Source: Rubrivivax sp.
Lineage (GTDB): Bacteria > Pseudomonadota > Gammaproteobacteria > Burkholderiales > Burkholderiaceae_C
Direction of reading: 5' to 3'
Length of the DNA: 52,947 nucleotides
Assembly: GCA_016790425.1 (NCBI GenBank)
Contig: JAEUPF010000104.1
Span: forward strand, 1 to 52,947
This document shows, in pieces, positions 1 through 52,947 of this stretch. Position 1 is the stretch's first letter. Every line of letters begins with the position of its first letter. The notes beneath the pieces were generated by a model that was not told the DNA's origin, did not search any database, and worked only from the letters and a program-made list of their open reading frames with translations. The position numbers and the translations under genes were made by a program.

Positions 1-279
1 GTGCGCCGAGACGGGCGCGCCGCGCGCGAGCAGCTCCTCCACGAGCACGAAGCGCGCGAAGGCGTCGCGGCCGCCGCCACCGTACTCGGCCGGCAGCGCG
101 AGGCCGATCCAGCCACGGCGGCCGAGCTCGCGGCTGAAGTCGGCATCGAAGCCCAGCCACGAGCGCGCGCGGCGGTCGGCCGGCATGCCGGCCAGCGCCT
201 CGTCGAGGAAGGCGCGCACCGGCGCGCGCAGCGCCTCGGCCTCGGGCGGCAGCCGCGTCAGCTCGAGCGCGCCGATCAT
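1..279 (-). CDS. acyl-CoA dehydrogenase, N-terminal part (runs off window)
   Basis: The 93 residues visible from ATG at 279 look like the N-terminal helical domain of an acyl-CoA dehydrogenase, an FAD enzyme that introduces an alpha-beta double bond into acyl-CoA. The recognisable stretch is GWIGLALPAEYGGGG (residues 56-70) followed by VLVEELLARGAPV (78-90), the usual 'W-P-x-E-x-G-G' block and first active-site helix. The gene starts 21 bases after the stop of the TRAP binding protein on the same strand and continues beyond base 1, so the FAD-binding and catalytic parts are not seen. It closes a cluster with CoA-transferase/racemase genes, which fits acyl-CoA catabolism. The substrate cannot be told. 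Confidence 0.8.
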   Translation of the reverse strand, partial: MIGALELTRLPPEAEALRAPVRAFLDEALAGMPADRRARSWLGFDADFSRELGRRGWIGLALPAEYGGGGRDAFARFVLVEELLARGAPVSAH

Positions 280-300
280 CGCCGGACGCCAGCGCCGCAA

Positions 301-1335
301 CTACCTCGCCGCCAGGCCGGCCTTGAAGGCGTTCAGCACCTCGGTGCCGCCCTTGCCGCGGCGGTCGAGGTTCTGCGCCCACTCGGTGGCGACTTCCGCC
401 GCGGCGGCCTCCAGCGCGTCCTGGTCGGCCTTGGACAGCGGCGTCAGCTTCACGCCCACCGCCTTGGTCTTGTCGATGTCGCCGGCCTCGTCCTTCTCGA
501 CCTGCCGGCACACGCTGCGGGTCAGCTCCTCGCCCATCGCCATCAGGTCCTTCTGCAGCACCGGCGGCAGCGACTGGAAGCGCTTCTCGCTGATCACCCA
601 GTTGGCGACGAACGAACCGAAGTTCGAACCGATGGTGCCGGTCTTGGAGAGCTTGTCGATCTCGTACGGCGCCAGGCTGTTGAAGGGGAACAGCACGCCG
701 TCGATGGTGCCGCGCGACAGCGACTCGTAGACCTCGGGCGTGGGCATCAGCACCGGCACCGCCTTGAGCTTCTTCAGCAGCAGCTCCTTGGCCGAGCCCG
801 AGGCGCGGATCTTCATGCCCTCGATCTCCTTCAGGCTCGCGAAGGGCTTGCGCGTGATCACCTGGTACGGTGGCAGCACGATCGTGAAGAGCAGGCGCAC
901 GCCGTTGGGCGCGAACTCCTTCTTGTCGAGCAGGCCGCCGGGCTTGGCCAGGTTGAAGTAGGCAAGCGTCGCCTGGCACGAGCCCTGGAACGGCAGCGGC
1001 AGTTCGGAGACCACCGAGGTGGGCATCTTGTCGGACACGAACCCCGGCGCGACGTAGGCGATGTCGATCAGGCCCGATTGCGTGAGCGACAGGAAGTCCT
1101 TGGCCTTGCCCATCTGCTCGGCCGGGTAGTACTCGAACTCCAGGCCCTTGGCCGCCGGGTGGGCCTTCAGCCGCTCCACCATCGGCATCGTGAAGTACTT
1201 CGGCAGGTAGTGGCCGACGGGGAACGAGTCGGCGATCTTGATCTTCGTCTGGGCCTGCGCCGCGCCGGCGCCGCACAGCAGCGCCACCGAAGCGGCCGCG
1301 ACGAAGGAAGCGCGCGAGAGGGGCGTGAGTTTCAT
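301..1335 (-). CDS. dctP: TRAP transporter substrate-binding protein, DctP family
   Basis: Periplasmic solute receptor of a tripartite ATP-independent (TRAP) transporter, 344 residues. The start at 1335 has an AGGAG ribosome site just upstream; longer readings lack one. Residues 1-28 form a signal peptide ending AQA. The family Arg that usually clamps the substrate carboxylate is in GMKIRAS (Arg177), followed by a repeat of family motifs such as TPEVYESLSRGTIDGV. It lies 49 bases after the DctM gene, in the order DctQ-DctM-DctP. Neighbouring CoA-transferases and acyl-CoA dehydrogenase suggest that it binds an organic carboxylate that is then turned into a CoA ester. The ligand is inferred only by context. 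Confidence 0.9.
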   Translation of the reverse strand: MKLTPLSRASFVAAASVALLCGAGAAQAQTKIKIADSFPVGHYLPKYFTMPMVERLKAHPAAKGLEFEYYPAEQMGKAKDFLSLTQSGLIDIAYVAPGFVSDKMPTSVVSELPLPFQGSCQATLAYFNLAKPGGLLDKKEFAPNGVRLLFTIVLPPYQVITRKPFASLKEIEGMKIRASGSAKELLLKKLKAVPVLMPTPEVYESLSRGTIDGVLFPFNSLAPYEIDKLSKTGTIGSNFGSFVANWVISEKRFQSLPPVLQKDLMAMGEELTRSVCRQVEKDEAGDIDKTKAVGVKLTPLSKADQDALEAAAAEVATEWAQNLDRRGKGGTEVLNAFKAGLAAR

Positions 1336-1384
1336 GGGGTCTCCTGGAGCAAGCGCAGTGGGTCGATGGGCTCGGGGGGGTGGC

Positions 1385-2674
1385 TCAGGGCGCCATCTTC
1401 GACGGCAGCCAGAGGATGATCTGCGGAAAAGCCACCAGCACCCCGACGAGCAACAGGTGGCTGAACACATGCGGCCAGACGCCGCCGAAGATCTCGGCGA
1501 GCGGCCGCTTGGCGTAGCGCGCGACGACGAAGACGTTCAGCCCCACCGGCGGCGTCACCAGGCCGACCTCGGCCATCAGGATGACGACGACGCCGAACCA
1601 CACCGGGTCGAAGCCGAGCGCCTTGATCACCGGCAGCACGATCGGCACGGTGAGGATCAGGATCGCCACCTGGTCCATCAGGCAGCCGAGGATCAGGTAG
1701 CCGGATAGGATGAGGGCCAGCACGACCCAGCGCGACACGTCCAGCGAGCCGATCCACGCCACCAGCGCCTGCGTGCTCTGCGTGAGGGTGAAGAAGTAGC
1801 CGAAGACCTTGGCGCAGACGATGATCATGATGATCATGCAGCTGGCGTGCGCCGCGTGCACGAGCGCCTTCGACAAGGCGGCGCGAGTGACCTTGCGCTC
1901 CCACAGCGCGATCAGGAAGGCGCCGAAGGCACCCAGCCCCGAGGCCTCGGTGGGCGTGGCGATGCCCGAGTAGATGACGCCGGTGACGGCCATGAACAGG
2001 AACACCATCGGCCCGACGACGCGCAGCGCCGCCAGCTTCTGGCGCATCGTGTAGGCCTGGCCGCGCGGCGCCGAGCCCGGGTCGATCGTCACCAGCGCCC
2101 ACACGGTGCCCATGATGACGAGCGTCACCAGGATGCCGGGGATCACGCCGCCGATCAGCAGCGCGCTGATGCTCACGTCGGCGATGATCCCGTAGAGCAC
2201 GAGCGCGATCGACGGCGGAATCAGCATCGCCAGCGTGCCCGAGATCGCCACCACGCCGCCGGCAAGCTTCGGTTCATAGCCTTGCTTGAGCATCGCCGGC
2301 ATCGTCGTCGACGACAGCGTGGCCGCCGAGGCGGTGCTCGACCCCGAGATGGCGCCGAACCCCGCGCCGGCGAGCGCGGTGGCCATGCCCAGGCCCCCGG
2401 GCACGCGGCCGACCCAGGTGGCGGCGGCCTTGAACAGGTTGTCGGCGACGCCGCTCATGATGACGAACTCGGCCATCAGGATGAACAGCGGCACCGAGAT
2501 CAGCTCGTACGACGAAGCCGTGGACAGCGGCGCCGTCGACAGCACGCCCTGCACCGCATCGAGGCCGCCGACGAGGTACAGCCCCAGCGCGCCGGTGAAG
2601 GCCAGCGTGAACGCCACCGGCATGCCGATGGCCAGCAGGCCGAACAGCAACGCGACGACGAGCGCTGCGGTCAT
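1385..2674 (-). CDS. dctM: TRAP transporter large permease, DctM family
   Basis: Large membrane subunit (429 residues, about 12 hydrophobic segments) that carries the sodium-driven transport path of a TRAP system. Family features include the N-terminal LLFGLLAIGMPVAFTLAF, the GAGFGAISGSSTASAAT segment and the PPSIALVLYG loop. ATG at 2674 overlaps the DctQ stop as ATGA, so the two membrane subunits are translationally coupled, as is common. Together with DctQ and DctP it forms a complete transporter. Confidence 0.93.
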   Translation of the reverse strand: MTAALVVALLFGLLAIGMPVAFTLAFTGALGLYLVGGLDAVQGVLSTAPLSTASSYELISVPLFILMAEFVIMSGVADNLFKAAATWVGRVPGGLGMATALAGAGFGAISGSSTASAATLSSTTMPAMLKQGYEPKLAGGVVAISGTLAMLIPPSIALVLYGIIADVSISALLIGGVIPGILVTLVIMGTVWALVTIDPGSAPRGQAYTMRQKLAALRVVGPMVFLFMAVTGVIYSGIATPTEASGLGAFGAFLIALWERKVTRAALSKALVHAAHASCMIIMIIVCAKVFGYFFTLTQSTQALVAWIGSLDVSRWVVLALILSGYLILGCLMDQVAILILTVPIVLPVIKALGFDPVWFGVVVILMAEVGLVTPPVGLNVFVVARYAKRPLAEIFGGVWPHVFSHLLLVGVLVAFPQIILWLPSKMAP

Positions 2675-3279
2675 TCGGCCCCCTCGTGCGTGCCGGAGAT
2701 CGGCGGCAGTTCCTTGTACCGCCGCCCCGTCGCCAGCGTGCCGATGTAGCCCGCCGCGTGCAGCGCCAACCGCAGCGTCAGCATGCCGAAGCCGATCGGA
2801 AAGACGATGCTCACGGTCCACGACGGCACCGCCAGGCCGCTGCTCGCCTCGGCGGCGGTGCGCATCTCGGCGAGCGTCTTGCCGGCCGCCAGCCAGGTGG
2901 CATAGGCGAACACCGGCACCGCCAGCACCATCGAGACCGACTCGAAGACATAGCGCGCGGTGCGCCCGACGTAGTTGTGCAGGATGTCCACGGCCACGTG
3001 CGAGTGCGCCTTCAGCGTGTGCGAGACGGCGAGGAAGAACAGCCCCGGCATCAGGTAGTTGTTGATGACCTCGTACGACCAGGCGATCGGCGAGTTGAAC
3101 AGGTAGCGCCGGCCGACATCGGCGACCACCAGGCACATCAGCAGGAACAGCATCGCGCAGCCGATGCTCACCAGCACGCCGTCGATGGCATCGATCCAGC
3201 GCCGCAGGCGGCGGTACGACGACGGCGGCGGCGGCGGCGGGGTGGGCGTCGGGTTCGCGGCCTGCATGGCGTTTTCCAT
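2671..3279 (-). CDS. dctQ: TRAP transporter small permease, DctQ family
   Basis: Small membrane subunit of the TRAP transporter, 202 residues with four predicted transmembrane helices. The segment RRYLFNSPIAWSYEVINNYLMP is typical of DctQ. The N-terminus after Met is a proline-rich stretch (residues 10-20) encoded by GC-rich triplets. ATG at 3279 was taken because it lies just behind the stop of the upstream racemase gene (3290); a second in-frame ATG at 3267 is possible and no strong ribosome site separates them. It overlaps dctM by four bases. Confidence 0.88.
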   Translation of the reverse strand: MENAMQAANPTPTPPPPPPSSYRRLRRWIDAIDGVLVSIGCAMLFLLMCLVVADVGRRYLFNSPIAWSYEVINNYLMPGLFFLAVSHTLKAHSHVAVDILHNYVGRTARYVFESVSMVLAVPVFAYATWLAAGKTLAEMRTAAEASSGLAVPSWTVSIVFPIGFGMLTLRLALHAAGYIGTLATGRRYKELPPISGTHEGAE

Positions 3280-3289
3280 CACCGGCGGT

Positions 3290-4513
3290 TCAACCGGCCT
3301 GAACCAGCACCCCGGCCGGCACGCCCCAGGCGCGCGCCCATTCGAGCGCATCGCCCGCCTGGCCCGGTGGCAACGGCGTGCCCGGCGGCGTGGCGCCGAA
3401 GCGCGGCGCCGGCGCCGGCTGCGCCACGCCGTCGACGGTGACGAAACTGCCGCGCGCGACGTGGTGCGCGTGGCCGGGCGCCTCGCGCAGCGCCAGCACC
3501 GGCGCGAAGCACGCGTCGCTGCCTTCGAGGGCGCGGCTCCACTCGTCGCGCGTACGCCCGGCGAAGACGGCCGCCAGCCGCGCGCGCAGTTCGGGCCAGC
3601 GGCGGCGGTCGTCGAAGGCGGGCAGCCCTTCGACGTCAGCACCGGCCTCGCGCAGGCGCGCCACCAGCACGGCGCGGAACTTCGGCTCGATGGCGGCGAC
3701 CGAGACGTAGCCGCCGCAGGCGCAGCGGTACACGTCGTAGAACGGCGCGCCGGTGTCGAGCAGGTTGGTGCCGCGCGGGCCGTCGTGCAGGCCGGCCGCC
3801 TGCAGCCCGAAGAAGGGTGCCATCAGCGCACCGACGCCGTCGATCATCGCCGCGTCCACGACCTGGCCGCCGCCGCTGCTGCCCCCGTTCGCGCGAGCGT
3901 GCAGCAGCGCCGCCAGCATCCCCATCACCAGCAGCATCGAGCCGCCGGCGTAGTCGCCCAGCAGGTTCAGCGGCGGCGTCGGCGGCTGCCCGGCGCGGCC
4001 GATGGCGTGCAGCGCACCGGTGAGCGCGATGTAGTTGAGGTCGTGGCCGGCCGCCTGGGCGAGCGGGCCTTGCTGGCCGAAGCCGGTGACGCGGCCGTAG
4101 ACGAGCCGCGGGTTGTCGCGCAGGCAGACCTCGGGGCCGAGGCCGAGGCGCTCCATCGTGCCGGGACGGAAGCCCTCGATCAGCGCGTCGGCGCGGCGCA
4201 CGAGCGCGAGCGCGGCGCGCCGGCCCGCTTCGGTCTTCAGGTCCAGCTTCAGCGTGCGCTTGCCGCGCAGCGTGAGGTCGAACCGCGGCGGCCGCTCGAT
4301 CCCGAGGCCGCTCGGCTCGGTTCGGTCCAGGCGGATGACCTCGGCGCCCAGGTCGGCCAGCAGCATGCCGGCCAGCGGACCGGGCCCGATGCCGGCGAAC
4401 TCGACGACGCGCACGCCGGCCAGCGGCCCGGCGCCGCCGTGGCCGCTGCTGTGCTCGCTGCGTTCGGCCGGCGCGCCGGCCCCAGCGCCTTCGCGCAGCG
4501 GCTGCGCACTCAT
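3290..4513 (-). CDS. alpha-methylacyl-CoA racemase-type family III CoA-transferase
   Basis: A 407-residue CaiB/BaiF (family III) protein closest by motif to alpha-methylacyl-CoA racemase (Amacr/MCR), which epimerises the alpha carbon of 2-methylacyl-CoA thioesters. VVEFAGIGPGPLAGMLLADLG (residues 36-56) is the CoA-binding start. The catalytic pair known in the mycobacterial racemase, His in GHDLNYI (His157) and Asp in GDYAGGS (Asp187), is intact. The first 30 residues are a low-complexity extension. ATG at 4513 overlaps the previous gene's stop (ATGA), so it is coupled to the second CoA-transferase. Its presence suggests that a branched-chain (alpha-methyl) acyl-CoA is handled by this cluster. 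Confidence 0.85.
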   Translation of the reverse strand: MSAQPLREGAGAGAPAERSEHSSGHGGAGPLAGVRVVEFAGIGPGPLAGMLLADLGAEVIRLDRTEPSGLGIERPPRFDLTLRGKRTLKLDLKTEAGRRAALALVRRADALIEGFRPGTMERLGLGPEVCLRDNPRLVYGRVTGFGQQGPLAQAAGHDLNYIALTGALHAIGRAGQPPTPPLNLLGDYAGGSMLLVMGMLAALLHARANGGSSGGGQVVDAAMIDGVGALMAPFFGLQAAGLHDGPRGTNLLDTGAPFYDVYRCACGGYVSVAAIEPKFRAVLVARLREAGADVEGLPAFDDRRRWPELRARLAAVFAGRTRDEWSRALEGSDACFAPVLALREAPGHAHHVARGSFVTVDGVAQPAPAPRFGATPPGTPLPPGQAGDALEWARAWGVPAGVLVQAG

Positions 4514-5709
4514 GCCGCCTCCCGCGCCACGCCGGCCGCAAGCAGGCGGGCGATCTCCGCTTCCGCCAGCCCCGCTTCGCGCAGCACTTCGACCGTGTGC
4601 TCGCCGAGGTTCGGTGCCAGGCGCGCCTCGCCGGGCGGATGCACTTGCCAGCGCGGCGCCGGGCGCATCGAGCGGATGGCGCCTTCGGTGGGATGCTGCA
4701 CCGACTGGAAGAAGCCGGTGGCCGTGAGGTGCGGGTCGGTGAGGATGCTCTGCAGGTCGTGCATCGGCATGAACGGCACGTCGGCCGCCTCGAGCAACGG
4801 CGCCCACTCGGCCGTGGTGCGCTGCTCGAAGACGCTGGCGAGCCAGCCGTAGACGTGATCGATGTGGCGCGAGCGCACGCTGAAGGTGGCGAAGCGCGGG
4901 TCCTCGTGCAGCAGCGACTCGCGGCCGATCCCCTTCAGGAAACCCTCCCACTGCTTGTCGTTGTAGACCAGCGCGCAGATGTAGCCGTCCTTCGTGCGGT
5001 ACGGCCGGCGCTCGGGCGAGAGCTGCCGCGGGTAGCCGCCCTCGTCCAGCGGCGGCTCGAAGGTGAGGCCGCCGAGATGGTCGCCCAGCACGAAGGCCAC
5101 CATCGTCTCGAACATCGGGATGTCGACGCGGTCACCGCGGCCGGTGCGCTCGCGAGCGAGCAGGCTGGCGAGGATGGCACCCACCGCGGCCTGCCCGACG
5201 ATGCGGTCGGCCACCGCGGTGGGCACGTAGCGCGGCGCGCCGCCCGAGGCGCGGGCGATCAAGTGCGGCAGCGTCGCGGCGCCCTGGATCAGATCGTCGT
5301 AGGCCGGGCGCGCGGCATACGGGCCGTCCTGGCCGAAGCCGAACAGGCCCGCGTAGACCAGGCGCGGGTTGATCGCGCTGACGACCTCGTAGTCCAGGCC
5401 GAGCCGCGCCATCGCCTGCGGCCGCACGTTGGTCATCAGCACGTCGGCAGCGACGAGCAGGCGCTTGAGCGCCTGCACGCCATCGGGCTGCTTCAGGTCC
5501 AGCACGGCGCTGCGCTTGTTGCGGTTGGCGTTCAGGAAGATCGGGCCCATGCCCTCGTGCCGGGCCGGTCCGATCTGGCGCACCAGGTCGCCGGCCGGCG
5601 CCTCGATCTTGATCACGTCGGCGCCCATGTCGCCCAGCGCCTGCGAGGCGAACGGCCCCATCAGCACCGACGTCATGTCGATGATGCGGATGCCGTGCAG
5701 AGGTCCCAT
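4510..5709 (-). CDS. CaiB/BaiF family III CoA-transferase
   Basis: A 399-residue family III CoA-transferase that probably moves CoA between carboxylic acids, for example activating the imported substrate. N-terminal GPLHGIRIIDMTSVLMGPF and the GDMGADVIKIEAP block are typical; the likely catalytic Asp is in PAYDDLIQG (Asp138). Start 5709 gives the usual family N-terminus. In-frame ATGs at 5727 and 5748 exist, the latter with an AAAGG element, but the extra codons have low GC at third positions unlike the rest of the gene. It heads the minus-strand cluster and is divergent from an MFS gene 158 bases away. Confidence 0.85.
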   Translation of the reverse strand: MGPLHGIRIIDMTSVLMGPFASQALGDMGADVIKIEAPAGDLVRQIGPARHEGMGPIFLNANRNKRSAVLDLKQPDGVQALKRLLVAADVLMTNVRPQAMARLGLDYEVVSAINPRLVYAGLFGFGQDGPYAARPAYDDLIQGAATLPHLIARASGGAPRYVPTAVADRIVGQAAVGAILASLLARERTGRGDRVDIPMFETMVAFVLGDHLGGLTFEPPLDEGGYPRQLSPERRPYRTKDGYICALVYNDKQWEGFLKGIGRESLLHEDPRFATFSVRSRHIDHVYGWLASVFEQRTTAEWAPLLEAADVPFMPMHDLQSILTDPHLTATGFFQSVQHPTEGAIRSMRPAPRWQVHPPGEARLAPNLGEHTVEVLREAGLAEAEIARLLAAGVAREAA

Positions 5710-5867
5710 GCGGACCACACTATTCATGGATGTGGACAAGTCATCCATAGGTAAAAACACCTTTCGACGCCGCGCCGCCGCCGTGTCAGGCTTGGCACCG
5801 GAAAAGACAGCGGGGCGCGCGGGGGCGCCTGCCGGTCCCTGTGTTCACCCGTACGCATACCAACGCC

Positions 5868-7136
5868 ATGCCGAAGCCAAGCGACAGCGCCGCCACCCCG
5901 GGCCGGGCCCTCGCGGTGCTCGCGCTGTGCTTCTTCTTCAACTTCCTCGCGCGCGGGGTCGGCGACACGTTCCTCGTCTTCCTGCTGCCGCTGCAGCAGG
6001 AGTTCGGCTGGCAACGCGCGCAGATGACGAGCATCTACTCGGTGCTGATGCTGGTGGCGGGGCTGGCGTCGCCGGCGGCCGGCTGGGTGTTCGAGCGCCA
6101 CGGCCCGCGCGTGCTGTACGCGGGTGGCATCGGGCTGCTGGCCGCAGGGATGCTGATCGCCAGCCAGGCCGAAGCGCTGTGGCAGCTCTACCTCGGCCTC
6201 GGTGTCCTCGGCGGCCTGGGCAGCGGTGCCGTCGGCATGGTGCCGGCGGCGGCGCTGCTGACATGGTGGTTCCCTTCCCGGCTGTCGACAGCCATCGGCG
6301 TGGCGTATGCGGCGTTCGGCTTCGGCTCGCTGGTGATGGTGCCGCTGTCGCAGGCGCTCATCGATTGGCAGGGCTGGCGCGTCACCTACCTCGCGCTGGG
6401 GGCGGGCCTCGTCGGCGTGGGCGTGCTGGCGCTGGTGCTGCCCTGGCGCGCCATCATGGCGCGCCGCCCGGCGCGTCGCGCGGGCGCAACCGCTGAAGGC
6501 GCCGCCGCCAGCCCGCTGCGCGCGGCGATGGCCCAGCCGCGCTTCTGGCTGCTGGTGCAGGTGATGTTCTTCACCGCGCTCGGCATGTACCTGGTGCTGC
6601 CGCAGTCGGTGGCCTACCTGATCGACATCGGCTTCACGCCGCTGCAGTCGGCCACCGCGGTGGGCACGGCCAGCATGCTGTCGATCGCCGGCGTCTCGGG
6701 TTCGGGCTGGGTCTCCGACCGCTTCTCGCACCGCCGCGCAGCCACGGTGAGCTTCATCGGCACGGCGCTCGGCCTGGGCATGCTGCTGGCGCTGACCTAC
6801 CGCAGCAGCGAATGGCTGCTGACGGGCTACGTGCTGCTGTTCGGCATCTGCCAGGGCGCGCGCGGGCCGGTGGTGGCCAGCCTGAGCGCCAGGCTGTTCG
6901 CGGGCCACGGCCAGTCGACCGTCTACGGCGCGATCTACGCCCTGATGTCCCTGGGAACGGCGCTCGGCGCGCTGCTGTCCGGCGCGCTGCACGACTGGAC
7001 CGGCGGCTACCGCGTCGGGTTCGCCTTCGCGCTGGTGTGCATCGCCCTGGCTGCCGCGCCGTTCTGGCTGTCGCAGGGGCAACTGGTGGTTCCTGCGGCC
7101 TCCCCTTCACTCCTGCGACAAGGCCCGACATCGTGA
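5868..7136 (+). CDS. major facilitator superfamily transporter
   Basis: A 422-residue membrane protein with 12 predicted helices, of the monocarboxylate/oxalate-formate antiporter-like branch of the major facilitator superfamily. Landmarks are GVGDTFLVFLLPLQQEFGW near helix 1, the loop GWVFERHGPRVLY between helices 2 and 3, and SGWVSDRFSHRRAATV in the second half. ATG 5868 begins a normal cytoplasmic N-terminus; a GTG at 5841 would add nine residues. Its stop overlaps the IclR-type regulator start (GTGA). Substrate is unknown; an organic acid is likely from the neighbouring genes. Confidence 0.87.
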   Translation: MPKPSDSAATPGRALAVLALCFFFNFLARGVGDTFLVFLLPLQQEFGWQRAQMTSIYSVLMLVAGLASPAAGWVFERHGPRVLYAGGIGLLAAGMLIASQAEALWQLYLGLGVLGGLGSGAVGMVPAAALLTWWFPSRLSTAIGVAYAAFGFGSLVMVPLSQALIDWQGWRVTYLALGAGLVGVGVLALVLPWRAIMARRPARRAGATAEGAAASPLRAAMAQPRFWLLVQVMFFTALGMYLVLPQSVAYLIDIGFTPLQSATAVGTASMLSIAGVSGSGWVSDRFSHRRAATVSFIGTALGLGMLLALTYRSSEWLLTGYVLLFGICQGARGPVVASLSARLFAGHGQSTVYGAIYALMSLGTALGALLSGALHDWTGGYRVGFAFALVCIALAAAPFWLSQGQLVVPAASPSLLRQGPTS

Positions 7137-7951
7137 ACGTCAAGCAAGCGGCCAACGTCCTCGAACTGCTCGAGTACTTCGCCGAGCATCGCCAGCCGGC
7201 CAGCCTGGCGGAGATCGCGCGGCACTTCGAATGGCCCCGGTCGAGCACGTTCAACCTGCTCGGCACGCTGGCCGCGCGCGGCTTCCTGTACGAGCCGATG
7301 GCGCGCGGCAGCTACTACCCTTCGCCGCTGTGGGGGGGGCTCGTGCGCCAGATCGAAAGCGCCGACCCGGTGCCGCTGCAACTGCACCAGCTGCTGGAAA
7401 CGCTGCAGCGCAAGACCGGCGAGACCGCGGTGCTGGCTGCGGCCAGCGGCGCCCACGCAGTGTTCGTCGACTCGGTGGAGTCGCCGAACGCGGTGCGCTA
7501 CGCGGCCCGGCCCGGCAAGATGGTGCCGCTGCACGTCACCGCCACCGGCCGCGCGCTGCTGTCGCAGATGAGCCCGGCCGACCGCACGAAGGTGCTCAAG
7601 CGCGCCGCCTTCGAGCGCTACACGCCGACAACGCTGATGAGCGTGGCGGCGGTCGAGCGCGAGATCCGGCGCTCGCTGGACCGCGGCTGGTTCGAGGGCA
7701 ACGCCGAGTTCACCGCCGACCTGGGCGGCGTGGCCCTGCCGCTGGCGATGCCGCACCGGCAGTTCGCGGTGCTCGTGGCCGGCCCGATGTTCCGCCTGCG
7801 CGAGCGCTCGGCCGAGCTCGCCGCCACGATGCGCGCCGAGGTCGCGCGCCATCTCGGCGCCACATCCGGCGCCACATCCGGCGCCGGGTCCGGCATCGAG
7901 GCCGCCCGCCGCGGCGCTGCCCGCGGCGGCCAGGCCGCCGCGGCGCGGTAG
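7133..7951 (+). CDS. IclR-family transcriptional regulator
   Basis: A 272-residue regulator with a winged helix-turn-helix (about residues 1-62: LAEIARHFEWPRSSTFNLLGTLAARGF) and an IclR effector domain (about 75-240, with VPLHVTATGRALL and DLGGVALPL). IclR proteins sense small carboxylates or aromatic acids and control nearby catabolic genes. It starts at GTG 7133, overlapping the MFS stop by four bases. The C-terminus carries a small repeat (ATSGATSGAGSG) encoded by a 12-bp duplication near 7854-7884. It may control the MFS gene, the thiamine-diphosphate enzyme or the divergent TRAP/CoA-transferase cluster. Confidence 0.88.
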   Translation: MNVKQAANVLELLEYFAEHRQPASLAEIARHFEWPRSSTFNLLGTLAARGFLYEPMARGSYYPSPLWGGLVRQIESADPVPLQLHQLLETLQRKTGETAVLAAASGAHAVFVDSVESPNAVRYAARPGKMVPLHVTATGRALLSQMSPADRTKVLKRAAFERYTPTTLMSVAAVEREIRRSLDRGWFEGNAEFTADLGGVALPLAMPHRQFAVLVAGPMFRLRERSAELAATMRAEVARHLGATSGATSGAGSGIEAARRGAARGGQAAAAR

Positions 7952-7994
7952 GCTCGCGGCCTGCACAGGGCAGCAAGGACAGGAGGGACCCCAG

Positions 7995-9749
7995 GTGTCA
8001 GAAACCACCGGCGGCGCGGTGCTCGCGCGCATGCTCCAGGCCGAGGGCGTCGAGAAGGTGTTCGGCATCATCGACGGCACCTACGTCGGCTTCTACTCGG
8101 CGCTGCACGCGCTGGGCATCCAAATCGTCACGCCGCGCCACGAGACGAGTGCGGCGCACATGGCCGGCACCTATGCGCGGCTGACCGGGCGGCTGGGCGT
8201 GTGCATGGCCAGCAACGGGCCGGGCGTGGCGAACCTGCTGCCCGGCCTCGTCGTCGAGCAGGCCGAGGGCAACCGCGTGCTCGCCATCACCAGCTGCCGG
8301 CGGCCGCAGATCCAGTACCCCGACCGCGGCGGCGCCTACCAGTGCTTCGACCAGGTCGGCGTGATCGGCAAGATCGCCAAGTGGAGCGAGGCCGTTCCTT
8401 CCTTCGACCGCGTCGCCGAGATGGGGCGCATCGCGCTGCGCCACGCGTGGGAGGGCCGGCCCGGCGTCGTGCACCTCGACGTGCCCGAGAACGTGATGAA
8501 CGGCAAGGTGAAGGCCGAGGTCGCCCCCTGGCAGCCTTCGCAGTACCGGCGCACGCAGCGCCTGCCGCCGCCGGCGGAACAGGTGGAGCAGGCGGCGCAG
8601 AGGCTGGCCGCTGCCCCGGCGCCGATGATCCACGCCGGCAGCGGCGTCGTGCACGCCGGCGCCTTCGCCGAACTGGCGCGCGTGGCCGAGCTCTTGCACG
8701 CGCCGGTCACCACCAGCTGGGCGGCGCGCGGCGTGCTGCCCGAGACCTCGCCGCTGGCCTTGCCGATGGTGTGGGTGAAGCTCAACCATCAGGTGCGCAA
8801 CGAGGCCGACACCGTGCTCGTCGTCGGCTCGCGCGTCGGCGAGACCGACTGGTGGGGCAGGCCGCCGTACTGGCGCGCACCGGGCGAGCAGGCGACGATC
8901 CAGGTCGACGTCGACGAAACCATCCTCGGCGCCAACAAGCCGCTGGCGCTGGCGGTGCTGGCCGATGCCCGGCTCTTCCTCGCCGCGCTGGCCGACAGGC
9001 TGGAGGCGCTGCGCGAGCGCATGCCGCTGGACGCACGGCGCAAGCGCGTGCAGGGCTATGCCGAGACGATGCGTGCCGAGCGCGCCAAGGTCGACGAGAA
9101 GCTCGCCGATCTCGCCGTGCCGATGACGAGCGCGCACATCGCGCATGTCGCGCAGCAGGTGTTCCCCGAAGGCACGGTGCTGGTGGCCGACGGCGGCAAT
9201 GCGACGATCTGGACGATGTTCTTCCACCAGGCGCGGGTGCCGAACACGCTGGTGTCGACCTTCAAGTTCGGCATGCTCGGCGCCGGCGTCGCGCAGGCGC
9301 TCGGTGCCGCGGCGGCGTTCCCCGACAAGCCCGTGTGCTGCATCATCGGCGACGGCGCGATGGGCTTCCACCCGCAGGAGATCGAAACCGCGGCGCGGCT
9401 GAAGATGCGCGTCGTCTACCTCGTGGTCTGCGACAAGCAGTGGGGCATGGTGAAGATGAACCAGCAGTTCGCGCTGAAGCCGCTGAAGACGCTGATCTTC
9501 AAATCGCTCGGCCCCGACGAGACGATCCAGACCGACCTCGGCGAGATCCGCTTCGATGAGCTGGCGCGCTCGATGGGCGCGCACGGCGAGCGCGTGGCCG
9601 ACCCGCGCGAGCTGCGCGGCGCGATCGAACGCTCGCTCGCCTGCGGCGGGCCGGCGGTGATTCACGTCGATGTCGATCCCGTCAAGCACATGTGGGCGCC
9701 GGGGCTGATGCACTTCAAGGACATGCACCTGGAGCCCAAGGGGAAGTGA
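7995..9749 (+). CDS. thiamine diphosphate-dependent enzyme, acetolactate synthase-like
   Basis: A 584-residue member of the thiamine-diphosphate family that includes acetolactate synthase, benzoylformate decarboxylase and 2-hydroxyacyl-CoA lyase. The N-terminal domain has the cofactor-activating Glu in PRHETSAAHMA (Glu50) and SNGPGVANLL; the C-terminal cofactor domain has GDGAMGF from residue 452. At the place where most relatives have the metal-binding 'NN' pair this protein has Cys-Asp (VVCDKQWGM), so a direct acetolactate synthase role is doubtful. GTG 7995 follows a strong AGGAGGG site at 7981-7987. The reaction is not known; a C-C lyase or decarboxylase acting on a 2-oxo or 2-hydroxyacyl substrate is likely. 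Confidence 0.85.
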   Translation: MSETTGGAVLARMLQAEGVEKVFGIIDGTYVGFYSALHALGIQIVTPRHETSAAHMAGTYARLTGRLGVCMASNGPGVANLLPGLVVEQAEGNRVLAITSCRRPQIQYPDRGGAYQCFDQVGVIGKIAKWSEAVPSFDRVAEMGRIALRHAWEGRPGVVHLDVPENVMNGKVKAEVAPWQPSQYRRTQRLPPPAEQVEQAAQRLAAAPAPMIHAGSGVVHAGAFAELARVAELLHAPVTTSWAARGVLPETSPLALPMVWVKLNHQVRNEADTVLVVGSRVGETDWWGRPPYWRAPGEQATIQVDVDETILGANKPLALAVLADARLFLAALADRLEALRERMPLDARRKRVQGYAETMRAERAKVDEKLADLAVPMTSAHIAHVAQQVFPEGTVLVADGGNATIWTMFFHQARVPNTLVSTFKFGMLGAGVAQALGAAAAFPDKPVCCIIGDGAMGFHPQEIETAARLKMRVVYLVVCDKQWGMVKMNQQFALKPLKTLIFKSLGPDETIQTDLGEIRFDELARSMGAHGERVADPRELRGAIERSLACGGPAVIHVDVDPVKHMWAPGLMHFKDMHLEPKGK

Positions 9750-9789
9750 CTCCGCCCGGCGCCTGCCTGCCCGGCGCACGGCCGCGACG

Positions 9790-10800
9790 ATGAACGCCGC
9801 CGCACCGCGCGTGCTCGTCACCGGGGCCGCGGGCTACCTCGGCTCGCTGCTCGTGCAATCGCTGGCGCAGCGCCCGGAAGGGGAGGCGCCGCGCTGCGCG
9901 GCGATCGTCGCCACCGACGTGCGCGCGCCGGCAGCGGCGGCGCGCCGCGAAGGCGTCGTGCACGAGACGATCGACGTGCGCGCGCCCGAACTGCGCGCGC
10001 TCGTCGAACGCCACCGCATCGACACCGTCGTGCATCTGGCCGCCATCGTCACCCCGGGGCCGGGGTCGAACCGGGCGTTCGAGTACTCGGTGGACGTGCT
10101 CGGCACGCGCAACGTGCTCGACGCCTGCCTCGCCGCGGGCGTGAAGCGCCTCGTGGTCACCTCCAGCGGCGCCGCCTACGGCTACCACGCCGACAACCCG
10201 GCCTGGATCGACGAAGACCAGCCGCTGCGCGGCAACCCCGAGTTCGCCTACGCCGACCACAAGCGCCAGGTGGAGGCGATGCTCGCCCAGGCGCGCGCGC
10301 AGCATCCGGCGCTCGAGCAGGTCGTCTTGCGCGTCGGCACGATCCTCGGCGAACACACGCACAACCAGATCACGGCGCTGTTCGAGAAGCCGGTGCTCGT
10401 CGCCGTGCGCGGCTCGCCGAGCCCGTTCGTCTTCATCTGGGACCGCGATGTCGTCGGCGCGATAGAGCGCGCGGTGTTCGGCGGCCCGGCCGGTGTGTTC
10501 AACGTCGCCGGCGACGGCGCGCTCGCGATCGACGAGATCGCGCAGCGCCTGGGCAAGCGCTGCGTGCACCTGCCCGCCGGCGTGCTGCGCGGAACGCTTG
10601 CCCTGCTGCACCGGCTGAAGCTCTCGCGCTACGGGCCCGAACAGGTGGCATTCCTGCGCTACCGGCCGGTGCTGGCGAACCGGCGGCTGAAGGAGGTCTT
10701 CGGCTACCGGCCGCGAATGACCTCGGCCGAAGTGTTCGCGCTGTACTGCCGCAGCCACGGGCTCGATCGCGGCGTCGACCGCGGCCCGGGCAGCACCTGA
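9790..10800 (+). CDS. NAD-dependent epimerase/dehydratase (extended SDR)
   Basis: A 336-residue extended short-chain dehydrogenase. The Rossmann motif TGAAGYLG is at residues 11-18, the catalytic Ser at 125-126 and the YxxxK pair at Tyr154/Lys158. Relatives act on nucleotide sugars or other hydroxy/keto compounds. It starts 40 bases after the thiamine-diphosphate enzyme and its stop overlaps the ATG of the next dehydrogenase (TGATG), so the two dehydrogenases are likely coupled. The substrate is unknown. Confidence 0.85.
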   Translation: MNAAAPRVLVTGAAGYLGSLLVQSLAQRPEGEAPRCAAIVATDVRAPAAAARREGVVHETIDVRAPELRALVERHRIDTVVHLAAIVTPGPGSNRAFEYSVDVLGTRNVLDACLAAGVKRLVVTSSGAAYGYHADNPAWIDEDQPLRGNPEFAYADHKRQVEAMLAQARAQHPALEQVVLRVGTILGEHTHNQITALFEKPVLVAVRGSPSPFVFIWDRDVVGAIERAVFGGPAGVFNVAGDGALAIDEIAQRLGKRCVHLPAGVLRGTLALLHRLKLSRYGPEQVAFLRYRPVLANRRLKEVFGYRPRMTSAEVFALYCRSHGLDRGVDRGPGST

Positions 10801-11660
10801 TGCGAGCGCGGCGCACGCTGGCCGGTGCGGTCGTCGTCGTCACCGGCGCCGCCAGCGGGCTCGGCGCGGCGCTCGCCCGGCACGCGGCGCGCCACGGGGC
10901 GCAGGTGGCGGCGCTCGATGTCGACTCCGGCGGGCTCGCCGCGCTGGCTGCGCAGCTCGCCGCGCCAGGCCATGAAGTCCTCGCCCTGCCCTGCGACGTC
11001 ACCGACCGCGCCGCCTGCGAGGCCGCCGTCGCCCGCGCCGTGGCGCAATTCGGCCGCATCGACTGGCTCTTCGCCAACGCCGGCATCAGCCACCACAGCG
11101 CGTTGGCGCACACCGCGCCCGAGGTCATCCGCCGCGTCGTCGAAGTGAACTTCTTCGGCGCCGTGCACATCACGCAGGCGGCCCTGCCGCACCTGCTGGC
11201 GCGCGGCGGCGCGCTCGTGGCCGTCTCCAGCGTCGCCGGCTTCTCGCCGCTGCTGGCGCGCACGGGCTACGCCGCGAGCAAGCACGCGCTGCACGGCTTC
11301 TTCGACAGCCTGCGGCCCGAGGTGGCCGCCGCCGGGCTCACCGTGACGCTCGCCTGCCCGTCGTTCGTCGACACCGCGATCGACCGCCATGCGCTGGACG
11401 GCCGCGGCCACGCCGGCCGCCACAGCGCGCGCGTCGTCGTCGGCCGGCCCCTCGCCGCGGCCGACGTGGCCCGGCGCATCTGCGAGGCCGCCGCACGCGG
11501 CCGGGCGCGCGTGCTGATCGGCCGCACCGCGCACCTGGCGTGGTGGCTCAGCCGCCTGACGCCGGACGTCTACGAGGCGCTGATGGCGCGGCGCATGCGG
11601 GCGGAGATCGAGTCCGTTTCAACCCCTGCTCCCCCGCCCAACCCGCCTCCGGCCGCTTGA
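10800..11660 (+). CDS. short-chain dehydrogenase/reductase
   Basis: A 286-residue classical short-chain dehydrogenase: cofactor motif TGAASGLG at 15-22, NAG at 93-95, catalytic Ser143/144, Tyr157 and Lys161 (YAASK). The aspartate after the second strand (ALDVD) favours NAD(H). The C-terminus ends in a proline-rich tail. The gene overlaps the epimerase by one base. Its stop codon lies in a weak FNR-like sequence upstream of ubiU. Substrate unknown; related proteins oxidise alcohols or hydroxyacyl compounds. Confidence 0.86.
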   Translation: MRARRTLAGAVVVVTGAASGLGAALARHAARHGAQVAALDVDSGGLAALAAQLAAPGHEVLALPCDVTDRAACEAAVARAVAQFGRIDWLFANAGISHHSALAHTAPEVIRRVVEVNFFGAVHITQAALPHLLARGGALVAVSSVAGFSPLLARTGYAASKHALHGFFDSLRPEVAAAGLTVTLACPSFVDTAIDRHALDGRGHAGRHSARVVVGRPLAAADVARRICEAAARGRARVLIGRTAHLAWWLSRLTPDVYEALMARRMRAEIESVSTPAPPPNPPPAA

Positions 11661-11670
11661 CCTGAGACAA
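11657..11670. promoter_or_regulatory. weak FNR-like box upstream of ubiU
   Basis: TTGACCTGAGACAA matches the FNR/DNR pattern TTGAT-N4-ATCAA at 7 of 10 defined positions. It lies about 60-75 bases before the ubiU start. In E. coli ubiUV expression is FNR-dependent, so the position is suggestive, but the match is weak and overlaps a stop codon. Confidence 0.3.
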
Positions 11671-11730
11671 GGACCGCCCCGCCCCGCTGGCCCAGCATCC
11701 GGCGCTTTCCCCCCTCCGGTCCCGTTTCCG

Positions 11731-12780
11731 ATGTCCGAAAGCCGCCCCGTGGCGCCCGAGCGCGCCCCCGCTGGCACCCCGCGCAAGCCCGACCTCGTCT
11801 GCCCCGCCGGCTCGCTGCGCGCCTTGCAGATGGCCGTCGACGCCGGCGCCGACGCCGTCTACCTCGGCCTGAAGGACGCCACCAACGCGCGCAACTTCGC
11901 CGGCCTGAACTTCGACGACGAGCAGGTGGCCGAAGGCGTGCGCTACGCGCACGGCCGCGGCGCCCAGGTGCTGATGGCCCTGAACACCTTCGCCGATGCG
12001 CGCGACGAAACGCCGTGGCGGCACGCGGTGGAGCGCGCCGCGGCGCTGGGCGCCGACGTGCTGATCGTCGCCGACACCGCGGTGATGGCCTACGTGCGCG
12101 ACCACCTGCCGCAGCTGAAGCTGCACCTGTCGGTGCAGGCCTCGGCCACCACCTACGAGGCGATCGAGTTCTACCGCGAGCGCTACGGCATCCGCCGCGC
12201 GGTGCTGCCGCGCGTGCTGACGCTGCAGCAGGTGCAGCACCTGGCCAGGCACACCAGCGCCGAGATCGAGGTGTTCGGCTTCGGCAGCCTGTGCGTGATG
12301 GTCGAGGGGCGCTGCGCGCTGTCGTCCTACGTCACCGGCCAGTCGCCGAACACCGCCGGCGTGTGCTCGCCGCCTTCGGCGGTGCGCTGGCACGAGACGA
12401 GCGCCGGCGTCGAAGCGCGCCTGAACGGCGTGCTGATCGACCGTTATGCCCCCGACGAGCCGCGCGGCTACCCGACGCTGTGCAAGGGCCGCTTCGAGGT
12501 GGAAGGCGTGCGGGACTATGCGATCGAGGAGCCGACCAGCCTGAACACGCTGGCGATCCTGCCGCAGCTCATCGAGGCCGGCGTCGCGGCGATCAAGATC
12601 GAAGGCCGCCAGCGCAGCCCCAACTACGTGGCCGCGGTGACGCGCGTGTGGCGCTCGGCGATCGACGCCGCCGCCTCGGGCGCGCGCTGGTCGGTGCAGC
12701 CGGCATGGACCACCGAGCTCGGCCGCTGGGCCGAGGGGCAGCAGCACACGCTGGGCGCCTACGACCGGCCGTGGCGGTGA
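11731..12780 (+). CDS. ubiU: UbiU, O2-independent ubiquinone hydroxylation protein (U32 family)
   Basis: A 349-residue peptidase-U32-like protein. With UbiV it forms the complex that hydroxylates the ubiquinone ring without O2, using prephenate as oxygen donor in E. coli. The four cluster cysteines are Cys188, Cys195, Cys212 and Cys251. Their spacing (7, 17, 39) is the same as in E. coli UbiU (169, 176, 193, 232), so a [4Fe-4S] cluster is expected. The motif DAGADAVYLGL near the start is typical of the family. It is followed four bases later by ubiV and then ubiT, the canonical set. A ubiquinone pool made under anoxia matches the denitrification genes in this window. Confidence 0.95.
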   Translation: MSESRPVAPERAPAGTPRKPDLVCPAGSLRALQMAVDAGADAVYLGLKDATNARNFAGLNFDDEQVAEGVRYAHGRGAQVLMALNTFADARDETPWRHAVERAAALGADVLIVADTAVMAYVRDHLPQLKLHLSVQASATTYEAIEFYRERYGIRRAVLPRVLTLQQVQHLARHTSAEIEVFGFGSLCVMVEGRCALSSYVTGQSPNTAGVCSPPSAVRWHETSAGVEARLNGVLIDRYAPDEPRGYPTLCKGRFEVEGVRDYAIEEPTSLNTLAILPQLIEAGVAAIKIEGRQRSPNYVAAVTRVWRSAIDAAASGARWSVQPAWTTELGRWAEGQQHTLGAYDRPWR

Positions 12781-12784
12781 CGCG

Positions 12785-13810
12785 ATGACGACGAGGATGA
12801 CGATGGCCGGAGCAGCCCCTTCAGCGGCCGCCGGCGCACCCGCGAGCGAGCGCATCGAGTTGACCGTCGGCCCGGTGCTCTACTGGTGGCCGCGCGAGAC
12901 GCTGCTGGCGTTCTACGCCGAGGTCGCCGAAAGCCCGGCCCGCACCGTCGTGCTGGGCGAGGTGGTGTGCTCGCGGCGCAACGAGATGCGCTTGTCCGAC
13001 TGGCTGGCGCTGGCGCGCGACCTCGCCGCGGCCGGCAAGGAAGTGGTGCTGGCGACGCAGGCGCTGCTGGCCAGCGAAGCCGAACTGCGCACGATGCGCC
13101 ACATCGCCGAGCAGGACGAGTTCGCGGTCGAGGCCGGCGACGCCTCGGCGCTGCACGTGCTGGCCGCCGCGGCCAAGGCGCGGCCCGAACGCCGGCCGTT
13201 CGTGCTCGGGCCGCACATCAACATCTACAACCGCGCCGCCCTCGTCGAGCACGCGCTGCTCGGCGCCCGCACCTGGGTGGCGCCGGTCGAACTGCCGCTC
13301 GATGGGGTGGCAGCGGCGAACCCGAAGGCGAACCCGGTGCAAGGCCCCGCCGGTGCGGTGCAGACCGAAGTGTTCGGCTTCGGCCGCCTGCCGCTGGCGT
13401 TCTCGGCGCGCTGCTTCACCGCGCGCCACCACCGTCTGCCCAAGGACAACTGCGACTTCCGCTGCCGCAGCGACGCCGACGGGCTGCTGCTGCGCACCAG
13501 CGGCGACGCGCAGCCGTTCCTCGTGCTCAACGGCATCCAGACGCAATCGGCGGCGCTGCACGCATTGCTGGCCGAAGCGGCCGAGCTGCGCGACAGCGGC
13601 ATCGCGCGCGTGCGCCTGTCGCCCTGTGCGAACGGCTTCTCCGAGGTGCTGCGCCGGTTCGACGCCGTCTACAACCAAGGTGCGGCAGCGGCCGAGGCGC
13701 TGCAGGCGCTGCAGTCGGCCGGCCTGCCCGGCGCACTGGTCAACGGCTACGCGCACCGCCGGCCCGGCCTGGAGGCGCTGCGCGAGCCGGTGCTGGCCGT
13801 GGCTTCGTGA
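12785..13810 (+). CDS. ubiV: UbiV, O2-independent ubiquinone hydroxylation protein
   Basis: Partner of UbiU, 341 residues, U32 family. The cysteine set Cys62, Cys210, Cys223 and Cys227 shows the 13 and 4 residue spacing of the last three ligands in E. coli UbiV (Cys180, 193, 197), with the first ligand in GEVVCSRRNE as expected; these hold a [4Fe-4S] cluster. The first 22 residues are an Ala-rich extension, and ATGs at codons 5 and 7 are alternative starts. It is separated from ubiU by four bases and followed by ubiT after 35 bases. Confidence 0.94.
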   Translation: MTTRMTMAGAAPSAAAGAPASERIELTVGPVLYWWPRETLLAFYAEVAESPARTVVLGEVVCSRRNEMRLSDWLALARDLAAAGKEVVLATQALLASEAELRTMRHIAEQDEFAVEAGDASALHVLAAAAKARPERRPFVLGPHINIYNRAALVEHALLGARTWVAPVELPLDGVAAANPKANPVQGPAGAVQTEVFGFGRLPLAFSARCFTARHHRLPKDNCDFRCRSDADGLLLRTSGDAQPFLVLNGIQTQSAALHALLAEAAELRDSGIARVRLSPCANGFSEVLRRFDAVYNQGAAAAEALQALQSAGLPGALVNGYAHRRPGLEALREPVLAVAS

Positions 13811-13845
13811 CGGGTGACTTGTACGAACTTGGGCGAGGACTTGCG

Positions 13846-14322
13846 ATGCGTTTACCTGTCCCCCGCTTTCCTGCGCTGCCTGAGCTGCCGCAACGGCCGG
13901 CGCTGCCGGCGCTGCCGGCGTTCCTCGGCACCGTTGCTTCGCGCGGACGCAGCCTCGTGCGCCGGCTGCCGCCGCAGCCGCCTTCGTGGCTTGCCGCACG
14001 CTTGCTCGACCGCTTGCTGCTGCCGCGCCTGAGCCAGGCGCAGCGGCGCGCGCTCGCCGGCCGCGTGGTCGAGCTGGAACTGCTCGAGCCGGGGCTGCGC
14101 TTCCTGCTCGTGCTCGGCGAAGGCGGCTTCGCCGTGGCGGACAGCGGGCAGGCGCCGGCCGTCGTCATCCGCGCGCAGACGCCGGCGCTGTGGCGCCTGG
14201 TGCGCGGCGAAGACGACGCCGACCGTCTCTTCTTCGACCGAGCGCTGGTGATGGAAGGCGACACCGAGTTCGGGCTCGAACTCAAGAACACGCTCGACGC
14301 GATCGGGCCGCTGTGGCGCTGA
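13846..14322 (+). CDS. ubiT: UbiT, SCP2-domain ubiquinone biosynthesis accessory protein
   Basis: A 158-residue protein with an SCP2 lipid-binding domain (about residues 55-155: LAGRVVELELLEPGLRFLLVLGEGGFAV ... ALVMEGDTEFGLELKNTLD). UbiT is the anaerobic counterpart of UbiJ and is thought to present polyprenyl intermediates to the Ubi enzymes. The start at 13846 is preceded by GAGG with seven bases spacing. Gene order ubiU-ubiV-ubiT supports the call strongly. Its stop codon lies inside the first unit of an 11-bp tandem repeat. Confidence 0.9.
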   Translation: MRLPVPRFPALPELPQRPALPALPAFLGTVASRGRSLVRRLPPQPPSWLAARLLDRLLLPRLSQAQRRALAGRVVELELLEPGLRFLLVLGEGGFAVADSGQAPAVVIRAQTPALWRLVRGEDDADRLFFDRALVMEGDTEFGLELKNTLDAIGPLWR

Positions 14323-14382
14323 TCCGGCGCTGATCCGGCGCTGATCCAGCGTTGATTCGGTGGTGAACCGGCGCTGAACGGC
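14317..14382. repeat. 11-bp tandem repeat after ubiT
   Basis: Six consecutive 11-base units based on CGCTGATCCGG, the first two exact and the others with one to four changes. They begin in the last codons of ubiT and run into the short gap before the convergent cupin gene. Each unit carries a TGA, so all three frames are closed. Confidence 0.85.
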
Positions 14383-14410
14383 GGCGCGAGCGCCGGTGCG
14401 GCCGGCCTCC

Positions 14411-14746
14411 TCAGGCCGGCGCGCCCAGCGCGATGGTGACGAGCGCCGAGAAGTCGCTGCGGGCGTGCAGCGAGTGCGGCTCGCCGGCTTCGAGGTGGAT
14501 GAAGTCGCCCGCGCGCATGCGGTGCACGGTGCCGGGCACGCCGAAGTCGACCTCGCCGGCCAGCACGTACACCGTTACTTCGCCGGGCGCGCGGTGCTCG
14601 CGCAGGCGCTTCCCTGCCGCCAGCACGAGGCGGACGACCTCCACCTGGCGGCCCTTGATGAGCGCCGTCGTGCGCTCGCCGCCACCGCCGGCCGCCAGCG
14701 CCGTGACGCTGAACGGCTCGCCCGGCCTCGCGTGCGGCTGCGCCAC
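14411..14746 (-). CDS. small cupin-domain protein
   Basis: A 111-residue single-domain cupin. The two cupin motifs are recognisable: KRLREHRAPGEVTVYVLAGEVDF (with the first His and Glu of the metal site) and MRAGDFIHLEAGEPHSLHA (second His). Function of such small cupins is not known; metal binding is likely. It starts at GTG 14746, six bases after the stop of the DUF2249 gene, and is the last gene of the nsrR operon, which implies a role linked to nitrosative stress. It converges on ubiT. Confidence 0.8.
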   Translation of the reverse strand: MAQPHARPGEPFSVTALAAGGGGERTTALIKGRQVEVVRLVLAAGKRLREHRAPGEVTVYVLAGEVDFGVPGTVHRMRAGDFIHLEAGEPHSLHARSDFSALVTIALGAPA

Positions 14747-14752
14747 GGCGGC

Positions 14753-15013
14753 CTACCCGTTGACGCTGAAGTCGATCACCACGCCTTCGGCCGCGCGCTG
14801 CCGGTACTCAACGGCGACGCGCTCGCCGTAACGCTGCGCGATCTGCGCCAGCAGCGGCAGCGGGTCGTGGTCGTTCTCGAAGCGCATCGTCTCGCCGGGG
14901 CGCAGCGAATCGAGCGCGCCGAAGATCGCCGCATGGCGGAAGCGCTTGGCGATGCCGCGCGCATCGAACGGGTAGATGGCGTCGGGCGACAGGTGCAGGT
15001 GGGGATGGGACAT
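14753..15013 (-). CDS. DUF2249 domain protein
   Basis: An 86-residue DUF2249 protein. The family fold resembles TusA-type proteins; hallmarks are DARGIAKRFRHAAIFGALDSLRPGETM and the ENDHDPLPLLAQI segment, ending in a VEYRQRAAEGVVIDFSV strand. ATG 15013 has an AAGGA site. It lies between hemerythrin and cupin genes in the nsrR operon; DUF2249 genes often occur with hemerythrin-like and NnrS genes in denitrifiers, but the biochemical role is not established. Two further DUF2249 genes are in this window. Confidence 0.88.
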   Translation of the reverse strand: MSHPHLHLSPDAIYPFDARGIAKRFRHAAIFGALDSLRPGETMRFENDHDPLPLLAQIAQRYGERVAVEYRQRAAEGVVIDFSVNG

Positions 15014-15036
15014 GGTGCTTCCTTCAGGAGTTTGCG

Positions 15037-15609
15037 TCAGGGGAGTGATTCGGGCAGCAAGCCGCGCCGGCGCTGCATCGCCAGCGAGATGCGCTCGACT
15101 TCGGCATCGCCCAGCAGGCGGGCGGCCATCGGCAGCAGTTCGCCTTCTTCGCGCGCGATGTGGCGGCTGTAGAGGTCGGCGTAGCCTTGCACTTCGGCCG
15201 CTTCGAGCCGCGCTGCGCGGCCTGCGGCCACCTCTTGCAGCGTGCGCCTGATCGCCGCCCAGCGGCGCTCGAACTCGCGGTGGTCGGCGGCGAGCGACTC
15301 GGTCAGCTCGCGCAGGCACACCGCGTCGGAGCCGGCCATCGATTCGAGCAGCGCCGGGAAGAGGTCCTCTTCCTCGTCGGCGTGGTGCTTCGGGCCGGCG
15401 AGGTCGAAGTAGCGCAGCACGGCGCTGGCGGCTTCGCGCGCCGCCCTGTCGCTGCCATGCTCGGCCAGGTGCGGTACCAGGCGCGCCAGCGTGGCGCACT
15501 GGCGCTCGACGCGACGGTGGCATTCGCCGAGCATCTCCAGCGGCGTGGCAAAGCTGGCGCTGGCTGCGCTGCTGCTGCCGGGCGCGGCGATGGTCGTCGT
15601 CAAGGCCAT
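15037..15609 (-). CDS. hemerythrin HHE-domain protein
   Basis: A 190-residue four-helix hemerythrin-like protein. The putative di-iron ligands are in HRRVERQ, HHADEEEDLFP, HREFERR and HIAREEGELLP. Proteins of this type bind O2 or NO, or repair iron centres, in the manner of the di-iron repair protein YtfE/RIC. It follows nsrR after 13 bases and is thus expected to be induced by NO when NsrR leaves its operator. The first 20 residues are Ser/Ala-rich and probably disordered. Which activity it has cannot be read from sequence. Confidence 0.88.
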   Translation of the reverse strand: MALTTTIAAPGSSSAASASFATPLEMLGECHRRVERQCATLARLVPHLAEHGSDRAAREAASAVLRYFDLAGPKHHADEEEDLFPALLESMAGSDAVCLRELTESLAADHREFERRWAAIRRTLQEVAAGRAARLEAAEVQGYADLYSRHIAREEGELLPMAARLLGDAEVERISLAMQRRRGLLPESLP

Positions 15610-15619
15610 GGTGTGTCGG

Positions 15620-15651
15620 GGGTCAGAGGGTCGGAGGGTCGGAAGGTCGGC
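15620..15651. repeat. 8-bp tandem repeat at 3' end of nsrR
   Basis: Four 8-base units based on GGGTCGGA, spanning the stop codon of nsrR and the gap to the hemerythrin gene. As the unit is not a multiple of three, copy-number change would alter the NsrR C-terminus. Confidence 0.7.
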
Positions 15652-16174
15652 GGTCCGTCGAAGTGCCGGCGCCGTTCCGGCGCCCCTCACGCGCGGCGGC
15701 GGGCGTCGGCCGCCGCGTCAGCCTCACGGCCACCGGCCTCGGCGCGGTGGCGCTGCGGCTGCGCGCGGGCAGCTTCGGTTCGCTGATGTCGGCCAGCGTC
15801 GCCTCGTCGAGTTTGGCGAAGAACGCGGCCAGGGCGTCGCCGACGAGGTGCTGCAGCCGGCACGAAGGCGTGAGCGTGCATGCGTTGCGGCCAGCCTCGA
15901 AGCACTCGACCAGGCGGAAGTCGGTCTCGCAGTCGCGCACGATGTCGCCCACCGTGACGCGCGCCGGGTCGGCCAGGAGCGTCAGGCCGCCGCCGCGGCC
16001 GCGCGTCGTCGCCACCAGGCCGCGGCGGGCGAGGTCGTTGACGATCTTCATCAGGTGGTTCTTCGACAGCCCGTGGTGCTCGGCCAGCTCGGCGATCGTC
16101 AGCCGCTCACCGGGCTTCGCGGCGCAATGCATCAGCACGCGCAACGTGTAGTCGGTGTATTCGGACAGGCGCAT
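15623..16174 (-). CDS. nsrR: NsrR, nitric oxide-sensing Rrf2-family repressor
   Basis: A 183-residue Rrf2-family regulator. The winged helix (about residues 1-65: LRVLMHCAAKPGERLTIAELAEHHGLSKNHLMKIVNDL) matches NsrR. Cys91, Cys99 and Cys105 lie at the [2Fe-2S]/[4Fe-4S] loop, nearly the positions known in Streptomyces NsrR. NO attack on the cluster releases the repressor from DNA. The C-terminal 45 residues are an Arg/Pro-rich tail longer than in most relatives. It heads an operon with hemerythrin, DUF2249 and cupin genes. A perfect NsrR-type operator overlaps its own promoter, so autoregulation is expected. Start 16174 gives the normal N-terminus MRLSEYTDY; an in-frame ATG at 16214 would add 13 residues. 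Confidence 0.93.
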   Translation of the reverse strand: MRLSEYTDYTLRVLMHCAAKPGERLTIAELAEHHGLSKNHLMKIVNDLARRGLVATTRGRGGGLTLLADPARVTVGDIVRDCETDFRLVECFEAGRNACTLTPSCRLQHLVGDALAAFFAKLDEATLADISEPKLPARSRSATAPRPVAVRLTRRPTPAAAREGRRNGAGTSTDRRPSDPPTL

Positions 16175-16218
16175 CGGGCAAGCACATCGAGCAAGCACAT
16201 CGGGCAAGCACATCAGGC
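16170..16218. repeat. 13-bp tandem repeat over the nsrR start
   Basis: About three and a half copies of CACATCGGGCAAG cover the nsrR start codon and leader. Read on the minus strand each unit supplies an ATG in a different frame (13 is not a multiple of three). Confidence 0.8.
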
Positions 16219-16236
16219 CGCACGGCGGCGGCGCTA

Positions 16237-16276
16237 AAGATGCATCGATTCTGCATCTTTGACGCGGCGGTGTCAA
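16237..16276 (-). promoter_or_regulatory. nsrR operon promoter with NsrR operator
   Basis: On the minus strand TTGACA (16276-16271) is followed by 17 bases and CAGAAT (16253-16248), a good sigma-70 promoter. The -10 hexamer lies inside a perfect inverted repeat, AAAGATGCA-N7-TGCATCTTT (16236-16260), which contains the known NsrR consensus halves AAGATGCA/TGCATCTT with the right 23-bp length. Repression by steric block is the obvious reading. The operator is 63 bases before the nsrR ATG. Confidence 0.88.
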
Positions 16277-16302
16277 AACACGGGCGATGGCAGCAAGGAC
16301 AA

Positions 16303-16332
16303 ACGGGGCGCCCCCGCGCGGCGGCGCCCCGT
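16303..16332 (-). terminator. GC-rich hairpin between the SuyB-like gene and nsrR
   Basis: A perfect 10-bp stem (16303-16312 with 16323-16332) and a 10-base loop lie behind the stop of the UxaA-family large subunit and before the nsrR promoter. No clear T run follows, so it may be a weak or Rho-aided terminator insulating nsrR. Confidence 0.5.
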
Positions 16333-16430
16333 CGAGCGCGGTGCAGCCGGGCCCCGGACTCAGCCCGCAGCTTCGCGGCCGTGCCCGGAGTCGTGGCCGC
16401 GGTGGATACCCACCACAGCCATCGCCAGCG

Positions 16431-17606
16431 CTACGCCGATTCGTACAGGCGCGTCAGCACGAACTCGCGGTGGCCGAGCGCCTCGGCCGCCGTCAGCCGC
16501 CCGTTGGCCGTGCGCAGCATGCACGCCAGCAGCTTGTCGCCGGCCTGGTCGAGCGTGATCTCGCGCTGCAGCAGGCCCGACGTGTCGACGTCGATGTGCT
16601 CGCTCATCAGCCGCACGGTGCGCGGATTGGCGCAGATCTTGATGACCGGCAGGATCGGGTTGCCGATCACGTTGCCCTGGCCGGTGGGAAAGAAGTGCAC
16701 CGCGAAGCCCGAGGCCGCGCACAGCGTCACCATCTCGGCCGCCGCGCTGGACGAATCCATGAACCACAGGCCCGGCCCGGTGGGCATCTCGGCCTTGTCG
16801 AGCACGCCGTCGACCAGGCACTGCTTGCCGATCTTCTGGATGTTGCCCAGCGCCTTTTCCTCGATCGTGGTGAGCCCGCCGGCGATGTTGCCCTTGGTCG
16901 GCTGCGAGTCCGACAGGTCGCTCGTCTTGTGGCGGTTGATCATGTCCTGGTAGCGGTTGAACATGAACATGAACCGCTCCTTGACCTCGGGCGTGCGGCA
17001 GCGCTCGGCCACGATGCGCTCGCCGCCGGTGATCTCCGAGGTCTCGCCGAAGACCAGCGTGCTGCCCAGCGCGTAGAGCTTGTCGAACGCGTTGCCCACG
17101 GTCGGGTTGGCGCCGCAGCCGCTGGTGGTGTCGCTCTCGCCGCACTTGGTGCTGACCCACAGCTCGCTCAACGCGCACGCTTCGCGCTGCTTCTCGCTGG
17201 CCCATTGCACGTATTCGCGCGCGGCCTTGCTGGCGCGCATGATCGTGTCGTGGTCGCCGTGGCCCTCGATGCCGAAGCCGACGACCGGCTTGCCGGTGGC
17301 GGCGATGCCGTCGGTGACCTTCTTCGTCCAGCCGTCCTCGATGCCGATGACGACGACGGCGGCGACGTTGGGGTTGCAGCCGGCGCCGATCAAGGTGCGG
17401 AAATGCAGCTCGAGGTCGGCGCCGAACTGCAGCCGGCCGTAGGGGTGGGGGATCGGCAGCGCGCCCTTGATGTTGTGCGCCACCGCCTCGGCCGCGGCAT
17501 TGGAAAGGTCGTCCAGCGGCAGCACGATGACGTGGTTGCGCACGCCGACGCGACCGTTCTCGCGCCGGTAGCCGAGGAAGGTGGTGTTGCTCGAAACGAC
17601 GGACAT
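16431..17606 (-). CDS. UxaA-family lyase, large subunit (SuyB-like)
   Basis: A 391-residue protein equal to the C-terminal catalytic domain of the UxaA family (altronate/galactarate dehydratases and (2R)-sulfolactate sulfo-lyase). Typical are [44 protein letters not shown] and the C-terminal [22 protein letters not shown]. The small SAF domain is a separate upstream gene. This split arrangement is that of sulfolactate sulfo-lyase SuyAB rather than of one-piece E. coli UxaA, so release of sulfite from sulfolactate is the best guess, but a sugar-acid dehydratase cannot be excluded. Start 17606 has an AAGGAG site. Confidence 0.82.
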
Positions 17607-17644
17607 GGGGGCTCCTTGGACCTCTGACCTCTTGGCGCCCGGGA

Positions 17645-17926
17645 CTACCAGCGCTTGGTCTTGATGTTGTGGACGTGCGCGTGCTCGCCGGCCTTGATCG
17701 GCGCCACGACCCGGCCCATGTCGATGCCGTATTTCCACACCGTGTCGCCGGGCGCCATGTCCTTCAGCGCCACCTTGTGCCCGATGGGGATGTCCTGGCG
17801 CGCCTGCACGCGGGTCATCTTGTCCTCGTCCATGATCCAGCCGTTCAGCGTCTGGCCGGCCTTGACGCCTTCGACGACGACGACGGCGACGGTGTCCCTG
17901 GCGTCGTGCAGCACGAAGTGAATCAT
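17645..17926 (-). CDS. UxaA-family lyase, small SAF-domain subunit (SuyA-like)
   Basis: A 93-residue SAF-domain protein, the small subunit partner of the next gene. The pattern [16 protein letters not shown] ... [13 protein letters not shown] ... [31 protein letters not shown] is typical of SuyA and of the N-terminal domain of altronate dehydratase. ATG 17926 has a GAGGAG site. The pair (93 + 391 residues) together matches the size of the fused E. coli enzyme. No sulfite-handling or sulfonate-uptake gene is seen nearby, so the substrate is open. Confidence 0.82.
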
Positions 17927-18086
17927 CGGGGGCTCTCCTCGTCGGGAAGCAGGAAGTCGCGAGGCGGGCAGTGTATCGACCACCCGGCCGAGGCAGCGCT
18001 CACCGTGATCCGGTGGCCGCGGAGCGCGCCCTCGCCGTGGTCACGAGGTCCGGCACCGGCGGCGGTCGCGTCCGACCCGAGCCCGG

Positions 18087-19241
18087 CTAGCCGGCCGCGC
18101 GCCGCGAGCGGCCGCCGCGCGCCCCCAGCACCGCCGTGAGCATCGCGACGATGAACGCCACCAGCGCCAGCGCCGATGCGAGCGCGCCCCAATGGCGCAA
18201 CGCGAACGAGCCGGCCGCCGCGCCGCCCACGCGCAGAGCCACCGCGGCGTGCAGCAGCCCCAGCGGCACGTAGAACCAGCGGCGGTATGGCACCGCCACG
18301 CGCAGCACCGCCGGAAAGATCACCGGCGCGTGCCCGAACACCATCGAGAACACGAAGCCCAGCCCCAGCGCGTGCAGCGCCGCGTCGTAGGCGGCGCTGC
18401 CGGGGACGAAGCCGAACACGGCGACCAGCGCGCCGCCGGCGAGCAGCCAGCCGTAACCGGCGAGCAGGCACACCGCGATGAAGCGCGTGAGACCTTGCGT
18501 GCGCACCGTTCGCCGCGCCAGGTCGTTGGCGAAGAGCCAGGCGGCCAGCGCCATCAGTGCCACGCCGAACAGCGGCGGCCCCGCTGCCCAGGGCCAGGCC
18601 ACGAGGCCGACCAGGGCGAGCGCCACCACCGCCGCGAAGAGCCGCACCGCGCGCTGCGTGCGCGGCACGAAGCGCGACAGCTCCAGGCGCTCGCCGGCGA
18701 TCGTGAGGATCAGGAACGCGAGCCACCACGGCACGGCCTGCGGCACCGCCGCGCCGAAGGCCCACGCCGCGGCGCCCACCGCCCAGCAGGCCGCGGCCAG
18801 CGCGATGACGACGTTGAAGCCTTCGCGCTGGCGGCGCACGACGTCGGCCGAGGCCAGCGTCAGCATCGCCGCGCCGACCAGGTAAAGCCACGGCGCAGCG
18901 GCCTCGAACCCGTGCAGCGCCGCGGCGCTGCCCAGCGCCGCCGCCAGCGGCGCCGCGTAGGCCCAGGGCTTGCCGATCGCCACCGCGCGCTCCAGCGAGA
19001 TCACGACGCCGAAGAAGCCGCACACCATCAGCGGCCCGTGCAGGGCCGCGCTGGCGGCAACCACGCCCGGCATCGGCCAGGCCAGGCGCGCCAGGCCGGC
19101 GCCGGTGCCCACCGCCAGCGCGACGAAACCGAAGACGAGGAACGGCAGCCGCCACCACGCGACGCCGCTGCGGCGCAGCCGGGCCGCTGCGCCGGGCACT
19201 GCTTCGGGGCGCTGCGGCGCGGCGCCTGCGCCGGAATTCAT
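18087..19241 (-). CDS. NnrS-like polytopic membrane protein
   Basis: A 384-residue protein with roughly 12 hydrophobic helices. The motifs ALHGPLMVCGFFGVVISLERAVAIG (around residue 65) and HALGLGFVFSMVFGHAPVIFPAVL (around 280) carry regularly spaced histidines, as in NnrS and other haem-copper-like membrane proteins linked to NO metabolism. It is not the classic NnrS sequence, which is found at 40432-41673. ATG 19241 overlaps the stop of the DUF59 gene (ATGA). It is the last gene of the hemerythrin-GNAT-DUF59 run. The function is inferred from context only. Confidence 0.65.
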   Translation of the reverse strand: MNSGAGAAPQRPEAVPGAAARLRRSGVAWWRLPFLVFGFVALAVGTGAGLARLAWPMPGVVAASAALHGPLMVCGFFGVVISLERAVAIGKPWAYAAPLAAALGSAAALHGFEAAAPWLYLVGAAMLTLASADVVRRQREGFNVVIALAAACWAVGAAAWAFGAAVPQAVPWWLAFLILTIAGERLELSRFVPRTQRAVRLFAAVVALALVGLVAWPWAAGPPLFGVALMALAAWLFANDLARRTVRTQGLTRFIAVCLLAGYGWLLAGGALVAVFGFVPGSAAYDAALHALGLGFVFSMVFGHAPVIFPAVLRVAVPYRRWFYVPLGLLHAAVALRVGGAAAGSFALRHWGALASALALVAFIVAMLTAVLGARGGRSRRAAG

Positions 19242-19552
19242 CGCGGCGCCCAGCCGAAGTGCTCGCGCGCGAAGCCGCTCATGCGCTCGGGCGTCCACGG
19301 CGGATCCCAGACGATCTCCACCTCGACCGGCGTGCCCGCCGGCAGCGCCGCTTCGAGCGTGTTGTGCACGTCGTCGACGATCGACTCGAGCATCGGGCAG
19401 GCGGCGCTGGTCATCGTCATGCGCACCAGCACGCCGCCGGCGTCGGACACCTGCACCTCGTAGACGAGGCCGAGGTCGACGATGTTCATCCCCGCTTCGG
19501 GATCGAGCACGGCGCGCAGGGCTTCGCGCACGCTGTCTTCGTCGGCATTCAT
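19238..19552 (-). CDS. DUF59/MIP18-family metal-sulfur cluster protein
   Basis: A 104-residue MIP18-family (DUF59) protein, the group that includes SufT and PaaD, implicated in Fe-S cluster maturation. The pattern VLDPEAGMNIVDLGLVYEV and the Cys-containing MTMTSAACPMLESI (single conserved Cys) are typical, ending in VWDPPWTPERMS. It is coupled to the NnrS-like gene and follows hemerythrin and GNAT genes, which fits repair of Fe-S centres damaged by NO. The specific client is unknown. Confidence 0.88.
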   Translation of the reverse strand: MNADEDSVREALRAVLDPEAGMNIVDLGLVYEVQVSDAGGVLVRMTMTSAACPMLESIVDDVHNTLEAALPAGTPVEVEIVWDPPWTPERMSGFAREHFGWAPR

Positions 19553-19654
19553 GCGTGGAAGTCTAGATCGCGAGCCGGCAACCCTTTGCCGCGGTGCCGA
19601 TTGGACCTGCCGGCCTTGCGCAACCCAGCGCCAACCTGCGACAGCCTGCCCGGC

Positions 19655-20713
19655 CTACGACAGCCGGCGCGCGAACGGCAGCCGCTCGCCCGGCACGAAG
19701 CCGGCGCTGCCGAGGAAGCCCAGCAGCGCCAGGTCACGCACCGGCACCACCGTCTCGACGCGCTCGACACCCAGGGCGCCGAGGTTGGCGAAGAGCTGCA
19801 CCAGCAAGGCACGCCCGACGCCGCGCTGCGCGAAGCCGGGATCGACGCCGATCGTGTCCATCACCGCCACCGGTTCGGTGCGGCCGAAGTCGCCCAGGTC
19901 GGCACGCGCCATCAGGTAGCCCGCGACGAGGCCGTCGGCACGCGCCGTCAGCGACACGCGCACGCCCGTCTGCTCGATCGCCTCGGCGGCGCGGGCCTCG
20001 ATGTAGGCGCGGCGGTCGACGCCGACGATGCCGCGGTCGATGCGCACGATGGCGTCGAGGTCGCCTTCGCGCATCGTGCTCACCTGCGCGCCGCCGTGAC
20101 CGGCGCGGTCGTGATCGTTGGCCCCTTCGGCCTCGCTGCGCGCGTAGTCGATCTCGCGCCGCGCACCGGCGGCGTCGTCGTCGCCGTCGGCGCCGGCCCC
20201 GGGCAGGCCGCGCAGATCCTCTTCGCGCCCCGGCGTCCATCGGCCTTCGCTCAGCGAACACTGCAGCACCACCTCGGGCGCCAGCTCGAAGCCGAGGGCG
20301 TCGAAGAAGGCGACGATGGAGTGCTCGCGCCACAGCGCCGCGCTGCGCACCTCGACCGCGCCGTGCCGTGCGCCCCACGCCGCCAGCGCCTCGAACAGCT
20401 GGCGGCCGACGTGGCTGCCGCGCCGCTCGGCACGCACGCCGAAGAGCTCCAGCCGCAGCGCCCGGCGCGTGCGGCCGAATTCGCCTTCGAGCAGGCGGGC
20501 CAGCATGCAGCCGACGAGCCCTTCGCCGTCGACCGCGGCGAACTGCGCGTGCAGCGCCGGCTCGCGCTGCGCGGCGCGCAGGCGGCGCTCGATGTAGGCG
20601 CGGCGGGTGCGCTTCTCGGCCGCGGCGTCCAGCGCCACGACGGCGTCGAGGTCGTTCGCGGCCAGCGCGCGGATCGTCACCGCATCGGACCGCACGGGCA
20701 TCGCTGTCATCAT
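19655..20713 (-). CDS. tandem GNAT-domain acetyltransferase
   Basis: A 352-residue protein made of two GNAT N-acetyltransferase domains. The first (about residues 10-160) has the acetyl-CoA loop ERRGSHVGRQLF; the second (about 205-350) has DPGFAQRGVGRALL. A linker rich in Asp, Gly and Ala (about 160-200) joins them. Both domains resemble the single-domain GNAT at 38183-38866, which sits beside an Rrf2 regulator. ATG 20713 (or the adjacent 20710) is behind GAGGAG; a longer start at 20734 lacks one. The gene follows hemerythrin after 39 bases. The acetyl acceptor is unknown; a small molecule is a reasonable guess by analogy with BadL. Confidence 0.8.
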   Translation of the reverse strand: MMTAMPVRSDAVTIRALAANDLDAVVALDAAAEKRTRRAYIERRLRAAQREPALHAQFAAVDGEGLVGCMLARLLEGEFGRTRRALRLELFGVRAERRGSHVGRQLFEALAAWGARHGAVEVRSAALWREHSIVAFFDALGFELAPEVVLQCSLSEGRWTPGREEDLRGLPGAGADGDDDAAGARREIDYARSEAEGANDHDRAGHGGAQVSTMREGDLDAIVRIDRGIVGVDRRAYIEARAAEAIEQTGVRVSLTARADGLVAGYLMARADLGDFGRTEPVAVMDTIGVDPGFAQRGVGRALLVQLFANLGALGVERVETVVPVRDLALLGFLGSAGFVPGERLPFARRLS

Positions 20714-20752
20714 CGGCTCCTCGTTGCGTTGCATGCTGCGCGGCCAGGGCCT

Positions 20753-21229
20753 TCACGCCGAGGCGTAGGCCAGCGCCAGTTCGCCGTCGGTCGCTTCGTC
20801 CAGCAGGTCGGCCAGCAGCGGCAACAGCGCCGCCGTCTCCTTCTGCACGTGGGCGACGACCCGCTCGCACCATTCGGCGGCCAGGCGGCGCAGCGCCTCG
20901 GCATCGCCCTGGCCGGCGGCGGCGGCGCCGCCACGCAACAGCGGCAGCAGGTCGGCGGCCACGGCGCGCAGCGTCTCGTGTTCCTCGGTCAACAGGGCTG
21001 CGAGATCGCCGTCGCCGGCCTCGGCCAGGCGCGGGAACAGCTCGCGTTCCTCGAAGCCGAAGTGGCGGTCGGTCTCGTGCTCGAGCGCGCGCGCCAGCGC
21101 CGGCGCGAGCGCGGCCAGCGCGGCGTCGTCACGGCGGGCCAGCAGCGGCTCGATGCGATTGACGAGTTCGAGGCTGGCGCGGTGCTCGTCGTCGAGCATC
21201 TGGGCCACGGCGCCGGAAGGGTTCATCAT
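20753..21229 (-). CDS. hemerythrin HHE-domain protein
   Basis: A 158-residue hemerythrin-like protein. Candidate di-iron ligands occur in LDDEHRASLELV, HETDRHFGFEERELFP and TEEHETLRAV; the last helix (VVAHVQKETAALLPLL) provides a His and Glu. It differs from the hemerythrin in the nsrR operon. It is the first gene of a run leading into the tandem GNAT, DUF59 and NnrS-like genes. Its own promoter region contains an FNR-like box and the 25-bp motif shared with the livK/GNAT promoter, so it probably has a separate start from the large operon upstream. Confidence 0.85.
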   Translation of the reverse strand: MMNPSGAVAQMLDDEHRASLELVNRIEPLLARRDDAALAALAPALARALEHETDRHFGFEERELFPRLAEAGDGDLAALLTEEHETLRAVAADLLPLLRGGAAAAGQGDAEALRRLAAEWCERVVAHVQKETAALLPLLADLLDEATDGELALAYASA

Positions 21230-21243
21230 CGTGCGGGCAGGCT

Positions 21244-21268
21244 AAATCGGTATTCGCATACCAGAATG
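21244..21268 (-). promoter_or_regulatory. 25-bp shared motif, copy 1 (hemerythrin promoter)
   Basis: On the minus strand this reads CATTCTGGTA, three bases, GAATAC, then CGATTT. The core GGTAT-N4-ATACC is a perfect inverted repeat. The same motif, identical at 20 of 25 positions, is at 38130-38154. It lies 15 bases before the hemerythrin ATG. A start site 41.5 bases from the centre of the adjacent FNR-like box would fall inside it, so a repressor bound here would block transcription. The Rrf2 protein at 38863 is the natural candidate. Confidence 0.6.
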
Positions 21269-21300
21269 GCGAGCCTACCGACCCCGGCGGCAGCGGCGCC

Positions 21301-21314
21301 TTGTCCCAGGTCAA
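21301..21314. promoter_or_regulatory. FNR/DNR-like box upstream of hemerythrin
   Basis: TTGTCCCAGGTCAA matches TTGAT-N4-ATCAA at 7 of 10 defined positions. It is about 79 bases before the hemerythrin start and overlaps the last codon region of the upstream membrane protein gene. A -10-like TAGGCT (21277-21272, minus strand) is at the distance expected for a class II FNR promoter. Confidence 0.45.
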
Positions 21315-22897
21315 GGCCCATCGCGGCGCCCGCTGTCCGGCGCGCCGGCACCCGCAGCCCCCGCGGCATCCGGGGCACCCGCAGCCCCCGCAGCCAGGCT
21401 CGCGCGCAGGCGCAGCGCCGCCACGGCATAGAACACCGCGAAGGCGATGCCTCCAGCGCCGCCGACGACTGCCGCCAGCGCCCACAGCGGCGCCGCATCG
21501 AACACCGCCGCCACCGCCAGGGCCCCCAGCGCCGCGGTGTGCGCGCGGGTGTGCCACAGCACCGCCTGCGCGGAGGTCAGCGCCGAAGGGGTGGGCGCGC
21601 GGCGGCCCGGCGTGCGGCCACGCGAGGCGTGCGCCGCGGCGAGAAAAGGCAGGATGCGATGCAACACCCCGAACAGGAAGCTGCCGAGCCAGCCCACGAG
21701 CGCCAGCACGACGACGAGGCGGCCGAGCCTTTCGGAAACGATGCCGGCCACCGCGCCGGCACCGCTCGCGGCGGCCGCCTCGAGGCCGATCTTCGCGGCC
21801 AGCAGCCCGAGTGCCAGCACCGCCGCGCCCCAGGCGCAGGCGAACAGCCACGCCGCGCCGCCCAGGCCCGGCCGCAGCGCTTCGGCGCGCACGCGCCGCA
21901 TCATCGCCAGGTGCACGGCCAGCGCCGCCGCCGCTGCCGCCCACGACGCCGCGCGCAATGCCACGAAGAGCCACGCACCGCCGGCCGGCGACGCGGCCGG
22001 CGCTGCCGGCGCCGGCGAGAACAGCGCCGCCAGCGGCGCCGCCGCCAGCCACAGCACCAGCGCCGCCAGCCCGAGCGCGCCGGTGGCCGCCTGCGGCCGC
22101 TCGGCCGGCACCGGCGACAACGCGAACATCGGCACGACGATGGTGGCGATGCCGAGCACGAGCAAGCCCATCACGCCGACGATGCCGGCCGCGGCATGCA
22201 TCGCACGCAGCGCGTCCGGCGCCAGCCAGCCCGACAGCGCCGACGACCCCGTCCACACCGCCACCAGCGACGCCGCGCTGGCCACCAGCAGCGCGAGGCC
22301 GCCGATCGCGCCCCAGCCGTGCAGCACCACGCCGGGCATGCCGCGCGCGCCGGCGAGGTTCATCGCCATCATCGCGGCCCAGGCCAGCAGCACCGCGATC
22401 ACCGCGGCCGCGCCCACCGCCAGCCACGCCGGTTGTGCCAGGCCCATGCCCAGCACGAGCAGGGCCACGCCGGGAACGAACAGCCACCACAGGCCGGCAG
22501 CCAGCGCCGCGGCGCGCGTGCCCTGGCGCGTGGCCACCGGCAGCAGTTGCAGGCTGGCGCCGATGGCGCTGGCGAGCAGCGTGCCGATGGTCCACAGATG
22601 CAGCGCGGCGAGCGGCCAGCCGAGGCCGCCGCGCCATTGCGGCAGGTCCGCGGCCGCTGCGCCAAGCGCCGCCCAGGCGCAGGCATGGAAGAAGGCCGCG
22701 GCGCCGAACCAGCGCAAGGGCACCGAGGCGGGCAGCAGGCGCGACGTGGCGCCGGCGACGAAGCTGCCGCCCTGCCGCCGCGCCGGGGCCTTCGGCTGCG
22801 CCTTGTGCTGCGCGGCCGCCGGCGCCGGCCGCGGCGAAGGGCCCGTCGCCGCCGCGGACGCCGCGGGCGGGGCGGGTTCAGCCGGCACGGGCCACAC
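21311..22897 (-). CDS. large polytopic membrane protein, NnrS/haem-copper-like
   Basis: About 528 residues, with a proline/alanine-rich N-terminal 45 residues and at least 12 hydrophobic segments. Histidine-bearing helices such as AALHLWTIGTLLASAIGASLQLLPVA, MPGVVLHGWGAIGGLALLV and SFLFGVLHRILPFLAAAHASRGR recall NnrS and the haem-copper oxidase-like membrane proteins that accompany denitrification genes. GTG 22897 overlaps the DUF2249 gene by 20 bases; a later start is possible. It is the last gene of the 17-kb liv-pad-hcr operon, which is unexpected for a purely aromatic pathway. Function unknown. Confidence 0.6.
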   Translation of the reverse strand: MWPVPAEPAPPAASAAATGPSPRPAPAAAQHKAQPKAPARRQGGSFVAGATSRLLPASVPLRWFGAAAFFHACAWAALGAAAADLPQWRGGLGWPLAALHLWTIGTLLASAIGASLQLLPVATRQGTRAAALAAGLWWLFVPGVALLVLGMGLAQPAWLAVGAAAVIAVLLAWAAMMAMNLAGARGMPGVVLHGWGAIGGLALLVASAASLVAVWTGSSALSGWLAPDALRAMHAAAGIVGVMGLLVLGIATIVVPMFALSPVPAERPQAATGALGLAALVLWLAAAPLAALFSPAPAAPAASPAGGAWLFVALRAASWAAAAAALAVHLAMMRRVRAEALRPGLGGAAWLFACAWGAAVLALGLLAAKIGLEAAAASGAGAVAGIVSERLGRLVVVLALVGWLGSFLFGVLHRILPFLAAAHASRGRTPGRRAPTPSALTSAQAVLWHTRAHTAALGALAVAAVFDAAPLWALAAVVGGAGGIAFAVFYAVAALRLRASLAAGAAGAPDAAGAAGAGAPDSGRRDGP

Positions 22898-23171
22898 GCA
22901 GGCGCACCTCGCCGGGGTCGCCTTCGATCGGCTCGGCCCACCAGCCGATCTGCTGCAGCTCGGGATACAGCAGCACCGGGTCGCGGTCGATGTGGACGAC
23001 GATCACGCCGTCGTCGGGCGTGCGGGCCACCAGTTGCAGCACCTGCACCAGCGGCTGCGGCGCGCCGAGGCCGCGCACGTCGATGTGCAGCGTGCCGTCG
23101 GCTTCGTTCCACGTCGGGGCCACGCCGGCCGCCGCCGCAGGCCCGGGTGGCGGCTTCGCGCCGGCGTTCAC
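22878..23171 (-). CDS. DUF2249 domain protein coupled to hcrB
   Basis: A 97-residue DUF2249 protein. The core is LHIDVRGLGAPQPLVQVLQLVARTPDDGVIVVHIDRDPVLLYPELQQIGWWAEPIEGDPGEVRLRV, the family pattern of an initial D-R-G-L strand and a later D-x-P-x-x-L-Y-P segment. GTG 23171 overlaps the hcrB stop as GTGA, so it is translated with the hydroxybenzoyl-CoA reductase genes. Its downstream neighbour is a NnrS-like membrane protein. The family function is unsettled. Confidence 0.85.
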   Translation of the reverse strand: MNAGAKPPPGPAAAAGVAPTWNEADGTLHIDVRGLGAPQPLVQVLQLVARTPDDGVIVVHIDRDPVLLYPELQQIGWWAEPIEGDPGEVRLRVARAG

Positions 23172-24208
23172 CGGCCGTGCTCCGCAGAGGCGGCGCTGCC
23201 CGCCAGCCGCGCCAGCAGCCGCTGCGCGGCGACCACCGCCACCAGGCGGCGATGGTGCGAAGCGGTGACGGTGCTGCGCATGGGGCTCACCTGCCTGGAA
23301 ACGAGCTTGCCCAGGGCCTGCGCCGCCGCTTCGTCGGGCAACGCGCCGACGAGCGCCGCGCTGCCGGCCAGCAGCAGCGGCTGCGAGTTGGTTCCGCTCA
23401 CGGCGACCGTCAGCGCCGCGATGCGGCCGTCGGCCGCCAAGCCAAGGCTCATCGCCACCCCGGCCAGCGGAAAGTCCATCGCCGCGCGCGCGCGCACCTT
23501 GTGGTAGCCGCTCACCACGCCCGGGGCCGGGCGCGGCACGAACACCGCTTCGAGCAGTTCGTGCGGGCCCAGCGTCAAGTGCGCGGCGCCGTCGTCGCGG
23601 TACAGCGCGTGCAGCGGCAGCGTGCGCCGCACCTCGCGCTGCCGGTCGTCCTCGGCGCCGGCCACGCTGACGAGCGAGACGCTGGCCGAAAGTGCGATCA
23701 GCGCCGGCGCGATGTCGCCTTCGTAGGCGGCGTGGCAACGCTGGCCTTGCGGCGCCACGTGGCAGGTGTCGCCGGCCAGCTTCAGGCAGTGGCCGTTGGC
23801 CGCGCGCCACCACGCGCTCTGGTTGTAGAAGATGCAGCGCGTGTCCTGGCACAGGTTGCCGCCGAGCGTGGCCGCGCTGCGATGCCCGGGGCCGGCCACC
23901 GAGCCGGCGGCCTCGGCCAGCGCCGGCAGGGCCGCCGCGAGCAGCGGCTGCCTGGCCAGCCGCGCCAGCGTGATGCCGGCGCCGATGCGCCAGCCCTCGC
24001 TGCCCTCCTGCACGGTGTCGAAGCCGGGCAGCGACGAGAGGTCCACCAGCGAGCGCGGCGAGCCGATGCCGCGCCTCAGGTTCGGCAGCAGGTCGGTGCC
24101 GCCGGCGAGCGGCCGCGCGCCCTCGCGCGCCAGCAGCGCCGCGGCTTCGCGCACGGTGGGCGGGCGCAGCAGTTCGAACGCGCCGGCGTCTGCTTCGAGG
24201 CTCATCAT
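23168..24208 (-). CDS. hcrB: 4-hydroxybenzoyl-CoA reductase, beta (FAD, 4Fe-4S) subunit
   Basis: A 346-residue FAD subunit of the xanthine oxidase family. FAD motifs are ARPLAGGTDLLPN (32-44) and GGNLCQDTRC (116-125). It carries the extra loop that distinguishes 4-hydroxybenzoyl-CoA reductase from its relatives: Cys125, Cys141, Cys149 and Cys158 have the spacing (16, 8, 9) of the [4Fe-4S] ligands in Thauera aromatica HcrB. That cluster lets the enzyme run as a reductase, removing the phenolic OH to give benzoyl-CoA. The start at 24208 (or 24205) follows AGGAGG; it overlaps the hcrA stop. Confidence 0.93.
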   Translation of the reverse strand: MMSLEADAGAFELLRPPTVREAAALLAREGARPLAGGTDLLPNLRRGIGSPRSLVDLSSLPGFDTVQEGSEGWRIGAGITLARLARQPLLAAALPALAEAAGSVAGPGHRSAATLGGNLCQDTRCIFYNQSAWWRAANGHCLKLAGDTCHVAPQGQRCHAAYEGDIAPALIALSASVSLVSVAGAEDDRQREVRRTLPLHALYRDDGAAHLTLGPHELLEAVFVPRPAPGVVSGYHKVRARAAMDFPLAGVAMSLGLAADGRIAALTVAVSGTNSQPLLLAGSAALVGALPDEAAAQALGKLVSRQVSPMRSTVTASHHRRLVAVVAAQRLLARLAGSAASAEHGR

Positions 24209-26688
24209 CGGCCCTCCTTCACGGCGGCAGCGGCGGCAACGGTGGCAGCAGCGGCGGCGGGAGCAGCGGGGGAGGCCCGCTCGCGGCGCTGCCCGGCGCG
24301 GCGCTGCTCCACGAGCGCGGCGAGCAGCCGGTCGGGCGTGATCGGCAGCGCGCGCACGCGCAGGCCCGTCGCGTCGTGGATCGCCGCGGCGACAGCCGGC
24401 GGCACGCTGTGCAGGCCGCCTTCGCTCGCCTCCTTGGCGCCGAACGGTCCCAGCGGGTCCAGGCTCTCGACCAGCGTCACGTCGATCGGCGGCGAGTCCG
24501 TCGCGCCGGGCATGCGGTAGTCGAGGAAGTTCGGGCGCAGCGGCAGCCCCTCGTGGTAGGTGTTCTCCTCGCAGAGCGCCTGCCCCAGGCCCATCCACAC
24601 CGCGCCTTGCACCTGGCCTTGCACGGCCAGCGGGTTGATGGCGCGGCCGCAGTCGTGTGCCACCCAGCAGTTGAGCACGCGCACGGCGCCGGTGCCGGTG
24701 TCGACCTCGACCTCGACCACCTGCGCGGCGTACGAGAACCCGGCCGTCGAGCCGACCGCGGCGCCGCGGAAGCTGCCGCCCTGCGTTTCCGGCGGCGTCG
24801 ACCACGCGCCCTTGATGGAGAGGGTGCCGGTGTCGACCAGCGCCGCGCGCACCACCTCGGCGAAGTGCAGGCCGCGGTCGGTGCCGGTGACGCGGCAGGT
24901 CTCGCCGAGCCATTCGATGTCGCCGGCGCTCGCTTCGAGCGTCTTCGCCGCCGCCTCGACCAGCACGCGCTTCAGCGCCTCGGCGGCGCGCAGCGCGGCG
25001 TTGCCGACCATGAACGACACGCGCGAGGAGTACGAGCCGTTGTCCTTGGGCGTGAGCGCACTGTCGGCGGCGATGACGCGGATGCGCGCCATCGGCAGCA
25101 GCAGCACCTCGGCCACCACCTGCGCCAGCAGCGTGCTCGAGCCCTGGCCGATGTCGGAGGCGCCGGTGAGCACGGTGATGCCGCCGTCGAAATCGAGCTT
25201 GAGGTGGATCACCGCATGCGGCTCGCCGCTCCAGTGCACCGGCTTGGCCGAGCCCGAGACGTAATGCGAGCAGGCCATGCCGAAGCCGCGCTTCACGGGG
25301 CCTTGCTGCGCGGCCGGGGTGCTGCCAATGCCGCGTTCGCGGCCTTCGCGCCATTGACGCCAGCCGCTGGCGCGCTCGACGGCGTCGATGCACTGCGGCA
25401 GGCCGTAGCTGTTGACCTGCAGGTCGTTGAGCGTGCGGTACGGCGGCTCGATGAGGTTCATGCGCCGCAGCGCGAACGGGTCGATGCCCAGCCGCTCGGC
25501 CGCTTCGTCCAGCGCCGCTTCGAAGGCAAAGCGCACGTTGACGGCACCGTGGCCGCGCATCGCGCCGCACGGCGGCAGGTTGGTGTAGACGCGAAAGCCC
25601 TGGTAGCGCACGGCGCCGACGCGGTACAGCGCGTGCAGCAGCGCGCCGGCGTAGAGGATCGTCACCAGGCCGTAGCCGGCGTAGGCGCCGCCGCGCTGCA
25701 CGACCTCGCAGTCGACGCCGGTGATCTCGCCGCCGGCCTTGAAGCCGAGCTTCAGGCGCACCTGCGTGGCCGGCCGCGCGCGGTGGGTGAGGAACGAGTC
25801 CTCGCGCGTGCACTGCAGCTTCACGGTGCCACCGGCGGCGCGCGCCAGCGCGGCCGTGACCATCTCGAAGTTCAGCGGCTCGACGCGGTGCCCGAAGCCG
25901 CCGCCGACGAACGGCTTGACGACGCGGACCACCTCGGGCGGAAGGCCGAGCGTGCGCGCCAGCGTCAGGTGCAGGTAGTACGGCACCTGCGTCACCGACT
26001 GCACGGTGAGCTGCCCGGCCTCGGCGTCCCACTGCGCGACGGTGGCGTTGAGCTCGATCTGGCCGTGCGAGATCTCGGCGCAGTCGAACTCGCCCTCGTG
26101 CACGAGGTCGCTGGCGGCGAAGGCGGCATCGACGTCGCCGAAGCTCTGCTCGACGCGGCGTTCGATGTTGCCCGGCTTGTCGTCGTGCAGCAGCACGGCG
26201 TCTTCGGCGCGCGCCGCGGCGGCCTCGAAGTAGGCCGGCAGCGGCTCGATGTCGACCTCGACGGCGGCCAGCGCGGCGGCGGCGCTCGCCTCGTCGTCGG
26301 CCGCCACGGCGAAGAGCGGTTCGCCGCGGTAGCGCACCTTGCCGCGTGCCAGCGGCCACTCGTTCTGCGCGATCGGGATCACGCCGTAGGGCGCCGCGAA
26401 GTCCTCGCCGGTGACCACCGCGCGCACGCCGGGCAACGCCAGCGCAGCACGGGCATCGATGCGGCGGATGACGCCGTGCGCCACCGGGCTGCGCCCGATG
26501 CGGCCCACCAGCGCCCCGGCAGCCTGGAAGGCGGGCAGGTCGGCGGTGTAGCGCGCGCGCCCGGTGACCTTCTCGACGCCGTCGACCAGCGGCCGCGCGA
26601 TGCCCACCGAATGCGTCGGCGGCGCCGGCGGCCGCGCAGGCCGTTCGTCGTGATGCCTGCGCCGGCTGCGCTCCTCGCCGGGCTTCAT
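24205..26688 (-). CDS. hcrA: 4-hydroxybenzoyl-CoA reductase, alpha (molybdenum) subunit
   Basis: An 827-residue molybdopterin subunit of the xanthine oxidase family. The pattern includes VDGVEKVTGRARYTADL, VGGGFGHRVEPLNFE (first cofactor loop), RGGAYAGYG, CGAMRGHGAVNVRFAFE and GASDIGQGSSTLLAQV. The C-terminal block GPFGAKEASEGGLHSVPPAV carries the catalytic Glu near KEASE. It is longer than the about 770 residues known for Thauera HcrA because of a basic N-terminal stretch (1-25) and an Ala-rich tail. ATG 26688 overlaps the hcrC stop (ATGA). With HcrB and HcrC it makes the complete dehydroxylating enzyme. Confidence 0.92.
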   Translation of the reverse strand: MKPGEERSRRRHHDERPARPPAPPTHSVGIARPLVDGVEKVTGRARYTADLPAFQAAGALVGRIGRSPVAHGVIRRIDARAALALPGVRAVVTGEDFAAPYGVIPIAQNEWPLARGKVRYRGEPLFAVAADDEASAAAALAAVEVDIEPLPAYFEAAAARAEDAVLLHDDKPGNIERRVEQSFGDVDAAFAASDLVHEGEFDCAEISHGQIELNATVAQWDAEAGQLTVQSVTQVPYYLHLTLARTLGLPPEVVRVVKPFVGGGFGHRVEPLNFEMVTAALARAAGGTVKLQCTREDSFLTHRARPATQVRLKLGFKAGGEITGVDCEVVQRGGAYAGYGLVTILYAGALLHALYRVGAVRYQGFRVYTNLPPCGAMRGHGAVNVRFAFEAALDEAAERLGIDPFALRRMNLIEPPYRTLNDLQVNSYGLPQCIDAVERASGWRQWREGRERGIGSTPAAQQGPVKRGFGMACSHYVSGSAKPVHWSGEPHAVIHLKLDFDGGITVLTGASDIGQGSSTLLAQVVAEVLLLPMARIRVIAADSALTPKDNGSYSSRVSFMVGNAALRAAEALKRVLVEAAAKTLEASAGDIEWLGETCRVTGTDRGLHFAEVVRAALVDTGTLSIKGAWSTPPETQGGSFRGAAVGSTAGFSYAAQVVEVEVDTGTGAVRVLNCWVAHDCGRAINPLAVQGQVQGAVWMGLGQALCEENTYHEGLPLRPNFLDYRMPGATDSPPIDVTLVESLDPLGPFGAKEASEGGLHSVPPAVAAAIHDATGLRVRALPITPDRLLAALVEQRRAGQRRERASPAAPAAAAATVAAAAAVKEGR

Positions 26689-27164
26689 GCCTTCGCTCCT
26701 GCGCCGGCGGCGGCCTGCACCGCCTCGACGATCTTCACGTACCCGGTGCAGCGGCACAGGTTCCCGGCCAGCGCCTGGCGCACCTCCGTGTCGCTGGGCT
26801 GCGGGTTCTCGCGCAGCAGCGCCTCGGCGGCCATCACCATGCCCGGTGTGCAGAAGCCGCATTGCGTGCCCAGCTTCTCGTGGAAGGCGCGCTGCAAGGC
26901 CGACAGCCGCCCCTGCTGCGGCAACGACTCGATGGTCTCGACGGCGCGCCCTTGCACGCTGGCCGCCAGCGTGATGCACGCCAGGCGCGGCTCGCCGTCG
27001 ACGAGCACGGTGCAGGCACCGCACTCGCCGCCGTCGCACCCTTGCTTGGTGCCGGTGAGTTGCAACGACTGGCGCAGCACGTCCAGCAGCAGCGCGCCGT
27101 CCGGCGCGGCCAGCGCGTGCGTGCGGCCGTTGACGTTCAGTTCGATCAGGCGGGCGGCGGGCAT
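26685..27164 (-). CDS. hcrC: 4-hydroxybenzoyl-CoA reductase, gamma (2Fe-2S) subunit
   Basis: A 159-residue subunit with two [2Fe-2S] clusters. Cys43, 48, 51 and 63 form the plant-ferredoxin-type cluster (GCDGGECGACTVL); Cys102, 105, 137 and 139 (QCGFC ... NLCRC) form the second. It transfers electrons, usually from ferredoxin, into the FAD and molybdenum subunits. ATG 27164 is 37 bases after the ligase stop. Gene order hcrC-hcrA-hcrB here is contiguous with overlaps. Confidence 0.93.
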   Translation of the reverse strand: MPAARLIELNVNGRTHALAAPDGALLLDVLRQSLQLTGTKQGCDGGECGACTVLVDGEPRLACITLAASVQGRAVETIESLPQQGRLSALQRAFHEKLGTQCGFCTPGMVMAAEALLRENPQPSDTEVRQALAGNLCRCTGYVKIVEAVQAAAGAGAKA

Positions 27165-27201
27165 GGACTCTCCGGGGTGCTGGTCGCGCGGGCTTCTCGC
27201 T

Positions 27202-28563
27202 TCAGTGCGGCGCCGGCTTCTTGCTGCGCAGGTCGCGCACGCGCGTCGCCTTGCCCTGCGAGCGCGGCAAGGCGCCCGGCTTCACCACGGCCACCTCGGC
27301 GCTGACGCCGATCAGCGACTTGACGTGGTGGCGGGCGTCGGCCGCCGCCTGCGCGTAGCCGTCCTCGGGCCAGCCGGGCAGCGCCTCGACCTCGATGCGC
27401 AGGCGGTCGAGCGAACCATCGCGCTCGACCACGAACTGGTAGTGCGGCGCCAGGCCGGGGCGGCCGACGAGCACGGCCTCGATCTGCGACGGGTAGACGT
27501 TGACGCCGCGGATGATGAGCATGTCGTCGTTGCGCCCGGCCACGCGCAGGATGCGCAGGTGCGTGCGGCCGCAGGCGCAGCGCTCGGTGCTCAGGCGCGT
27601 GATGTCGCGCGTGCGGTAGCGCAGCATCGGCAGCGCTTCCTTGGTGAGCGTGGTGATGACGAGTTCGCCCGCCTGTCCCTCGGGCACCGGCACGCCGGTG
27701 TCGGGGTCGACCAACTCGAACAGGAAGTGGTCCTCCCAGCCGTGCAGGCCGTCGCGATGCACGCATTCGCAGGCGACGCCGGGGCCCATGATCTCCGACA
27801 GGCCGTAGACGTCGAACGCGGTGATCCCGGTGCGCGCCTCGATCTCGTGGCGCATCGCCGCGCTCCACGGCTCGGCGCCGAACATGCCAATCGCCAGCCG
27901 GCTCTGGCGCAGGTCGACGCCTTGCTGCTCGGCCACGTCGGCGATGGCCAGTGCGTACGACGGCGTGGCGCACAGCACGCGCGGGCCGAAGTCCATGATC
28001 AGCGCCACCTGTCGCTCGGTGCCGCCGCCGCTGATGGGCACCACCGGGCAGCCCAGGCGCTCGGCGCCGCCGTGCGCGCCGAGGCCGCCGGTGAACAGCC
28101 CGTAGCCGTAGGCGTTGTGCACGAGGTCGCCCGGGCGCACGCCGGCGCCGGCCATCGAGCGCGCCACCAGCTCGTGCCAGCGCTCGAGGTCGCCGCGCGT
28201 GTAGCCCACCACGGTCGGCTTGCCGGTCGTGCCCGAGCTGGCATGCACGCGCGCCAACTCGTCCACGGGCCGCGCGAAGAGGCCGAACGGGTAGTTGGCG
28301 CGCAGGTCGTCCTTGACCATGAAGGGCAGGCGCCTGAGGTCTTCGAGCTGCGTCAGCGCATCGGGCTGCACGCCCGCCGCCTCGAGCCGCGCGCGCTGCC
28401 ACGGCACGTGGTCCCAGGCGTTGCGCAGCGTCGAGCGCAGACGCTCGAGCTGCAGCGCCGCCAGCGCGTCGCGCGACATCGTCTCGACGCCGGTGGGCGG
28501 CGGCGGCGCGGGCACCTTGCTGGTGGCGGCGTCGAAGTGGCGAGGCTCGGTGGCGGCACCCAT
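27202..28563 (-). CDS. paaK: phenylacetate-CoA ligase family protein (PaaK/PadJ type)
   Basis: A 453-residue ATP-dependent aryl-CoA ligase of the PaaK group. The nucleotide loop HASSGTTGKPTVVGYTRGDLERW, the segment YGYGLFTGGLGAHGGAERLG, SEIMGPGVACEC, and the C-terminal RGVNVYPSQIEAVL are diagnostic for phenylacetate-CoA ligase. The first 25 residues are a non-conserved extension. It lies 16 bases after padD and before hcrCAB. In anaerobic pathways the same role is called PadJ; hydroxyphenylacetate or hydroxybenzoate could be the real substrate here, since no other ligase is in the operon. Confidence 0.9.
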   Translation of the reverse strand: MGAATEPRHFDAATSKVPAPPPPTGVETMSRDALAALQLERLRSTLRNAWDHVPWQRARLEAAGVQPDALTQLEDLRRLPFMVKDDLRANYPFGLFARPVDELARVHASSGTTGKPTVVGYTRGDLERWHELVARSMAGAGVRPGDLVHNAYGYGLFTGGLGAHGGAERLGCPVVPISGGGTERQVALIMDFGPRVLCATPSYALAIADVAEQQGVDLRQSRLAIGMFGAEPWSAAMRHEIEARTGITAFDVYGLSEIMGPGVACECVHRDGLHGWEDHFLFELVDPDTGVPVPEGQAGELVITTLTKEALPMLRYRTRDITRLSTERCACGRTHLRILRVAGRNDDMLIIRGVNVYPSQIEAVLVGRPGLAPHYQFVVERDGSLDRLRIEVEALPGWPEDGYAQAAADARHHVKSLIGVSAEVAVVKPGALPRSQGKATRVRDLRSKKPAPH

Positions 28564-28579
28564 CTGTTGCTTCTCCTCG

Positions 28580-29491
28580 TCAGCGCGGACCGGCCGGGCG
28601 CTCGCCGCGGCGCAGGTCCGGCCGCACATGGGCCACCCCGCGCACCGGCAGGTGCGGCAGCGCGAAGCCCTGATTGAAGGCGGCGCGCACGATGAGCGTG
28701 AACTTGAACCACAGCCCGCCGGCCAGCGCCAGCGCGCCGGCCGCCGGCCCGATGAGCGCCAGCCCCGGGGCCTGCGGCGCCAGAAGCGCCACCACGGCCA
28801 GCGCCAGCGCGGCGAGCGTGCTGCCCTTGAAGATGCGGCCGGCGCGGTCGATCGCCGCCAGCGCGCGCGGCGCCGCACGGGCGGCCTGCAAACGGCGCCG
28901 CCAGGCCAGCCAGACGCCCAGGCGCACGGCGAGCGCGGCGGCCAGCAGCGCCGTCATCAGCGCGGCCGTGAACGAAGCCGGCAGCGCCGCCGCGCCGCCG
29001 AAGCGCAGCAGCCACCACAGGCCGATGCCCTCGGCCACCGCGGTGCTCAGCACGAGCGGCACGATGAGCGGCTCGCGCCAGGCCGGGATGCCCTTGGCCG
29101 CGTGCAGGATGCGGCCCTGGCACCAGGCGAAGGCGAGCGCCGCCAGCGCAGCCACCACGGCCGGCCAGCGCGCCGGCGACCCGGCGAGCGCCGCCGCCAC
29201 GGCCACCGCCACGGCCGCGAAGAGCACGAGCGCCACGCCGCCCTCGCGCGTCATCCACGAAGACTGCGGGCGCCGGAAGACGTTCAGCGCCCGCAGCGGC
29301 CGGCCGATCTCGAACCAAACGGCCAGCAGCCCGAGCCCGACCAGCAGCGCGCCCAGCACGAGCGGTCCCGCGCCCGAGCCGGCCAGCGCCGCGGCCACGA
29401 CGAGCCCGCTGCCGGCGCCGCCGGCCATGAAGTTCGCCGCCGCGCGCGCGTCCCAGTGGCGCTGCAGCCAGGGGTTCGGGCCGTAGCTCAT
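28580..29491 (-). CDS. padD: phenylacetyl-CoA dehydrogenase membrane subunit (NrfD/DmsC type)
   Basis: A 303-residue membrane anchor with about eight helices of the NrfD/DmsC type, starting with the conserved NPWLQRHWDARAAANFMAGGAGSGL and followed by the quinol-site-like segment RPLRALNVFRRPQSSWMTREG. It would pass electrons from the iron-sulfur subunit to ubiquinone. ATG 29491 overlaps the padC stop by three bases. The assignment to the Pad complex depends on the adjacent large and Fe-S subunits and on the phenylacetate-CoA ligase next to it. Confidence 0.78.
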   Translation of the reverse strand: MSYGPNPWLQRHWDARAAANFMAGGAGSGLVVAAALAGSGAGPLVLGALLVGLGLLAVWFEIGRPLRALNVFRRPQSSWMTREGGVALVLFAAVAVAVAAALAGSPARWPAVVAALAALAFAWCQGRILHAAKGIPAWREPLIVPLVLSTAVAEGIGLWWLLRFGGAAALPASFTAALMTALLAAALAVRLGVWLAWRRRLQAARAAPRALAAIDRAGRIFKGSTLAALALAVVALLAPQAPGLALIGPAAGALALAGGLWFKFTLIVRAAFNQGFALPHLPVRGVAHVRPDLRRGERPAGPR

Positions 29492-30234
29492 CGGACCCGC
29501 TCCGCGCGCGGCGCGACCTCGGCGGCCGCCGCCGCCGGCTGCGGCGCCGCTGCCGGCTGGTCCTGCGCAGCGCCGGGCTGCGTGCCTTGCGCGACGCGGT
29601 CCCACAGGTAGAAGAAGCCGGGGCCGGTGCCCAGTTCCTCGTGCATGCGGAAGTGCTGGTTCTCGGCCAGCAGCCGGTTGACGTTGCTGTGCGGATCGTC
29701 GAGGTCGCCGAAGGCCAGCGCCTCGGCGATGCAGGCGTTGACGCAGGCCGGCGTCGCCTCGGGGTTCACGCCGGGCACGAGGCCGGCGGCGGTGCCGGCG
29801 TCGATGCGCTCGACGCAGAAGGTGCACTTGGTGGCCACCGCCAGGCGCGCCTCGTCGTGGCGCTTGGCCTCGTGCTCGCTGGCGCGGCCGTAGGCGAAGG
29901 TGGCGCGCTCGGTCTTGTAGCGCGCCTGGTACGGGCAGGCGACGGCGCAGTAGGCGCAGCCGATGCAGCGGTCGTAGTCGATGGTGACGATGCCGTCGGC
30001 GCGCTGGCCCGTCGCGCCGGTGGGGCACACCGCCAGGCACGGCGGCTCGTCGCAATGCTGGCAGCCCACCGGCACGAAGGCGCGCTGCACGTCGGGGTAC
30101 TCGCCGAACTCCATGTCCAGCACGCGCCGCCACTGCACGCCCGGCGGCGTGGCGTTGGCGTGCTTGCACGCCGCGGTGCAGGTCTGGCAGCCGACGCAGC
30201 GGCGCAGGTCGGCGACCATCGCCCAGCGCGTCAT
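29488..30234 (-). CDS. padC: phenylacetyl-CoA dehydrogenase iron-sulfur subunit
   Basis: A 248-residue electron-transfer subunit of the DMSO-reductase family with four ferredoxin-like cysteine groups: CVGCQTCTAAC, CQHCDEPPCLAVCPTGA, CIGCAYCAVACPYQARY and CTFCVERID with the later PACVNAC. Four [4Fe-4S] clusters are expected. The C-terminal 35 residues are Ala/Pro/Gln-rich. ATG 30234 overlaps the padB stop (ATGA). The size matches the roughly 27-kDa subunit of the Thauera phenylacetyl-CoA:acceptor oxidoreductase. Confidence 0.82.
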   Translation of the reverse strand: MTRWAMVADLRRCVGCQTCTAACKHANATPPGVQWRRVLDMEFGEYPDVQRAFVPVGCQHCDEPPCLAVCPTGATGQRADGIVTIDYDRCIGCAYCAVACPYQARYKTERATFAYGRASEHEAKRHDEARLAVATKCTFCVERIDAGTAAGLVPGVNPEATPACVNACIAEALAFGDLDDPHSNVNRLLAENQHFRMHEELGTGPGFFYLWDRVAQGTQPGAAQDQPAAAPQPAAAAAEVAPRAERVR

Positions 30235-32966
30235 GCCTCGGCTCCCGCGCGCGCCGGTTGCAGCCGCACGCGCACGAGGTCGGCGCTGGAGCCGGTGGCG
30301 TCGGTGAGGTCCATCGACATCTGCGCCAGCGTGTTCAGGCTCGGCACGCCGAAGTCCTTGGCCAGCGGCGTCTTCCAGTGGTCGAACTGGCCGACGAGCA
30401 ACAGCGTGTCGGGGCGGATGCCCTGGCGCAGCACGGCCCGGCCGCGCACGCGGCGCTTGGGCGTCGAGATCTCGATGGCGTCGCCGTCCTCGATCCCGAG
30501 GGCGGCGGCGGCGCGCGGGTTGACGATGACGCCGCGGTGGCCGGCGACGTTCTCGGCCACCTCGCGGATCATCTGCACGCCGGCGTTGCCGCCCCAGGCG
30601 TACTGCATGCTGCGCGCGGTGAGCAGCCAGAACGGATAAGCCTTCGCGTCGCCGCCGCTGTCGACCACCGCCGCTTCCCACAGGCCGGGGAAATCCTTGT
30701 ACGGCGGCAGCGCCGAATACTCCTCGAGCTGCTTGTCCCACCAGTGCATGCCGTGCTCGTGCAGGCGGCGGCCGAGCTCGACGCCGACGCGCTTCAGGCG
30801 CTCCTGGTAGGGCAGCTCGAAGCGCACGCCCTGCTGCTGCATCGTCGGCAGCAGGTACCAGCGGCTTTGCGGGAACGGCGCCGTCATCAGCCCGTGCTCG
30901 CGCCACCAGTCGAGGCCGTGCACCTGCGTGCCCTCGCTCACCTCGGCGCTGGCCGAGCGGCACACGGCGTCCCAGATCGCCTCGCGCGAAGGGCTCGCCT
31001 CGGGGCTCAATGCGAAGTCGCCGTGCGCGTGCTTCAGCGGCACGCCGCAGCCGCCCTTGTTGATCGAGGCGACATACTTGGCCGTCAGCCCCGTGCGCGC
31101 GGCCAGTTCGCTGGCCACCTCGGTGAAGTCGCGCGCCTGGCCGCGCGGCGCCACCGCCGGCTGGCGCAGCGCGAAGCCCTCGTGCTGCCAGAACTGCTCG
31201 ACGTACTTGGTGCCGCCGATGCGGATCAGCTGCAGGCTCTCCAGATCGGTGGCGTCGGGCAGCAGGATGTCGGCGAAGTGGTTCGTCTCGTCGCGCGTGT
31301 AGGCGAAGGCGACGACGAACGGGAAGCGCGCCATCTTCTCGCCGATGGCCGGCGTGTCCCAGAACGAGATCGCCGGGTTGGTGCGGTAGACGAACCACAG
31401 GTCCGGCGGCGTCACGCGCGGCAGGCCCTCGGGCGTGTCGTCGAGGAACATCCACGAGAAGTGCGTCGGCCCGAGCGCCTGGCTCCAGGGCCCGTCGCTG
31501 GCCAGCGGCACCATCGTGCGGTAGGCGTTGCGGATGTTGGGCCTGGGCGACCAGAGTTCCTTGCTGGTCGGGTTCAGCGCGTAGTGCATGAAGCCGTCGG
31601 CGCCGCTCACCACGCTCTCGTGCCGGTGCGACATCGGCCGCGCCAGCCGCACCGTGGTGCCGATGGTGCCGCCGGGCACCTCGAGCGCGCCGACGAGCAC
31701 CGCCAGCAGCGTGCGCGCCCAGCAGCACTCGTAGCCGCCCCAGCCGTTGTTGACCGTCTTGCCCAGCGACACCGCCACCGGCCGGTAGGGCATCGTCACG
31801 CCGTCGATCTCGATCGTCTGGCCGACGCAGGCGTGCGCCAGATACTCGTTGGCGATGCGGCGGATCTGCGTTGCCGGCACGTCGCACACGCCCTCGGCCC
31901 ACTCGGGCGAGTAGCGCGCAAGATGCTCCACCAGCAGCGTGAAGGCGGTGGCGCCTGCGAGCGCGCCTTCGGCGAGCACTTCACCGTCGGCGCCGCGCTC
32001 CAGCGCCGCGGCGGCGCGGTGGCGGCCTTCCAGCGCCTCTTCGATGCCGGGGGTGTCGTGCGGCACGGCGCGCTGCGTCTGCCGGTCCCACACCAGCGGC
32101 TTGCCGCTGGCCGGCTCGCGCAGGTAGTAGCCGTGGGCGCCGACGAGGTACGGCGAGCCGGTCCAGCGGGCGAGGAACGGCAGGTCGAGCTGCGTGCGCG
32201 GCGCCTCGTGCAGCATCACGTGCAGGAGCGCGTAGAGGAACGCGGCGTCGGTCTTGGGCTTGATCGGCACCCACTCGGCCGAGCAGGCGCCGGTGACCGA
32301 CAGGTGCGGCTCGACCTGCACCCGCTTCATGCCGCGCACGCGCGCCTTGGCGTGCCGCGCGATGCCGACGACGCCGCCCGAGGCCTCGACGTTGGCGCCG
32401 CAGCTGATGAGGTAGTTGCAGTGCGGCGTGTCGGGCGCGACGATGAAGGCGCGGTGCCAGTACTCGCCGTACAGGTGCTCGCTGTGGTAGCACTTGACGC
32501 CCTGGCCCGAGCCGATGCCGAAGTCCACCGGCCCCCACGCCGCGAGGAAGGCCGGGAAGCTGCCCATGTACATCTGCGGCGTGCCGCCGCCGCCGAAGCT
32601 GGCGGCCACGCGCGGGTAGCCCGAGGCGTCGGTGAGGCCGACGGCGCGGATGGCGTTGAGCCGCCCGGCGATCGTCGCCAGCGCTTCTTCCCACGTGATC
32701 TCGACGAAGCCGGGGTCCTCGTCGCGGCCCTTCTTCGGGTTCGTGCGCTTCATCGGCGCCAGCACCCGGTGCGGGTTGTAGGTCTTCTGGATCAGCCCGA
32801 AGGCCTTGACGCAGACCTTGCCGCCGCCGGGGTGGATGGGCGCGGCGCAGAAGTTGGGCTCGATCTCGGTGGCGACGCCGTCCTCCACCTTCACCGTGGC
32901 CAGGTCGGGGCCGGCCACGCACTGGTAGCAGTAGGTGGGGACGCGGCGCGTGACGGTGGCGGCCAT
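30231..32966 (-). CDS. padB: phenylacetyl-CoA dehydrogenase, molybdopterin catalytic subunit
   Basis: A 911-residue DMSO-reductase-family molybdenum subunit. It probably oxidises the CH2 of (hydroxy)phenylacetyl-CoA to a keto group with quinone as acceptor, as in Thauera PadBCD; size, three-gene architecture and neighbouring PadJ-type ligase agree. No twin-arginine signal is visible: the N-terminus goes directly into TYCYQCVAG. Cysteines 13, 16, 40 and 52 could bind a [4Fe-4S] cluster, but the third is not at the usual place. Cys in GQGVKCYHSEH is a candidate molybdenum ligand. A different DMSO-family oxidoreductase for a related aryl-acetyl or sulfur substrate is the main alternative. Confidence 0.78.
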   Translation of the reverse strand: MAATVTRRVPTYCYQCVAGPDLATVKVEDGVATEIEPNFCAAPIHPGGGKVCVKAFGLIQKTYNPHRVLAPMKRTNPKKGRDEDPGFVEITWEEALATIAGRLNAIRAVGLTDASGYPRVAASFGGGGTPQMYMGSFPAFLAAWGPVDFGIGSGQGVKCYHSEHLYGEYWHRAFIVAPDTPHCNYLISCGANVEASGGVVGIARHAKARVRGMKRVQVEPHLSVTGACSAEWVPIKPKTDAAFLYALLHVMLHEAPRTQLDLPFLARWTGSPYLVGAHGYYLREPASGKPLVWDRQTQRAVPHDTPGIEEALEGRHRAAAALERGADGEVLAEGALAGATAFTLLVEHLARYSPEWAEGVCDVPATQIRRIANEYLAHACVGQTIEIDGVTMPYRPVAVSLGKTVNNGWGGYECCWARTLLAVLVGALEVPGGTIGTTVRLARPMSHRHESVVSGADGFMHYALNPTSKELWSPRPNIRNAYRTMVPLASDGPWSQALGPTHFSWMFLDDTPEGLPRVTPPDLWFVYRTNPAISFWDTPAIGEKMARFPFVVAFAYTRDETNHFADILLPDATDLESLQLIRIGGTKYVEQFWQHEGFALRQPAVAPRGQARDFTEVASELAARTGLTAKYVASINKGGCGVPLKHAHGDFALSPEASPSREAIWDAVCRSASAEVSEGTQVHGLDWWREHGLMTAPFPQSRWYLLPTMQQQGVRFELPYQERLKRVGVELGRRLHEHGMHWWDKQLEEYSALPPYKDFPGLWEAAVVDSGGDAKAYPFWLLTARSMQYAWGGNAGVQMIREVAENVAGHRGVIVNPRAAAALGIEDGDAIEISTPKRRVRGRAVLRQGIRPDTLLLVGQFDHWKTPLAKDFGVPSLNTLAQMSMDLTDATGSSADLVRVRLQPARAGAEA

Positions 32967-33006
32967 GGCGTGGCGGGCGGTCTCGGGGACAGTGATGCTC
33001 GAAGCC

Positions 33007-33435
33007 CTACTGCGCCGCCGTCCCCGCGGCGGCGGCCTTCGCCTTCGCGGCCTTGGCGGCCAGGCGCTCGCCGGTCTTGGCCACGTCGACGACGAAGCGC
33101 GAGTGGCGGCCGCGCACGATGGGCTCCACCGCGTCGCGGCCTTCGATCTCGAACACGACGGCGCGGCCCTTGACCTCGGCCACGCGCACGACGAGCGTCA
33201 CCGCCATGCCCAGCAGCGTGGCGCCGATGTGGTCGATCTCCACCCGCGTGCCCACCGAGTCTTCGCCGGCGTCCAGGTGGGCCAGCAGCAGGTTGCGGCA
33301 GGCGATCTCGATGTCGCGCACCAGCATCGGCGTGGCGTAGACGCGCGCCGCCTCGCCCATGAAGTCGATCGTGCGCTCGCGATCGACGGTGAAGGTGACC
33401 AGCGACTCGAGGCCGCTCTGCAGCGTGGGTTTCAT
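33007..33435 (-). CDS. FlK-like hotdog-fold acyl-CoA thioesterase
   Basis: A 142-residue hotdog thioesterase similar to fluoroacetyl-CoA thioesterase FlK. The catalytic triad of FlK (Thr42, Glu50, His76) is conserved here as Thr35, Glu43 and His69 with identical spacing (8 and 26). The Ala/Lys-rich C-terminus (from about 120) is probably flexible. It sits between livF and padB in the aromatic operon, where it could free CoA from dead-end or excess aryl-CoA esters. The substrate is not evident. Confidence 0.82.
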   Translation of the reverse strand: MKPTLQSGLESLVTFTVDRERTIDFMGEAARVYATPMLVRDIEIACRNLLLAHLDAGEDSVGTRVEIDHIGATLLGMAVTLVVRVAEVKGRAVVFEIEGRDAVEPIVRGRHSRFVVDVAKTGERLAAKAAKAKAAAAGTAAQ

Positions 33436-33481
33436 GGTGCGCTTTTCTCTCGGTGGCGAAGCAGTGGAAAGGGGGACGCGG

Positions 33482-34174
33482 TCAATGCCCGAGGTAGGCC
33501 TGCTGCACCTGGGCGTCGCGCAGCAGTTCGGCGCCCGGGCCCTCGGCCACCAGGCGCCCGGTCTCCATCACGTAGCCGCGGTCGGCGATGGCCAGCGCCG
33601 CGCGCGCGTTCTGGTCGACCAGCAGGATGGTCGTGCCGCGGGCGCGCAGCGCCTTGATGTGGGTGAAGATCTCGGCGACCAGCTTGGGCGCCAGGCCCAT
33701 GCTCGGTTCATCCAGCAGCAGCAGGCGCGGGTCGGCCATCAGCGCGCGGCCGATCGCCAGCATCTGCTGCTGGCCGCCGGAGAGCGTGCCGGCCGCCTCG
33801 CCGCGCTTCCTGGCCAGCACCGGGAACATCGCGTAGACCGCTTCCAGCGTCGCCGCGCGGCCGCGCGCGAAGGCGCCCAGGAGCAGGTTGTCCTCGACGT
33901 CGAGCGCGCCCCACACCTGGCGCCCCTCGGGCACCTGGACGATGCCGCGCCTGACGCGCCGGCGCGGCGTCTCGCGGCCGATGTCGGTGCCTTCGAAGCG
34001 CAGCGTGCCGCCGCTCATCGGCTGCACGCCCGACAGCGTGCGCAGCAGCGTCGTCTTGCCGGCGCCGTTGGCGCCGACGATGGCGACGAGCTCGCCGGCC
34101 TCGACGTGCAGCGAGACGCCGGCCAGGGCCGGGATGCGGCCGTAGCGGCTGGCGAGGTCGTGCACCTCAAGCAC
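33482..34174 (-). CDS. livF: branched-chain-type ABC transporter ATPase LivF
   Basis: A 230-residue ABC ATPase: Walker A GANGAGKTT, signature TLSGGQQQMLAIGRAL and Walker B LLLLDEPSMGLAP. It starts at GTG 34174, overlapping the livG stop. With LivG, LivH, LivM and LivK it forms a HAAT-type importer. Such systems placed in aromatic operons usually import aromatic acids rather than amino acids. Confidence 0.92.
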   Translation of the reverse strand: MLEVHDLASRYGRIPALAGVSLHVEAGELVAIVGANGAGKTTLLRTLSGVQPMSGGTLRFEGTDIGRETPRRRVRRGIVQVPEGRQVWGALDVEDNLLLGAFARGRAATLEAVYAMFPVLARKRGEAAGTLSGGQQQMLAIGRALMADPRLLLLDEPSMGLAPKLVAEIFTHIKALRARGTTILLVDQNARAALAIADRGYVMETGRLVAEGPGAELLRDAQVQQAYLGH

Positions 34175-34994
34175 CGGCGGCCTCCGTGGAGGTCGGCGCG
34201 GCCGCGCCGCCGGCGCCCTGCTCGCCTTCGGCGCCGAGGTAGGCCTCGATGACGCGCGGGTCGCATGCCACCTGCGCCGGTGTGCCCTCTGCCAGCGGCG
34301 CCCCGTGGTCGAGCACGAGCACGCGGTCGGACACCTCCATCACGAGGCGCATGTTGTGCTCGACCAGCACCACGGCGATGCCGCCGGCGGCCAGCTCGCG
34401 GATCAGCGCGTCGATCTCGCGCGCCTCGGTCTCGTTGAGCCCGGCGGCCGGCTCGTCCAGCAGCAGCAGCTTCGGCTCGGTGGCGAGCGCGCGCGCGATC
34501 TCCAGCCGCTTCAGCGCGCCGTAGGGCATGGCGTCGGCGCGGGCGCCGGTCCACGCCGCCAGGCCCACGCGCTGCATCAGCGCCGCGGCTTCGGCGCGGC
34601 AGCGCTCCTCGGCGGCACGCAGCGCCGGCAAGCGCAGCAGTGCCGGCAGGATGGCCGTGTTCTCGTGCCGGTGGCGCCCGGCCATCACGTTCTCCAGAGC
34701 GCTCATGTTGAAGAAGATCTGCAGGTTCTGGAACGTGCGCGCCAGCCCGGCGGCGGCGTAGCGATGCACCGGCTGGCCGGTGAGGTCGCGCCCGTCCAGC
34801 ACCACGCGGCCGGCGTCGGGCACGTAGATGCCCGACAGCAGGTTCAGCAGCGTCGTCTTGCCGGCGCCGTTGGGGCCGATGACGGCGTGCACGCTGCCCG
34901 GCGCCACGTCGAACGAGACGCCGTCCACCGCCACGACGCCGCCGAAGCGCTTGCCCAGGCCCTCGACGTGCAGCAGGCTCATCGCGCTGGCCAT
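34167..34994 (-). CDS. livG: branched-chain-type ABC transporter ATPase LivG
   Basis: A 275-residue ABC ATPase with Walker A GPNGAGKTT, a signature region MPYGALKRLEIARAL (degenerate LSGGQ, normal for LivG), and Walker B LLLLDEPAAGLN. A Gly/Ala/Thr-rich tail ends the protein. Start 34994 lies 17 bases after the livM stop; ATG 34982 is an alternative giving MSLLHVEG. Confidence 0.92.
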   Translation of the reverse strand: MASAMSLLHVEGLGKRFGGVVAVDGVSFDVAPGSVHAVIGPNGAGKTTLLNLLSGIYVPDAGRVVLDGRDLTGQPVHRYAAAGLARTFQNLQIFFNMSALENVMAGRHRHENTAILPALLRLPALRAAEERCRAEAAALMQRVGLAAWTGARADAMPYGALKRLEIARALATEPKLLLLDEPAAGLNETEAREIDALIRELAAGGIAVVLVEHNMRLVMEVSDRVLVLDHGAPLAEGTPAQVACDPRVIEAYLGAEGEQGAGGAAAPTSTEAAGA

Positions 34995-35011
34995 CCCGTC
35001 TGCACCGCGCC

Positions 35012-35995
35012 TCAATGCCGCGCCAGCAGGCGCGCCAGCGTCGGCACGATGCCGCGCGGCATGAAGACCATCGTCGCGATCAGCACCGCGCCGAAGACCG
35101 TCATCTCGTAGTCCTTCAGCGCGGTGAGGAACTGCGGCAGCAGCGTCAGCACCGCGGCCCCGGCCAGCGCACCCCAGATCGAGGCCATGCCGCCGAAGAC
35201 GACCATGATCACCAGTTCCACCGAATGCAGGAACGAAGCCTTGGCCGGCGTGATGAAGCCGGCGTAGTGCGCCGTCAGCGCGCCGGCCGCGGCAGCGATG
35301 GCCGCCGACAGCACGAAGACGCGCAGCTTCCAGCGCGCCGCGTCGATGCCCAGTGTCTCGGCGGCGACCTCGGAGCCGTGCAGCGCGCGCAAGGCGCGGC
35401 CGGCCGGCGAGTCGACCAGGTGCAGCGCGCCCAGCACGGTGAGCCACAAGAGCGCCGCGACGACCGCGTACCACGCCGGCTCGCCCTTCAGCACCTGGCC
35501 GAAGAGTTCGAGCGGCGGCACCGGCATGCCGTCGGGGCCGCCGGTGATGCGGTCCTCGTTGGTCAGCACGATCGAGACGATGACGCCCAGGCCGAGCGTG
35601 GCCATCGCCAGGTAGTGACCCTTCAGCCTGAGCGTGGGCCGGCCGACGAGCCAGGCCAGCAGGGCCACGGCGGCCACCGCCGCCGGCAGCGCCAGCCACG
35701 CCGGCCAGCCCAGGCGGGCCACGAAGAGCGCGCTGCCGTAGCCGCCGAGCGCGTAGAAGCCGGCGTGGCCGAGGCTGATCTGCCCGGCGTAGCCGATCAG
35801 CAGGTTGAGGCCCACGCAGACGATCGCGTTCAGCGCGACCAGGATCGCGACCTCGAAGAAGAACGGGTTGGGGAACGTCAGCGGCAGCGCCGCCAGCAGC
35901 GCCGCGAACGCCAGCAGCGCCCCGACGCGCGGCGACACGCGCCGCCGCTTCGCCGCCGCCGCCGCGGGCTCAAACACGCTCGACGCGGCGCGCAC
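35012..35995 (-). CDS. livM: branched-chain-type ABC transporter permease LivM
   Basis: A 327-residue permease with about ten helices; the LivM pattern IGYAGQISLGHAGFYALGGY and GGMASIWGALAGAAVLTLLP is clear. The GTG at 35995 overlaps the livH stop by 26 bases; a second GTG at 35977 would remove six residues, and no strong ribosome site decides between them. Confidence 0.9.
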   Translation of the reverse strand: MRAASSVFEPAAAAAKRRRVSPRVGALLAFAALLAALPLTFPNPFFFEVAILVALNAIVCVGLNLLIGYAGQISLGHAGFYALGGYGSALFVARLGWPAWLALPAAVAAVALLAWLVGRPTLRLKGHYLAMATLGLGVIVSIVLTNEDRITGGPDGMPVPPLELFGQVLKGEPAWYAVVAALLWLTVLGALHLVDSPAGRALRALHGSEVAAETLGIDAARWKLRVFVLSAAIAAAAGALTAHYAGFITPAKASFLHSVELVIMVVFGGMASIWGALAGAAVLTLLPQFLTALKDYEMTVFGAVLIATMVFMPRGIVPTLARLLARH

Positions 35996-36860
35996 CGGCG
36001 AGCCCCCCCGGCATGAAGAACAGCACCGCGAGGATGACGACGAAGGCGATCGCGTCCTTGTAGGCCGAGGAGAGGAAGCCGGCGCCCAGGCCTTCGACGA
36101 GCCCCAGCAGCAAGCCGCCGGCCACCGCGCCGCCGAAGCTGCCCAGGCCGCCCAGCATCGCCGCGGCGAAGCCCTTCAGGCCGAGCATCACGCCCACCTC
36201 GTAGGAGGTGAAGGTGATCGGCGCCGTCAACACGCCGCCGAGGGCCCCCAGCGCCGCGGCGAGGGCGAAGCTGGCGCGCATCACGCCGCGCGTGGACACG
36301 CCCGCCAGGCGCGCCGCCAGCGCGTTGATCGCCGTGGCGCGCATCGCCTTGCCGTACAGGGTGCGGCCGAAGAACCAGCCCAGGCCGAGCACCGCCACCG
36401 CGGCGCCGCCCAGCACCCACAGGCTTTGCGGCAGCACCGTGGCACCGCCGATGGCGATGGGCTCGCTGCCGCTGAACGCCGGCAGCGGGTGGATGCGCTT
36501 GTCCCACACCACCTGCGCCAGGCCGCGCAGCAGGAGCGCGACGCCGATGGTGATGATGATCAGCGTCACCACGTCGGCGCCGGCACCCATGCGGGCATGG
36601 GCGCGCTCGAGCGCCAGGCGCTGCACCAGCAGGCCCACCAGCGCCGCGCCGGCCACCGCCAGCGGCACCGCGGCCCACAGCGGCAGCCCCAGGCCGACCA
36701 GCGACACGGCGCCCATGCCGCCCAGCATCACGAACTCGCCCTGCGCGAAGTTGATCGCGTGGCTGGCGTTGTAGACGATCGAGAAGCCTAAGGCGACGAG
36801 TGCGTAGATGGCGCCGGCGGTCAGCCCGCCGGCGACGAATTGCAGCCAGGAGCCGCCCAT
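35970..36860 (-). CDS. livH: branched-chain-type ABC transporter permease LivH
   Basis: A 296-residue permease with LivH features: GAIYALVALGFSIVYNASHAINFAQGEFVMLGG at the start and GLKGFAAAMLGGLGSFGGAVAGG in the second half. ATG 36860 is 43 bases after the livK stop. It pairs with LivM to form the membrane channel. Confidence 0.93.
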   Translation of the reverse strand: MGGSWLQFVAGGLTAGAIYALVALGFSIVYNASHAINFAQGEFVMLGGMGAVSLVGLGLPLWAAVPLAVAGAALVGLLVQRLALERAHARMGAGADVVTLIIITIGVALLLRGLAQVVWDKRIHPLPAFSGSEPIAIGGATVLPQSLWVLGGAAVAVLGLGWFFGRTLYGKAMRATAINALAARLAGVSTRGVMRASFALAAALGALGGVLTAPITFTSYEVGVMLGLKGFAAAMLGGLGSFGGAVAGGLLLGLVEGLGAGFLSSAYKDAIAFVVILAVLFFMPGGLAGARRVERV

Positions 36861-36903
36861 GCCGGTTCTGCCAACGTGCCGTGTGCGTTGTGGCTCCCGC
36901 GGC

Positions 36904-38067
36904 TCACTTCACCAGCGACCAGGTGCCGCCCTTGACCTCGAGCATGCGGAAGGCGGTGAGGTCCAGGCCCATGTGGTCGCCGGCCGACATGTTGACCACG
37001 CCGCCCGTGCCGACGTAGCCCTTGGTGGCCTCGATCGCGTCACGCACCTTGGCCTTGTCGGTGCCGCCGGCGGCCTTCATCGCGTTGACGGCGAGCATCA
37101 GGCCGTCGTAGGCGTGGCCGCCGAAGGTGGACACCTCGGCCTTGTGCCTGGCCTCGAACGCGTTGCGGTAGTTCGTGACCACGGGCTTCTGCGGGTCGCC
37201 GGCGGCGAGCAGGTCGGCCACCAGCAGCGCCGCGGCGGGCAGGCGCACGCCTTCGGCAGCGTCGCCCGACAGCTTGATGTACTCCTTGGAGGCGACCCCG
37301 TGCGACTGGTACAGCGGCAGGCCGACGCCCACCTGCTTGTGGTTGCGGGTGACGATGGCCGGGCCCTGGCCGAAGCCGGCGTTGAGCACCGCCTGCGCAC
37401 CGCTGCCCTTGATCTTCGTGAGCTGCGCGGTCATGTCGGTGTCGGCGGCGCCGTAGGTCTCGTCGGCGACGATCGAGACGCCGTGGTTGCCGGCCACCTT
37501 CAGGCATTCGGCGCGCATGCTCTTGTCGAAGCCGCCGGCGCCGGAGATCAGCGCTGCCTTGGCGTAGCCGCGCGCCTTCATGTCGACGAAGATCTTGTCG
37601 CAGGCCATGCGGTCGGTGTGCGGTGTCTTGAAGACCCACTTCTTCACCGGCTCGACGATCACCACTGCGCCGGCCAGCGAGATGAACGGCACGCCGCCGG
37701 CCTCGGCCAGCGGCACCGCGGCCATCGTCGTGCCGGTGGTCGAGCCGCCGACCAGCACGTCGACCTTGTCCTGCTCGATCAGGCGCTTGGCGAACGTGCG
37801 CGCCTTCTCGGCATCGCCGGCGTCGTCGTAGCTGACCAGCTGCAGCTTGCGGCCGAGCACGCCGCCGGCGGCATTGATCGCCTCGACCTGCATCTCGAGC
37901 GTCTTCAGCTCGGGGTCGCCGAGGAACGATGCCGGCCCGGTGACGGACAGGAAGGCGCCGATGCGGATGGGCTCCTGCGCCAGCGCCAGCGGCGCAGCGA
38001 GCAGCGAAGCGGCGGCCACCGTGGCGGTGGTGGCCAGGCGGCGAATCGAGGCGGGCACGAGGCTCAT
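36904..38067 (-). CDS. livK: periplasmic substrate-binding protein of ABC importer (LivK type)
   Basis: A 387-residue type I periplasmic receptor. A signal peptide ends near ALAQ (about residue 31). IRIGAFLSVTGPASFLGDPELKTLEMQVEAINAAGG and YDDAGDAEKARTFAKRL are typical of the HAAT receptor group. It is the first gene of the large minus-strand operon leading through pad and hcr genes, so its ligand is probably an aromatic acid such as phenylacetate or a hydroxylated analogue. Its promoter lies in the 115-base gap shared with the divergent GNAT gene. Confidence 0.92.
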   Translation of the reverse strand: MSLVPASIRRLATTATVAAASLLAAPLALAQEPIRIGAFLSVTGPASFLGDPELKTLEMQVEAINAAGGVLGRKLQLVSYDDAGDAEKARTFAKRLIEQDKVDVLVGGSTTGTTMAAVPLAEAGGVPFISLAGAVVIVEPVKKWVFKTPHTDRMACDKIFVDMKARGYAKAALISGAGGFDKSMRAECLKVAGNHGVSIVADETYGAADTDMTAQLTKIKGSGAQAVLNAGFGQGPAIVTRNHKQVGVGLPLYQSHGVASKEYIKLSGDAAEGVRLPAAALLVADLLAAGDPQKPVVTNYRNAFEARHKAEVSTFGGHAYDGLMLAVNAMKAAGGTDKAKVRDAIEATKGYVGTGGVVNMSAGDHMGLDLTAFRMLEVKGGTWSLVK

Positions 38068-38129
38068 GGATCAGGCTCCTTCGGCCGCACGCCGCGGGGG
38101 TGTGCAGCCCTAGAATGACGAGGTAAATT

Positions 38130-38154
38130 CATTCTGGTACTGGAATACAGGTTT
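38130..38154 (+). promoter_or_regulatory. 25-bp shared motif, copy 2 (livK / GNAT-Rrf2 divergent promoter)
   Basis: Reads CATTCTGGTA, three bases, GAATAC, then AGGTTT; identical at 20 of 25 positions to the copy at 21244-21268. It sits in the 115-base gap between livK (minus) and the GNAT-Rrf2 pair (plus), so one bound regulator could control both directions. An inverted repeat AGAATGA (38112-38118) / TCATTCT (38129-38135) overlaps its left end. A partial FNR-like sequence (TTGACCTGGATCGC, 38160-38173) follows. The adjacent BadM-like protein is the likely ligand. Confidence 0.6.
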
Positions 38155-38182
38155 CAGTCTTGACCTGGATCGCCTTTCGCCG

Positions 38183-38866
38183 ATGAGCGCCCACGGGAAA
38201 ACACCGAGGCGGGCGGGCACGGAAACGCCCCGCCGCGGCCGCACCGCGGCTGGCGCCGCAGCCGCCGCGCACGGCGGCGGGGCTGCCGACGGCAGCGCGC
38301 GCGGGGAACGCCGGGCAGCGGCCGCGGCCGCGGCCGCCGGCCTGCGGCTGCGCGTGCGCGCGGTGCGCCAGGCCGACCTGCCGGCGGTGATCGCGCTGGA
38401 TGCCACCGTCACCGGCCTGCACAAGGCCGACTACTGGCAGCGCGTGTACCGCCGCTACGGCGTCGCCGGCCAGGGGCTGCGCCACTTCCTCGTGGCCGAA
38501 GCGAGCGAGGGCAAGGCGGCGCGTGCAGCGGCGACGATCTGCGGCTTCGTCATCGGCGAGGTGCGCGACTGGGAATTCGGCTCGCCGCCGTGCGGCTGGG
38601 TGTTCGCCATCGACGTCGACCCGCGCGTGCGCCAGGCCGGCGTCGGCACGGCGCTGCTGGCCGCCGTGCGCGAGCGCTTCGAGCGCGTGGGCGTCGACCG
38701 CCTGCGCACGATGCTGGCGCGCGACAACACGCTGCTGCTGTCGTTCTTCCGCGCCCAGGGCCTGACCGCCGGCCGGCTGATCCCGCTGGAGACGGAGATC
38801 GGGCCCGGCACCGCGGGCGGTGCGGGTGCCGGCAGCCCTGCGGCCGCCGGCGGCAGCGCGCGATGA
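38183..38866 (+). CDS. GNAT acetyltransferase, BadL-like
   Basis: A 227-residue protein with an Ala/Arg/Gly-rich N-terminal 50 residues of unknown use and one GNAT domain (about residues 55-200); acetyl-CoA loop VDPRVRQAGVGTALL. The stop overlaps the start of an Rrf2-family regulator (ATGA). In Rhodopseudomonas palustris an equivalent pair, BadL and BadM, controls anaerobic benzoate genes: BadL acetylates aminobenzoates and the products relieve repression by BadM. The same logic is inferred here because the pair is divergent from an aryl-CoA operon. The domain also resembles both halves of the tandem GNAT at 19655-20713. Confidence 0.78.
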   Translation: MSAHGKTPRRAGTETPRRGRTAAGAAAAAHGGGAADGSARGERRAAAAAAAAGLRLRVRAVRQADLPAVIALDATVTGLHKADYWQRVYRRYGVAGQGLRHFLVAEASEGKAARAAATICGFVIGEVRDWEFGSPPCGWVFAIDVDPRVRQAGVGTALLAAVRERFERVGVDRLRTMLARDNTLLLSFFRAQGLTAGRLIPLETEIGPGTAGGAGAGSPAAAGGSAR

Positions 38867-39261
38867 ACCTGCAGAAGAACACCATGCTGGCGCTGTACGC
38901 GGTGCTGGAGTTCGCCGCCCGGCCGGGCGAGAACGTCAGTGCCGGCGAAGTGGCGGCGCGGCACGGCGAGTCGGTGCATCACCTGGCGAAGGTGTTGTCC
39001 GAGCTCGTGCGCGCCGGCATCGTCGAGTCGGTGCGCGGCGTCGGCGGCGGCTACCGCTTCGCCGCCAACCCGCGCCGCCTGACGATGCTCGACGTGATCC
39101 AGCTCTTCGAACGGCTGGGCGAGGAACGGCGAGGCGCCCGCGACCCGATCGATCGCACGCTCGACCAGGTGCTCGAGGAGATCGAGCAGACCGCCATCGC
39201 CACCTTCGGCACCATCACCATCAGCACGTTGCTGCAGATGGTGCGGCGCAGCGGGGGCTGA
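38863..39261 (+). CDS. Rrf2-family transcriptional regulator, BadM-like
   Basis: A 132-residue Rrf2-family winged-helix protein (ALYAVLEFAARPGENVSAGEVAARHGESVHHLAKVLSELVRAGIVESVRGVGGGYRF). It contains no cysteine, so unlike NsrR or IscR it cannot hold an Fe-S cluster through cysteines; BadM-type regulators respond to small aromatic ligands instead. It is translationally coupled to the GNAT gene. It is the best candidate to bind the 25-bp motif found upstream of livK/GNAT and of the hemerythrin gene. Confidence 0.83.
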   Translation: MNLQKNTMLALYAVLEFAARPGENVSAGEVAARHGESVHHLAKVLSELVRAGIVESVRGVGGGYRFAANPRRLTMLDVIQLFERLGEERRGARDPIDRTLDQVLEEIEQTAIATFGTITISTLLQMVRRSGG

Positions 39262-39307
39262 GGGCGGCGGGCGAAGCCGGGCCGTGCCGGGCCGGGGCTG
39301 GAACGCT

Positions 39308-39619
39308 TCAGCCGCGCTGGCGGCAGCAGGCGCAGGGCTCGCGGTCCGCCCCGGCAGCCGCGGCCGCGGGCGGCGGTTCGCCGCGCCCGAGGCGCTCGAT
39401 GCGCACGCGCCAGCGGCGCGGGCCGCGCTCGACGCAGCACCAGCGGAACTCACCGCCGTGGCGGCGGCCGAACTCCTGGTACAGCGCCGCGGGCTCGTGG
39501 TCGTCGAGGACGTCGAAGCCTTCGCCGCAGTCCAAGGCATCGAAGGCACCGAAGATCAACGCCTGGCATTGCGGCGCCGGCACGCGGCGCGCGTCGACCA
39601 GTTCGACAGCGATGGACAC
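39308..39619 (-). CDS. DUF2249 domain protein
   Basis: A 103-residue DUF2249 protein (third in the window). Hallmarks are VELVDARRVPAPQCQALIFGAFDALDCGEGFDVLDDHEPAALYQEFGRRHGGEFRWCCVERGPRRWRVRIERL. The C-terminus has a CACC motif (REPCACCRQRG) of unknown use that could bind metal. GTG 39619 is preceded by GGGAGAG; an upstream GTG at 39646 is possible. An FNR-like box and a TAGCCT -10-like element are upstream at class II spacing, so an anaerobic promoter of its own is likely. It converges on the Rrf2 gene. Confidence 0.83.
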   Translation of the reverse strand: MSIAVELVDARRVPAPQCQALIFGAFDALDCGEGFDVLDDHEPAALYQEFGRRHGGEFRWCCVERGPRRWRVRIERLGRGEPPPAAAAAGADREPCACCRQRG

Positions 39620-39782
39620 GGCAGGCTCTCCCAACGACGGGAACACGCGAGTGGCGGCGGGGTGACCTTCCGGCCCCGCCTTGTTCTTTCGAGGCGCATC
39701 GCATCGCGGCCGCTTCCCTGGCGCGCCGCGCGGCGAAGACCCCCTTGGCGAAGAAGGCTATGAAGCGCGCCCGCGCCCGGCC

Positions 39783-39796
39783 TTGAACGGGGTCAA
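39783..39796. promoter_or_regulatory. FNR/DNR-type box upstream of DUF2249 gene
   Basis: TTGAACGGGGTCAA has both half-site ends (TTGA and TCAA) of the FNR/DNR pattern. On the minus strand TAGCCT (39760-39755) lies where the -10 of a class II promoter is expected, with the DUF2249 start codon further on. It could also act on no other gene, as the universal stress gene is upstream. Confidence 0.55.
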
Positions 39797-39825
39797 GGAA
39801 CGGGGCTGCGCCGAGGGCCGCGTGT

Positions 39826-40353
39826 TCAATGCAGCACGAGCAGCGGCAGCTTGCTGCCGGCCAGCACGGCCTTGGTCTGCGAGCCGAAGAGGAACTCGCC
39901 GAAGGCACCGCGGCCGTGCGTGACCATGACGATCATGTCGCAATGGTGCGCCTCGGCCGCGGCGATGATCGCCTGGTCGACGCGCGGCACCTGCACGAAC
40001 ACGCCCTCGAACGGCACGCCACGCTCGTGCGCGGCGCGTTCGAAGCGCGCCAGCACCGGCTGCGCCTGCGCCGTGGAAAGCGACTCGTCGTCGCCGGCCT
40101 CGGGTGCGGCGATGCGCGGCACGCGCGGGTTGGCGATGAAGCCGACGACGCCGGCTTTCATCTGCTGCGCCAGGTCGAGGCTGGTGTCGATGGCGCGCTG
40201 CGTCAGCTCGCTGCCGTCCACCGGCACCAGGATGCGCTTGAAGGTCGTCGGAGTCTCGGTCATCGGTGTCACGGTCATGGGGCTCACGGTGGTCGGGGTC
40301 GCGGTGGTCGGGGTCGCGGCGGTCGGGGTCGCGGTGGTCGGGATTGGGGTCAT
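39826..40353 (-). CDS. universal stress protein with repeat-encoded N-terminus
   Basis: A 175-residue UspA-family protein. The domain starts at FKRILVPVDGSELTQRAIDTSLDLA (about residue 38) and ends with the nucleotide-binding type GXXG pattern in MVTHGRGAFGEFLFGSQTKAVL and a LPLLVLH strand. The first 37 residues are TPTTA-type repeats encoded by a 15-bp tandem repeat. ATG 40353 has a TGGAGAT site, which favours translation of the repeat; in-frame ATGs at 40278 and 40263 would skip it. Such proteins are often raised under anoxia or NO stress. Confidence 0.85.
   Translation of the reverse strand: MTPIPTTATPTAATPTTATPTTVSPMTVTPMTETPTTFKRILVPVDGSELTQRAIDTSLDLAQQMKAGVVGFIANPRVPRIAAPEAGDDESLSTAQAQPVLARFERAAHERGVPFEGVFVQVPRVDQAIIAAAEAHHCDMIVMVTHGRGAFGEFLFGSQTKAVLAGSKLPLLVLH
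40288..40347. repeat. 15-bp tandem repeat in the universal stress gene
   Basis: Three near-identical 15-base units (GGTGGTCGGGGTCGC) and a fourth degenerate one. They encode five-residue TPTTA-like repeats at the N-terminus on the minus strand, so copy-number change would keep the frame. Confidence 0.85.
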
Positions 40354-40431
40354 GGCGGGATCTCCAATGCGGTCGGCATGGAAGCGTTCATGTGAGGCGT
40401 CGGGCCGCCCGCTCGCAGGCGGCCCGGCCTG

Positions 40432-41673
40432 TCAGGGCCGGCGGTTCTCGATCGCCTTGCTGCCCAGCCAGCGGCCGTATCGCAGCGCCCAGCCGGTGCA
40501 GGCCGCCGCCCAGGCGCAGGCGGCCAGCGGCAGCAGCAGCGGCGCCGAGGGCGACCACAGTGCCGAGCCCACGCGCAGCAGCGCCGCCGCCTGCGCCAGC
40601 CAGTACAGCACCCAGGCCACGTCGTCGGCCGCCACCGGCCGCCCGGAGTGGCCGGCGCTGACGCGCGTGGCCATCGCGAACAGCGTCGTTCCGAGATAGC
40701 CCGCGGCCAGCGCGTGCAGCGGCGCCAGCCCCAGCGACGCCTCCTCGCCGAACGCCGCGACGCGCGCATGCGACAACGCTCCGAGGGCGAAGGCGACACC
40801 GAGCCAGACGAAGCCGCCGAAGAGCATCGCCAGCAGGCGGTTGCGCAGGTTCTGCAGCCGCGCCCAGCGCCGGGCCAGCCACAGCAGCAACAGCGCCGCG
40901 GCGGCCTGCACCGCGGCCAGCGCCGCATGGGCTGCGGCCGGCAGCGGCCACCACAGCGCCTGCGCCGCTTCGAACGCCGCCGTGCAGGCCAGCGCCGCCA
41001 GCGTTGCTGCGAGCAGCCCGAACGGCCAGCGCGCCGTCAGGGCCGGCGGCGTCACCGCGTCGAACACCGGCAGCATGCGGTGCGAAACCGACGCGAACAC
41101 CGGCCCCAGGAAGCCCCACAGCGCCGCCAGCGTGGCCGCGCGCACGAGCGGCCATTGCGCCGTGGCCAGGCCCGTCGCAGCCAGCGCCAACGCGGCCACG
41201 CCGACGGCCGCTGCGGTCGTCACCGCCCGCGCATGGACAAGATCGCGCTCGCGGCTGGCCCGCAGCAGCGCCGCGAAGCGCCACGCCACCGTGGCCCAGC
41301 CGACCCCGGCCAGCGCCACGCCGGCCGCAGCCAGCCACTCGTGGCCATGGAAGCCGGCCACCGCCAGCGCCCAGCCGGCGGCCATCGCCAGCACCGGTGC
41401 GAGCAGCTCGCGCGCCGGCGGCCCGCGCAGCGCCAGCCAGCGCGGCCCGGCCGTGAACAGGAAGCCGGTGATGAACAGCGGCATGAACCCGAACGCGAAC
41501 ACGAGCCCGTGCGCCAGCGGTGGCGGCACCGTCCACGGCGGCGATGCGAGGCCGGCCGTCATCGCCAGCAGCAGCAAGCCCCACCACAACGCGCTGGCTG
41601 CCATGCCCGCCGCGCCGGCGAAAAAGCCCAGCCGGTGCGGGGCCGACAGCAGATGCGCCGCGCTCCAGGTCAC
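40432..41673 (-). CDS. nnrS: NnrS family protein
   Basis: A 413-residue haem-copper-type membrane protein of the NnrS family with 12 predicted helices. Diagnostic segments are HGLVFAFGFMPLFITGFLFTAGPRWL near helix 2 and HALAAGYLGTTLFAMATRVSAGHSGRP in the second half. NnrS relieves NO and nitrosative stress in denitrifiers; the exact chemistry is unresolved. It starts at GTG 41673, six bases from the stop of the SirB2-like gene, so the two are likely co-transcribed. Confidence 0.9.
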   Translation of the reverse strand: MTWSAAHLLSAPHRLGFFAGAAGMAASALWWGLLLLAMTAGLASPPWTVPPPLAHGLVFAFGFMPLFITGFLFTAGPRWLALRGPPARELLAPVLAMAAGWALAVAGFHGHEWLAAAGVALAGVGWATVAWRFAALLRASRERDLVHARAVTTAAAVGVAALALAATGLATAQWPLVRAATLAALWGFLGPVFASVSHRMLPVFDAVTPPALTARWPFGLLAATLAALACTAAFEAAQALWWPLPAAAHAALAAVQAAAALLLLWLARRWARLQNLRNRLLAMLFGGFVWLGVAFALGALSHARVAAFGEEASLGLAPLHALAAGYLGTTLFAMATRVSAGHSGRPVAADDVAWVLYWLAQAAALLRVGSALWSPSAPLLLPLAACAWAAACTGWALRYGRWLGSKAIENRRP

Positions 41674-41679
41674 GGGGGC

Positions 41680-42132
41680 CTACGTCGCCGCAGCGAGCCC
41701 GAGCGCGCGCCAGAGGAAGCCCGCGTCGTGGCGGATGGCGATCGCCACCACCAGCGCAATCACCGCCAGCGAGGCGACGAAGGCCGCGGCCTTGCCGCCG
41801 CGCGTGCGCGCACGCTTCATCGCCAGCGAGCCGAGCACGATGTAGACCACCACCAGCACCAGCTTCACGAAGAGCCAGCGGTCGCTCAGCGGGTGCAGCG
41901 ACAACAGCCACCACAGCGTTGCGCCGGCGCTGATGAGCAGCGTGTCGATGACGACGCTGGCCACGCGCAGCAGGCGCGACATCGGCCAGGCCGCGCCGGC
42001 CAGCACGCCACCCACGCGCAGGCTGAACAGCGCCACGCTGATGCCGGCCAGCGTCATGTGCGCGTGCCGGATCAGCGGGTAATACCCGATCAGGGAGGGC
42101 CCGGTCAGGGAGGCGGCAAGGGACTCGGTCAT
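41680..42132 (-). CDS. SirB2-family membrane protein
   Basis: A 150-residue protein with four hydrophobic helices, of the SirB2 family: YYPLIRHAHMTLAGISVALFSLRV, then VIDTLLISAGATLWWLL and WLFVKLVLVVVYIVLGSLAMKRART. The role of SirB2-like proteins is not known; they occur beside NnrS and respiratory genes. Conserved histidines in the first and second helices could bind haem or metal. ATG 42132 was taken; ATG 42150 is an alternative start. Confidence 0.82.
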   Translation of the reverse strand: MTESLAASLTGPSLIGYYPLIRHAHMTLAGISVALFSLRVGGVLAGAAWPMSRLLRVASVVIDTLLISAGATLWWLLSLHPLSDRWLFVKLVLVVVYIVLGSLAMKRARTRGGKAAAFVASLAVIALVVAIAIRHDAGFLWRALGLAAAT

Positions 42133-42264
42133 CGGTGCAGTCAGGAGCATTGCCAGGCGGCGCGGGCAGCGCCGCAGGGGCGGCGATGCTGCCACGCAAC
42201 CGTGCACGCGCGCCGGCCGGGGCGATGCCCCGTCGCCACCGGGTCGTGGCCGGCGCCGCTTCGT

Positions 42265-44394
42265 TCACCACCGCCCGCGCAGGGTCAGCCGCCAGGTCCG
42301 CGGCGGCTCGACCTGTTGAAACAGCGGCGACTTCTCGGCCAGCCGCACGTCGGTGAGGTTGTCCACGCCCAGCGCCAGCTCGAGCCCGAGCGGCAGCGTG
42401 CGCGCGACGTTGGCCGACACGAGCGTCACGTCGGGCGCCGCCACCGACGGCGCGCCGACCGTGGCCGACGCGAGGCGCTGGTCGTTGGCGTGTTCGATGC
42501 GCAGGCCCGCGCGCCAGGCGCCGGCCTGCCAGTCCAGGCGCGCGTTGGCGGTGTTGCGCGGCCGCTTGTCCAGGCGCCGGCCGTTGCCGTCGTCGGCATC
42601 GAGGTAGGTGTAGCCCAGACCGAGCGAGAAGCCCGCCGGCAGCTTCTGCACGAACGAGGTCTCCAGCCCCGACAGGCGCGCCCGCGACAGGTTCTCGTAC
42701 ACGTAGGTGCCGGTGCCGGGCACGACGCCGGCCTGCACCAGGCGCAGCTCGATGAGGTCGTGCACGCGCTGCGCGAAGGCCACAGACTGCACTTCGGTGC
42801 CGCCACCGGCCCAGCCGGCGGCCAGCTCGATGCCGTCGCTCGTCTCGGGCTTCAGGTCGGGGTTGCCGAGCGTCGTGTTGGGGCCTTCGGGGCGCGCGCC
42901 GGGAACGATCTGCTTCAGGTTCGGCGCCTTGAAGCCGTGGCTGTAGCCGCCCTTGAGCGTGAAGCCGCCGCCGGCCTGCCACACCGCGTAGGCGCGCGGG
43001 CTCCACGCTTCGCCGAAGAGCTGGTGATGGTCGTAGCGCAGGCCGAAGGTCAGGCGCAGCGTGCGCAGGAGCGCCCACTCGTCCTGCAGATACAGCGAGC
43101 GGTGGCGCGCCGTCGAGCGGCCGCCGGGGAGCCCGGAGTCGTCGAGCACCTCGTCGCGCGCCTCGAAGCCGGTGGTGAAGGCCTGCGCGCCCAGTTCGAT
43201 GCGCCCTTGCCCTTCGACGACGGTGTCGTCGAGCACCTGCGTCGGGTTGACGGCGACGCCGTTGGTGCGCGTGTTCTCCACCTTCACCTGCGAGCGATAG
43301 GCGCGCAGCAGCGTCGTCGGCGCGGCGGCGGCGCCCAGGCGCGGGGCCAGCGCGTCCCACTGCGCTTCCCAGCCGAGCGTATCGAGCGCGCGATTCACCT
43401 CGTTGACGGTCTGGTGGTAGCGGCGCGCACCGCTGCGCTCGCGTGCGTCGGCCCGGCGCCACTCCTGGCCCTCGCGGTGCTCGGCCTCGATGCGATGCCC
43501 GGCCAGCGGCTGCCACACGAGGCCGGCCCAGCCGTCGGTCTTCTCGCGCCCCTCGAGCTCGGAGATGCGCGGGTCGGCCACCGAGGCGAGCGCCGAGGTG
43601 CGCGAGCGCGAAGCGCCGGCCCGCAGGCCCAGCCCTTCGGCAAGCGGCCCGTCGGCGCGCGCGCCGACGCGAAAGCCGCTGCCGCCGCGGTCGTGCTCGG
43701 CCTCGCGGCCTTCGACCGAGGCGCCCAGGTGCCACCGGTCGCCGGGCTGGCGGGTGATGATGTTGACGACGCCGGCCAGCGCCTCCGAGCCGTACAGCAC
43801 CGACATCGGTCCGCGCACGATCTCGATGCGCTCGATGTCCTCGACGGCGACCCAGTCGTACTGGAAGTCGGAGTGCCCGACGACGCCGTCGCTGGCGCCG
43901 ATGCGACGGCCGTCGACGAGAAACAGCGTGTGCTTGGCATCGAGGCCGCGCACGCTGATGACCTGGCGGCCGCCGATGGCGCGCCCTTGCAGCGAAAGCC
44001 CGGTGTCGCCGCGCACCGCGTCGAGGACGTTGGCGGCGCCGCGCGCCTCGATCTCCTGGCGGGTGATGACGCTGAGCACCGCCGGCGCCTCGATGGCGAG
44101 CATCGCGTGGCGGGTGGCGGTGATGACGATCGGCGCGTTCGGCACGCTCGGCGCGTTCGGCACGTTCGGCACACCCAGCACAGCGGCGGCGCCCGCCTCG
44201 CCCTCCGCGGCGCGCGCCGGCAGCGCTGTGGCCACGGAAGCCACGGCGGCCGCGGCCAGCGCCGTGGCCGTGGCCGCCCAGCGCAAGCGCCCCTGCGGCG
44301 ACCGCGCGGGCAGCGGCAGCGCAACCGGCGCCGGGTGGAACGACGCTGCCGGCCGGACCGAGCGTTCGAAGTGTCGGGGGTGGTCGGAAAACAT
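42265..44394 (-). CDS. TonB-dependent outer membrane receptor
   Basis: A 709-residue receptor. A hydrophobic stretch near residues 45-62 followed by ALPARAAE looks like the signal peptide, though the preceding 40 residues are unusually long and the real start may be later. The TonB-box-like IVITATR is followed by a plug domain (NVLDAVRGDTGLSLQGRAIGGRQVISVRGLD ... RIEIVRGPMSVLYGSEALAGVVNIITR) and a beta barrel ending in Trp. Plug and barrel resemble the CirA/BtuB-like group. It is divergent from nirS with a 230-base gap and begins the SirB2-NnrS run, suggesting uptake of a metal complex or haem needed in denitrification. The ligand is not known. Confidence 0.88.
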   Translation of the reverse strand: MFSDHPRHFERSVRPAASFHPAPVALPLPARSPQGRLRWAATATALAAAAVASVATALPARAAEGEAGAAAVLGVPNVPNAPSVPNAPIVITATRHAMLAIEAPAVLSVITRQEIEARGAANVLDAVRGDTGLSLQGRAIGGRQVISVRGLDAKHTLFLVDGRRIGASDGVVGHSDFQYDWVAVEDIERIEIVRGPMSVLYGSEALAGVVNIITRQPGDRWHLGASVEGREAEHDRGGSGFRVGARADGPLAEGLGLRAGASRSRTSALASVADPRISELEGREKTDGWAGLVWQPLAGHRIEAEHREGQEWRRADARERSGARRYHQTVNEVNRALDTLGWEAQWDALAPRLGAAAAPTTLLRAYRSQVKVENTRTNGVAVNPTQVLDDTVVEGQGRIELGAQAFTTGFEARDEVLDDSGLPGGRSTARHRSLYLQDEWALLRTLRLTFGLRYDHHQLFGEAWSPRAYAVWQAGGGFTLKGGYSHGFKAPNLKQIVPGARPEGPNTTLGNPDLKPETSDGIELAAGWAGGGTEVQSVAFAQRVHDLIELRLVQAGVVPGTGTYVYENLSRARLSGLETSFVQKLPAGFSLGLGYTYLDADDGNGRRLDKRPRNTANARLDWQAGAWRAGLRIEHANDQRLASATVGAPSVAAPDVTLVSANVARTLPLGLELALGVDNLTDVRLAEKSPLFQQVEPPRTWRLTLRGRW
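44132..44176. repeat. 9-bp tandem repeat before the receptor plug
   Basis: Five 9-base units (GGCGCGTTC / GGCACGTTC variants) encode Val/Ala-Pro-Asn tripeptides just before the TonB-box-like segment of the receptor. The frame is kept whatever the copy number. Confidence 0.75.
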
Positions 44395-44480
44395 GGTCGC
44401 GCAGGATCGCGATGCGAACCCGAGTGGACCTTGAACTGGATCGTGTTTGGCTTCCGGCCGGCGCGCCACGGCAGGGTCGA

Positions 44481-44494
44481 TTGATGCAGGTCAA
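44481..44494. promoter_or_regulatory. FNR/DNR box, distal, nirS promoter
   Basis: TTGATGCAGGTCAA matches TTGAT-N4-ATCAA at 9 of 10 positions. It lies 131 bases before the nirS start, 47 bases from a second box, in the gap with the divergent TonB receptor gene. Confidence 0.75.
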
Positions 44495-44527
44495 CCGGCC
44501 GCGGCGGCTGCGGCACGCCCGGGTGGC

Positions 44528-46400
<1,873 letters not shown>

Positions 46401-46409
46401 CGTCCAGGT

Positions 46410-46468
46410 CCGGGCCGGGTGCGGCCCGGCCCTTCCCCGAGTTGCCGGGTTCTGCCCGGCGTTTCTTT
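46410..46468 (+). terminator. two hairpins between nirS and nirM
   Basis: CCGGGCC/GGCCCGG (46410-46429) and GCCGGG/CCCGGC (46444-46460), the second followed by GTTTCTTT. They may end part of the nirS transcript or mark a processing point before nirM. Confidence 0.6.
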
Positions 46469-46517
46469 GTCCCGTTCACACCGACTGTCAAGTCGAAAGA
46501 CCCAAGGAGATCACCCC

Positions 46518-46868
46518 ATGCGCCTCGTTTCCTCCCTCCTGCCGGTGCGCCGCGCCGGGCTGCTCGGCGCAGCCGCCCTCGCTGCCAGCCTCATCGGCGC
46601 GCCGGCGCTGGCCCAGGGCATCGAAGCGACGATGAACAAGGCCGGCTGCCTGGCCTGCCACACCGTCGACAAGAAGCTCGTCGGCCCGGCCTACAAGGAC
46701 GTCGCGGCCAAGTACAAGGGCAAGCCCGAAATGGTGGCCACGCTGAGCGCCAAGGTTCGCAAGGGCGGCCAGGGCGTGTGGGGCCCGGTGCCGATGCCCC
46801 CCACCGGCCCGGACAAGATCTCCGACGCCGACCTCAAGTCGGCGATCGAGTGGGTGCTGTCGCGCTGA
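46518..46868 (+). CDS. nirM: cytochrome c551/c552-type electron donor (NirM-like)
   Basis: A 116-residue small cytochrome c. A signal peptide ends at ALAQ (about residue 33). The haem site is CLACHT, with KKLVGPAYKDVAAKYKG as in Pseudomonas-type c551, and the distal Met ligand in VPMPPTG. It would carry electrons to NirS. ATG 46518 follows AAGGAGA. A strong hairpin follows the stop. Confidence 0.92.
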   Translation: MRLVSSLLPVRRAGLLGAAALAASLIGAPALAQGIEATMNKAGCLACHTVDKKLVGPAYKDVAAKYKGKPEMVATLSAKVRKGGQGVWGPVPMPPTGPDKISDADLKSAIEWVLSR

Positions 46869-46884
46869 GGCCAGCGCCGGCCAG

Positions 46885-46917
46885 GGCCGCGCGCCGCCCC
46901 CGCGGCGCGCGGCCTTT
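46885..46917 (+). terminator. strong hairpin terminator after nirM
   Basis: A perfect 13-bp GC-only stem (46885-46897 with 46902-46914), a four-base C loop, and TTT right after it. It ends the nirS-nirM transcript and separates it from the NirF-like gene. Confidence 0.8.
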
Positions 46918-46948
46918 CCATTTGCATTTCCGCTTCCATTTCCCTTTC

Positions 46949-47644
46949 GTGCTCTGCGGCTTCTGCTTCTTCGCGGCGGCCGCGCTGGCTTCGGGCCCGG
47001 TCTCGGCCGCCGGCGCCGCGAGCCCCTCCGTTCCGTGGGGCCTCTCGGGCCCGGCCATTCCTTCGGGCCCGCGCGCCGCCTTCGAATCACCCTGCCCCGG
47101 CAGCGACGGCCCCTGCATCACCGTCAGCGACGGCACGACCGGCGCCGTGTTGAAGCGGCTGCCTGCGACGAGCCTCGACGGCCGCGTGCACGCCCGCGCA
47201 GCCGAACTGCACGCCGTGCCCGAGCGGCGCAGCATCGTCGCCGCCTTCGCCGGCCTGCCCGAGCTGTGGGAGATCTCGCTCGACCCGGCGGCGCCGCCGG
47301 TCTTCGACGGCCTGGTGCACGACCACCGCATGGGCGAAGGGATCGGCCGCCCGGGCTACCTGGCGCCGCGCCGTACGCAACTGGCGCGGCCGCTGGTTGC
47401 GCTGGCCATCGACGCGGCCAGCGGCTGGGTCATCGCCCGCGAGCGCGCCGCCGAAGCCGGGCCCGGCGAGACCGCGCCGCCGCAGGTGGTGCTGCTCCAT
47501 CTCGACATCCGCCGCGCGGTGGCGCGCTGGCCGGCCGCGCCGGGCGTGGACACCGCGGCGGCGACACCGGCCGTGCGCGAGGGGCGGCGTGGCTTCGCCG
47601 TCCCCGCAGAAGGCCGCACGCTGTGGTTCGAGCCGCCGCGCTGA
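46949..47644 (+). CDS. truncated NirF-like d1-propeller protein
   Basis: A 231-residue reading frame with a signal-peptide-like start from GTG 46949 (LCGFCFFAAAALASGPVSAAG). The middle part GLPELWEISLDPAAPPVFDGLVHDHRMGEGIGRPGYLAPRRTQLARPL closely parallels GLPELWEISHDPRAEDFYEGLVHDFRFGEGVPTRGFLGARRTRLPRPL of the full-length NirF at 48502-49833. It is little over half the length of NirF and lacks much of the propeller, so it may be a decayed duplicate or a specialised haem d1-related protein. It has no clear ribosome site, and a strong terminator lies upstream. Confidence 0.6.
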   Translation: MLCGFCFFAAAALASGPVSAAGAASPSVPWGLSGPAIPSGPRAAFESPCPGSDGPCITVSDGTTGAVLKRLPATSLDGRVHARAAELHAVPERRSIVAAFAGLPELWEISLDPAAPPVFDGLVHDHRMGEGIGRPGYLAPRRTQLARPLVALAIDAASGWVIARERAAEAGPGETAPPQVVLLHLDIRRAVARWPAAPGVDTAAATPAVREGRRGFAVPAEGRTLWFEPPR

Positions 47645-47677
47645 GCGCGCACCGCCGCAGGTGCGTCCGCGCCGCCT

Positions 47678-47691
47678 TTGATGCCGATCAA
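47678..47691. promoter_or_regulatory. perfect FNR/DNR box upstream of the Crp/Fnr gene
   Basis: TTGATGCCGATCAA is a full match to TTGAT-N4-ATCAA. A -10-like TAGACT (47737-47742) would place the start about 61.5 bases downstream of the box centre, a class I position. Autoregulation or control by an FNR is expected. Confidence 0.85.
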
Positions 47692-47769
47692 GCCCCCCAC
47701 CCCCACCGGATGCGCGGGCGCAAGTCCGTGGCCGCTTAGACTGGCGCCCTTCGCTGGCCGGCCGGCCCC

Positions 47770-48501
47770 ATGGACCAGGTTCGCTTCGACATCCCGCGCT
47801 ACCTCTCGCTGCTGCCGCTGTTCAACGAGCTGCGGCCGGACGAACTGACGCGCCTGGCCGAAGGCTGCCAGTTGCACCGTTATGCCCGCGGCGACATGGT
47901 GTGCCGGCTCGGCGAACCGTGCGAGGGCTTCCACGTCGTCGTCACCGGCCAGGTGAAGCTGTCGGTGCTCTCGCCCAGCGGCCAGGAGAAGGTGGTCGAG
48001 CTCGCCGGACCCGGGCACACCTTCGGCGAGGCGCTCGTCTTCAGCGACCGGCCCTACGTGGTGAGCGTGCAGACGCTGGCCGACAGCACGCTGCTGGCGG
48101 TGAGCAAGCGCGCCGTCTACGCCGAGATCGCGGCCGACCCCAAGTTCGCGCTGCGGATGCTGGCGGGCATGTCGCGCCGGCTGCACGGCCTCATCAACGA
48201 CGTCCAGTCGTACACGCTGGCCAGCGGCATGCAGCGCATCATCGGCTACCTGCTGCGCGACACCGACACCACCGAAGCCGAGTCGAACGCCGCCGAAGGC
48301 GAGCCGGCCCCCGTGAACGAGGCGCCGATCACCGTGCAGCTGCCGGCCAGCAAGGCGACCATCGCCTCGCGCCTGTCGATCACGCCGGAGTACTTCTCGC
48401 GCGTGCTGCACGAGCTGGAAGTGGCCGGCCTCATCGAGGTCGGCCGCCGCGAACTGCGCATCCTCGACGCACAGCGGCTGGCGCGGTACCCGGGGCGCTA
48501 G
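47770..48501 (+). CDS. dnr: Crp/Fnr-family regulator, DNR type
   Basis: A 243-residue Crp/Fnr protein: cyclic-nucleotide-like sensory domain (about 15-130), dimer helix (135-175), and DNA-binding domain with KATIASRLSITPEYFSRVLHELEVAGLIEV. The Glu and Ser-Arg in the recognition helix (PEYFSR) are those that read TTGAT half-sites. No N-terminal cysteine cluster as in FNR is present, so it is a DNR/NnrR-type NO-responsive regulator that uses haem. It sits between the nirS and nirF parts, and suitable boxes precede nirS, nap and itself. Confidence 0.88.
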   Translation: MDQVRFDIPRYLSLLPLFNELRPDELTRLAEGCQLHRYARGDMVCRLGEPCEGFHVVVTGQVKLSVLSPSGQEKVVELAGPGHTFGEALVFSDRPYVVSVQTLADSTLLAVSKRAVYAEIAADPKFALRMLAGMSRRLHGLINDVQSYTLASGMQRIIGYLLRDTDTTEAESNAAEGEPAPVNEAPITVQLPASKATIASRLSITPEYFSRVLHELEVAGLIEVGRRELRILDAQRLARYPGR

Positions 48502-49833
48502 CTAGAAAGCGCCATCGCCGTGGTGCAGCGCCACGGCCTCCCCGCCGGGCAGATCGGCCAGCACGGCAAGCGTGCGCGCGTCCAGCGCCTGCAGACCGGC
48601 ATCGGCCGCCGAGCGAGCGACAAGCAGGCGCTGCCCGTCGCGGCTGAACGCCAGCGCGCCGAGGCGAACGCCGTCGTAGCGGCGCACCGCCGCCACCGCC
48701 TGGCGCTGCACGTCCAGGACGCAAAGCGCATCGCCGGCCGCCGTTCGCACCTGCACCATCGCTTGCGCCGTGCGGCGGTGGGCCACGACGGCAACGGCCT
48801 CGCCCGGCAGCGGCGCTCGCGCGGCGATCGTCCAGCGCTCGCTGTCGATGAACGCCAGCGCCGCCTGACCGGCCAACGGCGCGATCAGCGGCGCGGCAGG
48901 CCCGGCAGGCGGGGCAGGCGGGGCACCGTTGCCGGCCACGGCGGCGGCGAAGGCCGCGCCGCGCAGACGCACCGCCGCTCCGTCGATGACGGCGACACGG
49001 CGCCGCACGTCGGGGTTGACGACATCGATCGCGTCGCCGGCCGCTTCGCCGAGCACGTGCACGGCGCCCGGGTCGAGCGCCAGCGAACGGTACGAAGCGG
49101 ACGAACCGGACGAGGCGAGCGGCCGCGGCAAGCGCGTGCGCCGGGCGCCGAGGAAGCCGCGCGTGGGCACGCCTTCGCCGAAGCGGAAGTCGTGCACCAG
49201 GCCTTCGTAGAAGTCCTCGGCGCGCGGGTCATGCGAGATCTCCCACAGCTCGGGCAGGCCGGCCGGGGCGACGAAGAAGCTGCGCCGCGCCGCCGACGCG
49301 CCCCACGCCGCCACACCCGCGGCGGCGCGGCCTTCGCGCGTGGCCACGGCGATGCGGCGAAGCGGCTGCGCCAGCGCGCCGTCCCAGAACACGAGAAGCG
49401 GCGGGTCGTCATGCACCGCCATCACGCAACTGCCGTCGGCGGCCACGGCCAGGCCCGCGAGCGCGCCGCCGAGCGGTCGCGCGAGCGCGCGCTCTTCGGC
49501 GTCCAGGCGCAGGCGCACCGCGTCGCCGGCCGCTGTCGACAGCCAGGCGTGCGCCCGCCCTTGCGCATCGGCGCTGAACGCCACGTGCGGGTTCAGCGGC
49601 CCGGGGCTCGTGAAGCGGCCGCGCGGCGCGAGGCTCGTGCCGTCGAGCCAGTCGACACGCTGGCCTTCGGACCCGGCCCGCCGCAGCACGACGAACAGGT
49701 CGAGCGCAGCCGCGTCGCCGCGCGCGGCCGGGGCGGGCGCCGCTTCGTCCGCGGCAGCGGCGCCGGCCGCACCCAGGCCCGCCGTGGCCAGCGCGCCGAG
49801 CGCCAGCGCCTGCACGCAGCCGCGGCGGCGCAT
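48502..49833 (-). CDS. nirF: haem d1 biosynthesis protein NirF
   Basis: A 443-residue periplasmic protein of the NirF family, needed for haem d1 assembly (dehydrogenase step on a late precursor). The N-terminus MRRRGCVQALALGALATAGLGAAGAAAA is a signal sequence with a Cys at position 6, too early for a standard lipobox. Propeller repeats such as FVVLRRAGSEGQRVDWLDG and LPELWEISHDPRAEDFYEGLVHDF are typical. ATG 49833 overlaps the stop of the siroheme decarboxylase gene (TGATG). It converges on the dnr gene. Confidence 0.88.
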   Translation of the reverse strand: MRRRGCVQALALGALATAGLGAAGAAAADEAAPAPAARGDAAALDLFVVLRRAGSEGQRVDWLDGTSLAPRGRFTSPGPLNPHVAFSADAQGRAHAWLSTAAGDAVRLRLDAEERALARPLGGALAGLAVAADGSCVMAVHDDPPLLVFWDGALAQPLRRIAVATREGRAAAGVAAWGASAARRSFFVAPAGLPELWEISHDPRAEDFYEGLVHDFRFGEGVPTRGFLGARRTRLPRPLASSGSSASYRSLALDPGAVHVLGEAAGDAIDVVNPDVRRRVAVIDGAAVRLRGAAFAAAVAGNGAPPAPPAGPAAPLIAPLAGQAALAFIDSERWTIAARAPLPGEAVAVVAHRRTAQAMVQVRTAAGDALCVLDVQRQAVAAVRRYDGVRLGALAFSRDGQRLLVARSAADAGLQALDARTLAVLADLPGGEAVALHHGDGAF

Positions 49834-50837
49834 CACGACTCGCGAATCCTGAGGCCGGTCTTCTTGAGGACAGCGGTGACTTCGACCAGCGCCCCGGCCG
49901 GGCCGCCCGCGCCGGCCGCGCCGGGGATGGCGGCGAACTGCGCTCCCAGCGCCTCGTGCTGGCGCAGCACCTCGGCGCGCGGTGCGGCCTTGAGCATGAC
50001 GACGAGGTTGTACGGCCATGCCGGCAGCGCGCGCGGGCGCAGGCTGGCATGGGCGATGAACGGCAATGCGGCGAGCGCTTCGCCACAGGCATCGACGGCC
50101 TCATCGGCGACGTCCCAGGCCGACATCGGGCTCGCGGCCAGGCCCAGGTGCAACTCGTTGGGCACGGCGCCGATGCGACGCACCACGCCCGAGGCGCGCC
50201 AGGCGCCCAGCCGCGCACACACCGTGGCGCCGTCGGTGCCGAGCATCGCCGCCAGCGCTTCGTAGGGCCGCGCCACCAGCGGCAGGCCGCTTTGCACCGC
50301 GGCCAGCAGCTCACGGTCGAAGGCGTCGAGCCCGGCGGCAGCAGCCTGCTCAGCGCCTGCGGAGCGGCCGCGCCGCGCACCGGCACCGTACTCGCGCAGC
50401 ACAGGCAGGCGAAGCAACTCGATCGCGACGTCGCGCTCGATGCGATCGAGCGTTGCTTCGGCCTCGGCCGCCGAAGGCGTGGCCGCCAGCAGCCACAGGT
50501 TGTAGCGATGCGCCCGCCGATACAGGTGCGCCACCTCGGGAACCGCGAGGATGCGGGCAGCGACCTCGTCGAAGCGTTCCTCGGGCACGCTGAGCGCGGC
50601 CGACAACGCCTGGCCGCCGGCGCGCTGGATGCAGAACAGCGGCCCGAAGCGCAGCACCGTGCCGTTGGCCAGCAGCCGGCGCAGGCGTTCGATGAGGGCC
50701 TCCTCGGTGAGGCCGAGCTCCGCGGCGACAGCCGCGAACGGCCGCTCGACGAGCGGGAACTCGCCGCGCAGGCGCAGGACGATGCGCGCCGTCGGCGGAT
50801 CGACCGGGGCAGCCTCATTCACTTGGGCACTCGACAT
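49833..50837 (-). CDS. fused siroheme decarboxylase (NirDL type)
   Basis: A 334-residue protein of two Lrp/AsnC-like siroheme decarboxylase domains in one chain: residues about 15-165 (ending in HLYRRAHRYNLWLLAATPS) and about 170-330 (with ASLRPRALPAWPYNLVVMLKA). It converts siroheme to 12,18-didecarboxysiroheme, the second step of haem d1 synthesis. Separate nirD, nirL, nirG and nirH genes occur in Pseudomonas, but fused NirDL forms are known in Paracoccus. It is first in a minus-strand pair with nirF and is divergent from napD. A box TTGATCGAAGACAA (minus strand, 50860-50847) lies only 10 bases from its start. Confidence 0.88.
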   Translation of the reverse strand: MSSAQVNEAAPVDPPTARIVLRLRGEFPLVERPFAAVAAELGLTEEALIERLRRLLANGTVLRFGPLFCIQRAGGQALSAALSVPEERFDEVAARILAVPEVAHLYRRAHRYNLWLLAATPSAAEAEATLDRIERDVAIELLRLPVLREYGAGARRGRSAGAEQAAAAGLDAFDRELLAAVQSGLPLVARPYEALAAMLGTDGATVCARLGAWRASGVVRRIGAVPNELHLGLAASPMSAWDVADEAVDACGEALAALPFIAHASLRPRALPAWPYNLVVMLKAAPRAEVLRQHEALGAQFAAIPGAAGAGGPAGALVEVTAVLKKTGLRIRES

Positions 50838-50846
50838 CGCGCGGCT

Positions 50847-50860
50847 TTGTCTTCGATCAA
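50847..50860. promoter_or_regulatory. FNR-like site close to the nirDL start
   Basis: TTGTCTTCGATCAA matches the FNR/DNR pattern at 8 of 10 positions. Its centre is only 16 bases from the nirDL ATG, too close for class II activation of that gene, so it might act negatively or be chance. Confidence 0.4.
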
Positions 50861-50898
50861 AGTCGCTGCATGCTCGCGGAGCGCAGCGGCGTGCGTCC

Positions 50899-50912
50899 TT
50901 GAACCCGTTCAA
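50899..50912. promoter_or_regulatory. FNR/DNR-type box, nap promoter
   Basis: TTGAACCCGTTCAA lies 49 bases before napD. GAGAAT at 50935-50940 is a plausible -10, giving a start at about 50947 with the box centred at -41.5, the class II position. It may also serve the divergent nirDL-nirF genes. Confidence 0.75.
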
Positions 50913-50961
50913 GGATCGCCGGTGACCCGGCTTCGAGAATGACCCTAATGGCGGAACAGCC

Positions 50962-51228
50962 ATGAACATATCGAGTCTGGTGGTCCATGTGAAAGCCGAG
51001 GAGGTGCGCCGAGTGCAAGGCGCCCTCGGCGCCATTGCCGGCGTGGAAGTCCACGCCGCCACCGAAGCCGGCCACTTCGTCGTCACCGTCGACGCCCCCG
51101 ACGACGACGCCGCACTCGCCATCCATCGACAGATCAGCGAACTGCCCGGCGTGATGTCGGCGGCGCTGGTCTATCACCACGCCGAACCCGAACCCGAACC
51201 CGATTCCGCATCCGAAACGGAGGCTTAG
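50962..51228 (+). CDS. napD: NapD, nitrate reductase maturation chaperone
   Basis: An 88-residue cytoplasmic chaperone that binds the twin-arginine signal of NapA. The ferredoxin-like fold pattern is clear: ISSLVVHVKAEEVRRVQGALGAIAGVEVHAATEAGHFVVTVDAP and ISELPGVMSAALVYHHAE. The C-terminus is an acidic Glu/Pro repeat. It is six bases ahead of napA. No napE or napF is found upstream, so the operon begins with napD. Confidence 0.93.
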   Translation: MNISSLVVHVKAEEVRRVQGALGAIAGVEVHAATEAGHFVVTVDAPDDDAALAIHRQISELPGVMSAALVYHHAEPEPEPDSASETEA

Positions 51229-51234
51229 AGCGCC

Positions 51235-52947
51235 ATGGACAACAACATCGTCGTGCTGTCGCGCCGCGACTTCATCAAGAGCAAGGCCGCCGCGGCGGCG
51301 GCCGTCACCGCCGGCGTCACGCTGCCCGCGGCGAGCGCGCTGGCGCAGCAAGGCAGCGACGGCGTGCGCTGGGACAAGGCCGTGTGCCGCTACTGCGGCA
51401 CCGGCTGCGGCGTGCTGGTGGGCGTCAAGGACGGGCGCATCGTCGCCACCCAGGGCGACCCCGAGGCGCCGGTGAACAAGGGCCTGAACTGCGTCAAGGG
51501 CTACTTCCTCGCGAAGATCCAGTACACGAGCGACCGCCTGACGACGCCGCTGCTGCGCATGAAGGACGGCAAGTACGACAAGACGGGCGAGTTCGCGCCG
51601 ATCTCGTGGAAGCAGGCCTTCGACATCATGGAGGAGAAGTGCAAGGCGGCGCTGAAGGCCAAGGGGCCCACCAGCGTGGGCATCTTCGGCTCCGGCCAGT
51701 GGACGATCTGGGAGGGCTACGCGGCCAACAAGTTCTTCAAGGCGGGGTTGCGCTCGAACAACGTCGACCCCAATGCGCGCCACTGCATGGCCAGCGCCGT
51801 GTTCGGATTCATCCGCACCTTCGGCGCCGACGAGCCGATGGGCGTCTACGACGACGCCGAGCATGCCGACGCCTTCGTGCTGTGGGGCAGCAACATGGCC
51901 GAGATGCACCCCATCCTGTGGAGCCGCATCACCAACCGGCGCCTCACCGCCAAACACGTGAAGGTGCACGTGCTGAGCACGTTCTCGCACCGCTCGTGCG
52001 AGGTGGCCGACGCCGAGCTCATCTTCAAGCCGCAGACCGACCTGGCCATCCTCAACTACATCTGCCACCACATCATCAGCAGTGGCGCGGTCAACGAGGA
52101 GTTCGTGAGGAAGCACGTGACGTTCCAGAAGGGCGTCACCGACATCGGCTACGGCCTGCGTGCCAACCACCCGCTCGAGCAGGTGGCGGGCAACAACGGC
52201 TACCCCGGGGCCGACGGCAAGGTCAAGGGCAACCCCGGCGCCAGCAGCCCGATCAGCTTCGACGAGTTCAAGGCCTTCGTCAGCACCTACACGCTGGACT
52301 ACACGGCGCAGCTCACCGGCGTGCCCAAGGACAAGCTCGAGGCGCTCGCGAAGACCTACGCGGACCCGAAGACCAAGGTCACCAGCTACTGGACCATGGG
52401 CTTCAACCAGCACACGCGCGGCACGTGGGTCAACAACATGATCTACAACGTGCACCTGCTCGTGGGCAAGATCAGCGAGCCGGGCAACAGCCCGTTCTCG
52501 CTGACGGGCCAGCCGAGCGCCTGCGGCACGGCGCGCGAGGCGGGCACGTTCGCGCACCGCCTGCCGGCCGACATGCTCATTGCCAACCCCGAGCACCGCG
52601 CCGTCGCCGAGCGCATCTGGGCGCTGCCGCCGGGCACGCTGCGCGGCGAGGTCGGTTTCCACGCCGTGCAGCAGGACCGCATGCTCAAGGACGGCGTGCT
52701 CAACTTCTACTGGACCACGACCACCAACAACATGCAGGCCGGGCCCAACCTCAACCAGGAGAGGTACCCCGGCTTCCGCGACCCGCGCAACTTCATCGTC
52801 GTCTCCGACGCCTACCCCACGGTGACGGCGCTGTCGGCCGACCTCATCCTGCCGAGCGCGATGTGGACCGAGAAGGAGGGCGCCTTCGGCAACGCCGAGC
52901 GCCGCGGCCAGTTCTGGCGCCAGCAGGTGAGCGCGCCCGGGCAGGCC
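51235..52947 (+). CDS. napA: NapA, periplasmic nitrate reductase catalytic subunit (truncated by window end)
   Basis: The first 571 residues of NapA, which reduces nitrate to nitrite in the periplasm. The twin-arginine signal is [16 protein letters not shown] (Arg10-Arg11). The [4Fe-4S] ligands are Cys51, Cys54, Cys58 and Cys86 (CRYCGTGC ... NCVKG). The molybdenum ligand Cys is in ARHCMAS (Cys184). A GGAGG ribosome site is at 51219-51223. The gene is intact up to the window edge; about the last third is missing. It supplies nitrite to NirS. Confidence 0.97.

Follow-up and report, generated by a model that had tools for sequence, protein, structure and literature searches.

A candidate BadM-type Rrf2 regulon in Rubrivivax that reaches from aryl-CoA catabolism to a hemerythrin/tandem-GNAT operon

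A 25-bp motif that occurs twice in the window (the whole analysed stretch of 52,947 nucleotides of Rubrivivax sp., contig JAEUPF010000104.1) is probably the operator of a BadM-type Rrf2 regulator (38863-39261) whose release signal would be made by a partner GNAT acetyltransferase and whose regulon would comprise four sites superimposed on an anaerobic activator. That the regulon is real is very likely. The predicted operator is palindromic over about 18 bp and centred on GTAC. As a kind, the system is a variant of BadL/BadM, broader and with different equipment, and no new class; relative to BadL/BadM, the wider regulon, the operator and the hemerythrin module are new.

BadL/BadM is an unusual repressor case in that the releasing molecule is made by the partner acetyltransferase. 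According to its description in Rhodopseudomonas palustris (PMC6191541), BadM represses badDEFGAB, and acetamidobenzoates release BadM and also affect photosynthesis genes; on that description the case is worked out in one organism, for one operon plus the effect on photosynthesis genes. The present system is alike in having an Rrf2 + GNAT pair near aryl-CoA genes and the benzoyl-CoA reductase (BCR) promoter among its sites, a likeness drawn from the published description (PMC6191541), the gene pairing and the context. It differs from R. palustris BadM in that one palindrome also marks the liv/pad-like/hcr, aryl-CoA-ligase and hemerythrin/tandem-GNAT genes and, in another family, boxC. The proposed operator makes the regulon searchable in genomes and testable at the bench, predicts control of anaerobic bcr, pad-like and hcr and, in that other family, of aerobic boxC, and gives the hemerythrin/tandem-GNAT operon a place and a testable function.

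The regulator pair and the operator copy beside it are as follows.

38130..38154, plus strand: operator copy 1, with its core at 38130-38147 forming the palindrome CATTCTGGTACTGGAATA, between the divergent livK and GNAT-Rrf2 genes
38183..38866, plus strand: GNAT acetyltransferase, BadL-like (P0001), by domain and alignment
38863..39261, plus strand: Rrf2-family regulator, BadM-like (P0005), by domain; without cysteines

The start of the Rrf2 gene overlaps the GNAT stop as ATGA, and the true start of P0001 is uncertain because its conserved part begins near 38348. P0001 carries a GNAT domain (PF00583, 34.9 bits, cut-off 20.7) and P0005 an Rrf2 domain (PF02082, 82.6 bits; TIGR00738, 88.2 bits, cut-off 73.3). 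By sequence, the solved-structure relatives of P0005 include IscR, NsrR and CymR, which with RirA belong to the same Rrf2 family; all NCBIfam equivalog matches of P0005 are far below cut-off, and its homologues are mostly free of cysteine (115 of 128 distinct sequences, with three or more cysteines in 2). An iron-sulphur Rrf2 regulator of the IscR, NsrR or RirA type was rejected, since the conserved cysteine ligands are absent; P0005, having no cysteine, probably senses a small molecule instead of an iron-sulphur cluster. The GNAT gene is followed by Rrf2 in 18/18 loci of the genus and in all 80 named loci described below (the L131 copy is cut by a contig end); the alignments of the two proteins each hold 15 of the 18 genus rows. 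We infer from the common palindrome that P0005 is a BadM-type repressor that would bind and repress the BCR promoter. P0001 is, by analogy, probably a BadL-type GNAT, with acetylation of an aminobenzoate-type aromatic as its putative activity.

There is a real, if minority, chance that the regulon exists and the signal is not an acetylated aromatic, with Rrf2 sensing an aryl-CoA or other compound directly and the GNAT acting on a different substrate. The acetylated ligand of Rrf2 is here putative, the published gel shifts needed 10 mM 2-acetamidobenzoate, with 5 mM having no effect (PMC6191541), and aryl-CoA sensors are known for such pathways, as in the case of MbdR with 3-methylbenzoyl-CoA. 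Against this, GNAT and Rrf2 were inseparable in 145 of 146 loci (counted over overlapping sets), and deletion of badM is described as restoring growth of an R. palustris badL mutant (PMC6191541).

The second copy of the motif lies 17 kb away, on the opposite strand.

21244..21268, minus strand: operator copy 2, upstream of hemerythrin

Copy 1 reads CATTCTGGTA-CTG-GAATAC (38130-38148, plus strand) and copy 2 CATTCTGGTA-TGC-GAATAC (21250-21268, minus strand); counted by eye, 38130-38154 and 21268-21244 are identical at 20/25 positions, just as the initial annotation had stated. Two eye-picked copies in one window invite over-reading. A search of the whole assembly (4.3 Mb, 178 contigs, 82% complete) for CATTCTGGTANNNGAATAC gave three exact matches, two of them inside the window; allowing up to 3 mismatches gave 5 matches at 4 places (the three exact ones plus two with 3 mismatches, one of which is the opposite strand of the third exact copy), and the reversed CATTCTGGTANNNGAATAC gave zero at the same threshold. 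Copies from same-genus genomes define the motif as a palindrome, TATTCNGGTACCNGAATA, which at up to 3 mismatches also occurs at 4 places in the own genome, with none for its reversed control. These places, all upstream of aryl-CoA or hemerythrin genes, are between livK and GNAT-Rrf2 (window 38130), 5' of hemerythrin and the tandem GNAT (window 21251), 5' of a rubrerythrin/aryl-CoA-ligase fusion (P0007), and in the had-kor gap of the BCR cluster (C131:5042). The initial annotation had proposed a genome-wide scan for sites upstream of BCR genes as a check; in the own BCR cluster, had (alcohol-dehydrogenase type) is followed by dch and bcrC, and kor is a 2-oxoacid:ferredoxin oxidoreductase. With the reversed controls at zero and the motif conserved across many lineages, a chance likeness of the two window sites is extremely improbable. 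A foldable hairpin at the 38130 site was tried and rejected (z-score 0.10).

A sequence-only model of the site, built from 41 of 60 distinct named GNAT-promoter sites, gave five matches in the own genome at E<=1, in the same four places and no other. The best E values were 2.8e-5 and 3.0e-5; the hemerythrin and had/kor sites, at about 0.5, scored no better than the two matches in Rrf2-negative genomes (0.49 and 0.84). The model was run on 14/18 Rrf2-positive and 14/42 Rrf2-negative genus genomes. For about 10 of the 14 Rrf2-positive genomes scanned, the GNAT-promoter site belongs to the training set or is next to it, and independence of training is confined to the other sites and to genomes such as G000, G001, G017 and G067.

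The first of the four places faces a long operon in addition to the regulator pair, and the third faces P0007.

36904..38067, minus strand: livK-type periplasmic binding protein, the gene that opens the divergent operon
35970..36860, minus strand: livH-type permease, by domain
35012..35995, minus strand: ORF, probably a livM-type permease, judged by position
34167..35699, minus strand: ORF with a livG-type ABC ATPase domain (residues 259-491)
33482..34174, minus strand: livF-type ABC ATPase, by domain
33007..33435, minus strand: FlK-type thioesterase, by domain
30231..32966, minus strand: DMSO-reductase-family molybdoenzyme, putatively PadB-like from context
28580..30169, minus strand: ORF with a DmsC-type anchor domain
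27202..28878, minus strand: phenylacetate-CoA ligase, PaaK-like; conserved from residue 132 and scoring 576 bits, short of the NCBIfam cut-off (646)
26685..27164, minus strand: 2Fe-2S subunit of a molybdenum hydroxylase, probably HcrC
24205..27039, minus strand: 4-hydroxybenzoyl-CoA reductase alpha subunit, conserved from residue 150 (TIGR03194, 1116 bits, cut-off 994.55)
L006:7523-9619 (G000:C104), minus strand: P0007, rubrerythrin/aryl-CoA-ligase-type fusion, with the operator upstream

P0007 carries a rubrerythrin domain N-terminally and an AMP-binding domain C-terminally; its top two NCBIfam matches, 3-hydroxybenzoate-CoA ligase and benzoate-CoA ligase, both fall short of cut-off. Relatives of P0007 occur in 4/80 named loci, and relatives of the PadB-like molybdoenzyme (at least 45% identity) in 56/80.

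We then considered 60 genomes of the genus. An Rrf2 homologue was present in 18, bcrC over cut-off in 17 and both in 16; the tandem GNAT was present in 17, 15 of these with bcrC (Fisher 1.7e-11 for Rrf2-bcrC and 3.2e-10 for tandem GNAT-bcrC; Fisher and rank tests throughout ignore shared ancestry). The palindrome at up to 2 mismatches was found in 12/60 genomes, 11 of them with the Rrf2 gene, compared with 2/60 for the reversed control. At up to 3 mismatches there were 53 matches in the 18 Rrf2-positive genomes (reversed control 15) and 32 in the 42 Rrf2-negative ones (reversed control 83). A site (up to 4 mismatches) precedes the GNAT-Rrf2 pair in 16/18 genus loci; of the two pairs without one, the first is cut by a contig end and the second, in G001, is matched weakly by the model (E 0.08). 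Among 20 BCR-related loci fetched from the genus, 12 contain had and kor (the other 8 are cut or are other loci), and in 11 of these 12 clusters the had-kor gap holds a site at up to 4 mismatches, with no further match in those loci; G017 has no had/kor site at this threshold. The initial annotation had named lack of conservation in relatives as refuting, and the motif proved to be conserved. As a separate observation, a second bcrC-like gene, below the family cut-off (L068, L070-L073), has the palindrome about 150 bp upstream in 5/5 genomes.

These counts also bear on whether the palindrome belongs to another regulator of aryl-CoA genes, of which the GNAT-Rrf2 pair would be merely a target. 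Binding of Rrf2 to the palindrome is a prediction, and in G075, a genome 75% complete, the motif and the tandem GNAT occur with no Rrf2 match. Matches per genome nevertheless track the presence of Rrf2, the pair adjoins the site in loci as distant as Burkholderiales and family f76, and in R. palustris the bad operon is described as repressed by BadM (PMC6191541). We therefore rate a different regulator as unlikely and retain Rrf2 as the probable owner of the operator.

Outside the genus we used named loci, the best 80 of 324 GNAT relatives in a scan of named genomes, with titles that include Rubrivivax, Ramlibacter, Rhodoferax, Ideonella and Burkholderiales bacterium. A site at up to 4 mismatches lies within 450 bp upstream of the pair in 63/80 of them, and none was found at this threshold in 17/80. 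These 63 matches fall in 35,272 bp of upstream DNA, where the reversed control gave 0; the remaining 974,235 bp had 10 matches, compared with 6 for the control. Of the 10, hemerythrin and the interval between kor and dch-bcrC account for three each and livK for one, with the other three lying elsewhere. The GNAT itself was found in 7/398 genomes of a phylum-wide sample, the own one included, in 20/385 of a class-wide one and in 69/75 genomes of family f76. In 30 loci of f76 (L228-L257), boxC neighbours the pair in 29 (with a match over cut-off confirmed in one locus) and a palindrome like TAATTCGGTACCGAATTA occurs in 26; with boxC in 29/30, the same type of regulator may serve the aerobic pathway there.

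In 19 loci of other families, examined over neighbour contexts of about 11.5-20 kb, the pair neighbours are bcrC in 9, boxC in 3, padB-like in 2 and hcrA in 2; of the rest, one has a weak hcrA relative (on an Agrobacterium plasmid) and two have none of these genes. Aryl-CoA genes thus recur as neighbours of the pair in the form of bcrC, boxC, padB-like or hcrA, and bcrC co-occurs in 16/18 Rrf2-positive genus genomes. The pattern TAWTNNNGTACNNNAWTA (up to 1 mismatch), drawn after some of the counted loci had been viewed, had 15 matches in 16.4 kb upstream of such neighbour genes and 2 in 288 kb elsewhere, one beside a benzoate-CoA-ligase homologue (L310) and one 5' of a 2-oxoacid oxidoreductase operon (L186). 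The genus-made pattern at up to 5 mismatches also finds many other-family sites, plus matches outside promoters. Taken over these families, the GTAC-centred variant precedes bcr, boxC, pad-like, hcr and hemerythrin/tandem-GNAT genes. At least 11 of 30 loci kept from the model scan share DNA with named loci. There were exceptions. No aryl-CoA gene was found within the 12-20 kb examined near the pairs of G651 (L315) and G320/G428/G432 (L187-L189). Neither a pattern search nor an inverted-repeat search of intergenic DNA found a palindrome at the pair or BCR promoter of L185, which has an inverted repeat, TATTTTCGTACTCTTATGCGAAAATA, upstream of its tandem GNAT. Separately, the pair of L302 sits on an Agrobacterium tumefaciens plasmid typed as conjugative (NZ_CP123840.1), between a molybdenum-hydroxylase operon and a liv + benzoate-CoA-ligase operon, and no palindrome was found at that pair.

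Two promoters of the window also carry FNR-type boxes.

38160..38173, plus strand: FNR/CRP-type box TTGACCTGGATCGC, 8/10 fixed positions, on the GNAT side of the operator at a centre-to-centre distance of 28 bp
21301..21314, minus strand: FNR-type box TTGACCTGGGACAA, upstream of the operator by 48 bp, centre to centre

In the own genome, each of the four sites has a box matching 8 or 9 of 10 positions, and the operator stands between the box and the gene named; the distance from box to operator centre is 28 bp at livK, 48 bp at hemerythrin, 27 bp at the ligase fusion and 46 bp at had-bcr. Similar boxes were read by eye 5' of hemerythrin in relatives. Across the 63 named loci with a GNAT-promoter site, TTGAYNNNNRTCAA-like boxes (at least 8/10) lie on one side of the site in 51 and on the opposite side in 2. 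Centres are 27 bp apart in 40 of the 51, and 67 bp apart in L133, L138 and L148. The spacing of 27 bp, together with the CAGAAT contained in the motif (4/6 to the -10 consensus), could be read as a promoter element common to FNR-activated genes, a -10 region and no operator. We think this very improbable: the motif is palindromic, its distance from the box varies by target (27-28, 46, 48, 67), and its excess is absent from Rrf2-negative relatives. As an observation apart, the box at 21301-21314 shares bases with the stop codon of the ORF that precedes hemerythrin (21311-22897), for which no Pfam family match was found.

Under the operator reading, an FNR-family protein would bind these boxes and read anoxia; R. 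palustris has AadR as the FNR/CRP-type activator in the same promoter (PMC6191541), and here the counterpart is a box. Seen from the catabolic gene, the operator is downstream of the box, with centres 27-28, 46-48 or more bp apart, and if the box is at -41.5 the operator would cover the -10 region or the first transcribed bases. The Rrf2 protein would bind the palindrome and repress, and the BadL-type GNAT would probably make, as in R. palustris, an acetylated aromatic that releases it, such that the genes would be on only with oxygen absent and the aromatic signal present. The four sites would place under this control the liv/pad-like/hcr operon with GNAT-Rrf2 itself, hemerythrin/tandem-GNAT, the rubrerythrin/aryl-CoA-ligase fusion, and had-bcr/kor.

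The hemerythrin operon consists of two genes in the window.

20753..21229, minus strand: hemerythrin HHE-domain protein (P0002), by domain
19655..20734, minus strand: tandem two-domain GNAT acetyltransferase (P0003), by domain

The initial annotation had assigned the GNATs behind both promoters to one subfamily. They are related, but not as one close subfamily: P0001 has one GNAT domain and P0003 two, and the identity between them is 27% over 147 residues. In 17/17 genus loci the gene immediately 5' of the tandem GNAT is hemerythrin, and the pattern at up to 5 mismatches has nine matches in these loci, each just 5' of hemerythrin (the reversed pattern matches twice, elsewhere); in 8/17, no site was found upstream of hemerythrin even at 5 mismatches. 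A tandem-GNAT profile, which omitted 3 of the 17 genus rows, detected the protein in 12/20 BadL-positive genomes of other families compared with 0/20 BadL-negative ones. One G264 row is part of the profile, making the independent count 11/19, and the BadL-negative controls include several small genomes and 8/20 from the window's own family. Sorted by pair neighbours, the tandem GNAT is present in 12/13 genomes with bcrC, padB-like or hcrA, 0/5 with boxC and 0/2 with none of these (Fisher 1e-4). L185 has the whole set in a single cluster (bcrC, dch, had, kor, a rubrerythrin-like gene, Rrf2, GNAT, hemerythrin and tandem GNAT).

In the tandem-GNAT loci of other families, hemerythrin was found only in L318, L319, L320, L323 and L327/L330. 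A GTAC-centred palindrome is present 5' of hemerythrin in L319, L320, L323 and L330 and 5' of the tandem GNAT in L324 and L328/L331, with none found in the other loci of the set. The tandem-GNAT copies of L319 and L322 carry in-frame stops and are either pseudogenes or assembly errors.

The link of hemerythrin to the aryl-CoA regulon is supported. The module would be an accessory of the anaerobic branch, its likeliest roles being to guard the oxygen-sensitive reductase or to tune the acetylated signal, with hemerythrin guarding against or sensing oxygen. Tentatively, and with the odds against it, hemerythrin and the tandem GNAT could form an undescribed oxygen-and-acetyl checkpoint of anaerobic aryl-CoA catabolism that goes with the BCR, pad-like and hcr branch and not with the aerobic box branch, and that feeds back on the acetylated signal releasing Rrf2. 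Of the BadM-like regulon that had been suggested to join aryl-CoA catabolism to a hemerythrin/nitric-oxide module, the joining holds on comparative evidence, as the palindrome is common to the pair, the BCR cluster, liv/pad-like/hcr, the ligase and the hemerythrin module; the nitric-oxide part lacks support. A nitric-oxide regulon was rejected, the hemerythrin/tandem-GNAT module tracking aryl-CoA genes; the only nitrogen-oxide hints in the window are a DUF2249 ORF (22878-23852) and a cytochrome-d1 gene (44625-46400).

The nearest published systems differ in equipment or distribution. For Magnetospirillum magneticum and Geobacter metallireducens, BadL homologues are described in clusters with BadM repressors (PMC6191541), and among benzoate-CoA-ligase neighbourhoods BadM is reported only in the context of Alphaproteobacteria (PMC10803450). 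The BoxR/BzdR regulators that serve the same pathways in other proteobacteria belong to the XRE family (PMC10803450), not to Rrf2. Benzoate clusters elsewhere encode a hemerythrin of unclear role (PMC6449761); COG3945 hemerythrins encoded with aromatic genes are proposed there to store or scavenge oxygen, and P0002 is placed by its HHE domain. Unlike the COG3945 genes of benzoate clusters, hemerythrin here is directly upstream of the tandem GNAT, and neither Rrf2 nor BadM occurs in the main text of PMC6449761. In the literature searched, mostly at title and abstract level, we found no description of such a regulon, no report joining Rubrivivax, benzoate and Rrf2, and no assigned role for a hemerythrin/tandem-GNAT operon.

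Two further features of the window were recorded. The cytochrome-d1 (nitrite-reductase-type) gene at 44625-46400 and a Crp/Fnr-family regulator at 47770-48501 stand near the pair, which suggests a denitrifier. At 11731-13810 there are two adjacent peptidase-U32-family genes, which we take to resemble the UbiU/UbiV pair of oxygen-independent ubiquinone synthesis.
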